Origin: Rhododendron vialii
Taxonomy: Eukaryota > Streptophyta > Magnoliopsida > Ericales > Ericaceae
Direction of reading: 5' to 3'
Assembly (NCBI RefSeq): GCF_030253575.1
Contig: NC_080560.1
Coordinates: 32,229,501-32,293,500, forward strand
DNA: 64,000 bases
Position numbers and translations under genes: made by a program. Position 1 is the stretch's first letter, and each line of letters opens with the position of its first letter. Positions 1-64,000 of the stretch are shown here, one piece after another. The notes beneath the pieces were generated by a model that saw only the letters and a list, made by a program, of their open reading frames with translations, did no database searches and was not told the DNA's origin.

Positions 1-1072
1 ATAAAGCAGTAGAAACCTCAAACTACAAGGCACTCCTACGTCGCCCTAAAGATACAACAAAGAGGGACCCAAAATGAACCTAGCTCAATTAGAAGCACTC
101 TCTTCGACTCTTTCTTTTTCTTTTCTTAGTTGAATGAAAAAAGATCCACCATAGCTGAATATGACCAATCATCGTTTTTTGGAAACCACCAACATTAAGG
201 AACTCAATCCTCAGCTTATGATGCACATATGGGTTTCCAATTGAGAAACTATAAAAATTATGATCTTGAATTACGAAAGGATTCGCGGAAGGAGAAGAAA
301 AAGAAGGAATAAACAACTTCCATTTATGGAGAATGTACTATACACTCTATTTGCCTTCAGAAACCCCTCCAAACATGGCCTTTTGAGGTTTATTTTATGA
401 ATGCAACCCTAGCATAGACCTAGCAGCCACTCCACGATTTTCGTCCAGTACGGTCATATGATTTTTTTTATCCACGAGATAGAAAACTCAAGCCAGCATC
501 TACTAAGTGAAATTTTTTTTAATTCATATTTTTTCTGCAGTCTCTAAAATGGTTCCTAACTTGAATTTACCTGGTTTATTTACTATATGGTCTCTGAACT
601 AATAAACCAAAAGTCTAGATTAATTCAAACTCAAATAACACACCGAACATCTAGACTGAACCCGCATTTTACTTTTACATTTTTTTTTTGTGGCAATGCA
701 AGGTGTCCCTGCGCACACCTCAAACTAATCCTTCCAGCCCCTCCCACTGCTATTTCACACGGTTATGCATGGGGTGAGGTGTCCCCAATAGTTGCTAGTA
801 AGGAGAATTGAACCTAAAAACTTAGGATGAAGCACAAACCTATGTGGCTGTGTTCCAAGCCAAGACCACTTATCCATTCTTTTACTGAGTGAAATAGGAG
901 GAAAAAAAATTCATCCAAAAATCGTAAATGTATAGATATTTGTGGTTATTTTCGTCAACAACTCTTACTACACGGATAGTAATGCCAGTTCGATTACGAA
1001 ACAGAAAGACATGCAAATCAAACCCTCCTCAAACAAGTTTCACAAACACAAGTGGGTATCAGTGCATCAATT

Positions 1073-1108
<36 letters not shown>

Positions 1109-1110
1109 AC
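1..1110 (-). other. Presumed first intron of the RRM gene; no other gene seen
   Basis: This stretch follows the splice donor of the RRM exon on the minus strand. It contains only short open frames without recognisable domains. A (GA)15 microsatellite at 1077-1106 begins three bases after the donor when read on the gene strand. That it is an intron is inferred, because the next exon is outside the window. Confidence 0.4.
1077..1106. repeat. (AG)15 microsatellite
   Basis: Uninterrupted AG dinucleotides, 30 bp. On the minus strand this is a CT tract right behind the 5' splice site of the RRM gene exon. Confidence 0.95.
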
Positions 1111-1225
1111 CGCTGACGAAGAGCTTTGGAGTGGCGAGGGTTGAATTTTGACGAATCGAAGTGAATTGCGATTGAAGAATGGATGAAGGCGTGAAGATGC
1201 GGCGGAAAGCAGAAGCAAATGCCAT
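1111..1225 (-). CDS. First exon of a mitochondrial-type RRM RNA-binding protein (partial)
   Basis: The exon starts at ATG 1225 and runs 115 nt to a GT donor at 1110-1109, coding 38 residues plus one base. The N-terminus is rich in Ala, Arg, Ser and Phe with almost no acidic residues, as expected for an organelle (probably mitochondrial) targeting peptide, and the exon ends in ATPKLFVSG, which is the first beta strand (RNP2) of an RRM domain as found in plant glycine-rich/organelle RRM proteins. No further RRM sequence is visible in 1-1108, so the first intron is over 1.1 kb and the remaining exons lie beyond the left edge. The role (RNA binding or editing in organelles) is inferred from family knowledge. 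The exon call rests on frame, targeting-peptide composition and the RRM start; whether the gene is intact cannot be judged here. Confidence 0.66.
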
Positions 1226-1534
1226 GGAATCACGTCACCTGCCACAACCACCACGACATACAGTAAATGTTTGGACTTATTGCAGGGGTTTTAGAGGGTT
1301 TACGTTTACCTAATCGGTCGTATTATCCTTTTTTTAAAGTCAATTTGGGGTAAAACTGTAAATCTAATCTAAATCAATCCAAACCGAATGGTTGTGTTAG
1401 GTTTTTCAGCAGTGTGGTTTGGTTTCGATTTAAAAAATTTTTGAAACCGCGTTAAATGGTTTGGTCACGTTAATGGTTTCGGTTCCAAATCGATTTGATC
1501 CATATATAGATATAATATATATACACACACACAC

Positions 1535-1855
1535 AGTCGGGTTCCAGTGAGGGATTCCGCATTTTTTTAAAATGCGAGACTCCCCTTCCCGGTTGAATTT
1601 CGATGATCCGAGCCGCTCAAAGTGATCAGAACGTGATTTTAAGGGTCCTCGCAAGAAATCAACAAAAAAAATGACCGGGAAGGGCTTCATCCGAGCAGTT
1701 TTCATTGAACGGTTCAAAAAAAACTGCTTGGATGAAGCCCTTCCCGGTCATTTTTTTGGCTGATTTCTCGCGGGGACCCTTAAAATCACGTTCTGCACAC
1801 ATTGAACGGTTCGGATTTTCAAAATTTGATCGGAAAATGAAAGTCCCGCATTTAA
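1535..1855 (+). mobile_element. Foldback MITE, copy D of the microsatellite-associated family
   Basis: A long imperfect palindrome: the arm carrying CCGAGCCGCTCAAAGTGATC, then the block AAAATGACCGGGAAGGGCTT, is followed after a short loop by the inverted blocks. It is nearly identical to the reverse complement of the copy at 51681-52024. It begins directly beside a TA/CA microsatellite (about 1505-1534). The distal right terminus is missing or degenerate. It codes for nothing; the open frame across it is a by-product. Confidence 0.8.
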
Positions 1856-2169
1856 CTCATTTAATTTAGATACACCAAGTATACATAAAAGTTATATTCA
1901 ACTAATTTCTTAAATTAATAATTTATTCAATCCACTGTTTTATTCATTATTCATTTACTACCAAAATTATTTAGTATAAATTTCTATATATTACAACTCA
2001 TTCCTATAATCTCAAAAGCACGTAGTATATAGATATATAATGCTCCATTTAGTGAATATTGATTTTACGGCTCAATTAATTCCTAAATTTTTCTATAAAT
2101 AAAAACCAATCCTTAGTTTATCTTCGCAATTTTGAGTACTTTAAATACTTTAGGAAGATGATATCTTAA

Positions 2170-2360
2170 TTTCAAGTAAACCGTGATTCGAAACCGAAAT
2201 CGAACCGTAGTCTAATGGTTTGGATTTGATTGGTTTGGTTTGGTTCTATACTTTTTTTTTTGGGTTGGTTTGGTTCTCCAAATATATAATTCGTATATAG
2301 TGGTTTGGTTTTTAGTTTAACTATAAAATCGAACCAATCTGGTTCATGCTCACCCCTATA
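2170..2360. repeat. Probable hAT-type MITE remnant (GGTTTGGTTTGG-rich)
   Basis: The sequence is rich in TTTGGTTTGGTTC and ends in GAACCAATCTGGTTC followed by ATGCTCACCCC, a form common in plant hAT-like MITEs. Similar GGTTTGGTTTCG sequence occurs at 1415-1500, so the foldback copy at 1535-1855 may have inserted into this element. The left end and target-site duplication could not be fixed. Confidence 0.4.
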
Positions 2361-3160
2361 ATTTGGAATAAGGTTTGGGAGTATTTCTCTTAGGGTTTTT
2401 CTTATTATTAGTAGTTCTTAGTTTTTTTTTATTAAACTTTTTAATTTTTTTCTTTATTTAAATTCTCTTTGTGTGTTTTTTCGATTTCTCCCGTCGGGAC
2501 AAATCAATAATCTACCAAATTTTGGCGCAAAACTATTTTCGTAAAACCCGCCCTTTTGGTAAACCGCCAATAAAATCATTACCTTGTACCAAAAAAATCG
2601 GTTTTAAGCGGCTAATATACCGGTTCTGCTAATTTAAGGGAAATGATTTTGCCATTTCTTTTTTTTTGTTAACGGCACTCCCTTGCAAATGTATTTTTGG
2701 TACAAAAATACACTTGCAAGGAAATACTGTTAACAAAAGAAGGTATGACAAAATCAACAACCTAATTTAAAGCCCCACTTCATAGTCTTATTTTTTCTAG
2801 CCCTACATTATGGAAGCTCGATTTTAAAAATCTCGATCCGGGTTCTCTCTTACGTTCGCTTTTGCTGAAACTAGATTCATTCATCCGAAAACGTGTGTTT
2901 TTCTTAGATTTTGTTTGCCTTTCACAAGTAATCTCTTTTAGGAATACGTTGGACTTCTGGTTGTGACATGTGTACGCCCGCAGCAAATGCCTTCAGCCTT
3001 GTACGAGTTGAGCGGTTATTGAAAGACCATTAAGATTAGGGTTCATGAAATTAATTAATGTTGATCTATCTCTACAAACTAAACTTCCACAATGAATTCA
3101 TTCTAGTCATGAATAGCAAGTTTCGGTTTCTTTTTTCTTTTGCACTTATCACCACCACCC
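2361..3160. other. Intergenic, no gene seen
   Basis: AT-rich sequence upstream of the BAHD gene. It includes a half copy (about 2440-2560) of the repeat family described at 22430-22730 and 29440-29765, and a short inverted repeat around 2670-2730 (TTGCAAATGTATTTTTGGTA and its complement). Nothing coding was seen. Confidence 0.5.
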
Positions 3161-3163
3161 ATA

Positions 3164-3175
3164 CATATATATATT
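3164..3175 (+). promoter_or_regulatory. Candidate TATA box of the BAHD gene
   Basis: A TATATATAT run about 60 bp upstream of ATG 3232, which would place transcription start near 3200 and give a short leader. The call rests on position and composition only. Confidence 0.45.
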
Positions 3176-3231
3176 GGTGCTGTATTGCTTCCAGACAGCA
3201 GCCATCATCATCTTGAGGGAAAGATATAACC

Positions 3232-4566
3232 ATGACAGTGAAAGTCACAATCACCTCCACAGAAACTATCAAACCAGCTTCACCAACTCCCCACCACTTA
3301 AAAGCCCACAAGCTCTCCTTTCTTGATCAGCTCCATCCTACTATCTTCAGTCATGTTGGCCTTTACTATCTCCCAGATAACTCCCATAATTCCCAGCCGC
3401 CTAATGTCGCCGGTGTATTGAAGGAATCACTCTCAAAGGCCTTAACCCTCTTTTACCCCCTCGCCGGAAGAATCGACAGCGACCAGCATTCCATCGATTG
3501 TAACGACGAGGGGTTGTACTACTCGGAAGCCCTGGTGAATTGTCATCTGTTAGACTTCCTCAGGAAACCGGATCTCGACTTGCTAAATGATTTCTACCCT
3601 TGCCATCCGACTAAGCCCGAACCGTTTGCAAGAATTTACCCGGTTATGATTCAAGTCAATGTTTTCGAGTGCTCTGGGATTGCTATTGGTTTGTGTCTTT
3701 CGCATAAAGTCCTTGATGGAATCTCAACTAGTTCATTTCTAAGAGGTTGGGCTTCTTGTGCTCTCAAGTGCTTCAAGACTGTCTCTCCTTCTTTCAATGC
3801 AGCATCTTTGTTCCCGCCAAATAATCAACTTCCGATGGACTCCATCGCTTCATTGGGGAGATCCATGATCAAAATGGGAAATTCCGTTACGAGGAGATTC
3901 CTTTTCGATGCATCAGCATTGTCCGCTCTCAAGAGCAAAGGCGATATGGGTACGGGTATCCGGTCCCCGTCTCGGGTCGAAGCTGTGACCGCCTTCATTT
4001 GGAAATGTGCCATGTCTGTTTCTGAAGCAAAATCAGGTATCCGAAAACCATCTATTCTGTCCCATGCAGTGGATTTGCGAAGAAGAATGGTGCCACCTCT
4101 GGAAGAATACTCAATGGGGAATCTCCTTTGGATTCCAAGTACACACTGCAGGATTGAAGATGAGATGGAGCTGAATTCCCTGATTGGTAAGCTCAGAGAA
4201 ACAATCACGGAAATCGATGCCGATTTCGTTAGAAAACTGCGGAATGGGGGTGGGTTGTCCATGATTTCCAAGAATGTGGAAGAGATGGCTGAGTTGTGCT
4301 CCAAGGGTCCGGTGGATTATTACGGGTTCACGAGTTGGTCCAGATTTGGAATATATGAGACTGATTTCGGGTGGGGAAAACCCGTTTGGGTTAGTAGTCA
4401 CAAGATAACAGGATCAATGTTCATGAATTTGGTCCATATGTTGGAAACAGGAGAAGGGGATGGGATGGAAGCATGGATAACATTGGATGAACCTGAGATG
4501 GCCCTGCTACTAGATCATCAGGAGTTCCTTGCGTTTGTATCTGTGGATCCAACTCCATCAAACTGA
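3232..4566 (+). CDS. BAHD acyltransferase (vinorine synthase-like clade)
   Basis: This intronless frame codes 444 residues, the usual BAHD length. Such cytosolic enzymes move an acyl group from acyl-CoA to an alcohol or amine of a specialised metabolite. The catalytic HXXXD motif is HKVLD at residues 158-162, and the structural DFGWG motif is at 378-382, both intact and at the expected spacing. The N-terminal LDQL and LYYLP block and the FYPLAGR block (about residues 74-80) match BAHD proteins of the vinorine synthase/stemmadenine acetyltransferase type. No stop or frameshift is seen, and many third positions are G or C compared with the AT-rich flanks, so the gene looks functional. The ATG follows a TATA-like run by about 60 bp. 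The acyl donor and acceptor cannot be read from sequence. No other pathway gene is adjacent. Confidence 0.95.
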   Translation: MTVKVTITSTETIKPASPTPHHLKAHKLSFLDQLHPTIFSHVGLYYLPDNSHNSQPPNVAGVLKESLSKALTLFYPLAGRIDSDQHSIDCNDEGLYYSEALVNCHLLDFLRKPDLDLLNDFYPCHPTKPEPFARIYPVMIQVNVFECSGIAIGLCLSHKVLDGISTSSFLRGWASCALKCFKTVSPSFNAASLFPPNNQLPMDSIASLGRSMIKMGNSVTRRFLFDASALSALKSKGDMGTGIRSPSRVEAVTAFIWKCAMSVSEAKSGIRKPSILSHAVDLRRRMVPPLEEYSMGNLLWIPSTHCRIEDEMELNSLIGKLRETITEIDADFVRKLRNGGGLSMISKNVEEMAELCSKGPVDYYGFTSWSRFGIYETDFGWGKPVWVSSHKITGSMFMNLVHMLETGEGDGMEAWITLDEPEMALLLDHQEFLAFVSVDPTPSN

Positions 4567-6105
4567 GCATTCTTATTTTCAATTATTTGCATCAATGACT
4601 TTGGGGTTGATATGTATTGGTTTGACATTGTTTCAGTAATGGAGTTGTTGATATGGTTTCTAACTTACCTTCTTTGTGAAAAAAATAAGAAAATGCTATT
4701 GACATAGTTCCTTTTTTCCTTTTCTGTCTTGGTTATGGTTGATTTTTCATTTCATTTCCTTTCCGCCATTGATATATAACGGGGATTTTGGGGCAGTGCG
4801 AGGACAGACACATATCCACCCCTACACCTTCCCTGAATTTTTTTTGAATCATCGAGTCCTAGGCATAAAAGGAGAAAACAATAGCAAGAATATCTTCTTG
4901 CTTACATCACACCTAACTTTTCATCAATAATACTACACACTTACGACAACATACTTTTATCACCACTCAGGAAGGTTCCCAAGAAGTAATACATATAATT
5001 GGACTTACTATTCCACCTGTGATACATAATTGGACTTACTATTCCACCTGCTACACATAATTGGTTGAAGGGTATATTGACCATTAAAGATATGCATCCC
5101 TACCTGATCCCCCAAAAATCCCCGCATCCCTAGCCAATTGAGGCAGGGATTGGAGCGGATAGGGTCAGATCGGCCGAAATGACCATCCCTATGCTAACAA
5201 GTGATGACATATCGGTATCGTTCAACTCTCCCAGGCACCGATGATGTTGCCACTATTGGAGCCATTTTTTCCAGAATCAAGCAACAACATGATTATATTA
5301 GAGGTTGATAATAAAGGAAGAACTTGACTAGGCTTGGTGATTGTACAACTGGGCAACACTTTCCCAACAATTATATAACAAACAATGAATCACTAATCCT
5401 TGGGGTGCCACCACAATTCTCTTTGTAGCCCTGTGCATGCCTCAAAGTTCCAAGAGCAACCATACAACCACCACCAACCTCAAAATCAAAGGGAAAATGA
5501 CGGCTAAAATCAAACTACAAGATAAGGAAACCCCTGCCCTTGAATCAAGCTAGAGGTATCAAACGGACTAGGCTAACAAAGGCACGACACAACACGATTA
5601 AGTAAGCCGGTTTGGCCTGAAACACAGCTAAATGGGCCCGCCCGGCCCGACCCATTTGACACCTTTGAATCAAGCCATGTCAAATTGTCAATTAACTAGC
5701 AAAAAACAATAAGCATGGGTATGTACAACAAAATCTAATAGCTTCCTGCGAGGCATATGTGCTCTTTAAAAGATCCTTCTTTTGTCCATCTGAAAACATC
5801 TATATACACGACCGGTACCAGGCCAAAATGTAGAAATGAAAACAGCCTCCGCATGCATAATAAAAGGTCAGCATGCATTGCCGATTGTGACATATTTACC
5901 GTCTCTCTCCCCACTTTTCAGTTTGTACATGAACAGAAACAATCAAACAAATCTTCAATCAGTTTGCCAGCTACTGTGACCACAAAAAATAGCCGCAATC
6001 TTACATGAAGAAAAAAAAAAAAAATCCTAATCCCTGCATCTGTGACTAAATCATTTGGCATGATTAAAAAAAAAAGACTAAATCATTTGGAAACGGAGCT
6101 TGTAA
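4567..6105. other. Intergenic between BAHD gene and the PHD/GNAT gene
   Basis: The region should hold the 3' UTRs of two converging genes. There is a direct repeat of ATAATTGGACTTACTATTCC at about 4996 and 5028. I see no domain-bearing frame. The stretch 5545-5660 (with GGGCCCGCCCGGCCCGACCC) looks like repeat-derived sequence but I could not classify it. Confidence 0.5.
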
Positions 6106-9100
6106 CTAATCTACTAATTGCTGCTGCACTGCCTTCTCCAACATCGATGTCCCTTTAAAACTCGTCAGCTGGAGGTGCTTCGTATACTTCAACAACTGCC
6201 AAGTAAAAAAAATTATGATGCACAAGCGGCCAACATTGATTAATAGATCCACATAAAAGTATCAAAGTTGATACTCGATCAAGCCCAAAAGTAGCCCTTT
6301 CGTCAACACCTTCTTCCAGTAAAGAAGTGGAACTTTTCAGAAAGAAATCTAAATGAAAACTAACTTATAATTTGACTGTAATCAGCTGTGAGGTGAAGCA
6401 TTTGTTCTCTAACCACTAGTTAGAGCTCAACAAAATCGTTTCACTTATTTAAAAGTTCTGCCATCCGATTTAGTTACACTAACCAATATACCTGAAATCC
6501 GTCACATCTGGATTCCCGAAACAGTATAAAATCTAAAACCAGATTTCTACAACTACTGATGAAGTCAACGACTCAACAGCCACCCACATTTGGCTTCTTT
6601 AAAGAGTTTTGGAAGTCTCTTTGGGAGTAACTCCTCTTAGGCAATAGCTTGAGGTTCTCATAGCACGAGAAATAATATAGGCCAGACTATGTCTACAATC
6701 CCTAGACAAACACATACCACAAACAAAGTGGGATTTAACCATTTGTTCATACTGCATACTACCAAGGGACTATACATTGGGTTCAATTCATTATTGCCAC
6801 TTCATCGCACTTTCAAGTATTCAATTCTAACTTTGTCATTTATTGTTTTGGCATAAATCAATTTATGATCCACTTTTCAGCCGCACTAGGCATGTGGAAC
6901 TGTAGAGTCGGTCATTACTCCAGAAAGCACAATTATGCCAAAAGGTTGTAAAAATGTGGAAAACGACAATTTCAAACAGCTTCAAGAGGGAAAGATAATA
7001 TTCGTACGTAACAAGATGTGATTCATCAATAACATTGATTACTTTTCTACATCATCTGTAACCAAAAACTTTGTCCAGCTTCTAGCCCAATATAAAATAG
7101 CAATGAAAGGTTCAAACTCTAAATTTCTAATCAATTCATTGCTGAAAATAATGAAAGTGCAATGCCCAGTGCAGCTCAGGAATTATTTAACTGATGCTTG
7201 CATGAGTTCGAGATAAGAGCCTGTAGGACATTAACTTCAGACATAATATTGTATAAGCTTCACTTACCCGGTCATCACTCATCTTTCTGAAGCCTAACTT
7301 TTTCGTCCAGATAGATTCAGCTTCTTCAGCTGCAGGGAGCACTAGGTTTTCAACATTCAGAGAATGCAATAGCCCCTCGATACAAGAAAACAGTGCTTGG
7401 AAATATCCCTACAGACGAAGACAAAACCAATTCTGTTAGGCTTGCGGAATATGCTATAACTGTATAACAACAGTGAGGGGGAAAAACAAGGAATAACTCA
7501 AGCTGCATTGACACAAAAAGAAAGAGGGGAAAAAAAAAAGAATAGAGAGGACGCTATGTAACAGAAACCAACACCTAGACAAGAGGACTTGTCTGGTCAG
7601 GCATTAAACAGACTTACTTTTCCTTGATTTTCTCTACTCGTAGCCACCAGAGGAAGCTCAGCAACCTCTCGTCCGAAAATCCTCAGAAGACCAGCTGATA
7701 CAACAACTGACCTGCAAATTCAATTTACGCGCTTAACAGTCCAACAGAAATAGTATGCGAACAAACTACAACAGTCAGAGTAAAATAATAGATGTCAACT
7801 AATATTGACGAAAGACTGCCTTTTTAAGGGGAGCAGCTTACTTCACAATTAATACGACACAATACATTCCACCGAATTCTTGCCCAGAAATATTTCTCCT
7901 GCATGAAGTACAAGATATAGCGTTTCAATATACAGCATTCCAATCTGCTTAGTTGATAGACCAATGAAACACATATCAAGACACGTGGAACAACATAGGA
8001 GCAACGTGCAGCAAAAACTCGCATTAACATCAACAGAAAAGGCTTTCCCTTTCTCTCCAGTTAGCTCAGCTCAACAGAAAAGAATTGAAGTACTGAATGA
8101 AGCTCTCAACCTTAACCAAGAGCAAAAGTGATTAGGGATACGCCCTCTTCCCAACTAACTTTTTACAAACACACGTAAGCGAAGTCTTTCGAGGTGAACA
8201 TGCAATGAAGTCTAGCTCAAATGAATCCACCAAATAATGATGTCATCGCACATTTGAATCCATGCATGACTAGTTCACCGAACGTAAACATAATACTCCT
8301 TAGATTACGTAATTAGCAAATTGAAATGAGTTCCCTGATCTGGGTTAGTTACCTTATTCTTCATAACATATAAATACTTCTGGCAAAACCACATCCTTAT
8401 AGATGTCACAAGATTAAAAACTACAACAGCAAATGATGCATTTGCACTGACCAATTCCCAATGTAACCATTGTTAATTTGGCCTACCTTGCTCCCAACGT
8501 AATCTTATGATTAGTTTTGAAAGCACATCAAACACACCATGCGAGTTCAACAATAACAGATGCTTAAAAATACAAAAAGGTTATACTGATTTCATCAGCC
8601 CAACCCATTTCCCGCCTTAAAAGTGTAGTCCATATGACTACTGTATACTTGTGAATTGATGGAATTAATCACCAGATGTTGTTGGCATCAGGCGCCTTGT
8701 TTGCTAGATGGAGACACTTGGCTTCCCACATTCACTACGTGATATGAATGCTGATAGTTACTGAATAAAGCATATAGTTCACTTTCATAAAAGAAGTTCA
8801 TTTGACAGAGGACTTCAGTTTGATTTATCATGGCCCCAGTCTTTTCAGATATACCAATGAGAAGAAAGCAGTACACCTATGCCTTACCCATAGACCATGA
8901 CGGGTATAAGATCACGACCAGATCTTGCCACAATAGGGTCAAAACATTCCTGCCAAAGATGGGACATACACTTGGGATTAGCCAATAATAAAGCAAAATA
9001 TTAAAATCTTCATATACTGCCCTCAGAGTTACAACACGCAGCAAAAGACAGACAGACAAAAAGTAAAAGAAAAAGGTCTGACACATAATAGCCGGACTAT

Positions 9101-11563
9101 CCAAGGACAAAGCTGGTCATTTCCTCTAGCATGTCATAATACATCTAGTTCACACCTCCTATCAAGTATTATATCAAATTTTGTGATCATCTTCTAGAGT
9201 GAAAATGAACATTGCAAATAAAATCAGCAAAATATAAACAGCAGTAAGAAAGAACCAACTACATTATATCCATGGTAAAGACCACCCAACGGACCCCTGC
9301 CCCAACTATTTGGAGTCAGATAGATGAATTTGCTTCAGCATTCTACTCTATTAAACGCTCATGAAGCAGTTAAAATCAAGTGGTGCCATGGTTTTCCTCA
9401 TCAGTTAACCCACATTAGATTTGCTACCATGAGGAAGAGGAGTGATCACCCCAAGGATTGCCCATTTGACCACGAAGGATATCTATCTGTGTAACTGTTA
9501 ACTGTACAACGCTATTATCTTTTCGAACTTATCAACCAGATGATACCATTAGGATCTTATCTTTTTTTTGTAGTTATCATTTGGAAGAATCTATCTAAAG
9601 GACTCTACAGATTATCTTTTAATTTAGTTTTATGACATTGAATTGATTTCTTTTCATAATGGTGTGGATGCCTATACAATCCCTATATGTGGATTTCTAG
9701 GGTTCCTGAAGTGTAGATTCCTATGGTTCCATCATTTTATTCGTTCATCCTGCATCAGTGTTCCTCTCCTTCAGTATTTTCCTCAAAACATACCGTGCCA
9801 CATCCTAAAAGGTATAGACTATAGTAATTGGTTTAGTTGCAGCTGATCAAACCATCCTACTTTGTTCTACTTGACTTTTTTATACATCATCACAAATTGG
9901 TGTTACTGTCAGATTTCATTATCTCATGGATATGTTCTTGCGTCTGATTTTCCCCTCATCTTACTACACAACTATCCCAATATCCCAACACCATGCCAGA
10001 ATCGTAATAATAGGTTTGCAACCAAAAAAAAAAAAACACATAACAAAACTCGAAGCCTTTAAATTAGCGGATTGAGCAGCAACACGGCTCAGAGAAGAAC
10101 AAGGTTCAGCTTCAGTTACCGCGCCAATTGAAATTTCTCCTCTCATGAAAAAGGTATACAGATCCTAATCTGAGATGATGTCAGTTAAGAATAAGAAAGA
10201 GCATCTTAGATCCACAATCTTGCCTACTAAAAGCAAAGCTTGAATATGCAATGCCACCAATAAACTAAACAGTGTATCACAGACGGGGGGATAGCGACAG
10301 ATGAGAGTTTCCACAAGCAAAAAGCAGGGAAAGTGAAGAATGGAAATACTTCTAACTTATCAATCCTCAGAGCGAAAATGAATATGAAGTATCCAAGTGT
10401 TTTAAAATCACTAAATTCAGCTTTACTCATTTTAAATTGGCATGGTTCCTGTACATCATTCTGGACAAAACAAGTGAAACAACTTGAATAAAGTGAAATA
10501 GGAAATAGAGATAAAGCATGCATAAATGTGTTGGACACAAAAAAGAAAACTTATGTAGACAAGCAACAAAAAATGAAAACAGAAGAGATAAGATCATAAA
10601 TTAGCCACACATTTACAAATTTCACATGACCACTTACATCTCATAATTTGGCAAAACAGCGTATAAGGCTGTAATAAAGCTAAGACTTACTCGAAATATT
10701 GCAGCAGCCCTAGACAATAGCGGCAGATGTTCTGGATATCGACTTTTCCCGCTCAAAATCCTCCATTGAACATCATTTGCAGATACATCAGCAAATCCTT
10801 TCTCTACATGCTTCCGGTTCATTGCATTCGAAACTGAAGCCGGAATCATCTCTGCTCCAACTAAAACCAAATTCTGTAGAGCTACATGGATGTTATTGCA
10901 GTCATTACAACAAAACCACTTGTCCTTGGGGAGTTCCTGCAAACAGAGACCTATACTGAGTACTCCATAGGTACATAAGCAAAAGCATTACAACAATTAC
11001 AAAACTCACTTTTAAATCACATAACCCGCTGTCCCGTAAACAACAAACATGGTACTCCTTTTCACACTAAAACAAGATTAAACATTCACATTAATCAATA
11101 AAGAAAACACCCATGGGTATGAAAACACAAGAAGAAATGGAAGTGCCCCTACTTGGTCACAGAGCATAACCGTTCTTTCATCAAATTTCGCAACGCTAAA
11201 ATCATGAGCCCTGTAAACAGAAAGAACGCTATCAGCCTTAAAATCGTGAATACATAATGACGAGAAACCAATATGTTAAACTTAAAAGACTTAACATAAT
11301 TAGAAGTTAATCCATAGCTTCTGCATTTCCTCCCAAAGTTTTCCCATCTATCTCCATCTGTGCCCTTCCAAAACAGTGATGCTAAACTACTAGCACTCTT
11401 AAGTAGTCATAGACGTCCCAAAAGAACCAATTTTCGCCTCACTGTTTCAATTCATGTTCATTGTCGCCACAATAACAACATAATTCAAGAATTAAAGCCT
11501 AATGGCAGTTTGTGACCTCAACTGAAGAAACCCCGGGGTAACGCAAAACGTGGATAAAAATAC

Positions 11564-11621
<58 letters not shown>

Positions 11622-14600
11622 AAATTGCTGGATTTGAAAACCATGAATGTGAGTCCAAATCAAGAGATAAATGGACCTGACAATAAATTAAACCCATTCA
11701 CACATCACCTATACGCGAAACTGACCTAATAAACTTGACCTTATACCTTGCAAATACATATATGTTAACAAACTAAAGAAAACACAGGAAATATAATGCC
11801 AAAAGAGGCAATCACACACACACAGGAAAAATAAATAAATTAACTGCTTTCCTAGGAAAGCAGCAAAATAGAAAATCCATTAAAGTGTAGCTATTTCTAT
11901 AAAATATAAGGGGAAAAAACATAACCAGAATTGAAGTGAATAGCTACATGTACAATGACCAACCTGCAAACAACACAGCCACCTGTTTCATATTCCGGTG
12001 CTTCAACTACCCTTGTCAAACGAATTTTAATAGGTCTTCCCATATTTAAGGACTCTCCAGCACATTTTCTCCCTGGACCAAACTTATCTCTACAATAAGG
12101 GCAATGCCAATCCCCTTTAGGAGCACATTGTAGATCTAAACAAACTGCAAGAACCCACAATAGAGTTAAAAAGGGAAAACAATAAGAAAAATATAAGAAG
12201 AGTAACAATATTTAGGATAAGCAAGTTACATCCCTGAACCCCAACAACAGAAACTTCTATCAGAATAGAATTTATCACCTTAATCATAAACGATTAAAAA
12301 AAATTAATCACACATGTTAATTCGCTAGTCAACAAACTATCATACACAAAATAGATGCATAAGACAAGTTGACATCAGGAAAAGTAGGCTTCAAGATTTC
12401 AACAAGTAGAATAAGGATAACAATTTTTTCACAGAGACATGCATGCACGGTAACATAATCAAGGATAAATTATGGGCTAGTCTAGGTAATTGGCCCATAT
12501 TTCCAAGAACTCCAGCCCAATCTAAAAATGCACCATCAAGGAGAGGCCCACACTTTCCTACCTAGACTTACAATTAAATAAAAATGGGTCATCCTCCTTA
12601 ATGGAAATTAAGGGACAGTTTTCGGACTGGCCCGTAATTTATCCCATAATCAAGCACCAACATTAAACCCCATTGTCATTAAAAAAAAAAAGTAATCACA
12701 CCAACATCAAAGCATAACTAGCAAAGTGCCAACACATTTGTTCAATTTTGGTCCATGAAGGAAAAGCTACCATACTGACGTGTAAACCAATTGTCATGTC
12801 ATTCAACCAAAGTACCCAACTGTAACAAGTACGCTATCTATGCCCATCAATAATTTCTGTCAAACACAATATATCTTGTTCTACTTAACAGAGAAGTTAG
12901 TCAATTCCTACTGGAATGAAAATCTAAGATCTCCACCTTAGAAACGAATTAGAAACCAAAATGAAATGTAAAGATGAACCACAAAGTATGAAATAAAAAG
13001 GAACAAAAAATCATTCATAAAACCCAAATAGTATAACAGCATATTAAGCAAAGAGCAAAATATCCACCTGCATGAAAAGCCCGAGGGCATCCATCGCAGA
13101 TGATCAGATCCCCTCCATCTCCACATACAGCACACATATCATCACTGCTGCCTGTAGCCAATTTTTGTCCATTGACCAATGACAAGGCTATATCGTGAAG
13201 TGTCAGTCCACTAGATGTATATATGTTCCGATAGCTGGAAGAAACATAAAAAGGTTAAATCATTGTACTTTACATGCAACAAGATATCTAGTGGCAAGCC
13301 TTTAAAAACTACTCACGGTTGACGTCTAGCAGACCATCCGGCATGAGCTTCAAACTGTGAAGGACTAACCTGCTCAGAAAAGAAAATAATCTCACTGGTG
13401 AGACACTTTTTCTTTCTATCTCTTTCCTTTTTTTTCTTATCTTTCCCAGGGGCCAACAACAAAAATTTAAGTGATATTATGCATCAGGCCAACAATTTTA
13501 CCTCAGTGTCACAACAACTACAGACAATTCCATTTCCTTGTTTGTAGCCACCAAGTATTTTCTGCAACATAACATGAAGTAGCTTAAATAAAAATGGAAA
13601 CATAAGATAGAAATAAACCTCCAAAAATCAAACAAAGCATAGTGAAAAGACAACCTGTCCTTTTGCATAGTAAGCCAATTCAGCCCCATCTGGTAGCCCG
13701 TTAGGCATGAAAAGTACTCGATGCAGATCATTATCCCTGACATCAATGAACAAAGAAGTCAAAAAAACTTCAAAATAGTGAAGACCTAAACAGTTGATCA
13801 GAGGGGAGAGGGAATAGAGAGGAGAGAGTTTACCTTCTCCTCGGGCGACCTTCAGCAGTTTTTCTGTGGTGCGCAGCTGGGCTAAAAAAGTAGGAGCTTG
13901 GCCTGCAATAAACATGGCAAACTTGCTGACAAAGAGAGTGACGAATCTAGTGATGATTTCAAAGATCTCATGGGGATGCAATCTAACCCAATGACACATC
14001 TGCAATCTAGATATAATTCATCTTCTTATTTACACATTTATCCTTTCTTAACAAGTGTCAGCAAGAAAAAAAATTATATTGTGTTTAATGTTATTTGTAG
14101 CTAGGGGTAAAGTCTTGCTATATTATTTACCCCTCATTATTTACGATTTAACATGAAATGTAAAAGTTTTAATGAGAGAATGTTTGAGCATGAAAGGTTT
14201 GAAAGCTTCTTTTTTCTTTTTCTTTTTTTTAAAATTGTGGTATTCTGAAAAGTGTAGTGGAAAAAAAGAAGAAAATGAACTTTATTAAGACAATGCCACA
14301 TAGGAGAGAGAATTAAGGAGAGAGCTTGATTTTATTTTTGGAAACTACATTTGCTTAGTATATAGTATAGATGCGTTACACTTTAAGCCTTTAAAAGCCT
14401 AGAAGGCTAGAACCACATATGTTTCACACTTATTCTCCAACTAAGCACTCCACGGAAACCCGGAACTTTAGCTCTTCCACCGGCCAAATCCAACTTGCAA
14501 CAAAACAATACAATACAATGAAGTGATGAGTGGGTGCTACTTTTAGATATTGACAATGGCACCTAGAAGAACCCCTAAACAATTTATTTATTCATGGTAA

Positions 14601-17029
14601 TGGGGCTTTTACACCCAATTTGCAAAAAAGAGAAGTATGATAATGCTCATCACACAATACAACGACACCATAGAGACATGCCTGAATGGCAATTACAAAA
14701 CAAGAGGCATATCTGTCCTAACTCCTAACCTACTAAAGAATACCCTCACAACCAGACACATACTAGGCCAGATACAGCTAAATAAACCGAATTCAAGAAA
14801 GCCAAAGAGAAACCACCTTAACAAGAAAGGGTAACTAATTAACAAAATTTCCAATGCTAAGCTGTCCTAAACTGCCTCAATATTTACAGAGTCTACACGC
14901 ATATCAGCTCCCCCCAAAAAAACAATACATGCGTACCTTATTGCAGAATACTGCATACCAGCAACCTTGATATGATGTTTCTTCTCCGGTTTAACCATAA
15001 CACTGTTTTGGTGGAGACTTTCTGCAGATCAGAGTACATGTTAAGAAAAAGAATCTAATTGCCAAATATGAGAGCTTATGCAAACCAAACACCTAAAAAT
15101 GCCCATTACATTCCTCTTTCATATAGAAGCACTAGAAAAAGCACAAAATGACTGCTATCAGAATCACCTTTCCAAACCAGGAAAGATTCCTCGTTGACTG
15201 ATGAACCAGCAACATTCTTTACCACTTCATCCAGTTCACTGAGCGGTGCGGTCTTAAGTTCTTGGATTATGCTATATATTGGCTTCCCATTCTCAAAGTA
15301 TATGTGATTATTTGGGTGTCTAGTTTTGCCACCAGCATGCAGCTCAAACTCATATGCACTTAGAATCTGCTTATACCAGTCAATCGCATAGTAAGCCACG
15401 GGGACTCATAAAATCCAAATGACCTCAACAAATTGATAAAGAAATAATATACTTACTTTAGAGTAATTGCACAAAGAACATCCACACAAATATCCACAGC
15501 CTTTTATAATTCCAGGAAGTGCTCCCTGCCAATGATACCAACGGAGTAAGAGCCCCGCATAAGCAATGCATAAGAGTTAAAAGTCCCAAAACCTAATTGG
15601 AACTACAACATACCTCAGGTGAGTTTGAAACATACTTCACTCGAGCTCCTTCTAAAATTCCTGTTGACAAAAGCTTTTTCACATTTGTAAGGTAGCCATC
15701 CAGAAGAACCTTCTTTGACATTTTCAGTTCCACATTGGGATGGCATAACAACGGGTCGCCAGTTATTTCTGCATTCGTATAACCCACTACTGAATGGTTT
15801 ACATGCTGCACAGCCGACCCAGAAAAATGATTACCATATTCCTCCTTTGGTTTGTTGAATTTGAAGGTAATTTTCCTAATTCCAGTAGAACTAACATGCT
15901 CAGGAATTTCAAGCACAAAACGAGTCGTGGAAACTGATCCAGATGTATCATTCGATTCTTCTTTAATATGATCTTCTTCACTCAGGGTCTCATCAGTACT
16001 TGTATTCCCAGAACAAGTGGAGGAGACTTCACCCGAACCAACTTGGTTATTGCTACCTCCCTCAACTGGTTGACTACTAATTGTCTGAAAACTACAAGCA
16101 ATATCTCTCGGAGACAAAACAGGGTTCGAAACTTCTGAGCAAACATCATCATTTGAAGCTTCCTTAACTTGCTTCTCAGTACAAGTCTCCAATTCAGTAT
16201 CAATTGGAGCTTCTGTTGCCTGCTTCTTAGGGCAAGGCTCCACCTCTTTATCATCCCCTATCGCGACTTCATGGTTGCGCTTTGGTTCGATTTTCGGAGA
16301 ATTCAATTCCTTCATTCCTCCATCGTTTATGACTTCCATACAAACTTCCTCTTCTCCCTCCACCTCCTCCCCTATCGCGACTTCAGGGTTGCGTCTCGGT
16401 TCGATTTTTGGGGAATTCAATTCTTTCATTCCAACATCGTTTACAACTTCCACTTCTCCCTCTGCCTCGTCCCCTATGGCAACTTCATAGTCCCACTTTG
16501 GTTCGACTTTTGGGGAATTCAATTCTCCCATTCCTCCATCATTTATGACTTCCATACAAACTTCCACTTCTCCCTCTGCCTCATCCCCTGTCGCGACTTC
16601 ATGGTTGCGCCTTGGTTCGATTCTCGGGGAATTCAATTCTCTCATTCCTCCAACGTTTACGACCTCCATACAAGCTTCCACTTCTCCCTCCGCCTCATCC
16701 CCTTTTGCGACATCATGGTCGCACCTTGGTTTGATTCTTGGGGAATTCATTTCTCTCATTCCTCCAACGTTTACGACCTCCATACAAGCTTCCACTTCTC
16801 CCTCCGCCTCGTCCCCTGTTGCTACTTCATGGTCATGCTTCGTTTCGATTTTCGGTGAGTTCAATTCTCTCATTCCCCCATCGTTTACGACTTCCATACA
16901 AACTTCCACTTCTCCCTCCTCAACCCCTCTCACGACTTCATGGTCGTGCTTTGGTTCGATTTTGGGGGTATTCAATTCTTTCCTTCCCCCATCGTTTATC
17001 ACTTCCATGGAAACTTCCACTTCTCCCAT
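6106..17029 (-). CDS. Acyl-CoA N-acyltransferase with TIFY-binding and two PHD zinc finger domains (IDM1-like family)
   Basis: Eighteen coding exons join in frame to 3186 nt, 1061 residues: 17029-15614, 15525-15457, 15366-15168, 15021-14937, 13902-13834, 13736-13655, 13561-13502, 13369-13317, 13234-13068, 12144-11964, 11210-11153, 11066-11010, 10936-10691, 8949-8888, 7898-7842, 7711-7618, 7408-7268, 6195-6106. All introns are GT-AG. Domains: acidic 38-residue repeats (1-261); TIFY-binding type segment around 455-535 with [14 protein letters not shown]; a second such block near 644-695 (GIVCSCC..FEAHAGW); PHD finger near 708-755 ([20 protein letters not shown]); an extended second PHD finger near 790-845 (CVVC..LCDQCEKEYH..WFCCNDC); and a GNAT acetyltransferase fold about 870-1050, with QGKGYF as the acetyl-CoA loop (near 983). 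Family members are nuclear chromatin readers/histone acetyltransferases linked to DNA demethylation; that role is inferred. It looks intact. The closest named relative cannot be fixed without a search. Confidence 0.92.
11569..11620. repeat. (AG)26 microsatellite in an intron
   Basis: 52 bp of AG dinucleotides inside the intron between the two PHD-finger exons (11963-11211) of the PHD/GNAT gene. Confidence 0.95.
16247..17029 (-). repeat. Coding minisatellite, 114 bp x 7 (38-residue units)
   Basis: Residues 1-261 of the PHD/GNAT protein are seven tandem units of the form [34 protein letters not shown]. Units 2-5 and 7 are 38 residues, unit 1 is 37, and unit 6 is 34 after loss of the CMEV block. 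Unit length is a multiple of three, so copy number can change without frameshift. Units differ by several substitutions each, most similar being the adjacent units 3 and 4. Confidence 0.93.
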
Positions 17030-17044
17030 CCAAACACAACAGTT

Positions 17045-17334
17045 CTAAACTCCACCAAGGCATTCAAAGCGTAGAATCCAAGTACGAAAACGAAACCCTA
17101 ATCCAATTATCACAGAATCTGCCCAAATTCTAATTCACATGAGTAATCGAACTTGCTCTATTGTGTGATAATCAATTCAAATTAAAGAAAACAATACTCC
17201 ACTGTCATTCAAAACACACAAACCTACACCGCCACAGAACACCGTATAAACCAGAAGTCTAACCTAATTAACAAACGCCCAAACCTTTATTCCAATTAGA
17301 GAGTAAAGATATAATTCTCGAGAGGTTATCATAC
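17045..17334 (-). other. Possible 5'-leader intron of the PHD/GNAT gene
   Basis: On the gene strand a candidate donor GGTTG/GTATGATA lies at 17334 and an acceptor GGAGTTTAG/AACTG at 17045, 16 bp before ATG 17029. The leader beyond it is rich in CT (GA on the plus strand, 17631-17653). This is inferred from splice consensus only. Confidence 0.35.
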
Positions 17335-17963
17335 CAACCTTTTTTCGCAACTGGTGAATATCCAATTGGAACGAAAAAAAGCGCACGAATCTGAATTAGA
17401 AGCGGGAATTATTTTTTTTTTGCCCGAAGATCCGAAAGTGCGAGCACTAACCGCCTCTAAAACGGACTTGAAAGGGTACAGATCTGCATGCAAAGAGACC
17501 GCGAGGATATACGTATCTAAGAAAATATATACAGTTCGAGTGGGGATCGAATTGCAGTAAGGGTTTTGTTTTGTCTTGTTTATTTGGTAACGAACCAAAC
17601 TGAAATAAATGGGTTCCCGGCCAAATTTTGAGAGAGAGAGAGGGAGAGAGAGATGAAGATGGCGAGGAGAATTGGAAGAAGCAAGAAGGTGAATGGATAA
17701 ATAACAATATATTATTATTAGATGGGACCGGAATTGATTAGCAGTTAGAGTAGTAAAACTGGGACCCGTGTGAGAGACGACGTGGCATGAGGAAAAGCGT
17801 GTCGATTTAGAATATCTCGTACAAAGAGCGCACTCTCTCATGTGACGATAGCTGCTCGCATGCTGTCATTTTTTTTTGTTGTGATTTTTTTAATGTTGTT
17901 AAGGGTGAGATTTGGCTTGACTTTTTTCTTGAATTATTTTTTTTCTTTATTCAACAAATTTTA

Positions 17964-18178
17964 CTCTCTTCGTGCCAAAATGTTTATCCGGTCCGCAAAA
18001 CGGAGTGTTAAAAATAATACAATTTTTTAAAGAAAAAATTTAAACTTTTTTCACAAATAAAAAATACTCATTGATATCTAGTAAGTTATTAAAAAACTTT
18101 TGATTTTTTGTTGCAAAAATTGTATTATTTTTAACACTCTGTTTTGCGGACCAGACAAGCATTTCGGGACGGAGGGAG
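17964..18178. mobile_element. Stowaway-type MITE
   Basis: Ends are CTCTCTTCGTGCCAAAATG on the left and CATTTCGGGACGGAGGGAG on the right, flanked by TA on both sides (17962-17963 and 18179-18180), which is the Stowaway target duplication. The arms are inverted for about 80 bp (GTTAAAAATAATACAATTTT and its complement), so the whole 215-bp element can fold into a hairpin. Confidence 0.85.
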
Positions 18179-18490
18179 TACTTTTTTATATTAGTATTTT
18201 TTTTATATTTGTAAGATTATTTGTTTTGTTTGTTTGGACGAGAGGATTGTGAAAAGCAAATTGAGAGTCCCTTTTGGGGATTTCAACTAGACATGCATTG
18301 ATTATAACTATAATATCTATTATTTTCACCATTACCCTTATATTCTATCAATTTTATAACACTTATGTTCACCTGTGAGGGATACTTTTGAAAAATCACC
18401 AAATTTCTCTTTCCATTTTTGGAAAAGGACTATCATTTTGGAACAACCCAAAATGGAATAATAGACTCTCAATTTGTAACGGAGGGATTA

Positions 18491-18728
18491 CTCCTTTCAT
18501 TCCAAATTGGAAGTCAATTTTCAATATTCGTGTTAATTTCAATTACTTATACTTATCTTTCAATATGGATATCGAAAAATCTGTAATATGAATTTTGTTT
18601 GATAGATCTCGATCACTTCTATTATGCACAGTTTTCAAACTCATGAAAAATATTATAAATTGAAAGATATAAGGAATGAAAAATGACACGAATTTTAAAA
18701 ATTGACATTCTTTTTGGGACAGAGGGAG
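18491..18728. mobile_element. Stowaway-type MITE
   Basis: Left end CTCCTTTCATTCCAAATTGG, right end TTTTTGGGACAGAGGGAG, flanked by TA at 18489-18490 and 18729-18730. Inner sequence GTCAATTTTCAATATTCGTG is repeated inverted near the right end. 238 bp, non-coding. Confidence 0.8.
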
Positions 18729-18770
18729 TAAAAGTTTAGAAAAGTTCACTAAAGATAAATAATTCAAAAC

Positions 18771-18773
<3 letters not shown>

Positions 18774-18812
<39 letters not shown>
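18774..18812. repeat. (TA)n microsatellite
   Basis: About 39 bp of uninterrupted TA dinucleotides. No foldback element is attached to this tract. Confidence 0.95.
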
Positions 18813-18814
<2 letters not shown>

Positions 18815-21103
18815 CTTTTGATTATTTTTGTTTTTTTGGGATTTTTATTAATTTTGGTTCATGTTTGGTTCTTTTCTGATTTCTCCTATCGAGGTGAACA
18901 AATAATTCAAGAATATTTAACGAAAATGTAACTCCAACAAAAAATATTAGAATAAAGATAAAAGAATAATCCATTAACAAGTTAGGTCAAATCACCACCA
19001 AGGCGTTCCACTAAACTTTTTTTAAAAGTTATAGTTTTGTCTTTATTTGAATTTTTTTTGCGTTTGTTCGTTTTGCTCCAAAAATTTTTGACTTGTTGAT
19101 TCGTCTTAACGAGACGAATCAGAAAAGTAAAAAAAATTTAATTTTACCCAAATATTTTAAATAATGACTACTTTTAAGTAGAAAAAGTGAAAAAAATTTA
19201 CTTAAAAGTGATTCTTCTTCAAAATATTTTAGTAAAAGTAATTTGGGCAAATTTCACTGACCTCCCATGGGGCTTCTGACACTAGCAGAAACCTTTCCTG
19301 AGGTTTTTGAAATATCACTGTCCTCCCTTACTTTTTCTTACATTACCGAAATACATCCTTCCATTAACTTATCGTTAGGTGTCTTGACAGAAATGAATGA
19401 GTCATACTAATGTCATGTTGTATGACCTTCAAACTGCCAAAAATGCCATTCCCCTTTAGCTTTTCTTTTTTTCTTTTCTTTTCTTTTTTTATCACCCCTT
19501 TAGCCTTTTTTGCTAATATAAAATCCATTGAGTTTCCAACCACAGTGCAATTAAAATTTTTATTTCTCGTATGACAATGCTCATTGTTTTTTCTTATGTT
19601 ATATCATAAAAGGCAAACAAATAAGTTTTCCAATTGCAGATGTGATTTTTTTAATTTAAAAAAACAATTAAAGATAATGACTAAAGTCATTCAAGAAGCA
19701 AAAAATCTTCTGTTATATACTCCAAAAAAATGCATAATTAGAGTTCATTTGAGAAACGAAGTAATTTTTCTCACAAATATCGTAAATGTGTTTTTGGTAA
19801 TTATTCGTTTTTTAAAGAACAACAGCCACAAGAAAAGGCCGAGGGTGTACTTCTAGAATTTGCTAAGGTGGGGAATTTTTAATCTTCATCCTTTGCAATT
19901 CACAGGGAACTGATTGTTGAAGAGTGAAAAACTTCTTGGTAATATGATTGTTCCGGGCCAGTTTGCGCGCACCTCGGACTAATCTCTACATTTCTTCCAC
20001 ATCGGTTTCATACGCATACTCGTGGGGTGAGGTGGCCCCAAAAGTTTTTTTTTTTTTGATAAGTGCCCAAAAAGTTGTTAGACAAGGAAAATTAAACGTA
20101 AAACCTTAGGATGAAACAAACACCTATAAACAATTCAAGTCAAACCTTAAGATGGAGAACACATTTGTCTTAAAAAAATTATTTGATTTAAGCCATCTGG
20201 TAATCGATCTAAATTTTTAAATAGAATACCTACTTGGCAAAACGATTAAAGTGAACTATTCAAGTAAAATACTCAATCTATCCCCATTCTTTAGTTCATT
20301 TTGGAGATTTCAACTAATTAAGGGAACACAATCATTACACTTTTGAAAACTTATTTTTCTCATTTTACTCTTCAGTCATTACACTTTCTTATTTTTGTAG
20401 TACTATTAATTAAAAAATGAAAGGGTAAAAGAGGAAATTCCTTATCTATTACCCATTTAGTTTTGATATGGGACAATCTTTGTCACGCCCTCGATTTTCA
20501 ACATAATTAAATAATACATTTTAATAAAAAGTTTCGTTTATTGTAGATATATTACCCCAAAGAAGTCCCCATCTGTTCAGATTACAAATTAGTCCCCAAG
20601 ATTAAAGTTATAAAACTTAGGCCCTCCAACCCCAAATAGAACTTAAGTATTTGCACGGACTAACTTTTAAGTTACAAACAATTTAGTCAAAAGGAATTTC
20701 TAAAATAAATAGTTACAAACTCATCTTTACCAAAATAAAGTCCATTACAAAAGATGATCAAGTAACTACATGAGGTTGGCTTCCAAAAGTCGCACTTTAA
20801 GCATTCAACATATGCAATCTACCATCCAGCGTTTGAACCTGAAGAGAAAGATTAGGTTGAGCTACACTAGCCCAGTAGAAAAATCTTTACCAATTCTATA
20901 TGTAAACATGATAAAATGTGCAGGTGAAGTGAAGGCAAGAAGTACGACTCAATCGATAGGTAACAATAGATTCAAGTGCATTCCAACGTTCAATGTGATC
21001 GTCCTAACGTATGCCTATAGCTCAATGTACCACCGAGTTCACACAATGTTAAACAACTTAAGTAACCTCGACACAACTCACTATAGCCAATCACCTCTAT
21101 TGG

Positions 21104-21263
21104 TATTTCCACCCCTTGCGTTACCGTATAACACCACGTGGATTACCGTGTTACCACCCCTTGCGTCACGGTGATCCCTAACAATTCGGGTCACCGTATT
21201 ACCACCCCTTGCGTTACGAGACCGTCTAAGTCTTCGTATTACCACCCCTTGCGTTACGAGACT
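21104..21263. repeat. Tandem repeat in the solo LTR (CCACCCCTTGCG units)
   Basis: The core CCACCCCTTGCGTTACG occurs four times, starting at 21109, 21154, 21202 and 21242, at spacings of 45, 48 and 40 bp, with partly conserved sequence between. Confidence 0.85.
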
Positions 21264-21627
21264 TTCTAAATTAACTCCCGACACAAATGATCATTTCCTC
21301 ACTCGACTAACAAGTTATGACTCTCCCAAGACCACAATCCAACACAAAATATGTTACAAAATGCCAACCATATCATAAACATGTCACAAACATTCATAAA
21401 CATTCAACCGATCAATAATACGCGAAATAACAAGTTTTAATTAATTAGTCCCTTATCATTTCATACTAATGGAAGGCCTAAGGATCACGAATAACATCAA
21501 TTAATCATAGGACGTCAATTAGATAAGCAAAAGATAGGCTAGAAGGTATCCAAAAGGGTTTAGAATCGATTGGGGTTGAAATGATCGAAGAAAACACAAC
21601 TAGCATCAAAGCTGTCCAGAACAACAA

Positions 21628-21726
21628 GGGGTATTGATACCCCAAAATCAGGTATCAATACCTGGTCAGCTGGAAATCCAGAGAAGGATGGGGTATCGAT
21701 ACCCCATATTTGGGTATCAATACCCC
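21628..21726. repeat. Cluster of four 16-bp palindromes in the solo LTR
   Basis: GGGGTATTGATACCCC at 21628, CAGGTATCAATACCTG at 21649, the perfect palindrome GGGGTATCGATACCCC at 21690 and TGGGTATCAATACCCC at 21711. Spacings are 21, 41 and 21 bp. The pair looks duplicated with a 62-bp period. Confidence 0.85.
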
Positions 21727-22004
21727 GCTGTTTCGAGGCGATTTTCTACAGTTTTGACAGACATTCAAAGCACCAAAGGGGGACGATCCAAGCACGATTT
21801 CTACACCATTTCAACATATATACACACAACATAGGTAAAGAAGTCCCTACCTCAAGACGATAACAAAAATCTTTGAAATTTGAACAAGCCCTAGCTTTCT
21901 CGAGCTCCTAATCTTCGATTCAAGCTTCAAAACACGATCGGAAGGTCGGAGGGTGGTCAATCCTTGAAGGTTTTGCAAGATTGAGTGAGGTTTTAAGTGA
22001 AAGG

Positions 22005-22007
<3 letters not shown>

Positions 22008-22060
<53 letters not shown>
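22008..22060. repeat. (GA)n microsatellite in the solo LTR
   Basis: About 53 bp of GA dinucleotides. Confidence 0.95.
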
Positions 22061-22061
<1 letters not shown>

Positions 22062-22429
22062 GGTGGAGAGAGGGAGGGACGGCAGAGAGATGAGGAATGG
22101 AAATAAAATGATCTCCTACTTCTCACACACCTCTATTTATACCCATATATCTTTTATTCACACTTACACTCCCTCCACTCTCTATTCTTTCGCTTTAGTT
22201 CTCAATTCGAATAATCACCCAACAAACCACATTTTCCAATTTCCCCTTTGATAAATATTTCAAGAATAAAAAAAAATACGGGTCCCTACAATCTTTTTGG
22301 GATGAAAGAAAGTGTTAATTGAAACTAAAGAAAGGGGACGGAGGGAGTAATCAAATGTTAAGTGCACAACCCATACTTTGTATTGAGCACATCACAGACA
22401 TTATTCTTCTGTATTAACGTTGTTCTAAG

Positions 22430-22730
22430 GCCAGTTTTTTGTCTTTATTCGATTTTTTTCACATTTGTTAGTTTTGCATCAAACTTTTTTGGATTATTAG
22501 TTCGTCTCGACAAAAAGAATAAGAAAAACAGAAAATTATGACTTTTACCCGTTTAGGGTAAAAGTGCTAAAAGTTTAAATATTGTTTGTTTCTAACATAC
22601 ATTGGGTACAAGTCATAATTTTTACTTTTTTAATTTCTCTCGTCGAGACGAACCAATAATCTACACAAATTTGATTCAAAACTAACAAATGTAATAAAAA
22701 TTTGAATAAAAAAAAAACCTAAGCTTTTTT
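22430..22730. mobile_element. Foldback MITE of the GTCTTTATTC family
   Basis: The left arm (GTCTTTATTCGATTTTTTTC, TTCGTCTCGAC, AAAATTATGACTTTTACC) is repeated inverted at the right arm (GTCATAATTTTTACTTTTTT, GTCGAGACGAACCAATAAT). The same arms occur as a second full foldback at 29440-29765 and as half copies near 2440, 18840, 19035, 23230, 27330 and 27490. Confidence 0.75.
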
Positions 22731-23689
22731 TTCGGAAATTAGGCCTAAGTTAATCCAACATTAGCAGCTTTATTCTTTTTCTAGTTATTAGTAGCTTTAA
22801 ATTGCCGATTACAGCGTAAGAATTTGATGTGCTTTAGCAAATTTTTTCCATTAGTTATCTTTAGAAGAACCAGACCCACCACGAGAAAAAAGAAAAGCAC
22901 AAGTAAAAGCCAAAAGGTATAATTACCAGTAGTTTTTGCGGCCGAGGCATGATGCACATTGGTATAATGGTATTAGCCTATTAGGATTCTTGCTGGGTAG
23001 TGGGTTCACACAACAGAGAGATGGATAAGGTTATAGTTGTCATTTTTTCACCAAGCTAGCACCGTTTGTGAACAAATTAACAGAAGGGGGAGTCTTGGTA
23101 ATATCAGAAAAAGCAAGGGAGGGCAGTGATATTTCAGAAATCTCAGGGAAGGTTTTTGATTGTGTCAGAAACCTCAGGGGAGGTCAGTGAAATTTGCCCA
23201 AGTAAATTTTTTTTACTTTTTTGTTTCACGAATAAAAAAGTCAAAAAAAATTGGCTCGAAACGAACAAACGCGAAAAAAATTCAAATAAAGACAAAATCA
23301 AAAAAGTGAAAATCAAAATTTTTTTTTTTTTACTACTCATATGATCATATTTGACAATTTAAGATGATCATTCTTTTGACCTTGTTGTGAAAATCATTTA
23401 TTCTAGTTTTGATTGAACATTCATGAATACTTCTTCTTTTTTTTGCTAAGCAACATTCATGAATACTTAATTGAATCATATCTAATTTAGTAGCAATTGA
23501 CAATGGAAAACCCTTAATTTAATTATGAAATCCAATAATTTGAAGTCTTCATCTTTTAACCTTTGGAGTCCTCAAAATTGATTCTGCCTATATAACAAAT
23601 TTATTTTTGGAGTCATTCTTCAAAATTACTAAGTTTGGGTATATTTCTCTCTTGAAGTTTCTCACAAATGCAAAAACTCCCCTGAGGTT

Positions 23690-24130
23690 CAAAAAATCAT
23701 ACTAACCTCCCCTGCTTTACATAATATTGTATAGATTACCCCCTCCTATTAGTTCCGTTTTATTTCCTTGACTGAAAATGCTGATGTGGTACGTTATTTT
23801 CTCTCATATACTACCAAGTATGGCCTTCATTAACACTCCCTCCCATCCCAGACCCACCCCACACAGTCACAAGTAGGTACGAACCTACACACCACACCCT
23901 TTTAATCTTGGATTCGTCGTAAGGTTAGGATCAAGCGCTTTAAACTATATCTTCCTTATATATAGAGGAAGAGTGCATCTGAATAGTTTTTCACCTTTTT
24001 GGTCCACCAAATGAAGACTAGTTTGGTATGGCGTTAAAACAGTGTCCTGGTTACAAATGAATTGTTTTAATTGTCATCGTCTCTTGCGAAAGTTCTAGGT
24101 TGTCCTTGCATATTCCAAGTTGTGTGTTAT
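23690..24130. other. Intergenic, repeat-like, no gene
   Basis: The section 23690-23790 (CCCCTGAGGTTC, CTAACCTCCCCTGC) resembles the terminal motif of the 19.0-23.3 kb element. No coding potential was seen. Confidence 0.4.
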
Positions 24131-24240
24131 ATTGAGGCATGAGGCGTGAATTTTCTAAGTTTTGGTGGGCAGAAATACTGGAGTATTGGACTGGAGGACT
24201 CTGTTTTCCCTTTGGTACGAAAGAGGGTGCCGCCCAGGAA

Positions 24241-24985
24241 AACGGCGTAGTTTTCTTTGCTTTGAAAGGTTCCCTTTTGTGCTTGCCTAATCTCCGTTTG
24301 GCACAACAAATTAGACTAATGATTTATTGATTTTTGTGTGGTCATTTCGGATCCCATAAAGATGATTCAAATTACTCGTTATTCTTTAAAAAAAAAATTT
24401 ATGGGTTCCTACAAAAAATTAGCTCCATCCGATATCGGTAAGGACTTTTTCAAAATTTGTAGGGTGCGTAACACATTCTGAAAAAACCCTTACCGATACC
24501 GAATGAAACTAATTTTTTACAAGGACCTATAAGAAAATATTTTAAGAATAATGAGCGGTTTAATCATTTTTGCAGGACCGAAATGGGCTCACAAAAAAAA
24601 ATCAAAAAATCATTAATTTGAAATTTAGTATTTTGGTCTACGAATACTGAAAAAACCTTATCGATATCGGTCTGAACTAATTTTTTGCAAAAATACATGA
24701 AAAAATATTTTAAAAATAATGAGCGATTTAAATCATTCTGTGATACCTGAAATGACCTCACATAATGAATAAATCATGGGCCCGGCTAAATACAACTGCA
24801 AATTTACTACATGCAGTTAATTCATGAAAGGGAATCCCAAAATTTCCTTTTATGAATTGGCTACATGTAGTAAATTCGCAGTTGTATTTAGCAGCACCCT
24901 AAATCATTAGTCTGATTCACTGTGCTTAATGAGGATGAAGCAAGCACAAAGGGGGACCTCCCAAAGCAAAGAAAACTATGTCGTT
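24241..24985. mobile_element. TIR element with internal hairpins, about 745 bp
   Basis: The left end (CGTAGTTTTCTTTGCTTTG, later GACTAATGATTTA) recurs inverted at the right end (24902-24985), giving imperfect TIRs of about 85 bp. Inside, GATATCGGTAAGG with its flanks is repeated inverted and then direct (24430, 24490, 24660), and a separate hairpin lies at 24783-24890 (ACTACATGCAG / CTACATGTAGT arms). No transposase. Target-site duplication not resolved. Confidence 0.65.
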
Positions 24986-25681
24986 TATCTAGTACAAATC
25001 CCTCCCCCCCACCCCGCTCTTGTTTTTTTTTTATTTATTCGTTAAACCTAATCTACTTTCAGAAGGGGAATGGGTGCTGACGAGAATCAAATCCTACCAT
25101 GTGCATGAGAGTATAAAGGAGGCACCAACTGCACTCACTCCACTTGCTCTCTCTCTTATTTACCCATTCGAAGAATTATAATACTGCGGGAAAAAAACTG
25201 AATCACTTTCATATTTTTGTTACTTTTCAGTATTCAATGCTCCAAATCTCAAATTGTCCATATCTCTATGAGTTCCGCATAGTAACAATTTTAAACCATT
25301 TCTATTGTAATGCTACAAAAAATTCATAAAGATGCTAATGATGATTTTTTTACTTTCTTAATTTTATTTGAATCTTAGTGCTTCATTTATTTTCTTTCAT
25401 TCAGAAATTTCCATTCTATAAAACATTAAACTTTAATTTTGTCATTTTTTTTTTGGGTAATTATATTTGTCATTTGACCACATTGATGCATATGTTGTTA
25501 TTCAAATTAGAAATACGTTGGGTATCAGCACGAGAACAATAGAACAGTTCAATCAATAATTTTTATATTAACACCTGCTATTTTCCATTTATTTCTTACC
25601 AGCTTGTTTGACAACCAAAATTTTGCATAGTTTAACCACTACAACAGTTCAAACAAAATATTGAGCAGGTTGGATTGTAAC

Positions 25682-26340
25682 TGTGACGCCCCGAATTTCG
25701 GAACATTAATAAAGGATTTAAAAGACAATTTTCCCAAAAGAAATTCATAGATTTATTTTGTCATCGTTCCAAAAGCATGTCACCATATTACAACCATATC
25801 GAATTTAATTTAAGTTTTTGAATTTGACAAAATATTACAAATCCCAATAAACCATGAAGTTCTCAAAATAAAGTCGATTTAAATTAGTCAGAGCAACCAA
25901 GCGTACGATAACCAAGGCTCCTTGACTTCGTCCACAGCAGGGTTGAACTCAGTCGGATGGTACGGCTCTTCCATTTCGTATTTAGTACCTGGCGTTTGAA
26001 GACCAGGGCAATGTAGTACTGTGAGCAATTGATGCTCAATAGCTAAAACCTACCTGAAACCCATAACTTACGAATAACAAGATAAAATGCAATGCAATTG
26101 ATAACGCTTGATTTTTGTTACTATTCTTCAACTTATGTATCATCTAGGATCACTACCTTGAGATTTGTCATACCCTTAACCACTAAGTTATGACTATGGC
26201 ATCATTCAACTCCCTCTTTGTGCCCGGATGAAAGACCCTAAGTAATCAACTTAATAAAATTCATCACGGTAAATTCCACTCTTTACTCTAACACAAGGAG
26301 AACGACGCAAATTTCACCCATTCTACACCACCACTTGTGT
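25682..26340. mobile_element. LTR-like fragment (TGTGACGCCCCG start)
   Basis: The segment begins TGTGACGCCCCGAATTTCGG, a start typical of long Ty3/gypsy-type LTRs and similar to the solo LTR at 20481. A matching CA end and a target duplication were not found, so it is probably truncated near 26340. Confidence 0.45.
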
Positions 26341-26928
26341 TTCAATCCCGTTTCTCAAAAGTTAATCATAGTCATGCCATACTCAGGGTGGGTAGAAGTA
26401 TTAGATTTGACGGTTTTCTTAAGGGTTTAGGTATAGATCGGAGTTTGGATCAGGGGGTTTGTGGCTTGTGGTGTGGAGGAGGTAGCGGTGGTGGTGGTGG
26501 TGGATGTGATAATGACAATGTCAGTGTGTGTTGTGAGGGTGTGGTGGGATTTTAGGGTTATCCAGCTCTAAATGGGCTTGGGGAAGCAGTCCCTTTCCTT
26601 TTCCTTTACCTATTGAATTGTGGTTGGGCTTTGTTTTGATTGGCACCAATACTGGTGGGCTTGATTCATTCTGCATTTCACCTAGTGATTAAATAAATAA
26701 AAGCGAGACCCATTCTGGGTTGTAGTGGGCTTGACTGGAGCATTCCTGTTTGGGCTTCGATTATTGTTTCCCTGGCTTTTGTTTTGGGTTCTTTGCTTGT
26801 TGGTCGGTCCATTTGGTTGGGGTTTTGATGGGCCAGCTCAATTGGGATCAGCTCGGTCGTTATGATGATACTCAAGGTATTTAGGGAAAATGAATCTCCA
26901 CCCTTCATTCTACAATGATATTTTGGAA
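26341..26928. other. Unclassified repeat-like sequence
   Basis: A G-rich stretch with short Gly-rich frames (26460-26530, GGTGGTGGTGG) and TGGGCTT motifs. I see no protein domain. It may be part of a degraded retroelement. Confidence 0.3.
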
Positions 26929-28097
26929 GGGTTTTGTTAATGTGTGCCCCCAAGGCACATGACAAAGCACTTGATAATGTTCATTAAATAAGGTCAATTA
27001 AATTTCACTATTGTAAAAAGTAGTGAAAGTAGTTGCAATATATTGGATGAAGAGTAAAATTTGTTTAGGAGACCAAAATACCCCTTAATTTTTTCCACTA
27101 CTCCATTTCATTTGTGTTCCCTCCTTTTTTATTTTGCCCTTTCATCTTCTTGTCTTTTGGCGTCCAAGTAGTAACATTTTTCCTACAAGTACTACTGTAC
27201 TAGTCATACACAGTGACGCCATAGCCCATTAGCAGCAAGTAAAGAGAAACAACGTGGCTAATGAAGAGTGGGTTTGGATTAATAAGTAGGCAGCGACTTT
27301 CTTTCCTTTTTTTTTCTCTTTTCAATATTTTTTTTTGTATTTGTTAGTTTTGTGTCGAACTTTTGTGACTTATTGATTCGTCTTGACGAAAGAAGCCAAA
27401 AAAGCAAAAAAAATTTAAATCGAAACTCATGTCTTTTTTGAAAAAGACAAAAAAGAAAAGTCAAAAAGCTCTCTTTTTTTTTGTTGTTGTCTTTTTTCAA
27501 TTTTTTTTTGTATTTGTTAGTTTTGTGTCGAACTTTTGTGACTTATTGATTCGTCATGACCAGAGGAGCCGAAAAAGTACAATTTTTTTTATTGAAACTC
27601 GTTTATTTTTTTTTTGAGAAAGACAAAAAAAAAAAAAAAAAAGAGTCAAAAAGCTCTCTTTTTAATTTTGGCATATAAACAAATTAACCTCATTACAATA
27701 AAATGATAGCTACAAGTCAGTAAACAAAAATTGTACAACTTAGTTTGCTGAACATTTAAATGAATGGATAAATATATGTACTTTAAAACAGACAAATGAA
27801 AAAGAGAGGAGTTGGAATATCCCTCACCTGCTGAAGAATGCTACGTTCGAAAGACAAATTAATGTTAAGCCAAAATGCCAAAAGACAAGAAGATGAAAGG
27901 GCAAAATAAAAAGAAGGGAACACAAATGAAATGCAGTGGAGGAAAAAATTAAGGAGTATTTTAGTCACCAAAATAAATTTTACTCTTCATCCAATGTTTC
28001 AACTACTTTCTACAATAGTGGGATTTAATTGATCTCATTTAATGAATCTTATCAAATGCTTTATCATGTGCCTTAGGGGCACACATTAACAAAACCC
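26929..28097. mobile_element. TIR element of about 1.17 kb with an internal tandem duplication
   Basis: The left end GGGTTTTGTTAATGTGTG and about 240 bp inward recur inverted at 27880-28097. Between the arms, a unit of about 190 bp is duplicated in tandem (27300-27480 and 27481-27665; shared TTGTATTTGTTAGTTTTGTG and GTCAAAAAGCTCTCTTTTT). No transposase; target duplication unclear. Confidence 0.7.
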
Positions 28098-28299
28098 AGA
28101 AATACATCTTCCTGTTTTGGTTCAAAATTTGACGCTCTATCTCAACCGTTGAATTTGATGGCTAAGATTACAACTTTACTTAAACTCTCCCATTGAATTT
28201 GATGGCTAAGATTACAACTTTACTTAAACTCTCTCTGTTCCCCATCTCTCCCTCTCTCTCTTTATTTTAAATATTAGTAAAATGTTTATGACTTTTATT

Positions 28300-28797
28300 T
28301 TTACATATTAATCTTTTTATAAATTTTCTATTTTTTAAATCTATTCGAAGAGATTTATCAAGTGAGATCCATATTTGATATAAAATTATGTAAAAATACG
28401 ATTATTGTTTTTAATTCAATCCGCAAATTATTCTTAAAATATTTTTTTATGGGTTCTTGAAAGTTCCTGAAAAAAATTAGCTTAATCTGTTATCAGTAAG
28501 AGCTATTTCAGAATTGGTTGGGGAGGGGTTTACACTCTTTGAGAATAAGTTGCTGTTAGAAATCATTTGGATGGTGTTTTTTGTTTATCAAAGTTTTATG
28601 TGTTTGAATTTGTGCATGAAAAACTTAGGGATTGAAAATTTGTTTGCCATTTACTGGCTGATTCAATTTAAACATGTCTATTAATATGTTTTGGTTATTG
28701 TTTTCCGCAAAGTTGAATTCATTGGGCAAGGGTTGATATATTGGGTTTAATGTCCAATATTTATTTGCGTGTGCTGATCGTTCGAGCCGTGTCTTCA
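28300..28797. repeat. Dispersed repeat, copy 1 (other copy 34640-35137)
   Basis: The two stretches share long similarity including GGTGTTTTTTGTTT, TTTGTGCATG and TGATATATTGGGTT, ending with TGTCCA.TATTTATTTG and CGAGCCGTG. Same orientation, about 6.3 kb apart. Confidence 0.7.
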
Positions 28798-28998
28798 GGC
28801 ACTACAAGAAATCAGCATACACCAACGAGTCAACAACTGTCCAATATTTCTTTGCGTGTGCTGATCGTTCGAGTTGTGTCTTCAGGCACTACAAAAAAAT
28901 CAATATACACCAACGGCTATCTAGTATTTATTTGCATGTGCTGATCGTTCGAACTGTGTCTTCAGGTACTATATGAAAATCAGTATACACCAATGGCC
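28752..28998. repeat. Tandem repeat, about 85 bp x 3
   Basis: Each unit holds TTTGCGTGTGCTGATCGTTC, GTGTCTTCAGG and ATACACCAACG. The first two units contain CACTACAAGAAA or CACTACAAAAAA, which resembles a CACTA transposon terminus. Confidence 0.85.
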
Positions 28999-29079
28999 AA
29001 AAGTGCTGGCAAAGCTGCAAAGGTACCACGAAGTGTTGGGATAGACCCGTGTGACCTGTAGACCTATGCCAGTGCTTTT

Positions 29080-29420
29080 TGGCCGCTTGTATAGACGTGT
29101 TCATATGGAAAAAAATCAACTTCTTGCCTCTCACGAGTTTTGAACCCATGCACCGGAACCAAGTCACACTTTCTCGCGCAACCAATTGACCAACCGCACC
29201 ACAAATATTTTTTGATATATGATTGAAATATTTACCCTATAACATATATATTTAAAATTAAAATTAGCAATTAAAGTTGAATTGAACGTCATTTTGAACC
29301 TTTAAACATTAAAATTAGCAATTTTGATAAACATTAAAGTTGTAACCCTTTATATTATTGTTCAAATTCAATTTGAATTATCTTAATCAAAATTATGAGA
29401 GTTATAGGTTGTTTGGTCAA
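29080..29420. repeat. CACTA-associated repeat, copy 1 (other copy 30740-31030)
   Basis: Both copies hold a 'caution word' block ending in accgcaccac or actgcaccacac, then TTGAAATAT, ACCTTTAAACATTAAAA and AAAGTTGTAACC, in the same order. Confidence 0.6.
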
Positions 29421-29439
29421 AATAAGTCAGTACTTGGCT

Positions 29440-29765
29440 TATTTTTTGCAATTATTCAATTTTTTTCTCATTTGTTAGTTTTGGGTTAATTTTTTGTAAA
29501 TTATTGATTCATCTCGACGAGAGAAATCGAAAAAGTAAAAAATTATGATCAAAGCTTATAATTTTTTAAATAAGTACAAAAATAAGCAAAAAAAAATCTG
29601 TCTTTTTTGGATTATTTTTTGTCTCTATTCAAAAAAAAATTGAGTTTGGATCATAATTTTTTACTTTTATGATTTCTCTTGTCAAAATGAATTAATAATT
29701 CATAAAAATTTGATGCAAAACTACCAAATGCAAAAGAAATTTGAATAATGACAAATAAAATAAGC
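29440..29765. mobile_element. Foldback MITE of the GTCTTTATTC family, second full copy
   Basis: The left arm (CATTTGTTAGTTTTGGG, CATCTCGACGAGAGAAATCG, AAAAATTATGATC) is matched inverted on the right (GATCATAATTTTTTACTTTT, GATTTCTCTTGTC). AT-rich, about 325 bp. Confidence 0.75.
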
Positions 29766-30334
29766 CTATAAATTTGAATAACGGTTCAGATCAATCGTTA
29801 TAATAATAGACTTGCCAATGACCTTCAGAATCTATACGTTCATCCTACTGAGCAACTAACTTAGGCTCCATTCCGGAACAAAAAATAAGTCCTTATTTTT
29901 TAAGAAGGCAATTTCAAGCTCAAAAATTATGGGCTTATTGAAATCTAAAAATATGCAATATGAATCTTGTTTGGAATATCTCAATGAGATCTTTTATACG
30001 ATGCAAAAAAAATTAAAAAAATATTTTTCATTTACTTTATTTTTGAATTTAAAAATGTGAAATAAGCTGCTTATTTTTTAAGAAGGTTTCTGGAACGGGG
30101 CCTTAGTCTTGTTTTGTAGTTGAACGTATGGTAGCCTCACAACCAGGACACAATCATGACGATCAAGGCCGTTGATTTCATTGTGCTTGTTGATCAAATC
30201 ATTTATGTAAAATTTTAGCTCTATCCGGTTTAGAAAGTTCCACTTGATAATGAACTAAGTCTTGTGTTGTAATTGAATGTACAATAGCCACACTAGTGCA
30301 ACACAATCATGACGATCGAGACCGTTGATTTTGT

Positions 30335-31747
30335 CACTACAAGAAAAATTACATAGGGTGACGAATGAAATCGTCACAGATTGTATGTTTTTCGTCACAA
30401 ATAGTATGGGTGACGGAAAAAATTTTGTCGACTAAAGGTTGTCGAGAATTCTTATCTGGTGACGAAATTTGTTTTTCGTCACCTATAGTGCCTTTTGACG
30501 ATGAAATATTTCGTCACGGAAAAATGACTTGGTGACGAAACTTTCTTCTTCGCCTATTGTGATTTTGACGACTAAATATTTCATCACCATTGTCATAATT
30601 ATTTGTCACCCAGTTTCGGTTTTGTCACCAATAGTGATAGGCAATTGATCAATGTAAGCACATAGGTGACGAGAAAATTCGTCATCAAAGGTGACCCATT
30701 GGTGACGAAATTTTTCATCGCCTATATAAGAAATGGGTGAGGAAAAAAATATATTTAACATTAAAATATTTGAATCCAAGTCTCACGCTTGTTGGGTTTT
30801 GAATCAAGTCTCCAAGGTCTAGCACACAAATATCTACCAACTGCACCACACACACCTTTCAACATATATTTGAAATATCTAATAGATAACACATAGGTTT
30901 AACATTAAAATATATTTCAAACCTTTAAACATTAAAAATATCAAATTTTGGTAACATGAAAGTTGTAACCTTTTGTGTTATTATTCAAACCCAATTTGAA
31001 TTAGATCTCAATCAGAGTTCTGAGCAAAGAGTTATGCCCCGAAATACATTTGGTGACAAAGCGCAATTCATAAATTTCGTCACCAAAGGAACCCATTCGC
31101 TGATGAAATACATTTTTCGTCGCCAAAAGCGTAAAAAATGAGACGAAATTATTTTTCATTGCCAAAGATAACCATATGGTGCTAAAAAAAAAAAATTCTT
31201 CGCTAAATGGGACCAATTTGGCGACAAAATATTTTTTTTATCACCCAATGGTTATCTTTGGCGACAAAAAATAATTTCGTCTCCATTTTACGCTTTTGGC
31301 AACGTAAAATGTATCTTTGGCAACGTAAAATATTTTTTTCGTTGCTAAATAGGTGTAATTAGTGGCGAAATAATTTCGTCACAGTGACAAATTTATTTTT
31401 TCGTTACCAAATATACTCATTTAGCGAAAATTCCTCACTGATTTTAACTTTTACTTTTCTTGTAAGTTGTTCTACTTGTTCATTAAATTATTCACGTAAA
31501 TTTTTGGCTCGATCGGATTTAGAAACCGGTTCATTGGGACACAAATTGATTAACAAAATGGGAGTATTTTTCGTTTATAAAAACACACAATTTTATTTCG
31601 CAGACTATGCTAGGGCTTTCACTTGGCCGCTGGGAAAGGGCACCTATGCGAGCGCTTTTTGCAAGCGTTGCTATAGACCCCCTATTGTAGCACTTTTCAA
31701 AAGCGCCGGTAGAAAAAGTGTTGGCATAGTCCAATTTTCTTGTAGTG
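30335..31747. mobile_element. CACTA-like non-autonomous sequence (possibly two fused elements)
   Basis: The left end is CACTACAAGAAAAATTAC and the right end is AATTTTCTTGTAGTG (inverted CACTACAAGAAAATT). Between them are many copies of a GGTGACGAAA / TTTCGTCACC motif in both orientations, the sub-terminal repeats expected of CACTA elements. The three flanking bases differ (TGT and AGG), and the last 150 bp is unlike the left arm, so this may be two half elements. No transposase frame. Confidence 0.65.
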
Positions 31748-32335
31748 AGGGGGTGGGTAATAGGTAATTTCGTGTCATTTTCGTGTTATATATCAAAATC
31801 TTATTTATAAAATCCCACGACATTTTTCAACTTATCAAATCTTTCATGTCAAGTTCGGGTCGTGTCATTTTCGGGTTGTGTTGTCATTGCAAAAAGTCCT
31901 ACTTTTCGCTAAATTTTTATTTTTTTTAGTTGACAGTTCATCAAACTAATGTCCAATGTATAGAATTACCCATAAAAATATTTATTTTTAGCTCAATTAT
32001 ATGAATTTATTTTGTTTTTCGTGTCAGGCATGCCTACCCCTAAATTGAACATGCACTGGTATATAGATATCATGTGGTTGAACTTGGACTTTTTGTTTAC
32101 TGGTTTGTACTGGGATTTTGTTTGATTTCTCTCTGCCTAGTCTCGGATGAAATTCTCATATCGGCACCTAGTGTTGATTTGCTTTTGCAGGGTGTTCTAT
32201 AATCCCGGAGTAAGTAGTTTGGTGCACTCCTGTATTTTGCGATGTAATCTTTGCCTTCGGGCTTGAAATGAATTGACTGTTTCAAAAAACACAAAAAACT
32301 TGGACTTCCATTTTCTCTTTACATATCAATAATTC

Positions 32336-32493
32336 TAGTGCCACACCCATTTTCACACCCAAAAACACACACTCACACTCACATGAGTGGTGGGCCCCAT
32401 ACACATACTAGAGTGTGTAGTGTGTGTGAGATCCATCACTCATGTGAATGGTGGGTTTGTGTTTGGGTGTGAAAACGGGTGTGGTGCTAACAC
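32336..32493. mobile_element. Foldback MITE, CACACCCATTTTCACACCC termini
   Basis: The left end CACACCCATTTTCACACCC matches the right end GGGTGTGAAAACGGGTGTGG inverted, and inner ACTCACATGAGTGGTGGGC is matched inverted near the centre. Length about 158 bp. Confidence 0.75.
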
Positions 32494-32499
32494 CACTCA

Positions 32500-33590
32500 T
32501 ATATTATTCCACGTGGTCATTGTACTTAATTTTCGACACAGATCGGCCTTCTACTAGATAGAATTCATTGATGGATTGTAGATCTTGCACTATTAGGAGA
32601 ATGCTAATTTGCGAAAATAAATTTACAACGATTCTAAAAACTACATAAATATTAATGCCGGTATCAATTGGATTGAGAGTTGTTGTAGTGCAGTGAATTC
32701 GACTGTCCATCTCGATATAAAGGGCTCGAATTTAATCCGAACTCCTACAAATTCAAGCCAGATCAATTGGTGTACTTTTATGCATCAATTACTATTAACA
32801 ATGGGAATTTAACACTGGATAAGATCCTCTCTAATCTCAAACAGTCCTATTGAGGTCAAGTTCTTTTTGGGCCTTTCCTCGTTTAGATGGTCAAAATCGT
32901 TCATTAGTCAAAACTCGTCAAAAGTAGAAAAACACATCAGCCTTGCCCCCAATTACTTTGATAGAATATCATTCACTCTCATTTCAAAATACATTTATAT
33001 TGATATAGTAGATGTATGTCATGGTGTTACTTAAGGAGGTTGTTGGTGTAATTTGAAAGAATTAAGGGGATGAAATGTTATTTGCAGAGATTTACAAAGG
33101 GGCTGAAAATTCCACGGCCACTAACATAATGGCCCAGCGGCGGCCACTAATGACAAAATTTGTGGAAATTCTTGCTAAATCCAAAGCGGCTTTAACATAC
33201 TTGTGGAAAAACTCTTAACAGTGCCAAGCTCTTCTTGGCACATTTCTGAAAATTATAACTTATAAGATCACCTCCATCCAACCCTTTAAAACTTAACTTT
33301 CTGGGTTTCATGAGACTCCCATATATTAATTCAGACAACTTATTTTATAGATGCCTACAAAAAGAATATTTTTTTAGAGAAATCAATTTCAATGAACATC
33401 GATGGAAATGCAAACTTTTCGTATTTTTTGGACACCAAATATGATTTCACACTTAAACTGTGCATTTGACAGAATAGATCGAACATGATTCATTTGAATG
33501 TCTATCAAAGCCCAAGATAAACTTCTCAGACAAAATGCTTAAACACTATGTCAGGTCTTAAGAAATTGAGTTTGGAGGGATCTTGAGAGA
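32500..33590. other. Intergenic, no gene seen
   Basis: No recognisable frame, and no clear repeat structure beyond AT-rich sequence. Confidence 0.4.
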
Positions 33591-34345
33591 TGGAGTACGG
33601 AAGTGAGATGCTCTGTAATAGGGTTTTCCCCGAGGTAGGGAAAATACACTCAAACACGTGCTAAGTAAGCACCACGTAAGGGTGCGATACAGGGGATAAA
33701 AGCCAACCACGTGCGGAGCACGGGAACACTATGAAAGAGTGCGCGCAAGATAGTGCACGTGGCAGCACGGCAGCACCACGAGAGGGTGCATAAGGCTGAG
33801 CAGGGCAGTTGCACGGGGTTAGCGTGTAGCGAAGACCAACATGAGTGCCAAGCAAAGGGTATTACCGCGTGGTGTTAACCCAAATTCAGCCGACCAACGA
33901 GAGGGGCGGCTGGAGTGGTCCAGAGAATGAGCTTTTTACGTGATAAGAAGGGATCCCGCGAATAAGGGAAGAGTATATTCTATCATGAAAGGTAGAATAG
34001 AGTTGCTATATGGAACGAATTCCATATAGGGAGAGTTTCCTACGAGAAAGGGATCTTGGCTCATAAGGGCAGAGAGTCCTAGAAAGCTAAGTTTCCTATA
34101 CGGGATAGGAAACTTAAGGCAACGAAGGTGCTTGGGAAGCAAGTCACGAAAAAACTATAAAAACGAGGTAAACCTAATGGAAAACGAGACGCTTTGAGAT
34201 ATAATTCTGCTTACTATTTTCTTCGGAGGGCCTTTGCCGATGAGAGGCATAGATGCGCTCACTGTGTTTTGTGTTGTAGATTTTAGGGTTCTGGCAAGTC
34301 TGTCACGTGCGTTGTTCTTAAAGAGTGTGTTCTAACTAAAGCGGC
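33591..34345. other. Unclassified GC-richer segment, perhaps LTR-derived
   Basis: The base composition is richer in G and C than the surroundings, with repeated GCACGTG/CACCACG motifs and an ACTATAAAAACGAG box near 34153. Such a layout can belong to an LTR with its promoter, but I could not find TG...CA ends or a target duplication. Confidence 0.3.
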
Positions 34346-34639
34346 TTTTTCCCTTTACATGCATGCTCCATCCTTACTAATGCTAAAATCATTGTCCTCT
34401 TCTTCAACCCCACATAGATTCCTCATATCCTAGTAACAACAAGTCTGCCACTTGATGTTTCTGTCAAGTCCAGACGATTAGTAAAACATAAGATAGAAGA
34501 TTAGAAAAGATAGATATCATGTGGTTGAGCTTGCAATATACTAAAGTTCAAACATAAATTGAGAGCTCAAACCCCACACGAAGATGAGTCCGAGTAGCCA
34601 AATCTCTCTCTAAATTGAGTTTCACATTGAGAAAAAAAA

Positions 34640-35137
34640 ATCTACATGTTTGGACAAAATCATCTATAAAATAAGGAAGGGAAGTTTTATATTAAATATG
34701 GACCTACCAAACGAGATCCATATTTAATATAAAATTATGAAAAAATACAATTATAGTTTTTAATTCAAACAGCAAGTTGTTCATAAAATATTTTTTTGTG
34801 GGTTTCTAAAAAAAAAATTAGCTCAATCTGATATTGGTAAGGGCAGTTTCAGAAATCGCGTGAGAGAGAGTCGTGGTACACTCTTCAACAATAACTTGCG
34901 GTTTGAAATCAGTTGCATGGTGTTTTTTGTTTTATTAAAGTTTTATGCATTTGAGTTTGTGCATGCAAAAGTTAGGGATTGAAAAATAATTTATTCTTTA
35001 TTTGCTGATTTAAGTTAAACATGTCAATTAATATGCTTGAGTTATTGTTTTTCACAAAATTAAATTCATTGGGCAGGGATTGATATATTGGGTTCAATGT
35101 CCAGTATTTATTTGTTCGTGCTGATCATTCGAGCCGT
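34640..35137. repeat. Dispersed repeat, copy 2 (other copy 28300-28797)
   Basis: See the copy at 28300-28797; here it ends before the tandem array and lies 315 bp from the 3' end of the GDSL gene. Confidence 0.7.
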
Positions 35138-35452
35138 GCCGAACATGCACTAGTTAATGGACAGGTATAGCTTCTAATCTAAGCCGGTATAATTTGGGAC
35201 AACAGACCATTCATCAAACAAATTCTTGATGACATGCACGACATAACGATTACATTTTTTTTAATGCACTAGTATATTACAAAAGAAATTGTATTCAATT
35301 CGATGTAAAGTGAAAAAAACAACTACGTAAAACCATCCATTAAATTTGATCATTATTCTTTGATAAAGATATTACATTTAGGCCAAGTTAAAAAATCACA
35401 TATATATTACTTTTTACTTTCTCAATTATTGGGAAACTGGAATAAGACCAAC

Positions 35453-37109
35453 TTAAACACAACATTGTAGCTTGGGCAACATGTCGTCAATAAGCCATTC
35501 AGCCATCCTCTTATATGCTGCTTCTGTCAGATGAATACCATCCCAACTTATGAATTGATTAGGATTTGGACAGACCGGAACCTCGGAACTACACAAATTG
35601 GTCAAATCAAAATTGTAATCCCCACCAATTCCACAACAAGCCTTCAGCGTAGACTTGCCATCAAATCCTAGATGTTAAAAAAAAAAAAAAAAAAAAACCG
35701 AATGCAATATTAGTCATGATTAATGAGTAAATCGATACTATTGGCGTGTTCTTCTTGTTGCGAGGTAAATAAGCTCACCAAGATGTACGGCATGATTGAA
35801 AAGCCATTGGAAGGCACGGTTGTAATCAACATAAACGATAATAACATCAGGATACTCTCTTTTCAATTCCTGGATGGCTTCTTGTAACTTTTTATTGTGG
35901 TAGTACGCGAAGCTATTGATTTCTTTCAAGCACCCATGCTTATCATAGGCACTTGAGTTGCTTGTTTGATATAATGTTAGGATGGCTGGAAAACAACCAT
36001 TTGCAAAAATGCCAGGGACTACCACCCTAACAGCTCCGTAGCTCATGATCACCCGCTGCAACTCATATAAAAGATCGATCGAGGTTAAGTTTCATGTTAA
36101 GGAAGTACGTAGTTTCTACTTACTTGATCGATCGATCTTGATGAAAACAAAAACGAGATCTGCTAGCTAGGAAAAAATACCCGAACACCACTGATTATTG
36201 TTGCAACAACTTCAGGTACCAAATTTTTTATCTCCTGCATAGTTTTTCCTTCGATTAATGAGTAGGCATAATCGTTTGCTCCAATCTCTCCAAGCACAAA
36301 AAGAGAGTTCTTTCGCTTCTCCAAGCAGCCTGTTAGTTTGTTGAACTCAATTGGATAAATATACAATTCAAAAGTTAAAATTTAAAATTTAATTATAATT
36401 TCATTTCTCACAGAACATAATTCACTAACTAATAACCTCCTTCTATGGTGCGTGTGCAATCGAGATGTTTAGACATCCAATCGAGTTGCACTTTGAGTGA
36501 GTTGTTAGTATACAGGTTTACGATATTCCTTTTGGCTAGAAACTCTGCTGGTAACGCAGTGGCACCAGCAACGGCGAAGTTGACTCCATGTGTGAAGTCT
36601 GCATCTTTTTCCAAGTAGGGATTAAGAAAGGGAAGGCCAGATGCATTAGCTGCATGTAATTACAGAACAAAATGCAGTTCACTCACTCAAAGTCAAACAC
36701 AAGAAAATTTTAACGCGCGACCAAAAAGATTTTACGATTGTATCTGGAGGTTGTGCATGATATATACAGGTAGTGTAACGTTTCTAGTGTGTGTATATAC
36801 TGTTGCTGACATATCATATGGCATACCGATGAAGTCGATCATGAGCCGACCGTTTGAGGCTCGACCGGTCGCATGCTTGAAAAAAGTTTCACCGTAGGGA
36901 AGCCTTGTGAAAGGTGTGGCTGGACCGATTGGCTTTAGCCGAATTAGATTCCCAGTATCTGAAAGCGAGTCACCAAAATTATAAATCTTCTCAAAAAGAC
37001 AACTAATGAGTGAATTGGCATTGCAGGGATGGGGTTGAAGAAAAAGAAGACAGGAGGAGGCGAGTGTCAGCAGAAATAGAGGGGACACCACAAGCGGGGA
37101 GGAGGCCAT
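35453..37109 (-). CDS. GDSL esterase/lipase, secreted
   Basis: Five exons join in frame to 378 residues: 37109-36827, 36649-36437, 36329-36181, 36055-35779 and 35667-35453, all introns GT-AG. Residues 1-32 form a signal peptide (hydrophobic LFLLTLASSCLLFL core). Block I is NFGDSLSDTGN with nucleophile Ser48; block III GEIGANDY holds the oxyanion Gly and Asn; block V DGIHLTE near the C-terminus supplies Asp and His. The five-exon layout and length are usual for plant GDSL enzymes of the sinapine/acetylajmalan esterase-like group, which hydrolyse ester bonds outside the cell or in the vacuole; the substrate is not readable. The intron before the last exon is only 111 nt with a 20-nt T tract near its acceptor. 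A TATA box lies upstream at 37201-37208. No disabling change was found. Confidence 0.95.
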
Positions 37110-37200
37110 CACTTTAGGAAAGAAGCAATTAGTGTTTGGTAGAGAATCAAGGCCCGAACTTTGGCTGTGATATTGTGGTTGTGGCCTTGGAATGGTTTGT

Positions 37201-37208
37201 AATTTATA
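37201..37208 (-). promoter_or_regulatory. TATA box of the GDSL gene
   Basis: CTATAAATT on the minus strand, 92 bp upstream of ATG 37109. Confidence 0.6.
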
Positions 37209-37954
37209 GAGAGGCAGTTCCTATCGTAATGATGAGAACATTTGTTAATGCTAAAAATGTTCTTGATGGGTATTAATTATCAAAACACGTCATTGGCCAT
37301 CATTTTCCCCTTTCTTTTCTTATAGCTAGGGGACCGAACCAGCTTACGCGCGCTACGACTGATTCTGGAGATCATTAATCCATCTTCTACTAGAGTGAGG
37401 CTCACTTGAAACCGGAGCAGGTGCTCTGTATGGACTGGACCCAAAAGAATTGATTGTACCTGAAAGGTTTTGAACTTGAGACTCTAGGAGGAAGCAGACT
37501 CTCAAGTCTCAGGCTTCGACCTCCAAACCAATCCCTTGAAGTTCCCGTGAAAGCCACTTTTATACGAATAATTATTCAGTGGTTCTATGGCACTGCCACG
37601 TGGTGCCACATCATCTTTTTGAACAACAAATTTCAGTAGAGTTCATAAACTTAGCAGTGGACTTCACGGGAATGTGTCAAAGAGACTCAAGAACACCAAA
37701 TAATTTTTCTTATACAAGGAGTGCAGAGTCTGAACGCTTGATCAAAAATAAAAAATAAAAAATAAAAAAAACGCATGTGCATCAGTAATTTTTACTAGTC
37801 CATAATATATTAAACCTATAATCGTTGACATTTTAAATGAAGTACGAATAAAGAATAAAGACTATATAAAAGCTTGATCGTAAACTGAAACAGGTTGAGA
37901 GAGGAGAGGATGGGAAATTTTATGCTGGCGTTGAGAAATTTTTCATTTTAGGGT

Positions 37955-38158
37955 GGGTATCACATGGTTCCGCTCGGTGCATCCGAGCCGTCTATTTTAG
38001 CTTTGGACGGCTCAGATTTGGAGAAAGAAAGAAGAGAGAGAAAGAGGAGAGAAGTGGTGGGGTAAGAGAAGATTTTATCCATCCAACACACTTTTGGATG
38101 ACTCGGATGAGCTGGTCGGACACCACGCGAGCACGGCCACGTGGTACTCCCATACCCA
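37955..38158. mobile_element. Probable MITE with CCGAGCCGT hairpin
   Basis: It contains GAGCCGTC...GACGGCTC as a short hairpin (37985-38015) and weak inverted similarity between GCATCCGAG on the left and CTCGGATGAG on the right. The CCGAGCCGT core also appears in the palindromic element at 42517-42765. Ends not fixed. Confidence 0.4.
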
Positions 38159-38732
38159 AAAAATTCTCTAACTTCAAACAAGAAACTAAAGATAATCTAG
38201 TCTTCAGTTATGTCAATCAAAAAAACTGACCCCAGGGACGGGTTTTTTTTTTCTTTTTCCCCCTAACATTATATATTTATATACATCAGTGAGATCAAAG
38301 GAAAATTACTACTACTACATTAACAACTAAAAGGAGATTCAACATCTCTCTATAAAGTCGAACCCCAAGCCTTTTCCTTCGAAGCCGAAGGATACAATTA
38401 AACGGGCTAAGAGCCATATCTGATAATATTATCCACCTCCACCGCAAAACTAAACAATATCCCGAAAGAAAATACTCTTGCTTTCTTGACTGTTACTACA
38501 ATGATATTTGATGTTCACAGATGTTTATATTAACAGGAGGAAATTACTTGTATACATGTTGAATGAAGTGCACATCATGTGCCAATGTAAAAGAGCTCCA
38601 TGATTATCTCTCCTACCGATTGGCGGAAAAAAAAAAAAACTTTGGAGATCGAAAAAATCACCTTTGTTTTGTTCCAGAGACCAAAACCAGAGAAACCCCT
38701 TCTGTTCTTTCTGTTTTCCTTTTCCTTTGTTT

Positions 38733-39890
38733 TTAAACCTGTATTGGGAGAGCAAGAAAGATAAGGGCATCAGGATTGGGCACCGGGTACCGGTACCAGT
38801 TGAAAAACCATTGAGAATCAGCTTCCACGGTATAACCATCTTGATTACGGTGCCAACCAAAGTAAGCGTGAGTCTGGTTCTTAATCTCAAAAACACCGTG
38901 ACCAAAACTGGCCTCGCGAAATGCAGAGTTACTTGGCTGTGCCTCTGTGTTCAGCTGCACAACACAGTGACACAAGAACGTTAAGTAGTTTCGGGTAGAC
39001 CTAAAAAATGTAAGCGACAATCAAAGAAGCTTGTGTCATTAATCTTACATGGTTGCCAACCCTTCAATATTTCCTCCATCATCGATGGTTATGTATACGG
39101 GAGCGGATGTGTTTTTCACAAGAGTGCAAAGGCCATTTGTAATATTGTAAGCAATGTTCGAGTATCGTTCCTATCATACACGCATTACAAGTTAAATTGG
39201 GGGAAAGGATTAACTGGTAATTTTAAACAGAAAACTAAGTTGTAACTTGACACTGTAGATGTAATTCTTACGCAAGAAGTTCCAAAGTCATAAATTCCAA
39301 GTTAATTAACTAAAATTTCATGATTTGACATTTATGTGTCTTTGCTTCTGCCGTAAAATTTTCCTCCACATGGAAAATGTCTCCGAGTCCTGGGGCAATA
39401 GTGGACTTACAGATCGTTCATACGAATGAACATGACCAGCAAACACAGCATCAACTTTGTACTGTACAAACCACGACTCAAACTGCACTCTCATGGTTTC
39501 GCCTTCCATATAGTGATAATTGTTGCTATTATACCATGGCGCATGCATAAGAACAATCAACCACGGTGTCTCACTCCTATTGACCTTCGGAAGCTCTGCT
39601 TGCAGCCATAGATATTGGGGTGTATACTTACTTGAAACACATCGATATGTAGAGGTTACCATTATCCATTAGAATTTATATGGAACACCGGAAATGAATT
39701 GGCTAGAAGTTGGATTTGCATTCGAAACGAAATAAAAGCAACATGCTTCTTACCATAAGCTGAATAGGAAGATAAAACAATGATATATGCTGAAGCTCTC
39801 TTGATTGAGTACCAAAAAGAAGAGGTACTATTGGCGGCCCTATAAGGGGTTTGGCACCGGTGACTAAATGGCTTAAATGTTTCTGTTACA
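38733..39890 (-). pseudogene. Purple acid phosphatase, C-terminal fragment (copy 1)
   Basis: Four exon-like blocks on the minus strand encode the C-terminal half of a plant purple acid phosphatase: 39890-39754 ([20 protein letters not shown]), 39630-39411 (LMHAPWYNS and metal-ligand block GHVHSYERS), 39170-39049 ([18 protein letters not shown]) and 38954-38733 ([24 protein letters not shown], ending in a stop). Introns are kept, so this arose by DNA duplication. Joining the blocks with the available GT and AG sites breaks the frame at two junctions (one base short before KYTPQY; two bases extra before the last block). The N-terminal half with the first metal ligands (GDLSYAD type) is absent; beta-galactosidase sequence lies there instead. 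Unusual splicing cannot be fully excluded, but loss of function is likely. Confidence 0.82.
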
Positions 39891-40856
39891 CTGTGCAGAG
39901 AAATCACCACTCCCATATGTTAGAATTCCACTTCTTCCAGCAACAGTGATAGTCCAGTAACAAGTTAGAAATAGATTCATATATCAAGATCGATCAAAAT
40001 GCCGGTTGAGGCAGTAGATGAAACGCATAATGATAGCACCAAAGCCATCATTGTTCACTACATGTGAGGCCCACATGTATGTGAGGAGTTGTGGTCGGAT
40101 TGTTGTATATCTAGACTATTTGTATCCACGTATATAGGAAGTTAAGGAACCGATCTAGTATCTTTCATGCCAATCTATATCTTTCATTGGGAGACATCAA
40201 TTCAAGTTGACAGTCGCCCATATCATGATTCAATCACGGAGTGATGCTTTTTGCCCATTTATAAACAAGTTACAACCACTTTCCTTCCCACGAGCGTAGG
40301 CCACAAAAGCTCAATTAATGTAACAAAAACAAAAAACTATTGTAAGTCTTAACGTGTGTTTTTAGTGGCAACGGAATTATTGGAACCCTTCACACTTCCA
40401 TAGAAAAGATCAAGGGATCAATTCTTCTCAAGAGCAAAGATTTCATTATTTCCTTCCTTGAATATGAGTTACTTCTTTAGTCATTTGTACATTGGTTGAT
40501 GCGGTATCGATTGAGCTTTAGTATGATTGTGAGCTTATGTCTCATTTGATATACTTCAAAATTCAAATACTTATATACTTTCTATCACTTTGTAATAAAG
40601 AAACATATGTTTATTATTGCAGTTTGTGCAATCAACCGATAGTTGATCACCCGTGCACATTAAGAGGGATCATAGAGGCAAAGGTTGATTGTTTCTCCTA
40701 TTGGTTCATATCTAGTGGTTTCTTTTGCAGATATTATACACTATCAACCTTTTTTGCAATGGCCAGATGAAAAAGAAAAAAAAACTTTCTTGGCAATGGC
40801 GGGTCAAAAGGGGTGTGGACTCAAAGTGGTATACCACAAGATTAGTTATATATAAG

Positions 40857-40932
40857 CCACGTTTACCTCAAATGTGTATTTGGCAATTTAATAGCCATGT
40901 TTACTTCAAATGTGTATTTGGCAATTTAATAC
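40857..40932. repeat. Short tandem duplication, 38 bp x 2
   Basis: AAATGTGTATTTGGCAATTT and its flanks occur twice in a row. Confidence 0.8.
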
Positions 40933-40958
40933 CCGTGGCACAACATCTCAACCTTTAC

Positions 40959-43945
40959 TCAGAAACAACAAAGAGCAGGACACATTCCGTTCGCTGCCAT
41001 CCTAACATTTGCTAAATGTATACTATGAGAGAAATTCCATTTTTCCGATACCATATACCACGTAAGGGGCTGTGGACTTCTTGCAAATAAGGATTCGGGC
41101 ATCCAGCCAACAGATGAAACTCCAATCGGAGAACCTAGATTCATCCTTTCTCCTCTAAGCCCAACCTGAGGAATCAAAGCACTAATGAGGTGAAGCTTCT
41201 AAAGAAGGAATTTCACAAGATTATACACAAGTCAATAGGATTTATTAACCTTGTATGACCATTTCTGCCAGGATAAGTCCCTCTTTCCCTTGTCTAAACC
41301 ATGTAGAACAACTCCTTGTACTCCTGTTTTCCATGTCTCAAAATGGGCCCCATTGTTCTTCAACAACAAACAAATCTTGGTAAATTTCATGTAAACTAAC
41401 AAATTAAATGAAAGACATCAACTACTTATGTCATTAGTTACAGTATTAATTGAAAGCAAAAGTGCAAAACATCTCTTTTAGAAAAAAATATGACGGACAA
41501 TGAATAATATGATGAATATATTTTGAGACTATTCTTGGTGTTTCCCATGCTTAAATGCAGCATATGTAGGCCGTGTCGTATCAAATTAGTGCATTTCTAT
41601 AAAAGTTTCATTCAGATACGTAAGATTTATCAAACTAACCGGCAATCCAACAACTACACCGAGAAGGGAAATTCTGATTCTTCCAGCATGCAGATTGACT
41701 TTTCCTGTAAAAGTAAATCTTCTGTTCTCCCCAGATCCAAAAGCAGACCCTATAGTTCAAGGGTAACATAACTATCGCTCAAGGGTAACAAAAAATTCGT
41801 CTAAATTATTGTCTCTTCTTGATAATGTATGTGAGTACTAGTTGGAATTAGTTTAGTACTGATTAGTTAAAAGACGAAGAATTCAACGATTTACCGGATA
41901 GGTGTCCATTTGCAAACACATGCAATGCATCACCAGATGACTACACAGTGAGTGTGATATGCTGGCCTCGACGAAGAAATGATTCAGGCGGAATCAACAC
42001 TGGAATGTTCATCTTATCAGAAAACTTAGCACCAATGCAGGTTATGAAACCTTCCAAAATGCAATACACTTTCAATTCTGTTCAATCTCTCAACTAGTCG
42101 TGTACCAGAGGTAGTCTCTGATATCTCTGCTAACATTTAGTTGATCTGTTGTCCAATAGATCAATTGTTGGTATCATCATTAGCAGAAGTCAAATCTTCA
42201 CTGAATGTTTCCCAAGAGAGAAGCTTAGCATTAGTTAGCAACATCTGCGATGTTTGAACCACCTCATACTCGTAAAACTTCAGTATATAAATTTGTCCAA
42301 GATTAATCTATGTGGAACGTTAGTCTTAAATCAATTAGTTTCCAAACTGTTAGGCTGGAAAAGGACAGTCTATTGATGTGAAGAACATAGGATGTACTGA
42401 AGGTGGTGAAGAGAGGATGCTCCAAGTGAAATAAGGCAATATAAGGAAGGCATCATATTAGATCAAGAAATTTTGGGGAAACACAAAACAGTTCCACCTT
42501 AAATTAGGAGAAATCCTATATGTACCGACCATTTTTGTAGGGAAACCGTACCGACGGCCGCGCGCGGCCGTCTCCGGCCACCAGACGGCCGATCCGAGCC
42601 GTCCAAAAATTTAATACACGAAAAATAGGGTGTTTAGATCAAGCACCCTACACACATCGGATGCCGTTGATTCCCGCGTTAGGCCCCTCGGTTTTTTTTT
42701 TAAAAAATTTTGGACGGCTCGGATCGGCCGTCGGTATGCTCCGGTCGGTGTAAATAGCAGTACTCTTAAATTAGTAGGTGTGTCTTTTTCTAATTACCTT
42801 GGCAGTGTTAAAGACGATATTTTTGCAATCCGGAAGAATGCTGATGGACCAAGGAGGGAGGTCATAGTACATGTTATTAAATCTAACCCTCGCAACTGTC
42901 AGCGAATTTGCATCATGGATTAGTGGACCAAGGGAACTGAAGAGAAATTAACAAGAAATGCTTTCAGCTTCATTATCTTCTTATCTTTTCCTTTTCCTTC
43001 TCCAAAAATCCATGATCCAAACACATCATTAGAATACATTCTCACTCAAAGTTGCTAAGCTAAGCATCCTTGAAATTGAAGAAGGTGACAACCCTGTTCA
43101 TCACTTCCTAACATAGTAGCAGTAGGATTAGCAGAAACTAAAGCTCGCTCGCACAGCTTAATAACTCTATGCAGCTCCTTCACATTTAAGACACATTTAA
43201 GAATGCAGTTTCCATTGTTGTCTAGTAGATGTGTTTAGCTTTTCTCACCATATTCACTAATTGGAGCATCATAGTCATAGCTAGTAGTGATGAAAGGGCT
43301 TCCTGCTGTTCTTCCAAAGTTGGTCCCTCCTTGATACTGTCAAAGCAACAAGATCACATCCTGATGAAAAGATGAAATGCACATAACAAGAAACAAAATG
43401 CACAGAGAGAGCTTCGAAGAGCAATAGCCTCTCGATTTCTGACTAATAAACCTAAAAAACGACAATGACACAAAAAATAGCTGACAAGATCATAGTTTCA
43501 AACTGTGATTGGTTAGTAACATTTGAACAATTATCTTTTAATATAACAGCTGACTTAGATTTCAAGCTTCATTTTCTGGTATGTTTTTCTTAGAAAATAA
43601 AGAAAGTTAGTCCCCTTTTAACTCCTTTCTTTACTTTTTCTCACTTGAAAAATTCACAACAATACGTTGTTTCAACTTTCAACATAACATGGGATTGACA
43701 CTGACCATGTGATATTCACAAATGTGCCTCCCTTTTGAATGAAGCAGGCCACTGCATATGCTGGGCGCTGCTGAATTGGGCCATCTATAAATTGACCAGA
43801 GAGCAAGTAAATACGTGATCTAACGGAGTAGGTTTAAGATAGACCTTAGCTTTTCAACTTATCAGCCAATCCAAGCCTCGGTCCACATTGCGGGTTTGTA
43901 AGGTTTGTTTGGAGAGAAATAATCGCAGTAGAAACCATTGCACAT
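40959..43945 (-). pseudogene. Beta-galactosidase (GH35), internal fragment with introns
   Basis: Blocks on the minus strand follow the order of a plant GH35 beta-galactosidase: 43945-43864 ([15 protein letters not shown], then a stop), 43784-43706 (RPAYAVACFIQKGGTFVN), 43336-43249 ([20 protein letters not shown]), about 43190-43085 (KELHRVIKLCERALVSA), about 42005-41896 (SFLRRGQHITLTV, stop, then SSGDALHVFANGHLSG), about 41748-41641 (NRRFTFTGKVNLHAG), about 41358-41250 ([14 protein letters not shown]) and 41168-40985 ([13 protein letters not shown]). In-frame stops, shifted blocks and absent ends (no N-terminal catalytic part, no C-terminal lectin part) mark it as dead. A palindromic MITE sits in it at 42517-42765. 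Family enzymes act on cell-wall galactans. Confidence 0.9.
42517..42765. mobile_element. GC-rich palindromic MITE inside the beta-galactosidase remnant
   Basis: The arm GACGGCCGATCCGAGCCGTC (from 42584, about 28 bp with its AT tail) is matched inverted at 42705-42732. Outer ends ACCGACCATTTTTGTAGG and GGTCGGTGTAAATAGC are also partly inverted. A GCCGCGCGCGGC palindrome lies at 42557-42568. Confidence 0.75.
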
Positions 43946-44055
43946 ATTAATCTGTATTACCAAGATTTTGCAAGTAACTTGAATTATATATTGCTAGTGC
44001 GAAAGATTTAAATGTTAGATAATCCCTCAAACATTCAAAATGTGGACAGTTAAGT

Positions 44056-45015
44056 TAATAATGCAAAATTTCTGGCCATTGATCTTATGTGGTTGCCAAC
44101 CCTTAAACGTTTCCTCCATCACCAATGGTAATGTATACGGGAGCAGACTGGTTATTCTGACGGAGTGCAAAGGGCATTAGCAACATAATGTATGTTGGGT
44201 AAAAATACCCGATCACCCGCACAACGAAAGCGTAATGAAAAATAATCACACACAAAAGAGACACAAGATTACGTGGTTCCCCAAACTCGGGTACGTCCAC
44301 GGAGAGATAGAGTAATCCACTATAACAATAAAGAGTACAATGGTGAGATACAAATACACCCTCACTTGATATTTTTCCCACACTCTTTTTCTTCACTGTT
44401 ACAACCCCTTTTCTCTCGGCTCTCACACAGTCACACACAAAGTATTGACTTTTCTTGGTGATTGTTTTCTGCCTTTTTTTTACTCTTACCCAATTCTCGG
44501 CACAGGATGTCCCTATTAATTGGCTTGACAAAGGCTGGCACACAAAGCCTCTTCACCTGCCGAGATGCTTCTGGAACTAGCCACAAATGCTCCTCTTTGG
44601 AACAAAGCACAAACTTGCCCACTTAATTCCCTTAAACATTTAATTAACTCAGCCAACACCAAACAAACCACTATGGCCTTTTCTTTTTCAAAACAGCATT
44701 AACACCACATGGGCAAAACCCAACAATGTAAGCAATGTTAAATACTCATTCCTGTCATACATTGATATGGATTACAAGTTAAACTAGGGGAAAAGAATAA
44801 CTGGTGATATTACACGGAAAACTAAGCTTGTCAGACTCTCTAGACATAATTCACATAAGGAGATTGTCCAAAGTTCTGAATTTTCAAGTTAATTAACTAA
44901 ATTCTCACAATATTTATGCGATCATGCTTCTGCCATAAAATTTCCTCCACATCAGCAAAATCTATGAGTCCTGGGGCAATAGCGGACTTACAAATTGTTC
45001 AAACGCAGGAAAATA
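44056..45015 (-). pseudogene. Purple acid phosphatase fragment (copy 2), split by a solo LTR
   Basis: Reading on the minus strand, 45015-44726 and 44192-44056 align with copy 1 at 39430-39045, including the same intron and the exon for [23 protein letters not shown]. The Glu codon after GGN is a TAA stop, and the donor ACCATGTAAG of copy 1 is ACCACATAAG here. A 533-bp solo LTR interrupts the exon. Homology to copy 1 fades just beyond 45015, within the GHVHSYERS exon. Confidence 0.88.
44193..44725. mobile_element. Solo LTR, 533 bp, with perfect ends and target duplication
   Basis: Starts TGTTGGGT and ends ACCCAACA (8-bp perfect inverted ends), flanked by the 5-bp duplication ATGTA (44188-44192 and 44726-44730). 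The undisturbed paralogue at 39045-39430 lacks the insert, which proves the insertion. The sequence ACACAAGATTACGTGGTTCC near 44265 resembles the region found in Copia-type LTRs of plants; the family assignment is tentative. Confidence 0.93.
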
Positions 45016-45200
45016 ACAAAATCACTCGTAGTTGATTATGGTCGTTCATTGCTTACAAAAGAAGAAGAGAGGGAAATGAGAGTAGAGAGAGAAACAAATG
45101 GATCTCATATTCTTTGTTCAATGATATACAAAGAGAAGTCTCTGCTGTTTTACACATCAGTAGCTGTAGTGATTTCCTTTACAAATAGAAAGAACCTACT

Positions 45201-45378
45201 CTCTTACACAATCAGTTGGACACATTCTTGTCTCATCTTCTGTGAGTTGCCTTGACAATTACCTTACAGGACACATTCTTGTCTCATCTTCTATGAGTTG
45301 CCTTGACAATTACCTTACACAATCAGTTGGACACATTCTTGTCTCATTTTCTGTGAGTTGCATTGACAATTACCTTAA
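45201..45378. repeat. Tandem repeat, 51-60 bp x 3
   Basis: CACATTCTTGTCTCATCTTC followed by GAGTTGCCTTGACAATTACC occurs three times (at 45221, 45272 and 45332). It abuts the left end of the large palindrome. Confidence 0.9.
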
Positions 45379-45406
45379 AAATCAGAGCCTCCAGTAAAGC
45401 GGGGGG

Positions 45407-45532
45407 CTGTCTTTTAAACTGGTAAACCTGATTGGGGTTCAACTAATATCTGAGTTCTAATTCACAAAGGTCAGGATTTGAATGCCTATCGCCGCACACA
45501 TTTCCTTTGTATTCCAGTCCGTAGGTAAGCCT
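45407..45532 (-). pseudogene. Choline transporter-like gene fragment, left arm
   Basis: On the minus strand the frame reads RLTYGLEYKGNVCGDRHSNP, then LELRY followed by a stop where the right arm and the CTL family have Trp, then LNPNQVY. The fragment ends where the inverted duplication ends. Confidence 0.85.
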
Positions 45533-47732
45533 AATGATTCACATGACAACTTATCATCACAATCACAAAGAAATTAAACAAGAAAATGAAGTCATGCATG
45601 ATGCAAGCACCAAAATGGGAACAAATAGAATGAATCAACATGCACTCAAAAAAACAAGCCTATTGCATAGATTCGCTCAAGTTACACTTCTTTATGCCAA
45701 TGTTGAGAATTGACAACAGTAAGTTCATGAATCCATTTTTCTGTATCTATCTTTAAAATGACCTATCAAGGAAGAATGACTGAGTAAGAAGAGGAGGTGT
45801 TATCAAGGACGCACCATAAGTTACAAGTCTGACAGTTTAAGGCTATATAAGATGCATTTTTGGAATGCACCTAAGATTAAAGTAACAGGCAACTATTACC
45901 CCAAATAATCCTTAGAAGAGCACAACACTACATTTCAATACTATTAACTTATGATAGCTTCTTCGATCTTAGATAGAAGAAAGCTCCAGCAATCCACCTA
46001 AACTTGATAATTTCGGAAGCTTAATATACTGTATACGCCATAACCAGAAGCTCTAACAATGCTAAATTCTACATCTTTATAACTAATAGCCTTAAATAGG
46101 AGTCTATAACAGTGCTTAACATATTCATATGCCCAAAACATGGGGGATGTAGGAAAAAATTCTTCACTCAAAAATTAAGCAAAAAGAATCGGTTCAATTA
46201 AATTAATTTCACAAGCCCTAAATTTTTTTGGTTTGAACAAGTTACAGTTAAATTAAAGGCTAGAATCGACTAAAATTGTAGGGGTCTAACAACCAGAGAG
46301 AGAATGAGACCTTGGTGGTCGGTAATGGCGCTGGTGGTGGCGTCGTTGCTGGGCCCAAGAGATTTTCGCTACTGCTAATGGTCACCGAAGGTGGTAACCG
46401 CGTCGTATTCGTTCGTTCTTTCCCTCCTCCAAATCTAGGGAAACAAAAATTTTCAGCGATTTTGTATTTTTTGGCAGCTGCTGGGCCCACCCACCATGTC
46501 GAGAACCGTAGATTTATTGTAAGCCAAACCCAATACTCCTTCCCCCATCGAGGCTCTAGCCGTCTATATAAACCTCTTCTTTCCCTCTTTTATCTGTCAT
46601 GTAGACAGCAAATTTCTTCAGGTTCTCCTGTGTACCGCACTACCACTCGTTTGTGTCATCAGCATACTCCCCTTCAGCGGCTGTGTACATCTGGCGAATT
46701 CATTGGCGCTACCGACGACTTTTGAGTTCACGGCGACGTCGCCGACAGCAAAGTTCTCGCATGAATCGCCGCTGCGGAGTTTTCGCATGAGTTGGAGAAG
46801 GCCTTGGTGTTTGACATTCCAGAGCTACCGAACTAGATCCACTGGTGTGCTATAATTCCACCTCTGAAAATCTCATGCGGCGACATGCGCTCCTACTCTA
46901 TGCTGACATTTTGAAGGTGAAACATAGGGCATCACGGAAGGCCTTTTCAAAGTCGCCAACGAACAAGCAGCCGGGGCGGCCGTTCCATCCCGGATCTTCG
47001 CCGTCTTCTGAATCTCTGCCGTTGTCTGAGAGGAGTCGAGGGAGATTCAGATGACGGCAGAGATTCAGAAGACAACAGAGATCCGAGATGGAACAGCCGC
47101 GACGGCTGCTTGTTCGTCGGCGGCTTCGGAAAGGCCTTCTGTGCCATGTTGCCCTATGTTTCACCTTTAAAATGTCAGCATAGAGTAGGAGCGCACGTCG
47201 CCGCAGTGAGATTTTCAGAGGTGGAATTGTAGCACACCAGCGGATCTGGTTCGGTAGCCTCCGAAATGTCAAAACACCAAGGCCTTCTCCAACTCATGCG
47301 AGAACTCCGCAACCGGCAATTCATGCCAGAACTCTGCCACCGGCTCCGGTGATGCCGCAGTGAACTCAAAAGTCGTCAATAGCGTCAATGGATTCGCCGG
47401 ATGTACACAGCCGCTAAAGTGGAGTATGCTGATGACACAAACGAGTGGTAGTGCGGCACACGGAGAACCTCAAGAAATTTGTAGTCTACGCAACAGAAAA
47501 AAAAAAGGGATAGAAGAGGTTTATATAGACTGCTCGAGCCTCGATGGGAAGGGGGAAGAAGTATTGGGTTTGGCTTACAATAAGTCTACGGTTCCCGACC
47601 CTATTTCCCGACTTGGCTCCTGATGCTGACATGGCGGGTGGGCCCTACGTCAGCAGCTACCAAAAAAAAAATATACAAAATCGTTGAAAATTTTTGTTTC
47701 CCCAGATCTAGAGGAAGGAACGGAGAGAGAGA

Positions 47733-47940
47733 AAGAGGAGGAATATGACGGGGTTACCACCGGCAACCCCCATCACCTGCGACTCCCACAAGCCTCACCC
47801 TCCACCTCCGGCGACCACCACCAACAGCGAAAATCTCCCCGGCCCAGCAACGACGCCAACACCGGCGCCATTACCAACCACCAAGGTCTCCCTCTCTGTG
47901 GGTTGTCGGACCCCTACAATTTCAGTCGATTCTAGCCTTC
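47733..47940 (+). other. Pro/Thr-rich open segment in the right arm (first exon of the chimera?)
   Basis: The frame beginning ATG 47745 (MTGLPPATPITCDSHKPHPP) is Pro- and Thr-rich, does not resemble a CTL N-terminus, and has a diverged counterpart in the left arm (46300-46460, minus strand). It may be the leader or first exon of the duplicated gene, or unrelated captured sequence. Confidence 0.35.
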
Positions 47941-48572
47941 AATTTAACTGTAACTTGTTCAAACCAAAAAAAATTAGGGCTTGTGAAATTAATTTAATTG
48001 AACCGGTACTTTTTGCTTAATTTTTGAGTGAAGAATTTTCTCCTACATCCCCATGTTTTTGGGATATGAATGCGTTCAGCACTATTATACTCCTGTTTAA
48101 GGCTATTAGTTATAAAGATGCAGAATTTAGCATTGTCAGAGCTTCTAGTTATGGCGTATACAGTATACTAAGCTTCCAAAATTATCAAGTTTAGATAGAT
48201 TGCTGGAGTTTTCTGCTATCTAAGATCCAACAAGTTAACATAAGTTAATGGTATTGAAATGTAGTGTTGTGCTCTTCCAAGGATTATTTGGGGTAATAGT
48301 TACCGGTTACTTTAATCTTAGGTGCATTCCAAAAATGCATCTTATATAGCCTTATACTGTCAGACTTGTAACTTATGGCACGTCCTTGATAACACCTCCT
48401 CTTCTTACTCAGTCATTCTTCCTCAATGGTCAATTTAAAGATAGATACAGAAAAAGGGATTCATGAACTAACTGTTGTCATTCTTCCCATTTTGCTGCTT
48501 GCATCATGCATGACTTCATTTTCTTGTTTAATTTCTTAGGGATTGTGATGATAAGTTGTCACGTGAATCATT

Positions 48573-48894
48573 AGGCTTACATACGGACTCGACTACAAAG
48601 GAAATGCATGCGGCGATAGGCATGCAAATCCTGACCTTCGTGAATTAGAACTCAGATATTGGTTGAACCCCAATCAGGTTTACCAGAGTGGTTTAAAAGA
48701 CAGCCAATTCGAGCTTGATAATGCTCGGAGTATCTGTTTAATGGATTGCCCAACCCATCAGAAGATTCACTCACTTGGGTGTGTGATTATCCACAGGGAG
48801 ATATTCATCTCTCAGTTGATGACTGGATTGATAGGAATTATGATATTCATCTCTCAGTTATACTTCCAAGCGGGAATGGTAAGTTGTTTGGAGT
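48573..48894 (+). pseudogene. Choline transporter-like (CTL/CHER1 family) gene fragment, right arm
   Basis: The frame reads RLTYGLDYKGNACGDRHANP, LELRYWLNPNQVYQSG and ARSICLMDCP, strongly like the first extracellular loop of plant CTL/SLC44 proteins such as CHER1. One base is missing after MDCP, so the continuation (SEDSLTWVCDYPQGDIHLS, VDDWIDRNYD) is in another frame. About 20 bases (ATATTCATCTCTCAGTT) are then repeated and the family sequence stops near a GTAAG donor at 48880. The membrane core of about 600 residues is missing. It cannot code for a transporter. Confidence 0.88.
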
Positions 48895-48931
48895 AATAGT
48901 TTTGCACTTAGAGTTAATATTTGTTAATTAA

Positions 48932-50300
48932 TTCCAAGAAGCATGTTATCATGTCAAGCATACTGCTTTTCACATGCTTAGGTAATATTGTTATGGTAGT
49001 TGAAACAAAGGAGATGAACACGAATCCCGCAGACTAAGCGTCCTGCTTATATAAGGATAGTCATCTGAAGAAAAAGCAGCATGCTATTTTCGCACACTAA
49101 GACTTTTGCCAACCTGACGAAAATGTTTGAAATCGGTAAAAACACTCCAAACTGAACCATGACAATAAAATCAAAATGAGTTGTTCGAAGTGACTCATGA
49201 TTCTTAATCAAATATAGTAACTTTGAAGCATCAGGAAACATTATAAAAGTCATATTGAAAATTTTTTGTCACTACCATTTAGCTATTATTCCACGAAGCC
49301 TAAAAGTTTTACACTCGCATTTATCAGTGGCCAGCAGCACACTCAGTTCAAAAGTTTCTACTTTTCTATTTCCACAAGGAAGTACAGAAGTTGTCTAATC
49401 CCATAATCTAATCCCAAATTCCAAATCAACCCCCAAGCATGTTATATTTGCAATTTCTACTTAAATCCCTTTCCACTTACCTGTGCTTCAAGAGTAAAGA
49501 ACAAAAAAAGCAGTGGAACAATAATTTATCGACACTCTTAATTTTGTTCTTTTTTTTAGTGACTAAAGATTTATATGCCGGACACTAAGAAAGGCAAGCT
49601 ATCTGACGTGGGAAGCTCCAACTTAAAACCAAATAACTAAAAAAACATCAGTTGAGCCCAAACTCAAGCAGCAAACCAACGCAACTGTGCGAAGCTAACA
49701 CCACCCTACTTAATATTGGCGTCAACATTAAGGAAAACAAGTTCCTTTCCAAGATTCAGGCCTCATATGCAAACAATAAGCTACTGAAACAAGGAAAGAC
49801 CAGAGCCATATCCAATCACTATGATGAAGTACTGCAAAACAGATCTCCAAAAGAGCTAATCATTGAATCATTTCAATTGAAAGGACTGATATATCGACGG
49901 TTTCAACCTCTTTTCCCCAATTTCAGGTGTGTTTTTTTTTTCTTTTTTTGTTGAAGTTCTGAAAGAAGACTGTACAGGTTACGCCCTATCATGACTGTCT
50001 TGGGCAAATCTTTGTTGAAGCTTTAGAAAGAGCTAACCATAAAGATCTTTGTGATTAGCTATATTTGAAGGAAAACAGTGAGGATTTTGTAAACAAAATT
50101 TTCAGAATCACGTGTAAAATTTGTTAATGCCCTTACATCCTAATTTTTTGTAGCTTTTATCAGGTGTAGAAGCCTACAAGGGATCCTAATCAACCCCCAA
50201 TAGAAAAGGGTTAGAGAGTCACAAAATGTCCTTTAATTGTCCTTTAATTACTACATCATATAGTAACCAGAGATGCAAAACGACATAGGATACCAACCTA
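48932..50300. other. Intergenic, no gene seen
   Basis: Only short frames without recognisable domains. The C-terminal part of the HAK/KUP gene would be expected here on the minus strand but I do not see it. Confidence 0.45.
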
Positions 50301-50795
50301 CGAATATGTCTGTGAGCTAGAGATCGATAGGCACCCATGCACCGTCAAGGAACTTGATGAGTGAAGCTGAGAAGTAGCGCGCTTTTATGGAACCGAAGAA
50401 GAATATAAAGCAAAGGGCTATGAATACATTTCTGCGCCAGCAAAAGACAATAACCAGAGACATTAGGCGGGTAATTACCAGCATAACAGTTATAACCGCC
50501 AAACCTGCTCCATGAAAGAAGCACCTGTAATAAGTTTACCAAAATCATTGGTAAAAAATAAGACCAGTTACTAACCAAATAAATGGGTGTCTACGATGGT
50601 TAGACTGGGTACATACCTAACCTTGGCACTAAATGCACAAAGTGGTTGTCCTTAGACTCGATCCTACAACCTAGAGGAGGTTCATAGGGTGGGACTTTGA
50701 AAACTGAAGCACCAATCACCACCTAAGAAGCACGGATACGGATACGTGATTTTTCCGAAAAGTAGGATACAATACGTTTGGGATACGTTGAATAT

Positions 50796-50798
<3 letters not shown>

Positions 50799-50830
<32 letters not shown>
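50799..50830. repeat. (TA)16 microsatellite
   Basis: It abuts the left end of foldback copy A. Confidence 0.95.
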
Positions 50831-50834
<4 letters not shown>

Positions 50835-51172
50835 GGGGCGGTTCCAGGGACACTCAAAAAAACACCTAAAAAAACAACTCATAGTTCCCGATCAAAATTT
50901 GATGATCTGAGCCGCTCAATGTGATTAGAACGTGATTTTAAGGGTACCCGCGAGAAATTAGCAAAAAAAATGACCGGGAAGGGCTTGATCCGAACAGTTT
51001 TTTATTGAACAGTTCAAATCAAGCCTTTCCCGGTCATTTTTTTGGCTAATTTCTAGCGGGCACCTTAAAATCACATTCTGCAGACATTTAACGGTTCGGA
51101 TCATAAAAATTTGATCGGGAACTATGAGATTGAGATTTGGGGTGCTTTTTTGGGTGTCCCTTGAACCGCCCC
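50835..51172. mobile_element. Foldback MITE, copy A
   Basis: Ends GGGGCGGTTCC on the left and TTGAACCGCCCC on the right. The arms contain GATCTGAGCCGCTCAATGTG and AAAATGACCGGGAAGGGCTT and their complements. 338 bp. (TA)n lies directly on both sides. Confidence 0.9.
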
Positions 51173-51227
51173 AATATATACATATATATGTATATATATA
51201 TACATATATATGTATATATTGGGGCGG

Positions 51228-51261
<34 letters not shown>
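51173..51261. repeat. TA/ATACATAT microsatellite between foldback copies A and B
   Basis: Includes repeats of ATATATGTATATAT that form hairpins, and pure (TA)n at 51230-51259. Confidence 0.93.
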
Positions 51262-51263
<2 letters not shown>

Positions 51264-51611
51264 GGCGGTTCCGGAGACACTTAAAAAAAACCCCCAAGTT
51301 CCCGATCGAATTTTGATGACCCGAGCCGCTCAATGTAATCAGAACGTGATTTTAAGAGTGCCCGTGAGAAATCAGCAAAAAAAATGACCATGAAGGGCTT
51401 CATCCGAACAGTTTTTTATTGAACTTTATTGAACGGTTCAATAAAAAACTGCTCAAATCAAGCCCTTCCCAATTAGTTTTTTTGTCAGTTTCTCGCGGGC
51501 ACCCTTAAAATCACGTTCTGAACACATTGAGCGGCTCGGAACATCAAAATTTGATCGGGAACTATGAGATTAAGATTTGGAGGGTTTTTTTAAGTGTCTC
51601 CGGAACCGCCC

Positions 51612-51612
<1 letters not shown>
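51262..51612. mobile_element. Foldback MITE, copy B
   Basis: Ends GGGGCGGTTCCGGAGACAC and GTGTCTCCGGAACCGCCCC, exact complements over 19 bp. Same internal blocks as copy A. 351 bp, with (TA)n on both sides. A stray GGGGCGGTT at 51221-51229 in the TA tract between A and B may be a remnant of another copy. Confidence 0.92.

Positions 51613-51613
<1 letters not shown>

Positions 51614-51678
<65 letters not shown>
51614..51678. repeat. (TA)n microsatellite between foldback copies B and C
   Basis: About 65 bp of TA. Confidence 0.95.
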
Positions 51679-51680
<2 letters not shown>

Positions 51681-51686
<6 letters not shown>

Positions 51687-52024
51687 GTAAGGGATCCCTC
51701 ATTTTGTTAAAATGAGGGACTTTCATTTCCCGATCAAATTTTGAAAATCCGAACCGTTCAATGTGTGCAGAACGTAATTTTAAAGGGCCCCGCAAGAAAT
51801 TAGCAAAAAAAATGATTGGGAAGGGCGTCATCCGAGCAGTTTTTTTTGAACCGTTCAATGAAAACTGCTCGGATGAAGCCCTTTCCGGTCATTTTTTTTG
51901 CTGATTTCTCACGGGGACCCTTAAAATCACGTTCTGATCACTTTGAGCTGCTCGGATCATCGAAATTCAATCGGGAAGGAGAGTCCCTCATTTTATTAAA
52001 ATGAGGGATCCCTCACCGGAACCT
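51681..52024. mobile_element. Foldback MITE, copy C
   Basis: Ends GGGATCCCTCATTTTGTTAA on the left and TTAAAATGAGGGATCCCTC on the right with CCGGAACC outside. Flanked by (TA)n on the left and (CT)n then (TA)n on the right. Reverse complement of copy D at 1535-1855 with few differences. Its termini differ from copies A and B, so at least two subfamilies exist. Confidence 0.9.
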
Positions 52025-52134
<110 letters not shown>

Positions 52135-54879
52135 TCATTCCTAAAATTCCATTAATGATTAAAGAAATGACAGACGAGAGAGAGAGAGAGACAAGAGACG
52201 AGATATATACAGTATATATATACATAGTAAAACAACGAGAGAGAGAAAAGAGAGAAAAGAGAGATGACAGACATAAGAAATAACAAATTTACCCCGTGCA
52301 TATCCGAAATGTATCCAAGAGTATCCGAAACGTATCAGGATACCAAAAATTAATTCCAAAATCTGGATACTCTAGAAAATGTATCCGATATGTATCCGGA
52401 GTGTATCCGAGTGTATCGATATCTGATGCGCGTACGGTACATGATACAAAGGCCAAAATAGAGTATCCGTGCTTCATAGATCACCACTTACAACAATCAT
52501 AATTATATATACGGGTAAGTCATAATACAAATAGAAGAAAAGCTATTCTGATCATTTGATTCCACCATTTCGAGGTGCTTGTCATTAAAATATAGGGGAC
52601 TGAAGAGTTTCATTTCATCAATAAGTAGCATAAAATTTAGTCCTTTATAGGGACTTACCATGCACGATAGAACTAGTACGTTGTAGTCCCTCAGTCAAGA
52701 AATACAGATTCCTTCCAAACTAAAGAATTTGAAAAAGAGAACACAAGAGAGGGAAGGGAAGAACAATTGAGCAATGCCTTCTTATTTGCAAAAAAAAGGA
52801 AACCATTTCAGAGAAAGTACCTGCTGCATTGCTTATGTGTTTCATGTTTCTGAAACCAATAGTAACAGCCAAACATAACACCATTGAAGTCCAGTTGATC
52901 TCCGAAATGTAGATCGGCCATGGATACTGGGCGAGGTGTGTACTATTTTGACCCTTGGGAAGCAACCCAAAGCAGAACACTGTCGGATAATGGAGAAAGT
53001 CCCGGTGATGATGGATTGGCTTCCACAACTGCTGCGAGTATGGCTAATGCTAGAACAGGCCATTGTATTAGCTTGGACAAAGCAAGTAGGTAATGAAAAT
53101 CAGCTAAAACTCAACTTAAAGGCTCTTGGATTAGTTATCGCCTACAAATACCAACACAAATTATCATGAGAAAAATCTAGAAACGGCTAGTAGAAAGAGC
53201 AAAAACATAGTACCTACCAGGTACTGATACATAGAATCCAATGTGGTAATCACTTTCAATAATATGGTGCTTGGAAAGATAAGCTGCTTGCGCCATATAC
53301 GCAAGGATCAAGGCTGGGTAAACTACAAAGGTGAAACCGTGAAAGCAACCTTCAATTAAGTAAGCTCTCCGTGAGGAGTTGATTTCACTGATGCAGTTAG
53401 CAAGAAATGCTTCTTTAGCAAATGATTATATCAACGAAATGTTAAGGACAGCAGGAGAAATAATGTAGTCTTCAGTGTATTAACAACTCTCTCCTGAATT
53501 AGCACTATTTGTTTCAGATTTGATGCGTTTGTCCTTGAAGTGCTTGAACTTCTAGCACTGTTTAATTACCAGATTAGGTGTTGAGATTGGGAGTACATTC
53601 TGGCAGGCCCCACATCATCCTCATTTGCATGCAACTTTAACTCTTGATTGTCGGTTGCCTGCTTGACAACACAACCCACAAAACCTTGCCATATTCTATT
53701 CCTGGGCAGGAGCGGTTTGCCAGATGGGAGACTATTTGATTAAGGGACTACGTGTAAAGCATGATTACAAAGTAGTGGTCGAAGAAAATTCCTACACCAC
53801 CCTCAGTATTAGTCTATTAGATATTCTAAATCCTTGAGGGATTGGTAACCCAATGGATGTGAGATCCCTTGTGAACTGTTGGATTCAGCGCAGGGGATAA
53901 ATTTTACACCCAAATAAGTGGCTGACCTTCAAACATGGACGACAACAATAAAGAAACTACTGCAAACACTTTTGATCGGTAAATTTTATGAGCACACAAG
54001 ATTCTCAATTCTAGTCTCAGTGATTGCATTGACTGAAAACAGAAACTACATGCCGTATCTGGAAAAAATAAGCATACTTTTATCCGAAAAGTTCAACGAC
54101 TGTATTTAGAAAACACAAAAATCACTTTGACTGAAACTCTATGGGCGCCTACTTTATGTTTGATCCACAATTTCATCCCACAAAAGAGGCATATCAACTG
54201 CAGTACTTGACAGGAAACATAACCAAGTTTATTTACCTTGATAGACAACTGTGAAAAGTGTCCAAGATTAGCAAACATCGCTTCTGAACCTGAATTAGAA
54301 TTAAAAACAAAAAAAATAAGAACACTTTGTCTATTGGGCAAGAGGACACAGTTTCACTTTGCTCTTTTACCTGTTATACAAAACAAAATGCCACCCAAGG
54401 ACATCCAACCTCCCCTTTGGGTCTTCTTCAAAAACTTGTACATGTAGTAAGGAGAGAGTGCTTTGTAAACATGGGGATTCCAGTAGGGCTTATGCATACA
54501 AGCCATGCTATCACAATCGAAGCAAAAAGGAATCCTAATTGATGGGTCCCATAATATTGGAGCGCAAACAAGAATACCAATATGATACAAGCAACTGGGA
54601 CTTCTACATCTGCAAAATAAAGGAACAATGGAAACAGAACATCAAATTTGCAATCTATTATCTATAAAATGATAGGATTATAGTGACCGGCCAGTGGATC
54701 TTACTTCCACCCAAGGTCTCATTACTCAGTGAAAAAGATGCAAAGACTGTAAAAATTTAGAAGTGTGGAAGCATTATTGACATAAAAAAAATAAAAAAAA
54801 ACGTCGGAGCCTTAAGGATTTAAAAACTTTAAAACATATGACCTTACACAAAACAGGAAAAAGTCAATTTCCCAACCTT

Positions 54880-56590
54880 GGAATGTCCAAGAAAAATGCT
54901 GAATATACACGATATATACATGTCCCCTGGGAAGCATCCTACCTTGTTCCTACTTGGCAATACCTGTAGGAAAATAATTAATTTTCACAAGCCGACCACT
55001 CGTGTGAGATACTATATCAAAGTGATAAGTTTTACCATGGAAGTAATCTTTGTAAACTTCTTGGACATAGCATATCATAATTATATCATAAAGTTCATAA
55101 GAAAACTTGCATCATATAAACCTTGCATAGTCTTGGGATGAACATCCAACAACTTAACATGAATATAGGGGAGTGACCCCACATGGTGTGAAATGATCAA
55201 GTCACTAACAGGTGGTGCCACATAATATTCCTCCCTTATAACCCCTTCGTTGGTCATGGTATCTTTAAAATCCATCCCCACAGACCCTTGACAGTGTTTT
55301 GATGCAATCCGATGCATCAATATTTCTTTGAGATCATAGAATCATAATGTCATAGCATCTTCACCTTTAGATGGCAAGGAGTTCAAAGAATCGTCGCTTC
55401 TTAATCATAGTCATTCTCATAAAATCATCTTTGAATAAACAGTTCATGACATATTTCCATGGGCATAAAATGAGAGGGCATAAATCATTTTATCAAATCA
55501 TGCTTTCTTGATAACATGTTCATATATAATAACTTTGAGCATATGAAACACATAACATAATTTGCTTGAAAAAAACAATGTAACTATGGTAGTATGGTTA
55601 GAGTACCTCACCTAATGAAGTATCTAGCTCATCATGCGTGCGATCTACTCCATTGAACTTGTACCGAGAGGGAGGGGAAAAGAATCCACAGAGGAAAGTT
55701 TTCCGGCAAGGCTGGCAAGCTATGCGTCAGATAGAATTTGGGTTCACAGGTTCACTTTTTCCTTTTGATTTTCGTTTCTTTCCAATCACTGAGCACAAGT
55801 CCTGTATAGAACTTTTAGGAGCTTCTAATGAAGCAAGCACACATATGTCATTGCATTTTAATTCCAACGAGACACATGGCAAGCATGACATGTCATGTGC
55901 ACCATTTTCTAAAATTCTGTCCGGTATTGGCATACCAGTCCGGATCAGTCTTCCAAAATTTCCCACATAACTTAATGAGACACTAAACAGAGAAGTGGGT
56001 CTATTTATCAATTAAGCTTTATCTAATATGGCATTTAAAATAGGGATTTTACAAGACTACTGTAGGAATTTAAGTAGGTAGAAATGTTAGTCTAATAACA
56101 TGGATCAGTAGGACAAGTACATACTTGATACTTTAATTCACAAATTGCCTAGAAAACCAGATGACCACATGAGTTCAACACGTAATGAAAATAGAAAAGA
56201 ACACTAATGTTAACCAAGTCCAACTACCATGACCAGTTCACAATTCACATACAACAAATTACAAAACTAAGAACAGAAATAATCATATAGCTCAGAAACA
56301 TAATGACTTTGAGCTAAGCAAGTGACAACAAAATGACACATTTTGGACATCTATATGACCGATCAATCAATTAATGAACAAAAGAATTGGAACTCACAGT
56401 TCTTGTGACCTTTTCAATAGATAGTTCCATTGCTGTTGTTAGTACCACTGTACCAGTACAAAATAATCAGACACTGAAGCATTTTTTATGTCAAAACAAG
56501 CGAACACAAAATGCAATCCAGAAAATACATCAGAGGCTGAAAATTTCAGTTACCAATTAACATAAAGTACAACTGCTTTTGTCAATCGCC
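54880..56590. other. Intergenic, partly repeat-like, no gene seen
   Basis: The part 55120-55640 (with CACATGGTGTGAAATGATCA and GTGGTGCCACATAATATTCC) has the look of retroelement LTR sequence, but I could not find ends. No domain was recognised in any frame. Confidence 0.4.
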
Positions 56591-56592
56591 TA

Positions 56593-57840
56593 CTAGCTTA
56601 AAGGTAGTTTACCCTTTTCTTTTGCACTTTTCTGCTCCAAAATAAACTGCTGAACTCGCTGTGCCATCTGATTCATCTGCAAAATCATCTCTTCAGTCTC
56701 ATCACGTATGTGTTTTGGCAAATACACCTCTAAATAATCAAACCACTCATCCAATGTCATCTTCTCTAAGTCCAGCCCACCAGCTTCTCCTACTTCACCT
56801 CGAGCAGCTTCCGACTGCTCATCCAGTAAACTCTCTTCAACTCTTTCACACTCCTCATCTCCCTTCTCGTCTAGAACCTCATTTTCTACACTCTCCAATG
56901 GCTCACCCTGTAAATTCCTCTTTCTCCTCGTACCCTCTTCTTCGGCCATTTTACCGACAATTTTACCGGAAATCTCAACTTCTTGACACCCATTTCCACC
57001 TACACTGGAATTCTCTTTGTTCTTTGAATCCTTTCCAACTTTTTCCCGCTCGTTCTCTTCTTTCTCATCTAAGATCTCATTTTTCACACTCTCCAATGGC
57101 TCATCCTGTAAAACCTTCTTTCGACTCCTCCCCCCTCGGGTCTTTTTATCAGCAACTTGATCCGATATCTTAACTTCCAGATTGGAATTCTCTTTCTTCT
57201 TCGAACTGCGAGTGATCCTAGTACTCAATTGCCGCCCCTGTTTTGTTCCACTAGGACCCATATTGTCATATTCTCCGACATCGTAGACATTACACAAGCT
57301 CTCTCGAGGATCACTCTCTACAACCTTCTCTTTCATCGGCCGACCTCGCCGCCTCGGATTCTCCACAGGCTTTCCTAATTCTCCCCCAAACCCTAACCCT
57401 ACCTCTCTATCTTCACCAATCGAAGCCAAATTCGCCTTTGAACCACCACCGCGCCTAGGGTTCCGCCGCAACTGACTAGCACGGACGCCTCCGTGGTCCG
57501 CCGCCTCGATCGTCACCTTGATGGACGTGTACTCGCCGATTTTGATAACGTCACCGTTTCCGAGATGCGAGGGGGTCTTGGGCGTGAGGTCGGAGCCGTT
57601 TAATACGGTGCCGTTTGAGGAGCCGATGTCGGTGACGAGCCATTCTCCGGATTCGGTGGACTCAATGGAGAGGTGGCTGGTGGAGATTCCATCGTCGTTG
57701 ATGGGGAGTTTGCCGTTGCGGAGTACTCGGCCTCGGCCCCGGCCGATTTGGAACGTGGATCCGGGTGGGAATTCTAGGGTTTCGCCCTCTCGCGGCCCTT
57801 TCTCCATGATTAGCTTCAAGGTTGAGCCTTCTTCCGCCAT
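56593..57840 (-). CDS. FHA-domain protein, nuclear-type, single exon
   Basis: The frame codes 415 residues from ATG 57840. An upstream in-frame ATG at 57939 would add 33 residues, but they do not look like part of the domain; the start MAEEGSTLKLIMEKGPREGE leads directly into the FHA fold, so 57840 is preferred. The FHA phosphothreonine-binding domain spans about residues 8-112 with all key positions: Gly33-Arg34 (IGRGRG), Ser53-X-X-His56 (STSH), SSNGT at 74-78 and NG at 81-82. It is followed by an Arg/Gly-rich basic part, a long Lys/Glu-rich charged middle with three repeats of LQ(D/G)EPLESV(K/E)NEILDE type, and a conserved-looking C-terminal segment (MTLDEWFDYLEVYLPKHI) ending in a helix. 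Binding of phosphorylated nuclear partners is inferred from the domain. No disabling change. Confidence 0.94.
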   Translation of the reverse strand: MAEEGSTLKLIMEKGPREGETLEFPPGSTFQIGRGRGRVLRNGKLPINDDGISTSHLSIESTESGEWLVTDIGSSNGTVLNGSDLTPKTPSHLGNGDVIKIGEYTSIKVTIEAADHGGVRASQLRRNPRRGGGSKANLASIGEDREVGLGFGGELGKPVENPRRRGRPMKEKVVESDPRESLCNVYDVGEYDNMGPSGTKQGRQLSTRITRSSKKKENSNLEVKISDQVADKKTRGGRSRKKVLQDEPLESVKNEILDEKEENEREKVGKDSKNKENSSVGGNGCQEVEISGKIVGKMAEEEGTRRKRNLQGEPLESVENEVLDEKGDEECERVEESLLDEQSEAARGEVGEAGGLDLEKMTLDEWFDYLEVYLPKHIRDETEEMILQMNQMAQRVQQFILEQKSAKEKGKLPLS

Positions 57841-58281
57841 TTTCGCGCCAGAGAGAGAGAGAGGTTTTTCAGAGGGAAAGAACAAATTTGAATGAAAGGA
57901 AGGAAGGGCTTTGGGATCGATACAGGAGAGGGGAGACAAAAGAGGTTTCGAATTTTGGGAATTTTAGATTAGACCCCCTTCAACTACCTTTTATTTTCAA
58001 GTTACCCTTTACCGTTTAGAGTCAGACACTTAGCCCCCTCAGAGTGTGTGTGTATATAGACACACATACACACTCTTAATAAAACACAAGGGTGTGGATC
58101 CCATATAAACACAAACTGTTAGAAGGGCTTAGATTCATTTGATCCAATGATTGATGTGTTCTCTCCAACTCTCTTAAGAAAGTGCCCACAATCTTTCAAA
58201 AAATTTACTAAAATGCCACGATCTTTCATTTGTTGATGGCAATAAAAAAGAAAACCCATGTCGTTTGTCGTTTGGGTTCCG

Positions 58282-58298
58282 CCCCCCCCCCCCCCCCC
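58282..58298. repeat. Poly-C run of 17
   Basis: Uninterrupted C. Long C homopolymers are uncommon in AT-rich plant DNA. Confidence 0.9.
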
Positions 58299-58649
58299 GC
58301 CCGCTCTCTTTCCTGTCATCTTTCGAATTCCCACCGAGATCTGCAATCCCGTCCTAAGCAAAAAGCTAGGCCTAGAAACCTCTGTGAAAGCAAAGGTAAT
58401 GCGTCTAATTTTTGAAAGCCATGTGAAATTTTTTGGGAGTTATTTGTCTATTGGGATATTTCATTCTAGTTGTTGTTCAATCATGTTCCAAGATAAGTGT
58501 TCAAGAAATTTTGATGATTTTTTTGGTGTGGGTGGGTGATTTATTTGCAATTCGAATTTTGTTATTTTGACTCTTCTTGAAAGTTTAGTAGTGTCGTGTG
58601 TTTTCAGTCGCTCTCCACGAACTTGGCAACATCCCCGGATTGATGTGTG

Positions 58650-58684
58650 CAAAGGCAGATTTAAAGAAGGACCAGGGGGTCATG

Positions 58685-58717
<33 letters not shown>

Positions 58718-59223
58718 TCGGGGTTTTGAACTATTACACTTTAGTCCTCTATTTATTTGTATAATTTCATTCACAACCTAAAATGCTTACACTAGTGCCC
58801 TATATAGTTAGAAATTATAATTCATCAACTCTCATAAGCCTCAAAACCCATAAAAGTAGCCTAAATTAATTTGCTTCACCATTTTTCTCTCCAAATTCAC
58901 CTCTCATCTTTAGTTTTACAAGTCATTTTTTTTATGAATATCTAATAATTACGGTTTGTTTGCTTGATTTTGATTTTCATCTCAAATCTATTACTTATAA
59001 AGTGTTCTTGAAAGGTATGTATGGTTTTAATTCCAAAGTTGATCTATTACAATATGTACTTTTGATTTTTTTTTTTAAAATTTATATGTAGACTGCATGT
59101 TATAACTTAAGGTTTTTCAATTTGAACAAGACCGGAAATAACATTGGACTTGATTGTGAAAAAGAAATCGAGAACATGAACAATAAGTGCCCCATCTGTA
59201 CCAAATTTCTGGCTCCGCCATTG
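58650..59223. mobile_element. hAT-like non-autonomous element with 8-bp target duplication
   Basis: Ends CAAAGGCAGATTTA on the left and TGGCTCCGCCATTG on the right form imperfect TIRs (compare CAATGGCGGAGCCA), like the CAGAGGCGGA-type ends of plant hAT elements. The 8-bp duplication GATGTGTG flanks it (58642-58649 and 59224-59231). 574 bp, no transposase. A run of 28 C lies at 58689-58716. Confidence 0.85.
58689..58716. repeat. Poly-C run of 28 inside the hAT element
   Basis: Uninterrupted C from 58689 to 58716; the true length may vary through replication or sequencing slippage. Confidence 0.9.
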
Positions 59224-59488
59224 GATGTGTGTTTCCTTTTTCTCCATCAGAGCAATAACTTCATGGGTACGTTAGGCCTACGTCGAGTTACTTTGCTATG
59301 TGTGAAAACACTTCTTTAAGGGTTTGTCCGTGCCTATGGCACTACCCACCGCGATTGAAATAGTGTAGTAGTATGAAGGGGGAAGTCATAAATATGGAAT
59401 ATTGAAGCTGATTTATTTGGTTGTATTTGGTCATTTTGTACTTTGTTAATGCCTTCTCCATGGAAATTGAAAAATACGGTTTTGATAG

Positions 59489-59728
59489 AGCTGTAAATGA
59501 ACCGAGCAGCTCACTAGCTTGGCTAGTTAAGGCTCCGTTCGGCTTGACTCGTTTACTAAACGAGCCGAGCTCGAACCCGAGTTTTCATCTTGACTCGTTT
59601 AACAAAAGCTCGGCTTGTTTAGGGTGGCTCGGCTCGATTAAAGAGACTCGTTTAGTAAATGACTCAACTTGGCTCGTTAAGACTTGAGCCGAGCTTGAGC
59701 TCAAATTTTGGGCTCGTTTACAGCCCTA
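59489..59728. mobile_element. MITE of about 240 bp, CTGTAAATGA / TCGTTTACAG termini
   Basis: Left end AGCTGTAAATGAACCGAGC and right end GCTCGTTTACAGCCC are inverted copies. It is filled with GGCTCG/CGAGCC motifs. The 11-bp direct repeat GGTTTTGATAG flanks it (59478-59488 and 59729-59739), either a Mutator-length target duplication or an 8-bp hAT one with chance extension. Confidence 0.85.
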
Positions 59729-59922
59729 GGTTTTGATAGCAGAGTTCTTCATACCAAGTTAATTTTTAGGAATTCCAATCGGGGTAGGTAATTCCAATTT
59801 CAATCGAGGTGGGTAGTGCCGTAGGCACGAACAAGCACTAGTAGGAGTATAAAACAGATTCAACGATGTTAACAGACAACTGTACACTTTCACCCTTCAG
59901 GCCTCAACCATTGCTACGCACC

Positions 59923-60427
59923 AAAGTTGTCAATCTCGTACCGGTCAGCGTACCGTTTTCACTATTGAAATGGTATGTACCAATACCGGACTGTATCTCA
60001 GTACCGTTCCGGATTTACCGCAATTAATATTTTATATATATTTAATATATATCTACCAGGTTGCAAAACCATTTCCGTGAAACATATGGCAACAAAAAAT
60101 TATCTAAAAACACTCAAAACAAAGTTATGAAACAGATCAGGATTCCATTGTGATCTTAATCGAAGAAAATCATATATAAGCCCATAAGTTTTTTTTAATT
60201 AGTTTAGAACCCACAACTTATGTCATAAAAAAAAGAGAGAGAGAGAAGGTAATTTTGTACCATCCGGAACACCAGAAAATGTCCGGAACAGACTGGTATC
60301 GTCCGGTACATCCGGTATTGGCCGGAATAGGCCGGTATTTCAACCGGAATGGATCTTGAGTCTTTGTATTCTGTTTAAATACCGGTACGATACGTACCGA
60401 CCGGTACGGAACGGATTTCACAACTTC
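59923..60427. mobile_element. Mutator-like MITE, 505 bp, 10-bp target duplication
   Basis: Flanked by the 10-bp duplication GCTACGCACC (59913-59922 and 60428-60437). Ends AAAGTTGTCAATCTCGTACC and GGATTTCACAACTTC are inverted with mismatches. It contains many CCGGTACG/GTACCGG motifs near both ends. No coding capacity. Confidence 0.87.
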
Positions 60428-60439
60428 GCTACGCACCGT

Positions 60440-62770
60440 CTCCAAAGGGCATCTCTAGTGGTGCGTTAAAAAGGTTTGTTACATGACAAAAAAAGTGTAA
60501 AAAGTGGGCTCCACTTTTGTGTTTAAAGAATGCGTTAAGTTAGGGAGAAGATGAGTATTATAGTGGTAGAATTAAAGTACGTTAAAATGTTTTCCGCCAC
60601 TTCCTTTCTCTATCCCCCATTACTTTGGCTTCCCTCTTCCTTTTCTTTTCTTTATTTTTTCTCTCTCCCTCTCACTTGGCAAAAGCTCATAAACCCAAGG
60701 GACAAAGCCCGTAAAAAACCTAATAGGCCAAGCCCAGACACCCAATGGGTGAAACCCCAAAACAATTTAAGCTGTCGCCTAAAAAGCAAAATAAAAAGGG
60801 AAAATGACGACTCATGAAGTATTTTGATAAAAAAAACTGGTGTTCCCAAGATTTCCTAGCCTGCCGAAAAAATCCCATATCCAAGAAAAGCCCAAGGACC
60901 ATTTGCAAGAGAAGCCCAGGAATGCGTCCCTTGGGCTCCCAAAACACTCCGGTCCAAATGACCCTTTCTAAGGGCAAATTTACGAGCCGGTCTAGTTTTG
61001 CCCATTGGGCATTTGGGGCTTGGCCCTAAGGTGTTGTAAGGACTTTATCCTTTTATGTGTTTCGGGTTGGACTCACCGGGTGTTTTAAGCTTTATTCCAT
61101 TTGGATTTTTTTTTATTTAATTTTTGATTGAATTTCCCTCTTTCTCCCCTGACTTAATGTACCATTTGTCAAGTTTTCTTGAATAAATTTTTTCTTATAA
61201 AAAAATATCATATTGAGCAGGTTCATAAAAAATTATAGCCTACAATATTATATATAAAACTATTTTTTCTTCAATTTTACTAGCTTGTTCGAGAGATTTT
61301 GCTGATTACGTACTATATCACAAGAATGACTGAAATATTTTTCAACATATAAGTTGTTAGCAAAGAATGTATAACTCATACGTTGATAGTATAATTTTAT
61401 GTAGATTTTGAGGAATTTTTTTAATTTCTTATACGTGCTAAGAGAGAGAGAGAGAGCAAAGTTCCGAATTCAAAATGAGCCCAATATGAAAACTCGTAGT
61501 TTAACTAGTAGATGATCTGTGCCCACGACATACCAAAAATTGTCCAAATCACGTAAATTCCAAGTTGCATTGATAGGATTCAAATTCAACTATAATCCAA
61601 CACACAAAATTCATACCTCTACCATGTTGCATTTATAGGATCCAAGTTTAGACATGAAATCAAAAACACTAAATAAGAGTCAAACCCATACGCGTATGTA
61701 ACAAAAAAAGGGGTGCTTTACAATGTCACATTATGCAAAAAGATAACTGTGTTTGTCCTTATCGCTCTTCAATTGTCTTCATCACTTTTCAATTGTCGAG
61801 ATCTTCATCACTCTTCAACTATCATGAAATTTTCTCTTCATCACCCATAGCTTATTCAGGTACAAGCCTTTTTCATACCCAACCTTTTTTCAATACCACC
61901 CAACAATTATTCCACCCAACCTTTTTCTCTAAATACCACTTGAGCACGAACAAAAAACAATTTCACGTAAAAGCTCCCTGACTCAAAACACTTCAAAAAC
62001 TATCTATTGTTAAGTAGGAGTAATAAAATTCATAAGGCCATAGTTGCATATCTCAGTGCATTGGGGGAAGTCGACTTTTGTTGCGGTGTCTTCTTTTGTT
62101 ACAGATTGGGGAAGAATGAGAGAACAAAGGGATATGGGGTGCCTTGACGGAGATGTCGCTGGAAATCAGTGACAGGGCACGCGGTGGCCGGGTTTCATCC
62201 CCCTAGCTCTCACTCTCTGCCTGGTTTTGGATGAAAAAGTGAATAACCAGTCTCTGTCTTAGAAAGGATTTGCCGATTTGGTATGCTTAAGGGGCACGTC
62301 AGGAATTTGTACTACCCAAATTAAGCTAGTGATGGGGGTGGGGGGTCTGTTTCACTTGAGGAGATGCAGGGGTCTTCCTTATCCACCTGAATAAGCAATC
62401 CTTGATTGTTGACTCTAACAAACCTTGGATATGGGTGAAACCGGAATAAGCTTATTCAGGTTATCCAAATCTGTGAATGGCTTATTCGTCCGATATTAAA
62501 TGGGCCGTTACGTACTCTGATCCATGTGATGTTCTGGCTTATAAAAACAAAACAAAACAAAAAATTTAAATACAACTATTTGTGCATTATAGAAATACAA
62601 CTCCCAACAGACCGGAGAGAAAACTTCAAATTGGTGCACAATTAATGGTAGATTTTATATAAATATGTGAGCTATTACAACATGCTCTAAAAATAAAAAT
62701 CACAGTTCACACCATCCTCATAATGGGCATAAACAGTTCGGTTGGAGTGCATTTTGCACCAAAGGACGAT
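60440..62770. other. Intergenic, no gene seen
   Basis: AT-rich with scattered short frames. An AGCCCAAG-rich stretch at 60700-61060 may be a retroelement remnant. A short (AG)n lies at 61441-61457. Nothing coding could be supported. Confidence 0.4.
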
Positions 62771-62779
62771 TGAATTCTA

Positions 62780-62950
62780 CTCCCTCCGTCCCAAAATAAT
62801 TATTCCATTTCTACTATATATATACTTTTCAAAAATATTTGTTATAATTTGTAATTTATAATATCCTTGTTTGTATTTTAAAACCTTTGTCTAATCCATA
62901 AAAATAAAAAATAAAACCCTTTGTCTAATAACTGTGGGACGGAGAGACTG
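62780..62950. mobile_element. Stowaway-type MITE
   Basis: Left end CTCCCTCCGTCCCAAAAT and right end GTGGGACGGAGAGACTG, flanked by TA at 62778-62779 and 62951-62952. 171 bp, AT-rich. Confidence 0.85.
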
Positions 62951-63137
62951 TATATTGATTTTGGAACTCCATCAAACACGATTCAGAATTAAACAAGGTG
63001 TGCACAATCTAATCTGAACATTTTGGTCAAAAGGAAAAAAAATTCTGGCCCAAACGTCTGATTATAAAAAAAGAGACTCAACAAAAGATTCAAAACCAAT
63101 TTATTTGATTTGATGAAGAAAACAATTAATAATTTGG

Positions 63138-63655
63138 TTTCTTCTTTTTTGTTTGATACTATGATCTGTTATAGTTTTCAACAATGTTATTCACACAACG
63201 ATCCCAACACAATAATTTACACAACCTCTCACATACATGTGGGGTCCATATATAGTAGTGTGTGTGGAGTCCACATGTATGTGAAAGGTGGTGTTTGGTG
63301 TTATGTTTGGATTATTGCGTGAGCATCATTTTTGTACAATTTTTTTTGGAGAAATCACGGTTACTATTCTTTAGTCAACGAGATTTACATCTAGGCCTAC
63401 CCCTATCGTCTTTTTTGTTTGATACTATGATCTGTTACAGTTTTAAATCACGGTTACTATTTTTTAGTCAATGAGATTTACATCTAGGCCTATCCCTATC
63501 TTCTTTTTTGTTTGATACCATGATCTGTTTACAGTTTTTTGGAGAAATCACTGTTACTACTTTAATGCCTAATTTTTGAGGTTACTACTTTAATGCCTAA
63601 TTTTTAAGGTAGGGATAGGCCTAGATATAAATCTCGTTGACTAAAAACTAGTAGT
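63138..63655. repeat. Direct and inverted repeat cluster
   Basis: CTTTTTTGTTTGATACTATG occurs at 63142, 63411 and (one change) 63503. A 95-bp unit with GAGATTTACATCTAGGCCTA is in tandem at 63353 and 63447, and the complement TAGGCCTAGATATAAATCTC is at 63616-63635, so the cluster can fold back. A 24-bp tandem (GTTACTACTTTAATGCCTAA) is at 63553-63604. Confidence 0.75.
63185..63329. mobile_element. Foldback MITE inside a duplicated repeat
   Basis: Arms CTCACATACATGTGG and CCACATGTATGTGAAAGG are inverted, and the outer ends TTATTCACACAACGATCCC and GGATTATTGCGTGAGCATC are partly inverted. About 145 bp. Flanked on both sides by GTTTGATACTATGATCTGTT-type repeats. Confidence 0.7.
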
Positions 63656-63734
63656 AAACAATACTCCTAGCCGAAGCCCCCTTTCTCTCTCTAGAAATCT
63701 TCTCTCTCTCTAGAAACAACAGTCGCCTCTAATT

Positions 63735-63752
63735 AGGGTTTATTAGGGTTTG
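63735..63752 (+). promoter_or_regulatory. Telo-box-like motifs upstream of the right-edge gene
   Basis: TTAGGGTTTATTAGGGTTT holds two AGGGTTT motifs, often found near transcription starts of growth and translation genes in plants. A CT-rich leader (63770-63860) follows. Confidence 0.5.
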
Positions 63753-63916
63753 GGAAGGCTCCGCCTCTGCCTCCTCCCCCGGTCTCCCCCCCTCTCCTAT
63801 CTCTCCTCCTCCTCCTTTCTTCCATCTCTCTCTTTCTCTCCTCTCTTCTTCTCTTAGCATCTGTTTTTCACCCTTTGATTTGGGGGTTTCGTGCTGGTGC
63901 GACAGGCGTGGTGTTC

Positions 63917-64000
63917 ATGGCGTTTGCCAGTGATCCTCCATTTTGCTTAGTCCCCTCTGGGCCTTTCAAATCTGCCAGTGTGTTGGTGGTGGCGTTGGGG
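63917..64000 (+). CDS. Possible first codons of a gene cut by the window edge
   Basis: ATG 63917 opens a frame of 28 codons (MAFASDPPFCLVPSGPFKSA and on) to the window end. It follows a CT-rich leader and two AGGGTTT motifs, which together look like a plant promoter and 5' UTR. The protein is not recognised from this short piece and could equally be part of a retroelement. Confidence 0.4.
   Translation, partial: MAFASDPPFCLVPSGPFKSASVLVVALG

Follow-up and report, generated by a model that had tools for sequence, protein, structure and literature searches.

Foldback elements bordered by microsatellites in Rhododendron vialii: a probable family of microsatellite-targeting Mutator-like MITEs

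Four imperfect palindromes with common tips are found in a 64-kb stretch of Rhododendron vialii DNA (the window, 37.5% GC), where they contact microsatellites at two loci. Three of them, A, B and C, form a non-nested array, in which C is no local duplicate of its neighbours; the fourth, D, lies apart. We consider it highly probable that these copies belong to a family of microsatellite-targeting, non-autonomous Mutator-like MITEs that inserts in short (TA)n tracts, which later expand. To all appearance, this is one more family of an already known type of element and not a new phenomenon. The positions of the copies, of the tracts that border them and of associated structures are collected in Table 1.

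Table 1. Copies of the foldback element, bordering tracts and associated structures, in positions of the window.
Feature	Position	Strand	Description
Imperfect TA tract, then (CA)6	1502–1535	.	borders D on the left
Copy D	1536–1853	+	foldback element, subfamily 2; right tip missing (about 29 bp relative to C)
Left copy of possible 11-bp direct repeat ATCACCACCTA	50715–50725	+	flank of the enclosing unit; aligned by eye
Possible older inverted-repeat element	50727–52475	.	GAAGCACGGATAC inverted at both ends, GGATAC-rich interior
(TA)16 tract	50799–50830	.	borders A on the left; GCAC between tract and A
Copy A	50835–51172	+	complete foldback element, 338 bp, tips GGGGCGGTTC
Perfect 66-bp palindrome	51164–51229	.	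from the right tip of A to the stray tip
A–B spacer	51173–51261	.	imperfect palindromic TA filler followed by the stray tip and (TA)16
Stray element tip GGGGCGGTT, 9 nt	51221–51229	+	one of three plus-strand places with this 9-mer
Copy B	51262–51612	+	complete foldback element, 351 bp; outer 28 bp identical at both tips
B–C spacer	51613–51680	.	(TA)32
Copy C	51681–52024	-	foldback element, 344 bp, subfamily 2; left tip eroded but present; orientation opposite to D
(CT)16, then (TA)34	52027–52129	.	borders C on the right
Right copy of possible 11-bp direct repeat ATCACCACTTA	52480–52490		aligned by eye

Copies A, B and C are imperfect palindromes of 338–351 bp and occupy exactly the positions given in the original prediction, which had been made from the sequence alone. 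That all four copies are foldback palindromes is borne out by folding them as single-stranded DNA, where each forms a strong hairpin relative to shuffled sequences: B reaches −145 kcal/mol (z −28), A −127 kcal/mol (z −25; folded as 50836–51173, one base off), C −124 kcal/mol (z −19) and D −115 kcal/mol (z −18; folded as 1536–1855). No open reading frame of at least 180 aa is present at the four copies, and the longest stop-to-stop stretch that touches one of them comprises 108 codons. Short, non-coding and composed of long inverted repeats, the copies have the build of microsatellite-targeting MITEs of the SaTar, mt-MITE or MuTAnT type.

The tips tie the copies together. GGTTCC, followed by A or G and then by G, forms the left tip of A, both tips of B, the right tip of C and the left tip of D; exact matches to GGTTCCNGNGA number five in the window, all of them at these tips. 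The right tip of A and the left tip of C are altered, to GGTTCAAG and TTTTCAAG, respectively. The proposal that the termini differ between two subfamilies is largely wrong, in that a GGTTCC-type tip is common to all copies; it holds for an outermost GGGGC, which A and B possess but C and D lack; in the latter two, GGGATCCCTC is subterminal and not terminal. The subfamilies do differ in the approximately 40 bp behind the tip, where A and B have a GACAC / A-rich stretch, C a small nested palindrome (TCCCTCATTTTnTTAAAATGAGGGA) and D a diverged version of that palindrome. The block AAAATGACCGGGAAGGGCTT, thought to be shared by all, is exact in A and D and altered in B and C. Judged by sequence, then, A, B, C and D are one family with shared GGTTCC-type tips.

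Is the proximity of these elements to microsatellites more than coincidence? We scored an end as being in contact when it lay no more than 15 nt from a perfect dinucleotide run of at least six units, and counted seven of the eight ends as complete (the right end of D is lost; the left end of C is eroded but was counted). Six of the seven have such a run within 5 nt, while the seventh, the right end of A, is 19 nt from a perfect run and abuts the imperfect TA tract at 51174–51260. The nearest run is TA at both ends of B and at the left ends of A and C, CT at the right end of C and CA at the left end of D; beyond the CT and the CA there lies a TA tract in either case, so that the one complete end of D adjoins CA directly and not TA. 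As a background, 0.8% of window positions fall within 15 nt of such a run when the copies' own tracts are excluded. Control ends in contact were 0 of 26 for 13 other palindromes in the window and 0 of 14 for seven spaced inverted repeats, the nearest being 21 and 23 nt from a run, both of them ends of a hairpin centred on a TA tract.

A Fisher test against 11 of the 13 control palindromes gives p = 1.5e-5 when ends are compared, although ends are not independent, and p = 0.013 when loci are compared (2/2 versus 0/11). Because ends share spacers, the figure by locus is the fair one. The set of 11 omits 18751–18833, a hairpin built around a TA tract, and 34685–34734, which measures 50 bp; both are included in the count of 0/26. 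Some of the control palindromes are related to one another. The close spaced pair 52030–52092 / 52203–52264 was left out of the controls, as it is the microsatellite beside C itself, and inverted matches between distant places were not used, as they are not single elements. Background and in-window controls together rule out a chance association with microsatellites, for two independent loci only. Microsatellite-bordered ends, as expected of a microsatellite-targeting MITE (SaTar, mt-MITE or MuTAnT type), are thus found at two independent loci. The original prediction that every complete end touches a tract is upheld at perfect runs for six of seven ends and at an imperfect TA tract for the right end of A; D contributes one bordered end and not two. 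Its link between the foldback family and (TA)n is likewise right, but that the family is confined to such sites is more than four copies at two loci can tell.

How did three copies come to lie side by side? Both spacers, A–B and B–C, are of the TA type, as had been proposed, and A, B and C are not interrupted by one another; such a non-nested array, joined by microsatellites, is a trait of microsatellite-targeting MITEs. Three adjacent copies with similar spacers could also be the product of local tandem or segmental duplication of a single TA-bordered element. The degrees of identity speak against it: the pairs A–B, A–C and B–C are about 77–83% identical in either orientation, whereas C and D, about 50 kb apart and in inverted orientation, are 91.4% identical over 314 bp, and the subterminal module of C is unlike that of A and B. 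With its closest relative in the distant, inverted D and not among its neighbours, C, for one, was inserted separately. When core arms are compared, no pair is more alike than C_R/D_L (93.3%), followed by C_L/D_R (90.4%), and the two arms of any single element, at 78.8–85.4% identity, fall below both. Since these between-copy pairs exceed the arms within an element, the two arms had already diverged from each other before the C/D subfamily spread. A duplication could still fit for A and B, which have tips and module in common, but it is made unlikely by an identity of about 77–78% over their full length and 82–88% in the core arms. Spread by local duplication, which the original prediction had named as evidence against itself, is therefore contradicted for C, whereas for A and B it is no more than unlikely; that it gave rise to the array as a whole we consider extremely improbable.

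Which came first, the tract or the element? The original prediction left it undecided whether the element inserts in (TA)n or carries (TA)n at its ends, a question that publications have largely settled for elements built in the same way, whose empty sites are reported to be (TA)n already (PMC4486113, PMC5907723). The empty sites of MuTAnT in Medicago truncatula are (TA)n with nine repeats on average (PMC4486113), and of 51 rSaTar2 sites on rice chromosome 1, 20 are described as unoccupied TA tracts in the other subspecies (PMC5907723). An element that carried or created its own (TA)n, by tip filler or slippage, with no tract before insertion, would be in keeping with the position of the perfect TA runs of at least six units in the window, five of six being at the array, and with the 9-nt tip found on both sides of the TA run at 51221–51270, as if TA had been added at the tip; expansion of the tract after insertion is, moreover, reported in the literature (PMC5907723, citing maize). 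Against this stand the published empty sites, which already hold (TA)n, and the neighbouring tracts, whose differing type (TA, CT, CA) is ill-suited to one carried sequence. The window also holds a TA tract at 18774–18812 without such an element, hence tracts exist without the element. We regard a self-made tract as unlikely.

Insertion into a tract that was already there is thus the reading we prefer. Each copy is a non-coding imperfect palindrome whose conserved tips would be recognised by a MULE transposase, presumably supplied in trans. It would insert into a pre-existing short (TA)n tract, sometimes beside a resident copy and without interrupting it, and separate insertions at one locus would give rise to an array. 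To go by published relatives, the flanking tract would expand after insertion, and the CT or CA tracts next to a tip may arise by slippage. A preference for such targets would presumably extend across the genome.

Could the family derive from a superfamily other than Mutator and still target microsatellites? A TSD of 9–11 bp, as left by Mutator elements, is unreadable here, as simple repeat surrounds every complete end and D has lost its right end. No Pfam match to a transposase was obtained in the 13 ORFs scanned, out of the 65 open stretches in the window that reach 90 codons, and spliced genes would escape such a scan. MuTAnT, SaTar and Ac-mMITE, which are of the same build, are, however, assigned to Mutator (PMC4486113, PMC5907723, PMC8449440), and MuTAnT too has GGGG tips, similar to those of A and B (PMC4486113). 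We therefore hold a foldback element of non-Mutator origin to be distinctly unlikely, and keep to a Mutator-like family in what follows.

Of known systems, the original prediction had considered only Micron, whose build is less similar than that of MuTAnT, SaTar and Ac-mMITE. MuTAnT is a 292-bp foldback element with two subfamilies; 90% of its copies measure 200–300 bp, and perfect (TA)n holds all but 14 of 218 copies (PMC4486113). Its GGGG tips range from zero to four G, a variable distal G run that is paralleled by GGGG in A and B and none in C and D (PMC4486113). A known autonomous member and 9-nt TSDs, seen outside microsatellites, are features of MuTAnT (PMC4486113). Its tip mask, however, is GGGGTTTGCTAGAACA, compared with GGGGCGGTTCC here, and by eye little agrees beyond GGGG (PMC4486113), which places the present copies outside the MuTAnT family proper. 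Multi-copy arrays do not appear in the available sections of the MuTAnT description (PMC4486113).

SaTar elements of guayule, rice, sorghum and citrus are likewise short elements with TIRs and have TA or other microsatellites at their borders, some families having TIRs of 120–180 bp in elements of 380–440 bp, and their flanks are sometimes inconsistent with a TSD (PMC5907723). In guayule and rice they form non-nested arrays joined by microsatellites; unlike the three copies of one family seen here, these arrays are mainly of mixed families, with single-type clusters mentioned for rice (PMC5907723). For guayule clusters, deletions that fuse elements have been reported and circular intermediates with filler proposed (PMC5907723). 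The likeness to SaTar is one of description (PMC5907723). The same applies to Ac-mMITE-1 and Ac-mMITE-2, mt-MITEs of pineapple, whose lengths differ (510–570 and 210–270 bp) but whose two families have the distal TIR in common, and whose clusters were ascribed to adjacent insertion through (TA)n and judged not to be tandem duplications (PMC8449440). GA/TC tracts lie beside some of these elements, mostly with TA on one side, and were attributed to slippage; the order of element, CT or CA tract and TA tract at the right end of C and the left end of D recalls them (PMC8449440). Two further elements are similar by description: Micron of rice, a short element in (TA)n since reassigned as rSaTar2, a non-autonomous MULE (PMC4486113, PMC5907723); and TAFT of maize, which is TA-bordered and whose empty sites are short TA tracts that lengthen once the element is in place (PMC4486113, PMC5907723). 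FaSt of Prunus, also considered, is a Mutator element of 349 bp with 82-bp TIRs, a 9-bp TSD and AT-rich targets (PMC12071656).

Database searches yielded no relatives. Rfam returned no match at gathering thresholds, copy C had no match among plasmids, and one family motif was not found in bacterial and archaeal genomes. Exact family motifs gave no match in one search of the viral collection and 14 loci in another; the latter are taken as chance, the 12 best BLAST rows being 17–36 nt with a best E of 0.003. Six family motifs were also sought in the full text of papers, and 16 papers contain one or more of them; in the 12 of these that were listed, only the 11-base tip motif (either strand) is present, and their titles are unrelated; published family sequences are mostly in supplements, outside this search.

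The window contains other repeats and open frames. A near-continuous palindrome of 3.3 kb at 45405–48705 (self-inverted match 45706–48484, 82%; outer arms 45405–45624 / 48481–48705, 92% identity) is possibly a large foldback element; its ends are not at microsatellites, and its three internal ORFs (46282–46722, 46901–47293 and 47258–47620) have no Pfam match. An AT-rich inverted-repeat family extends over 19034–29766, with palindromes at 22437–22717 and 29436–29766 that are related to 19034–19151, 23200–23297 and 27307–27670. The ends of a 219-bp palindrome at 17962–18180, TACTCTCTTCGTGCC and GGACGGAGGGAGTA, resemble what we take to be the tip of a Stowaway MITE. A direct repeat of about 440 bp (28356–28791 and 34705–35138) is 80% identical between its copies. 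A minus-strand ORF of 478 aa at 15593–17029 runs over about seven tandem 114-bp (38-aa) repeats and has no Pfam match. One open frame has a Pfam Transferase domain (PF02458), presumably that of the plant BAHD acyltransferase family, and another has an FHA domain (Pfam); by these the window has the look of plant nuclear DNA.

The array itself may be enclosed by an older element. GAAGCACGGATAC occurs exactly only at 50727–50739 and, inverted, at 52463–52475, and 12 of the 23 occurrences of GGATAC/GTATCC in the window lie between 50734 and 52463. The inverted tips of this enclosing unit score 29, compared with a maximum of 26 in 500 shuffles, while a second, inner alignment of its arms scores 26 only. 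For the flanking ATCACCACCTA/ATCACCACTTA pair, an 8-mer match as close was found in 56 of 20,000 random position pairs. On this modest evidence, 50727–52475 may be an older element that contained the TA site.

What requires explanation in the A–B spacer is a stray tip without a body. The perfect palindrome at 51164–51229 consists of the right tip of A, 48 nt of palindromic TA-like filler and the stray opposite tip GGGGCGGTT; the same 9-mer returns at the start of B (51262), across the (TA)16 run, as a direct repeat. A right tip being the reverse complement of a left tip, any two elements placed next to each other will show this arrangement. On simple readings, the stray tip could be what is left of a fourth element after most of it was deleted, or could stem from the duplication of a tip in the course of insertion or repair. 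By analogy with the circular intermediates proposed for SaTar, the spacer might instead be the fossil of a non-standard insertion, in which a tip-to-tip junction with filler recombined into a TA tract, which we think very unlikely.

Taken as a microsatellite-targeting, Mutator-like family, these elements appear to add one more to the transposons that use microsatellites as landing sites, and they accord with the literature, in which such behaviour is seen as widespread among plants. The A–B spacer, with its stray tip, offers a concrete place to ask how elements and tracts become joined.
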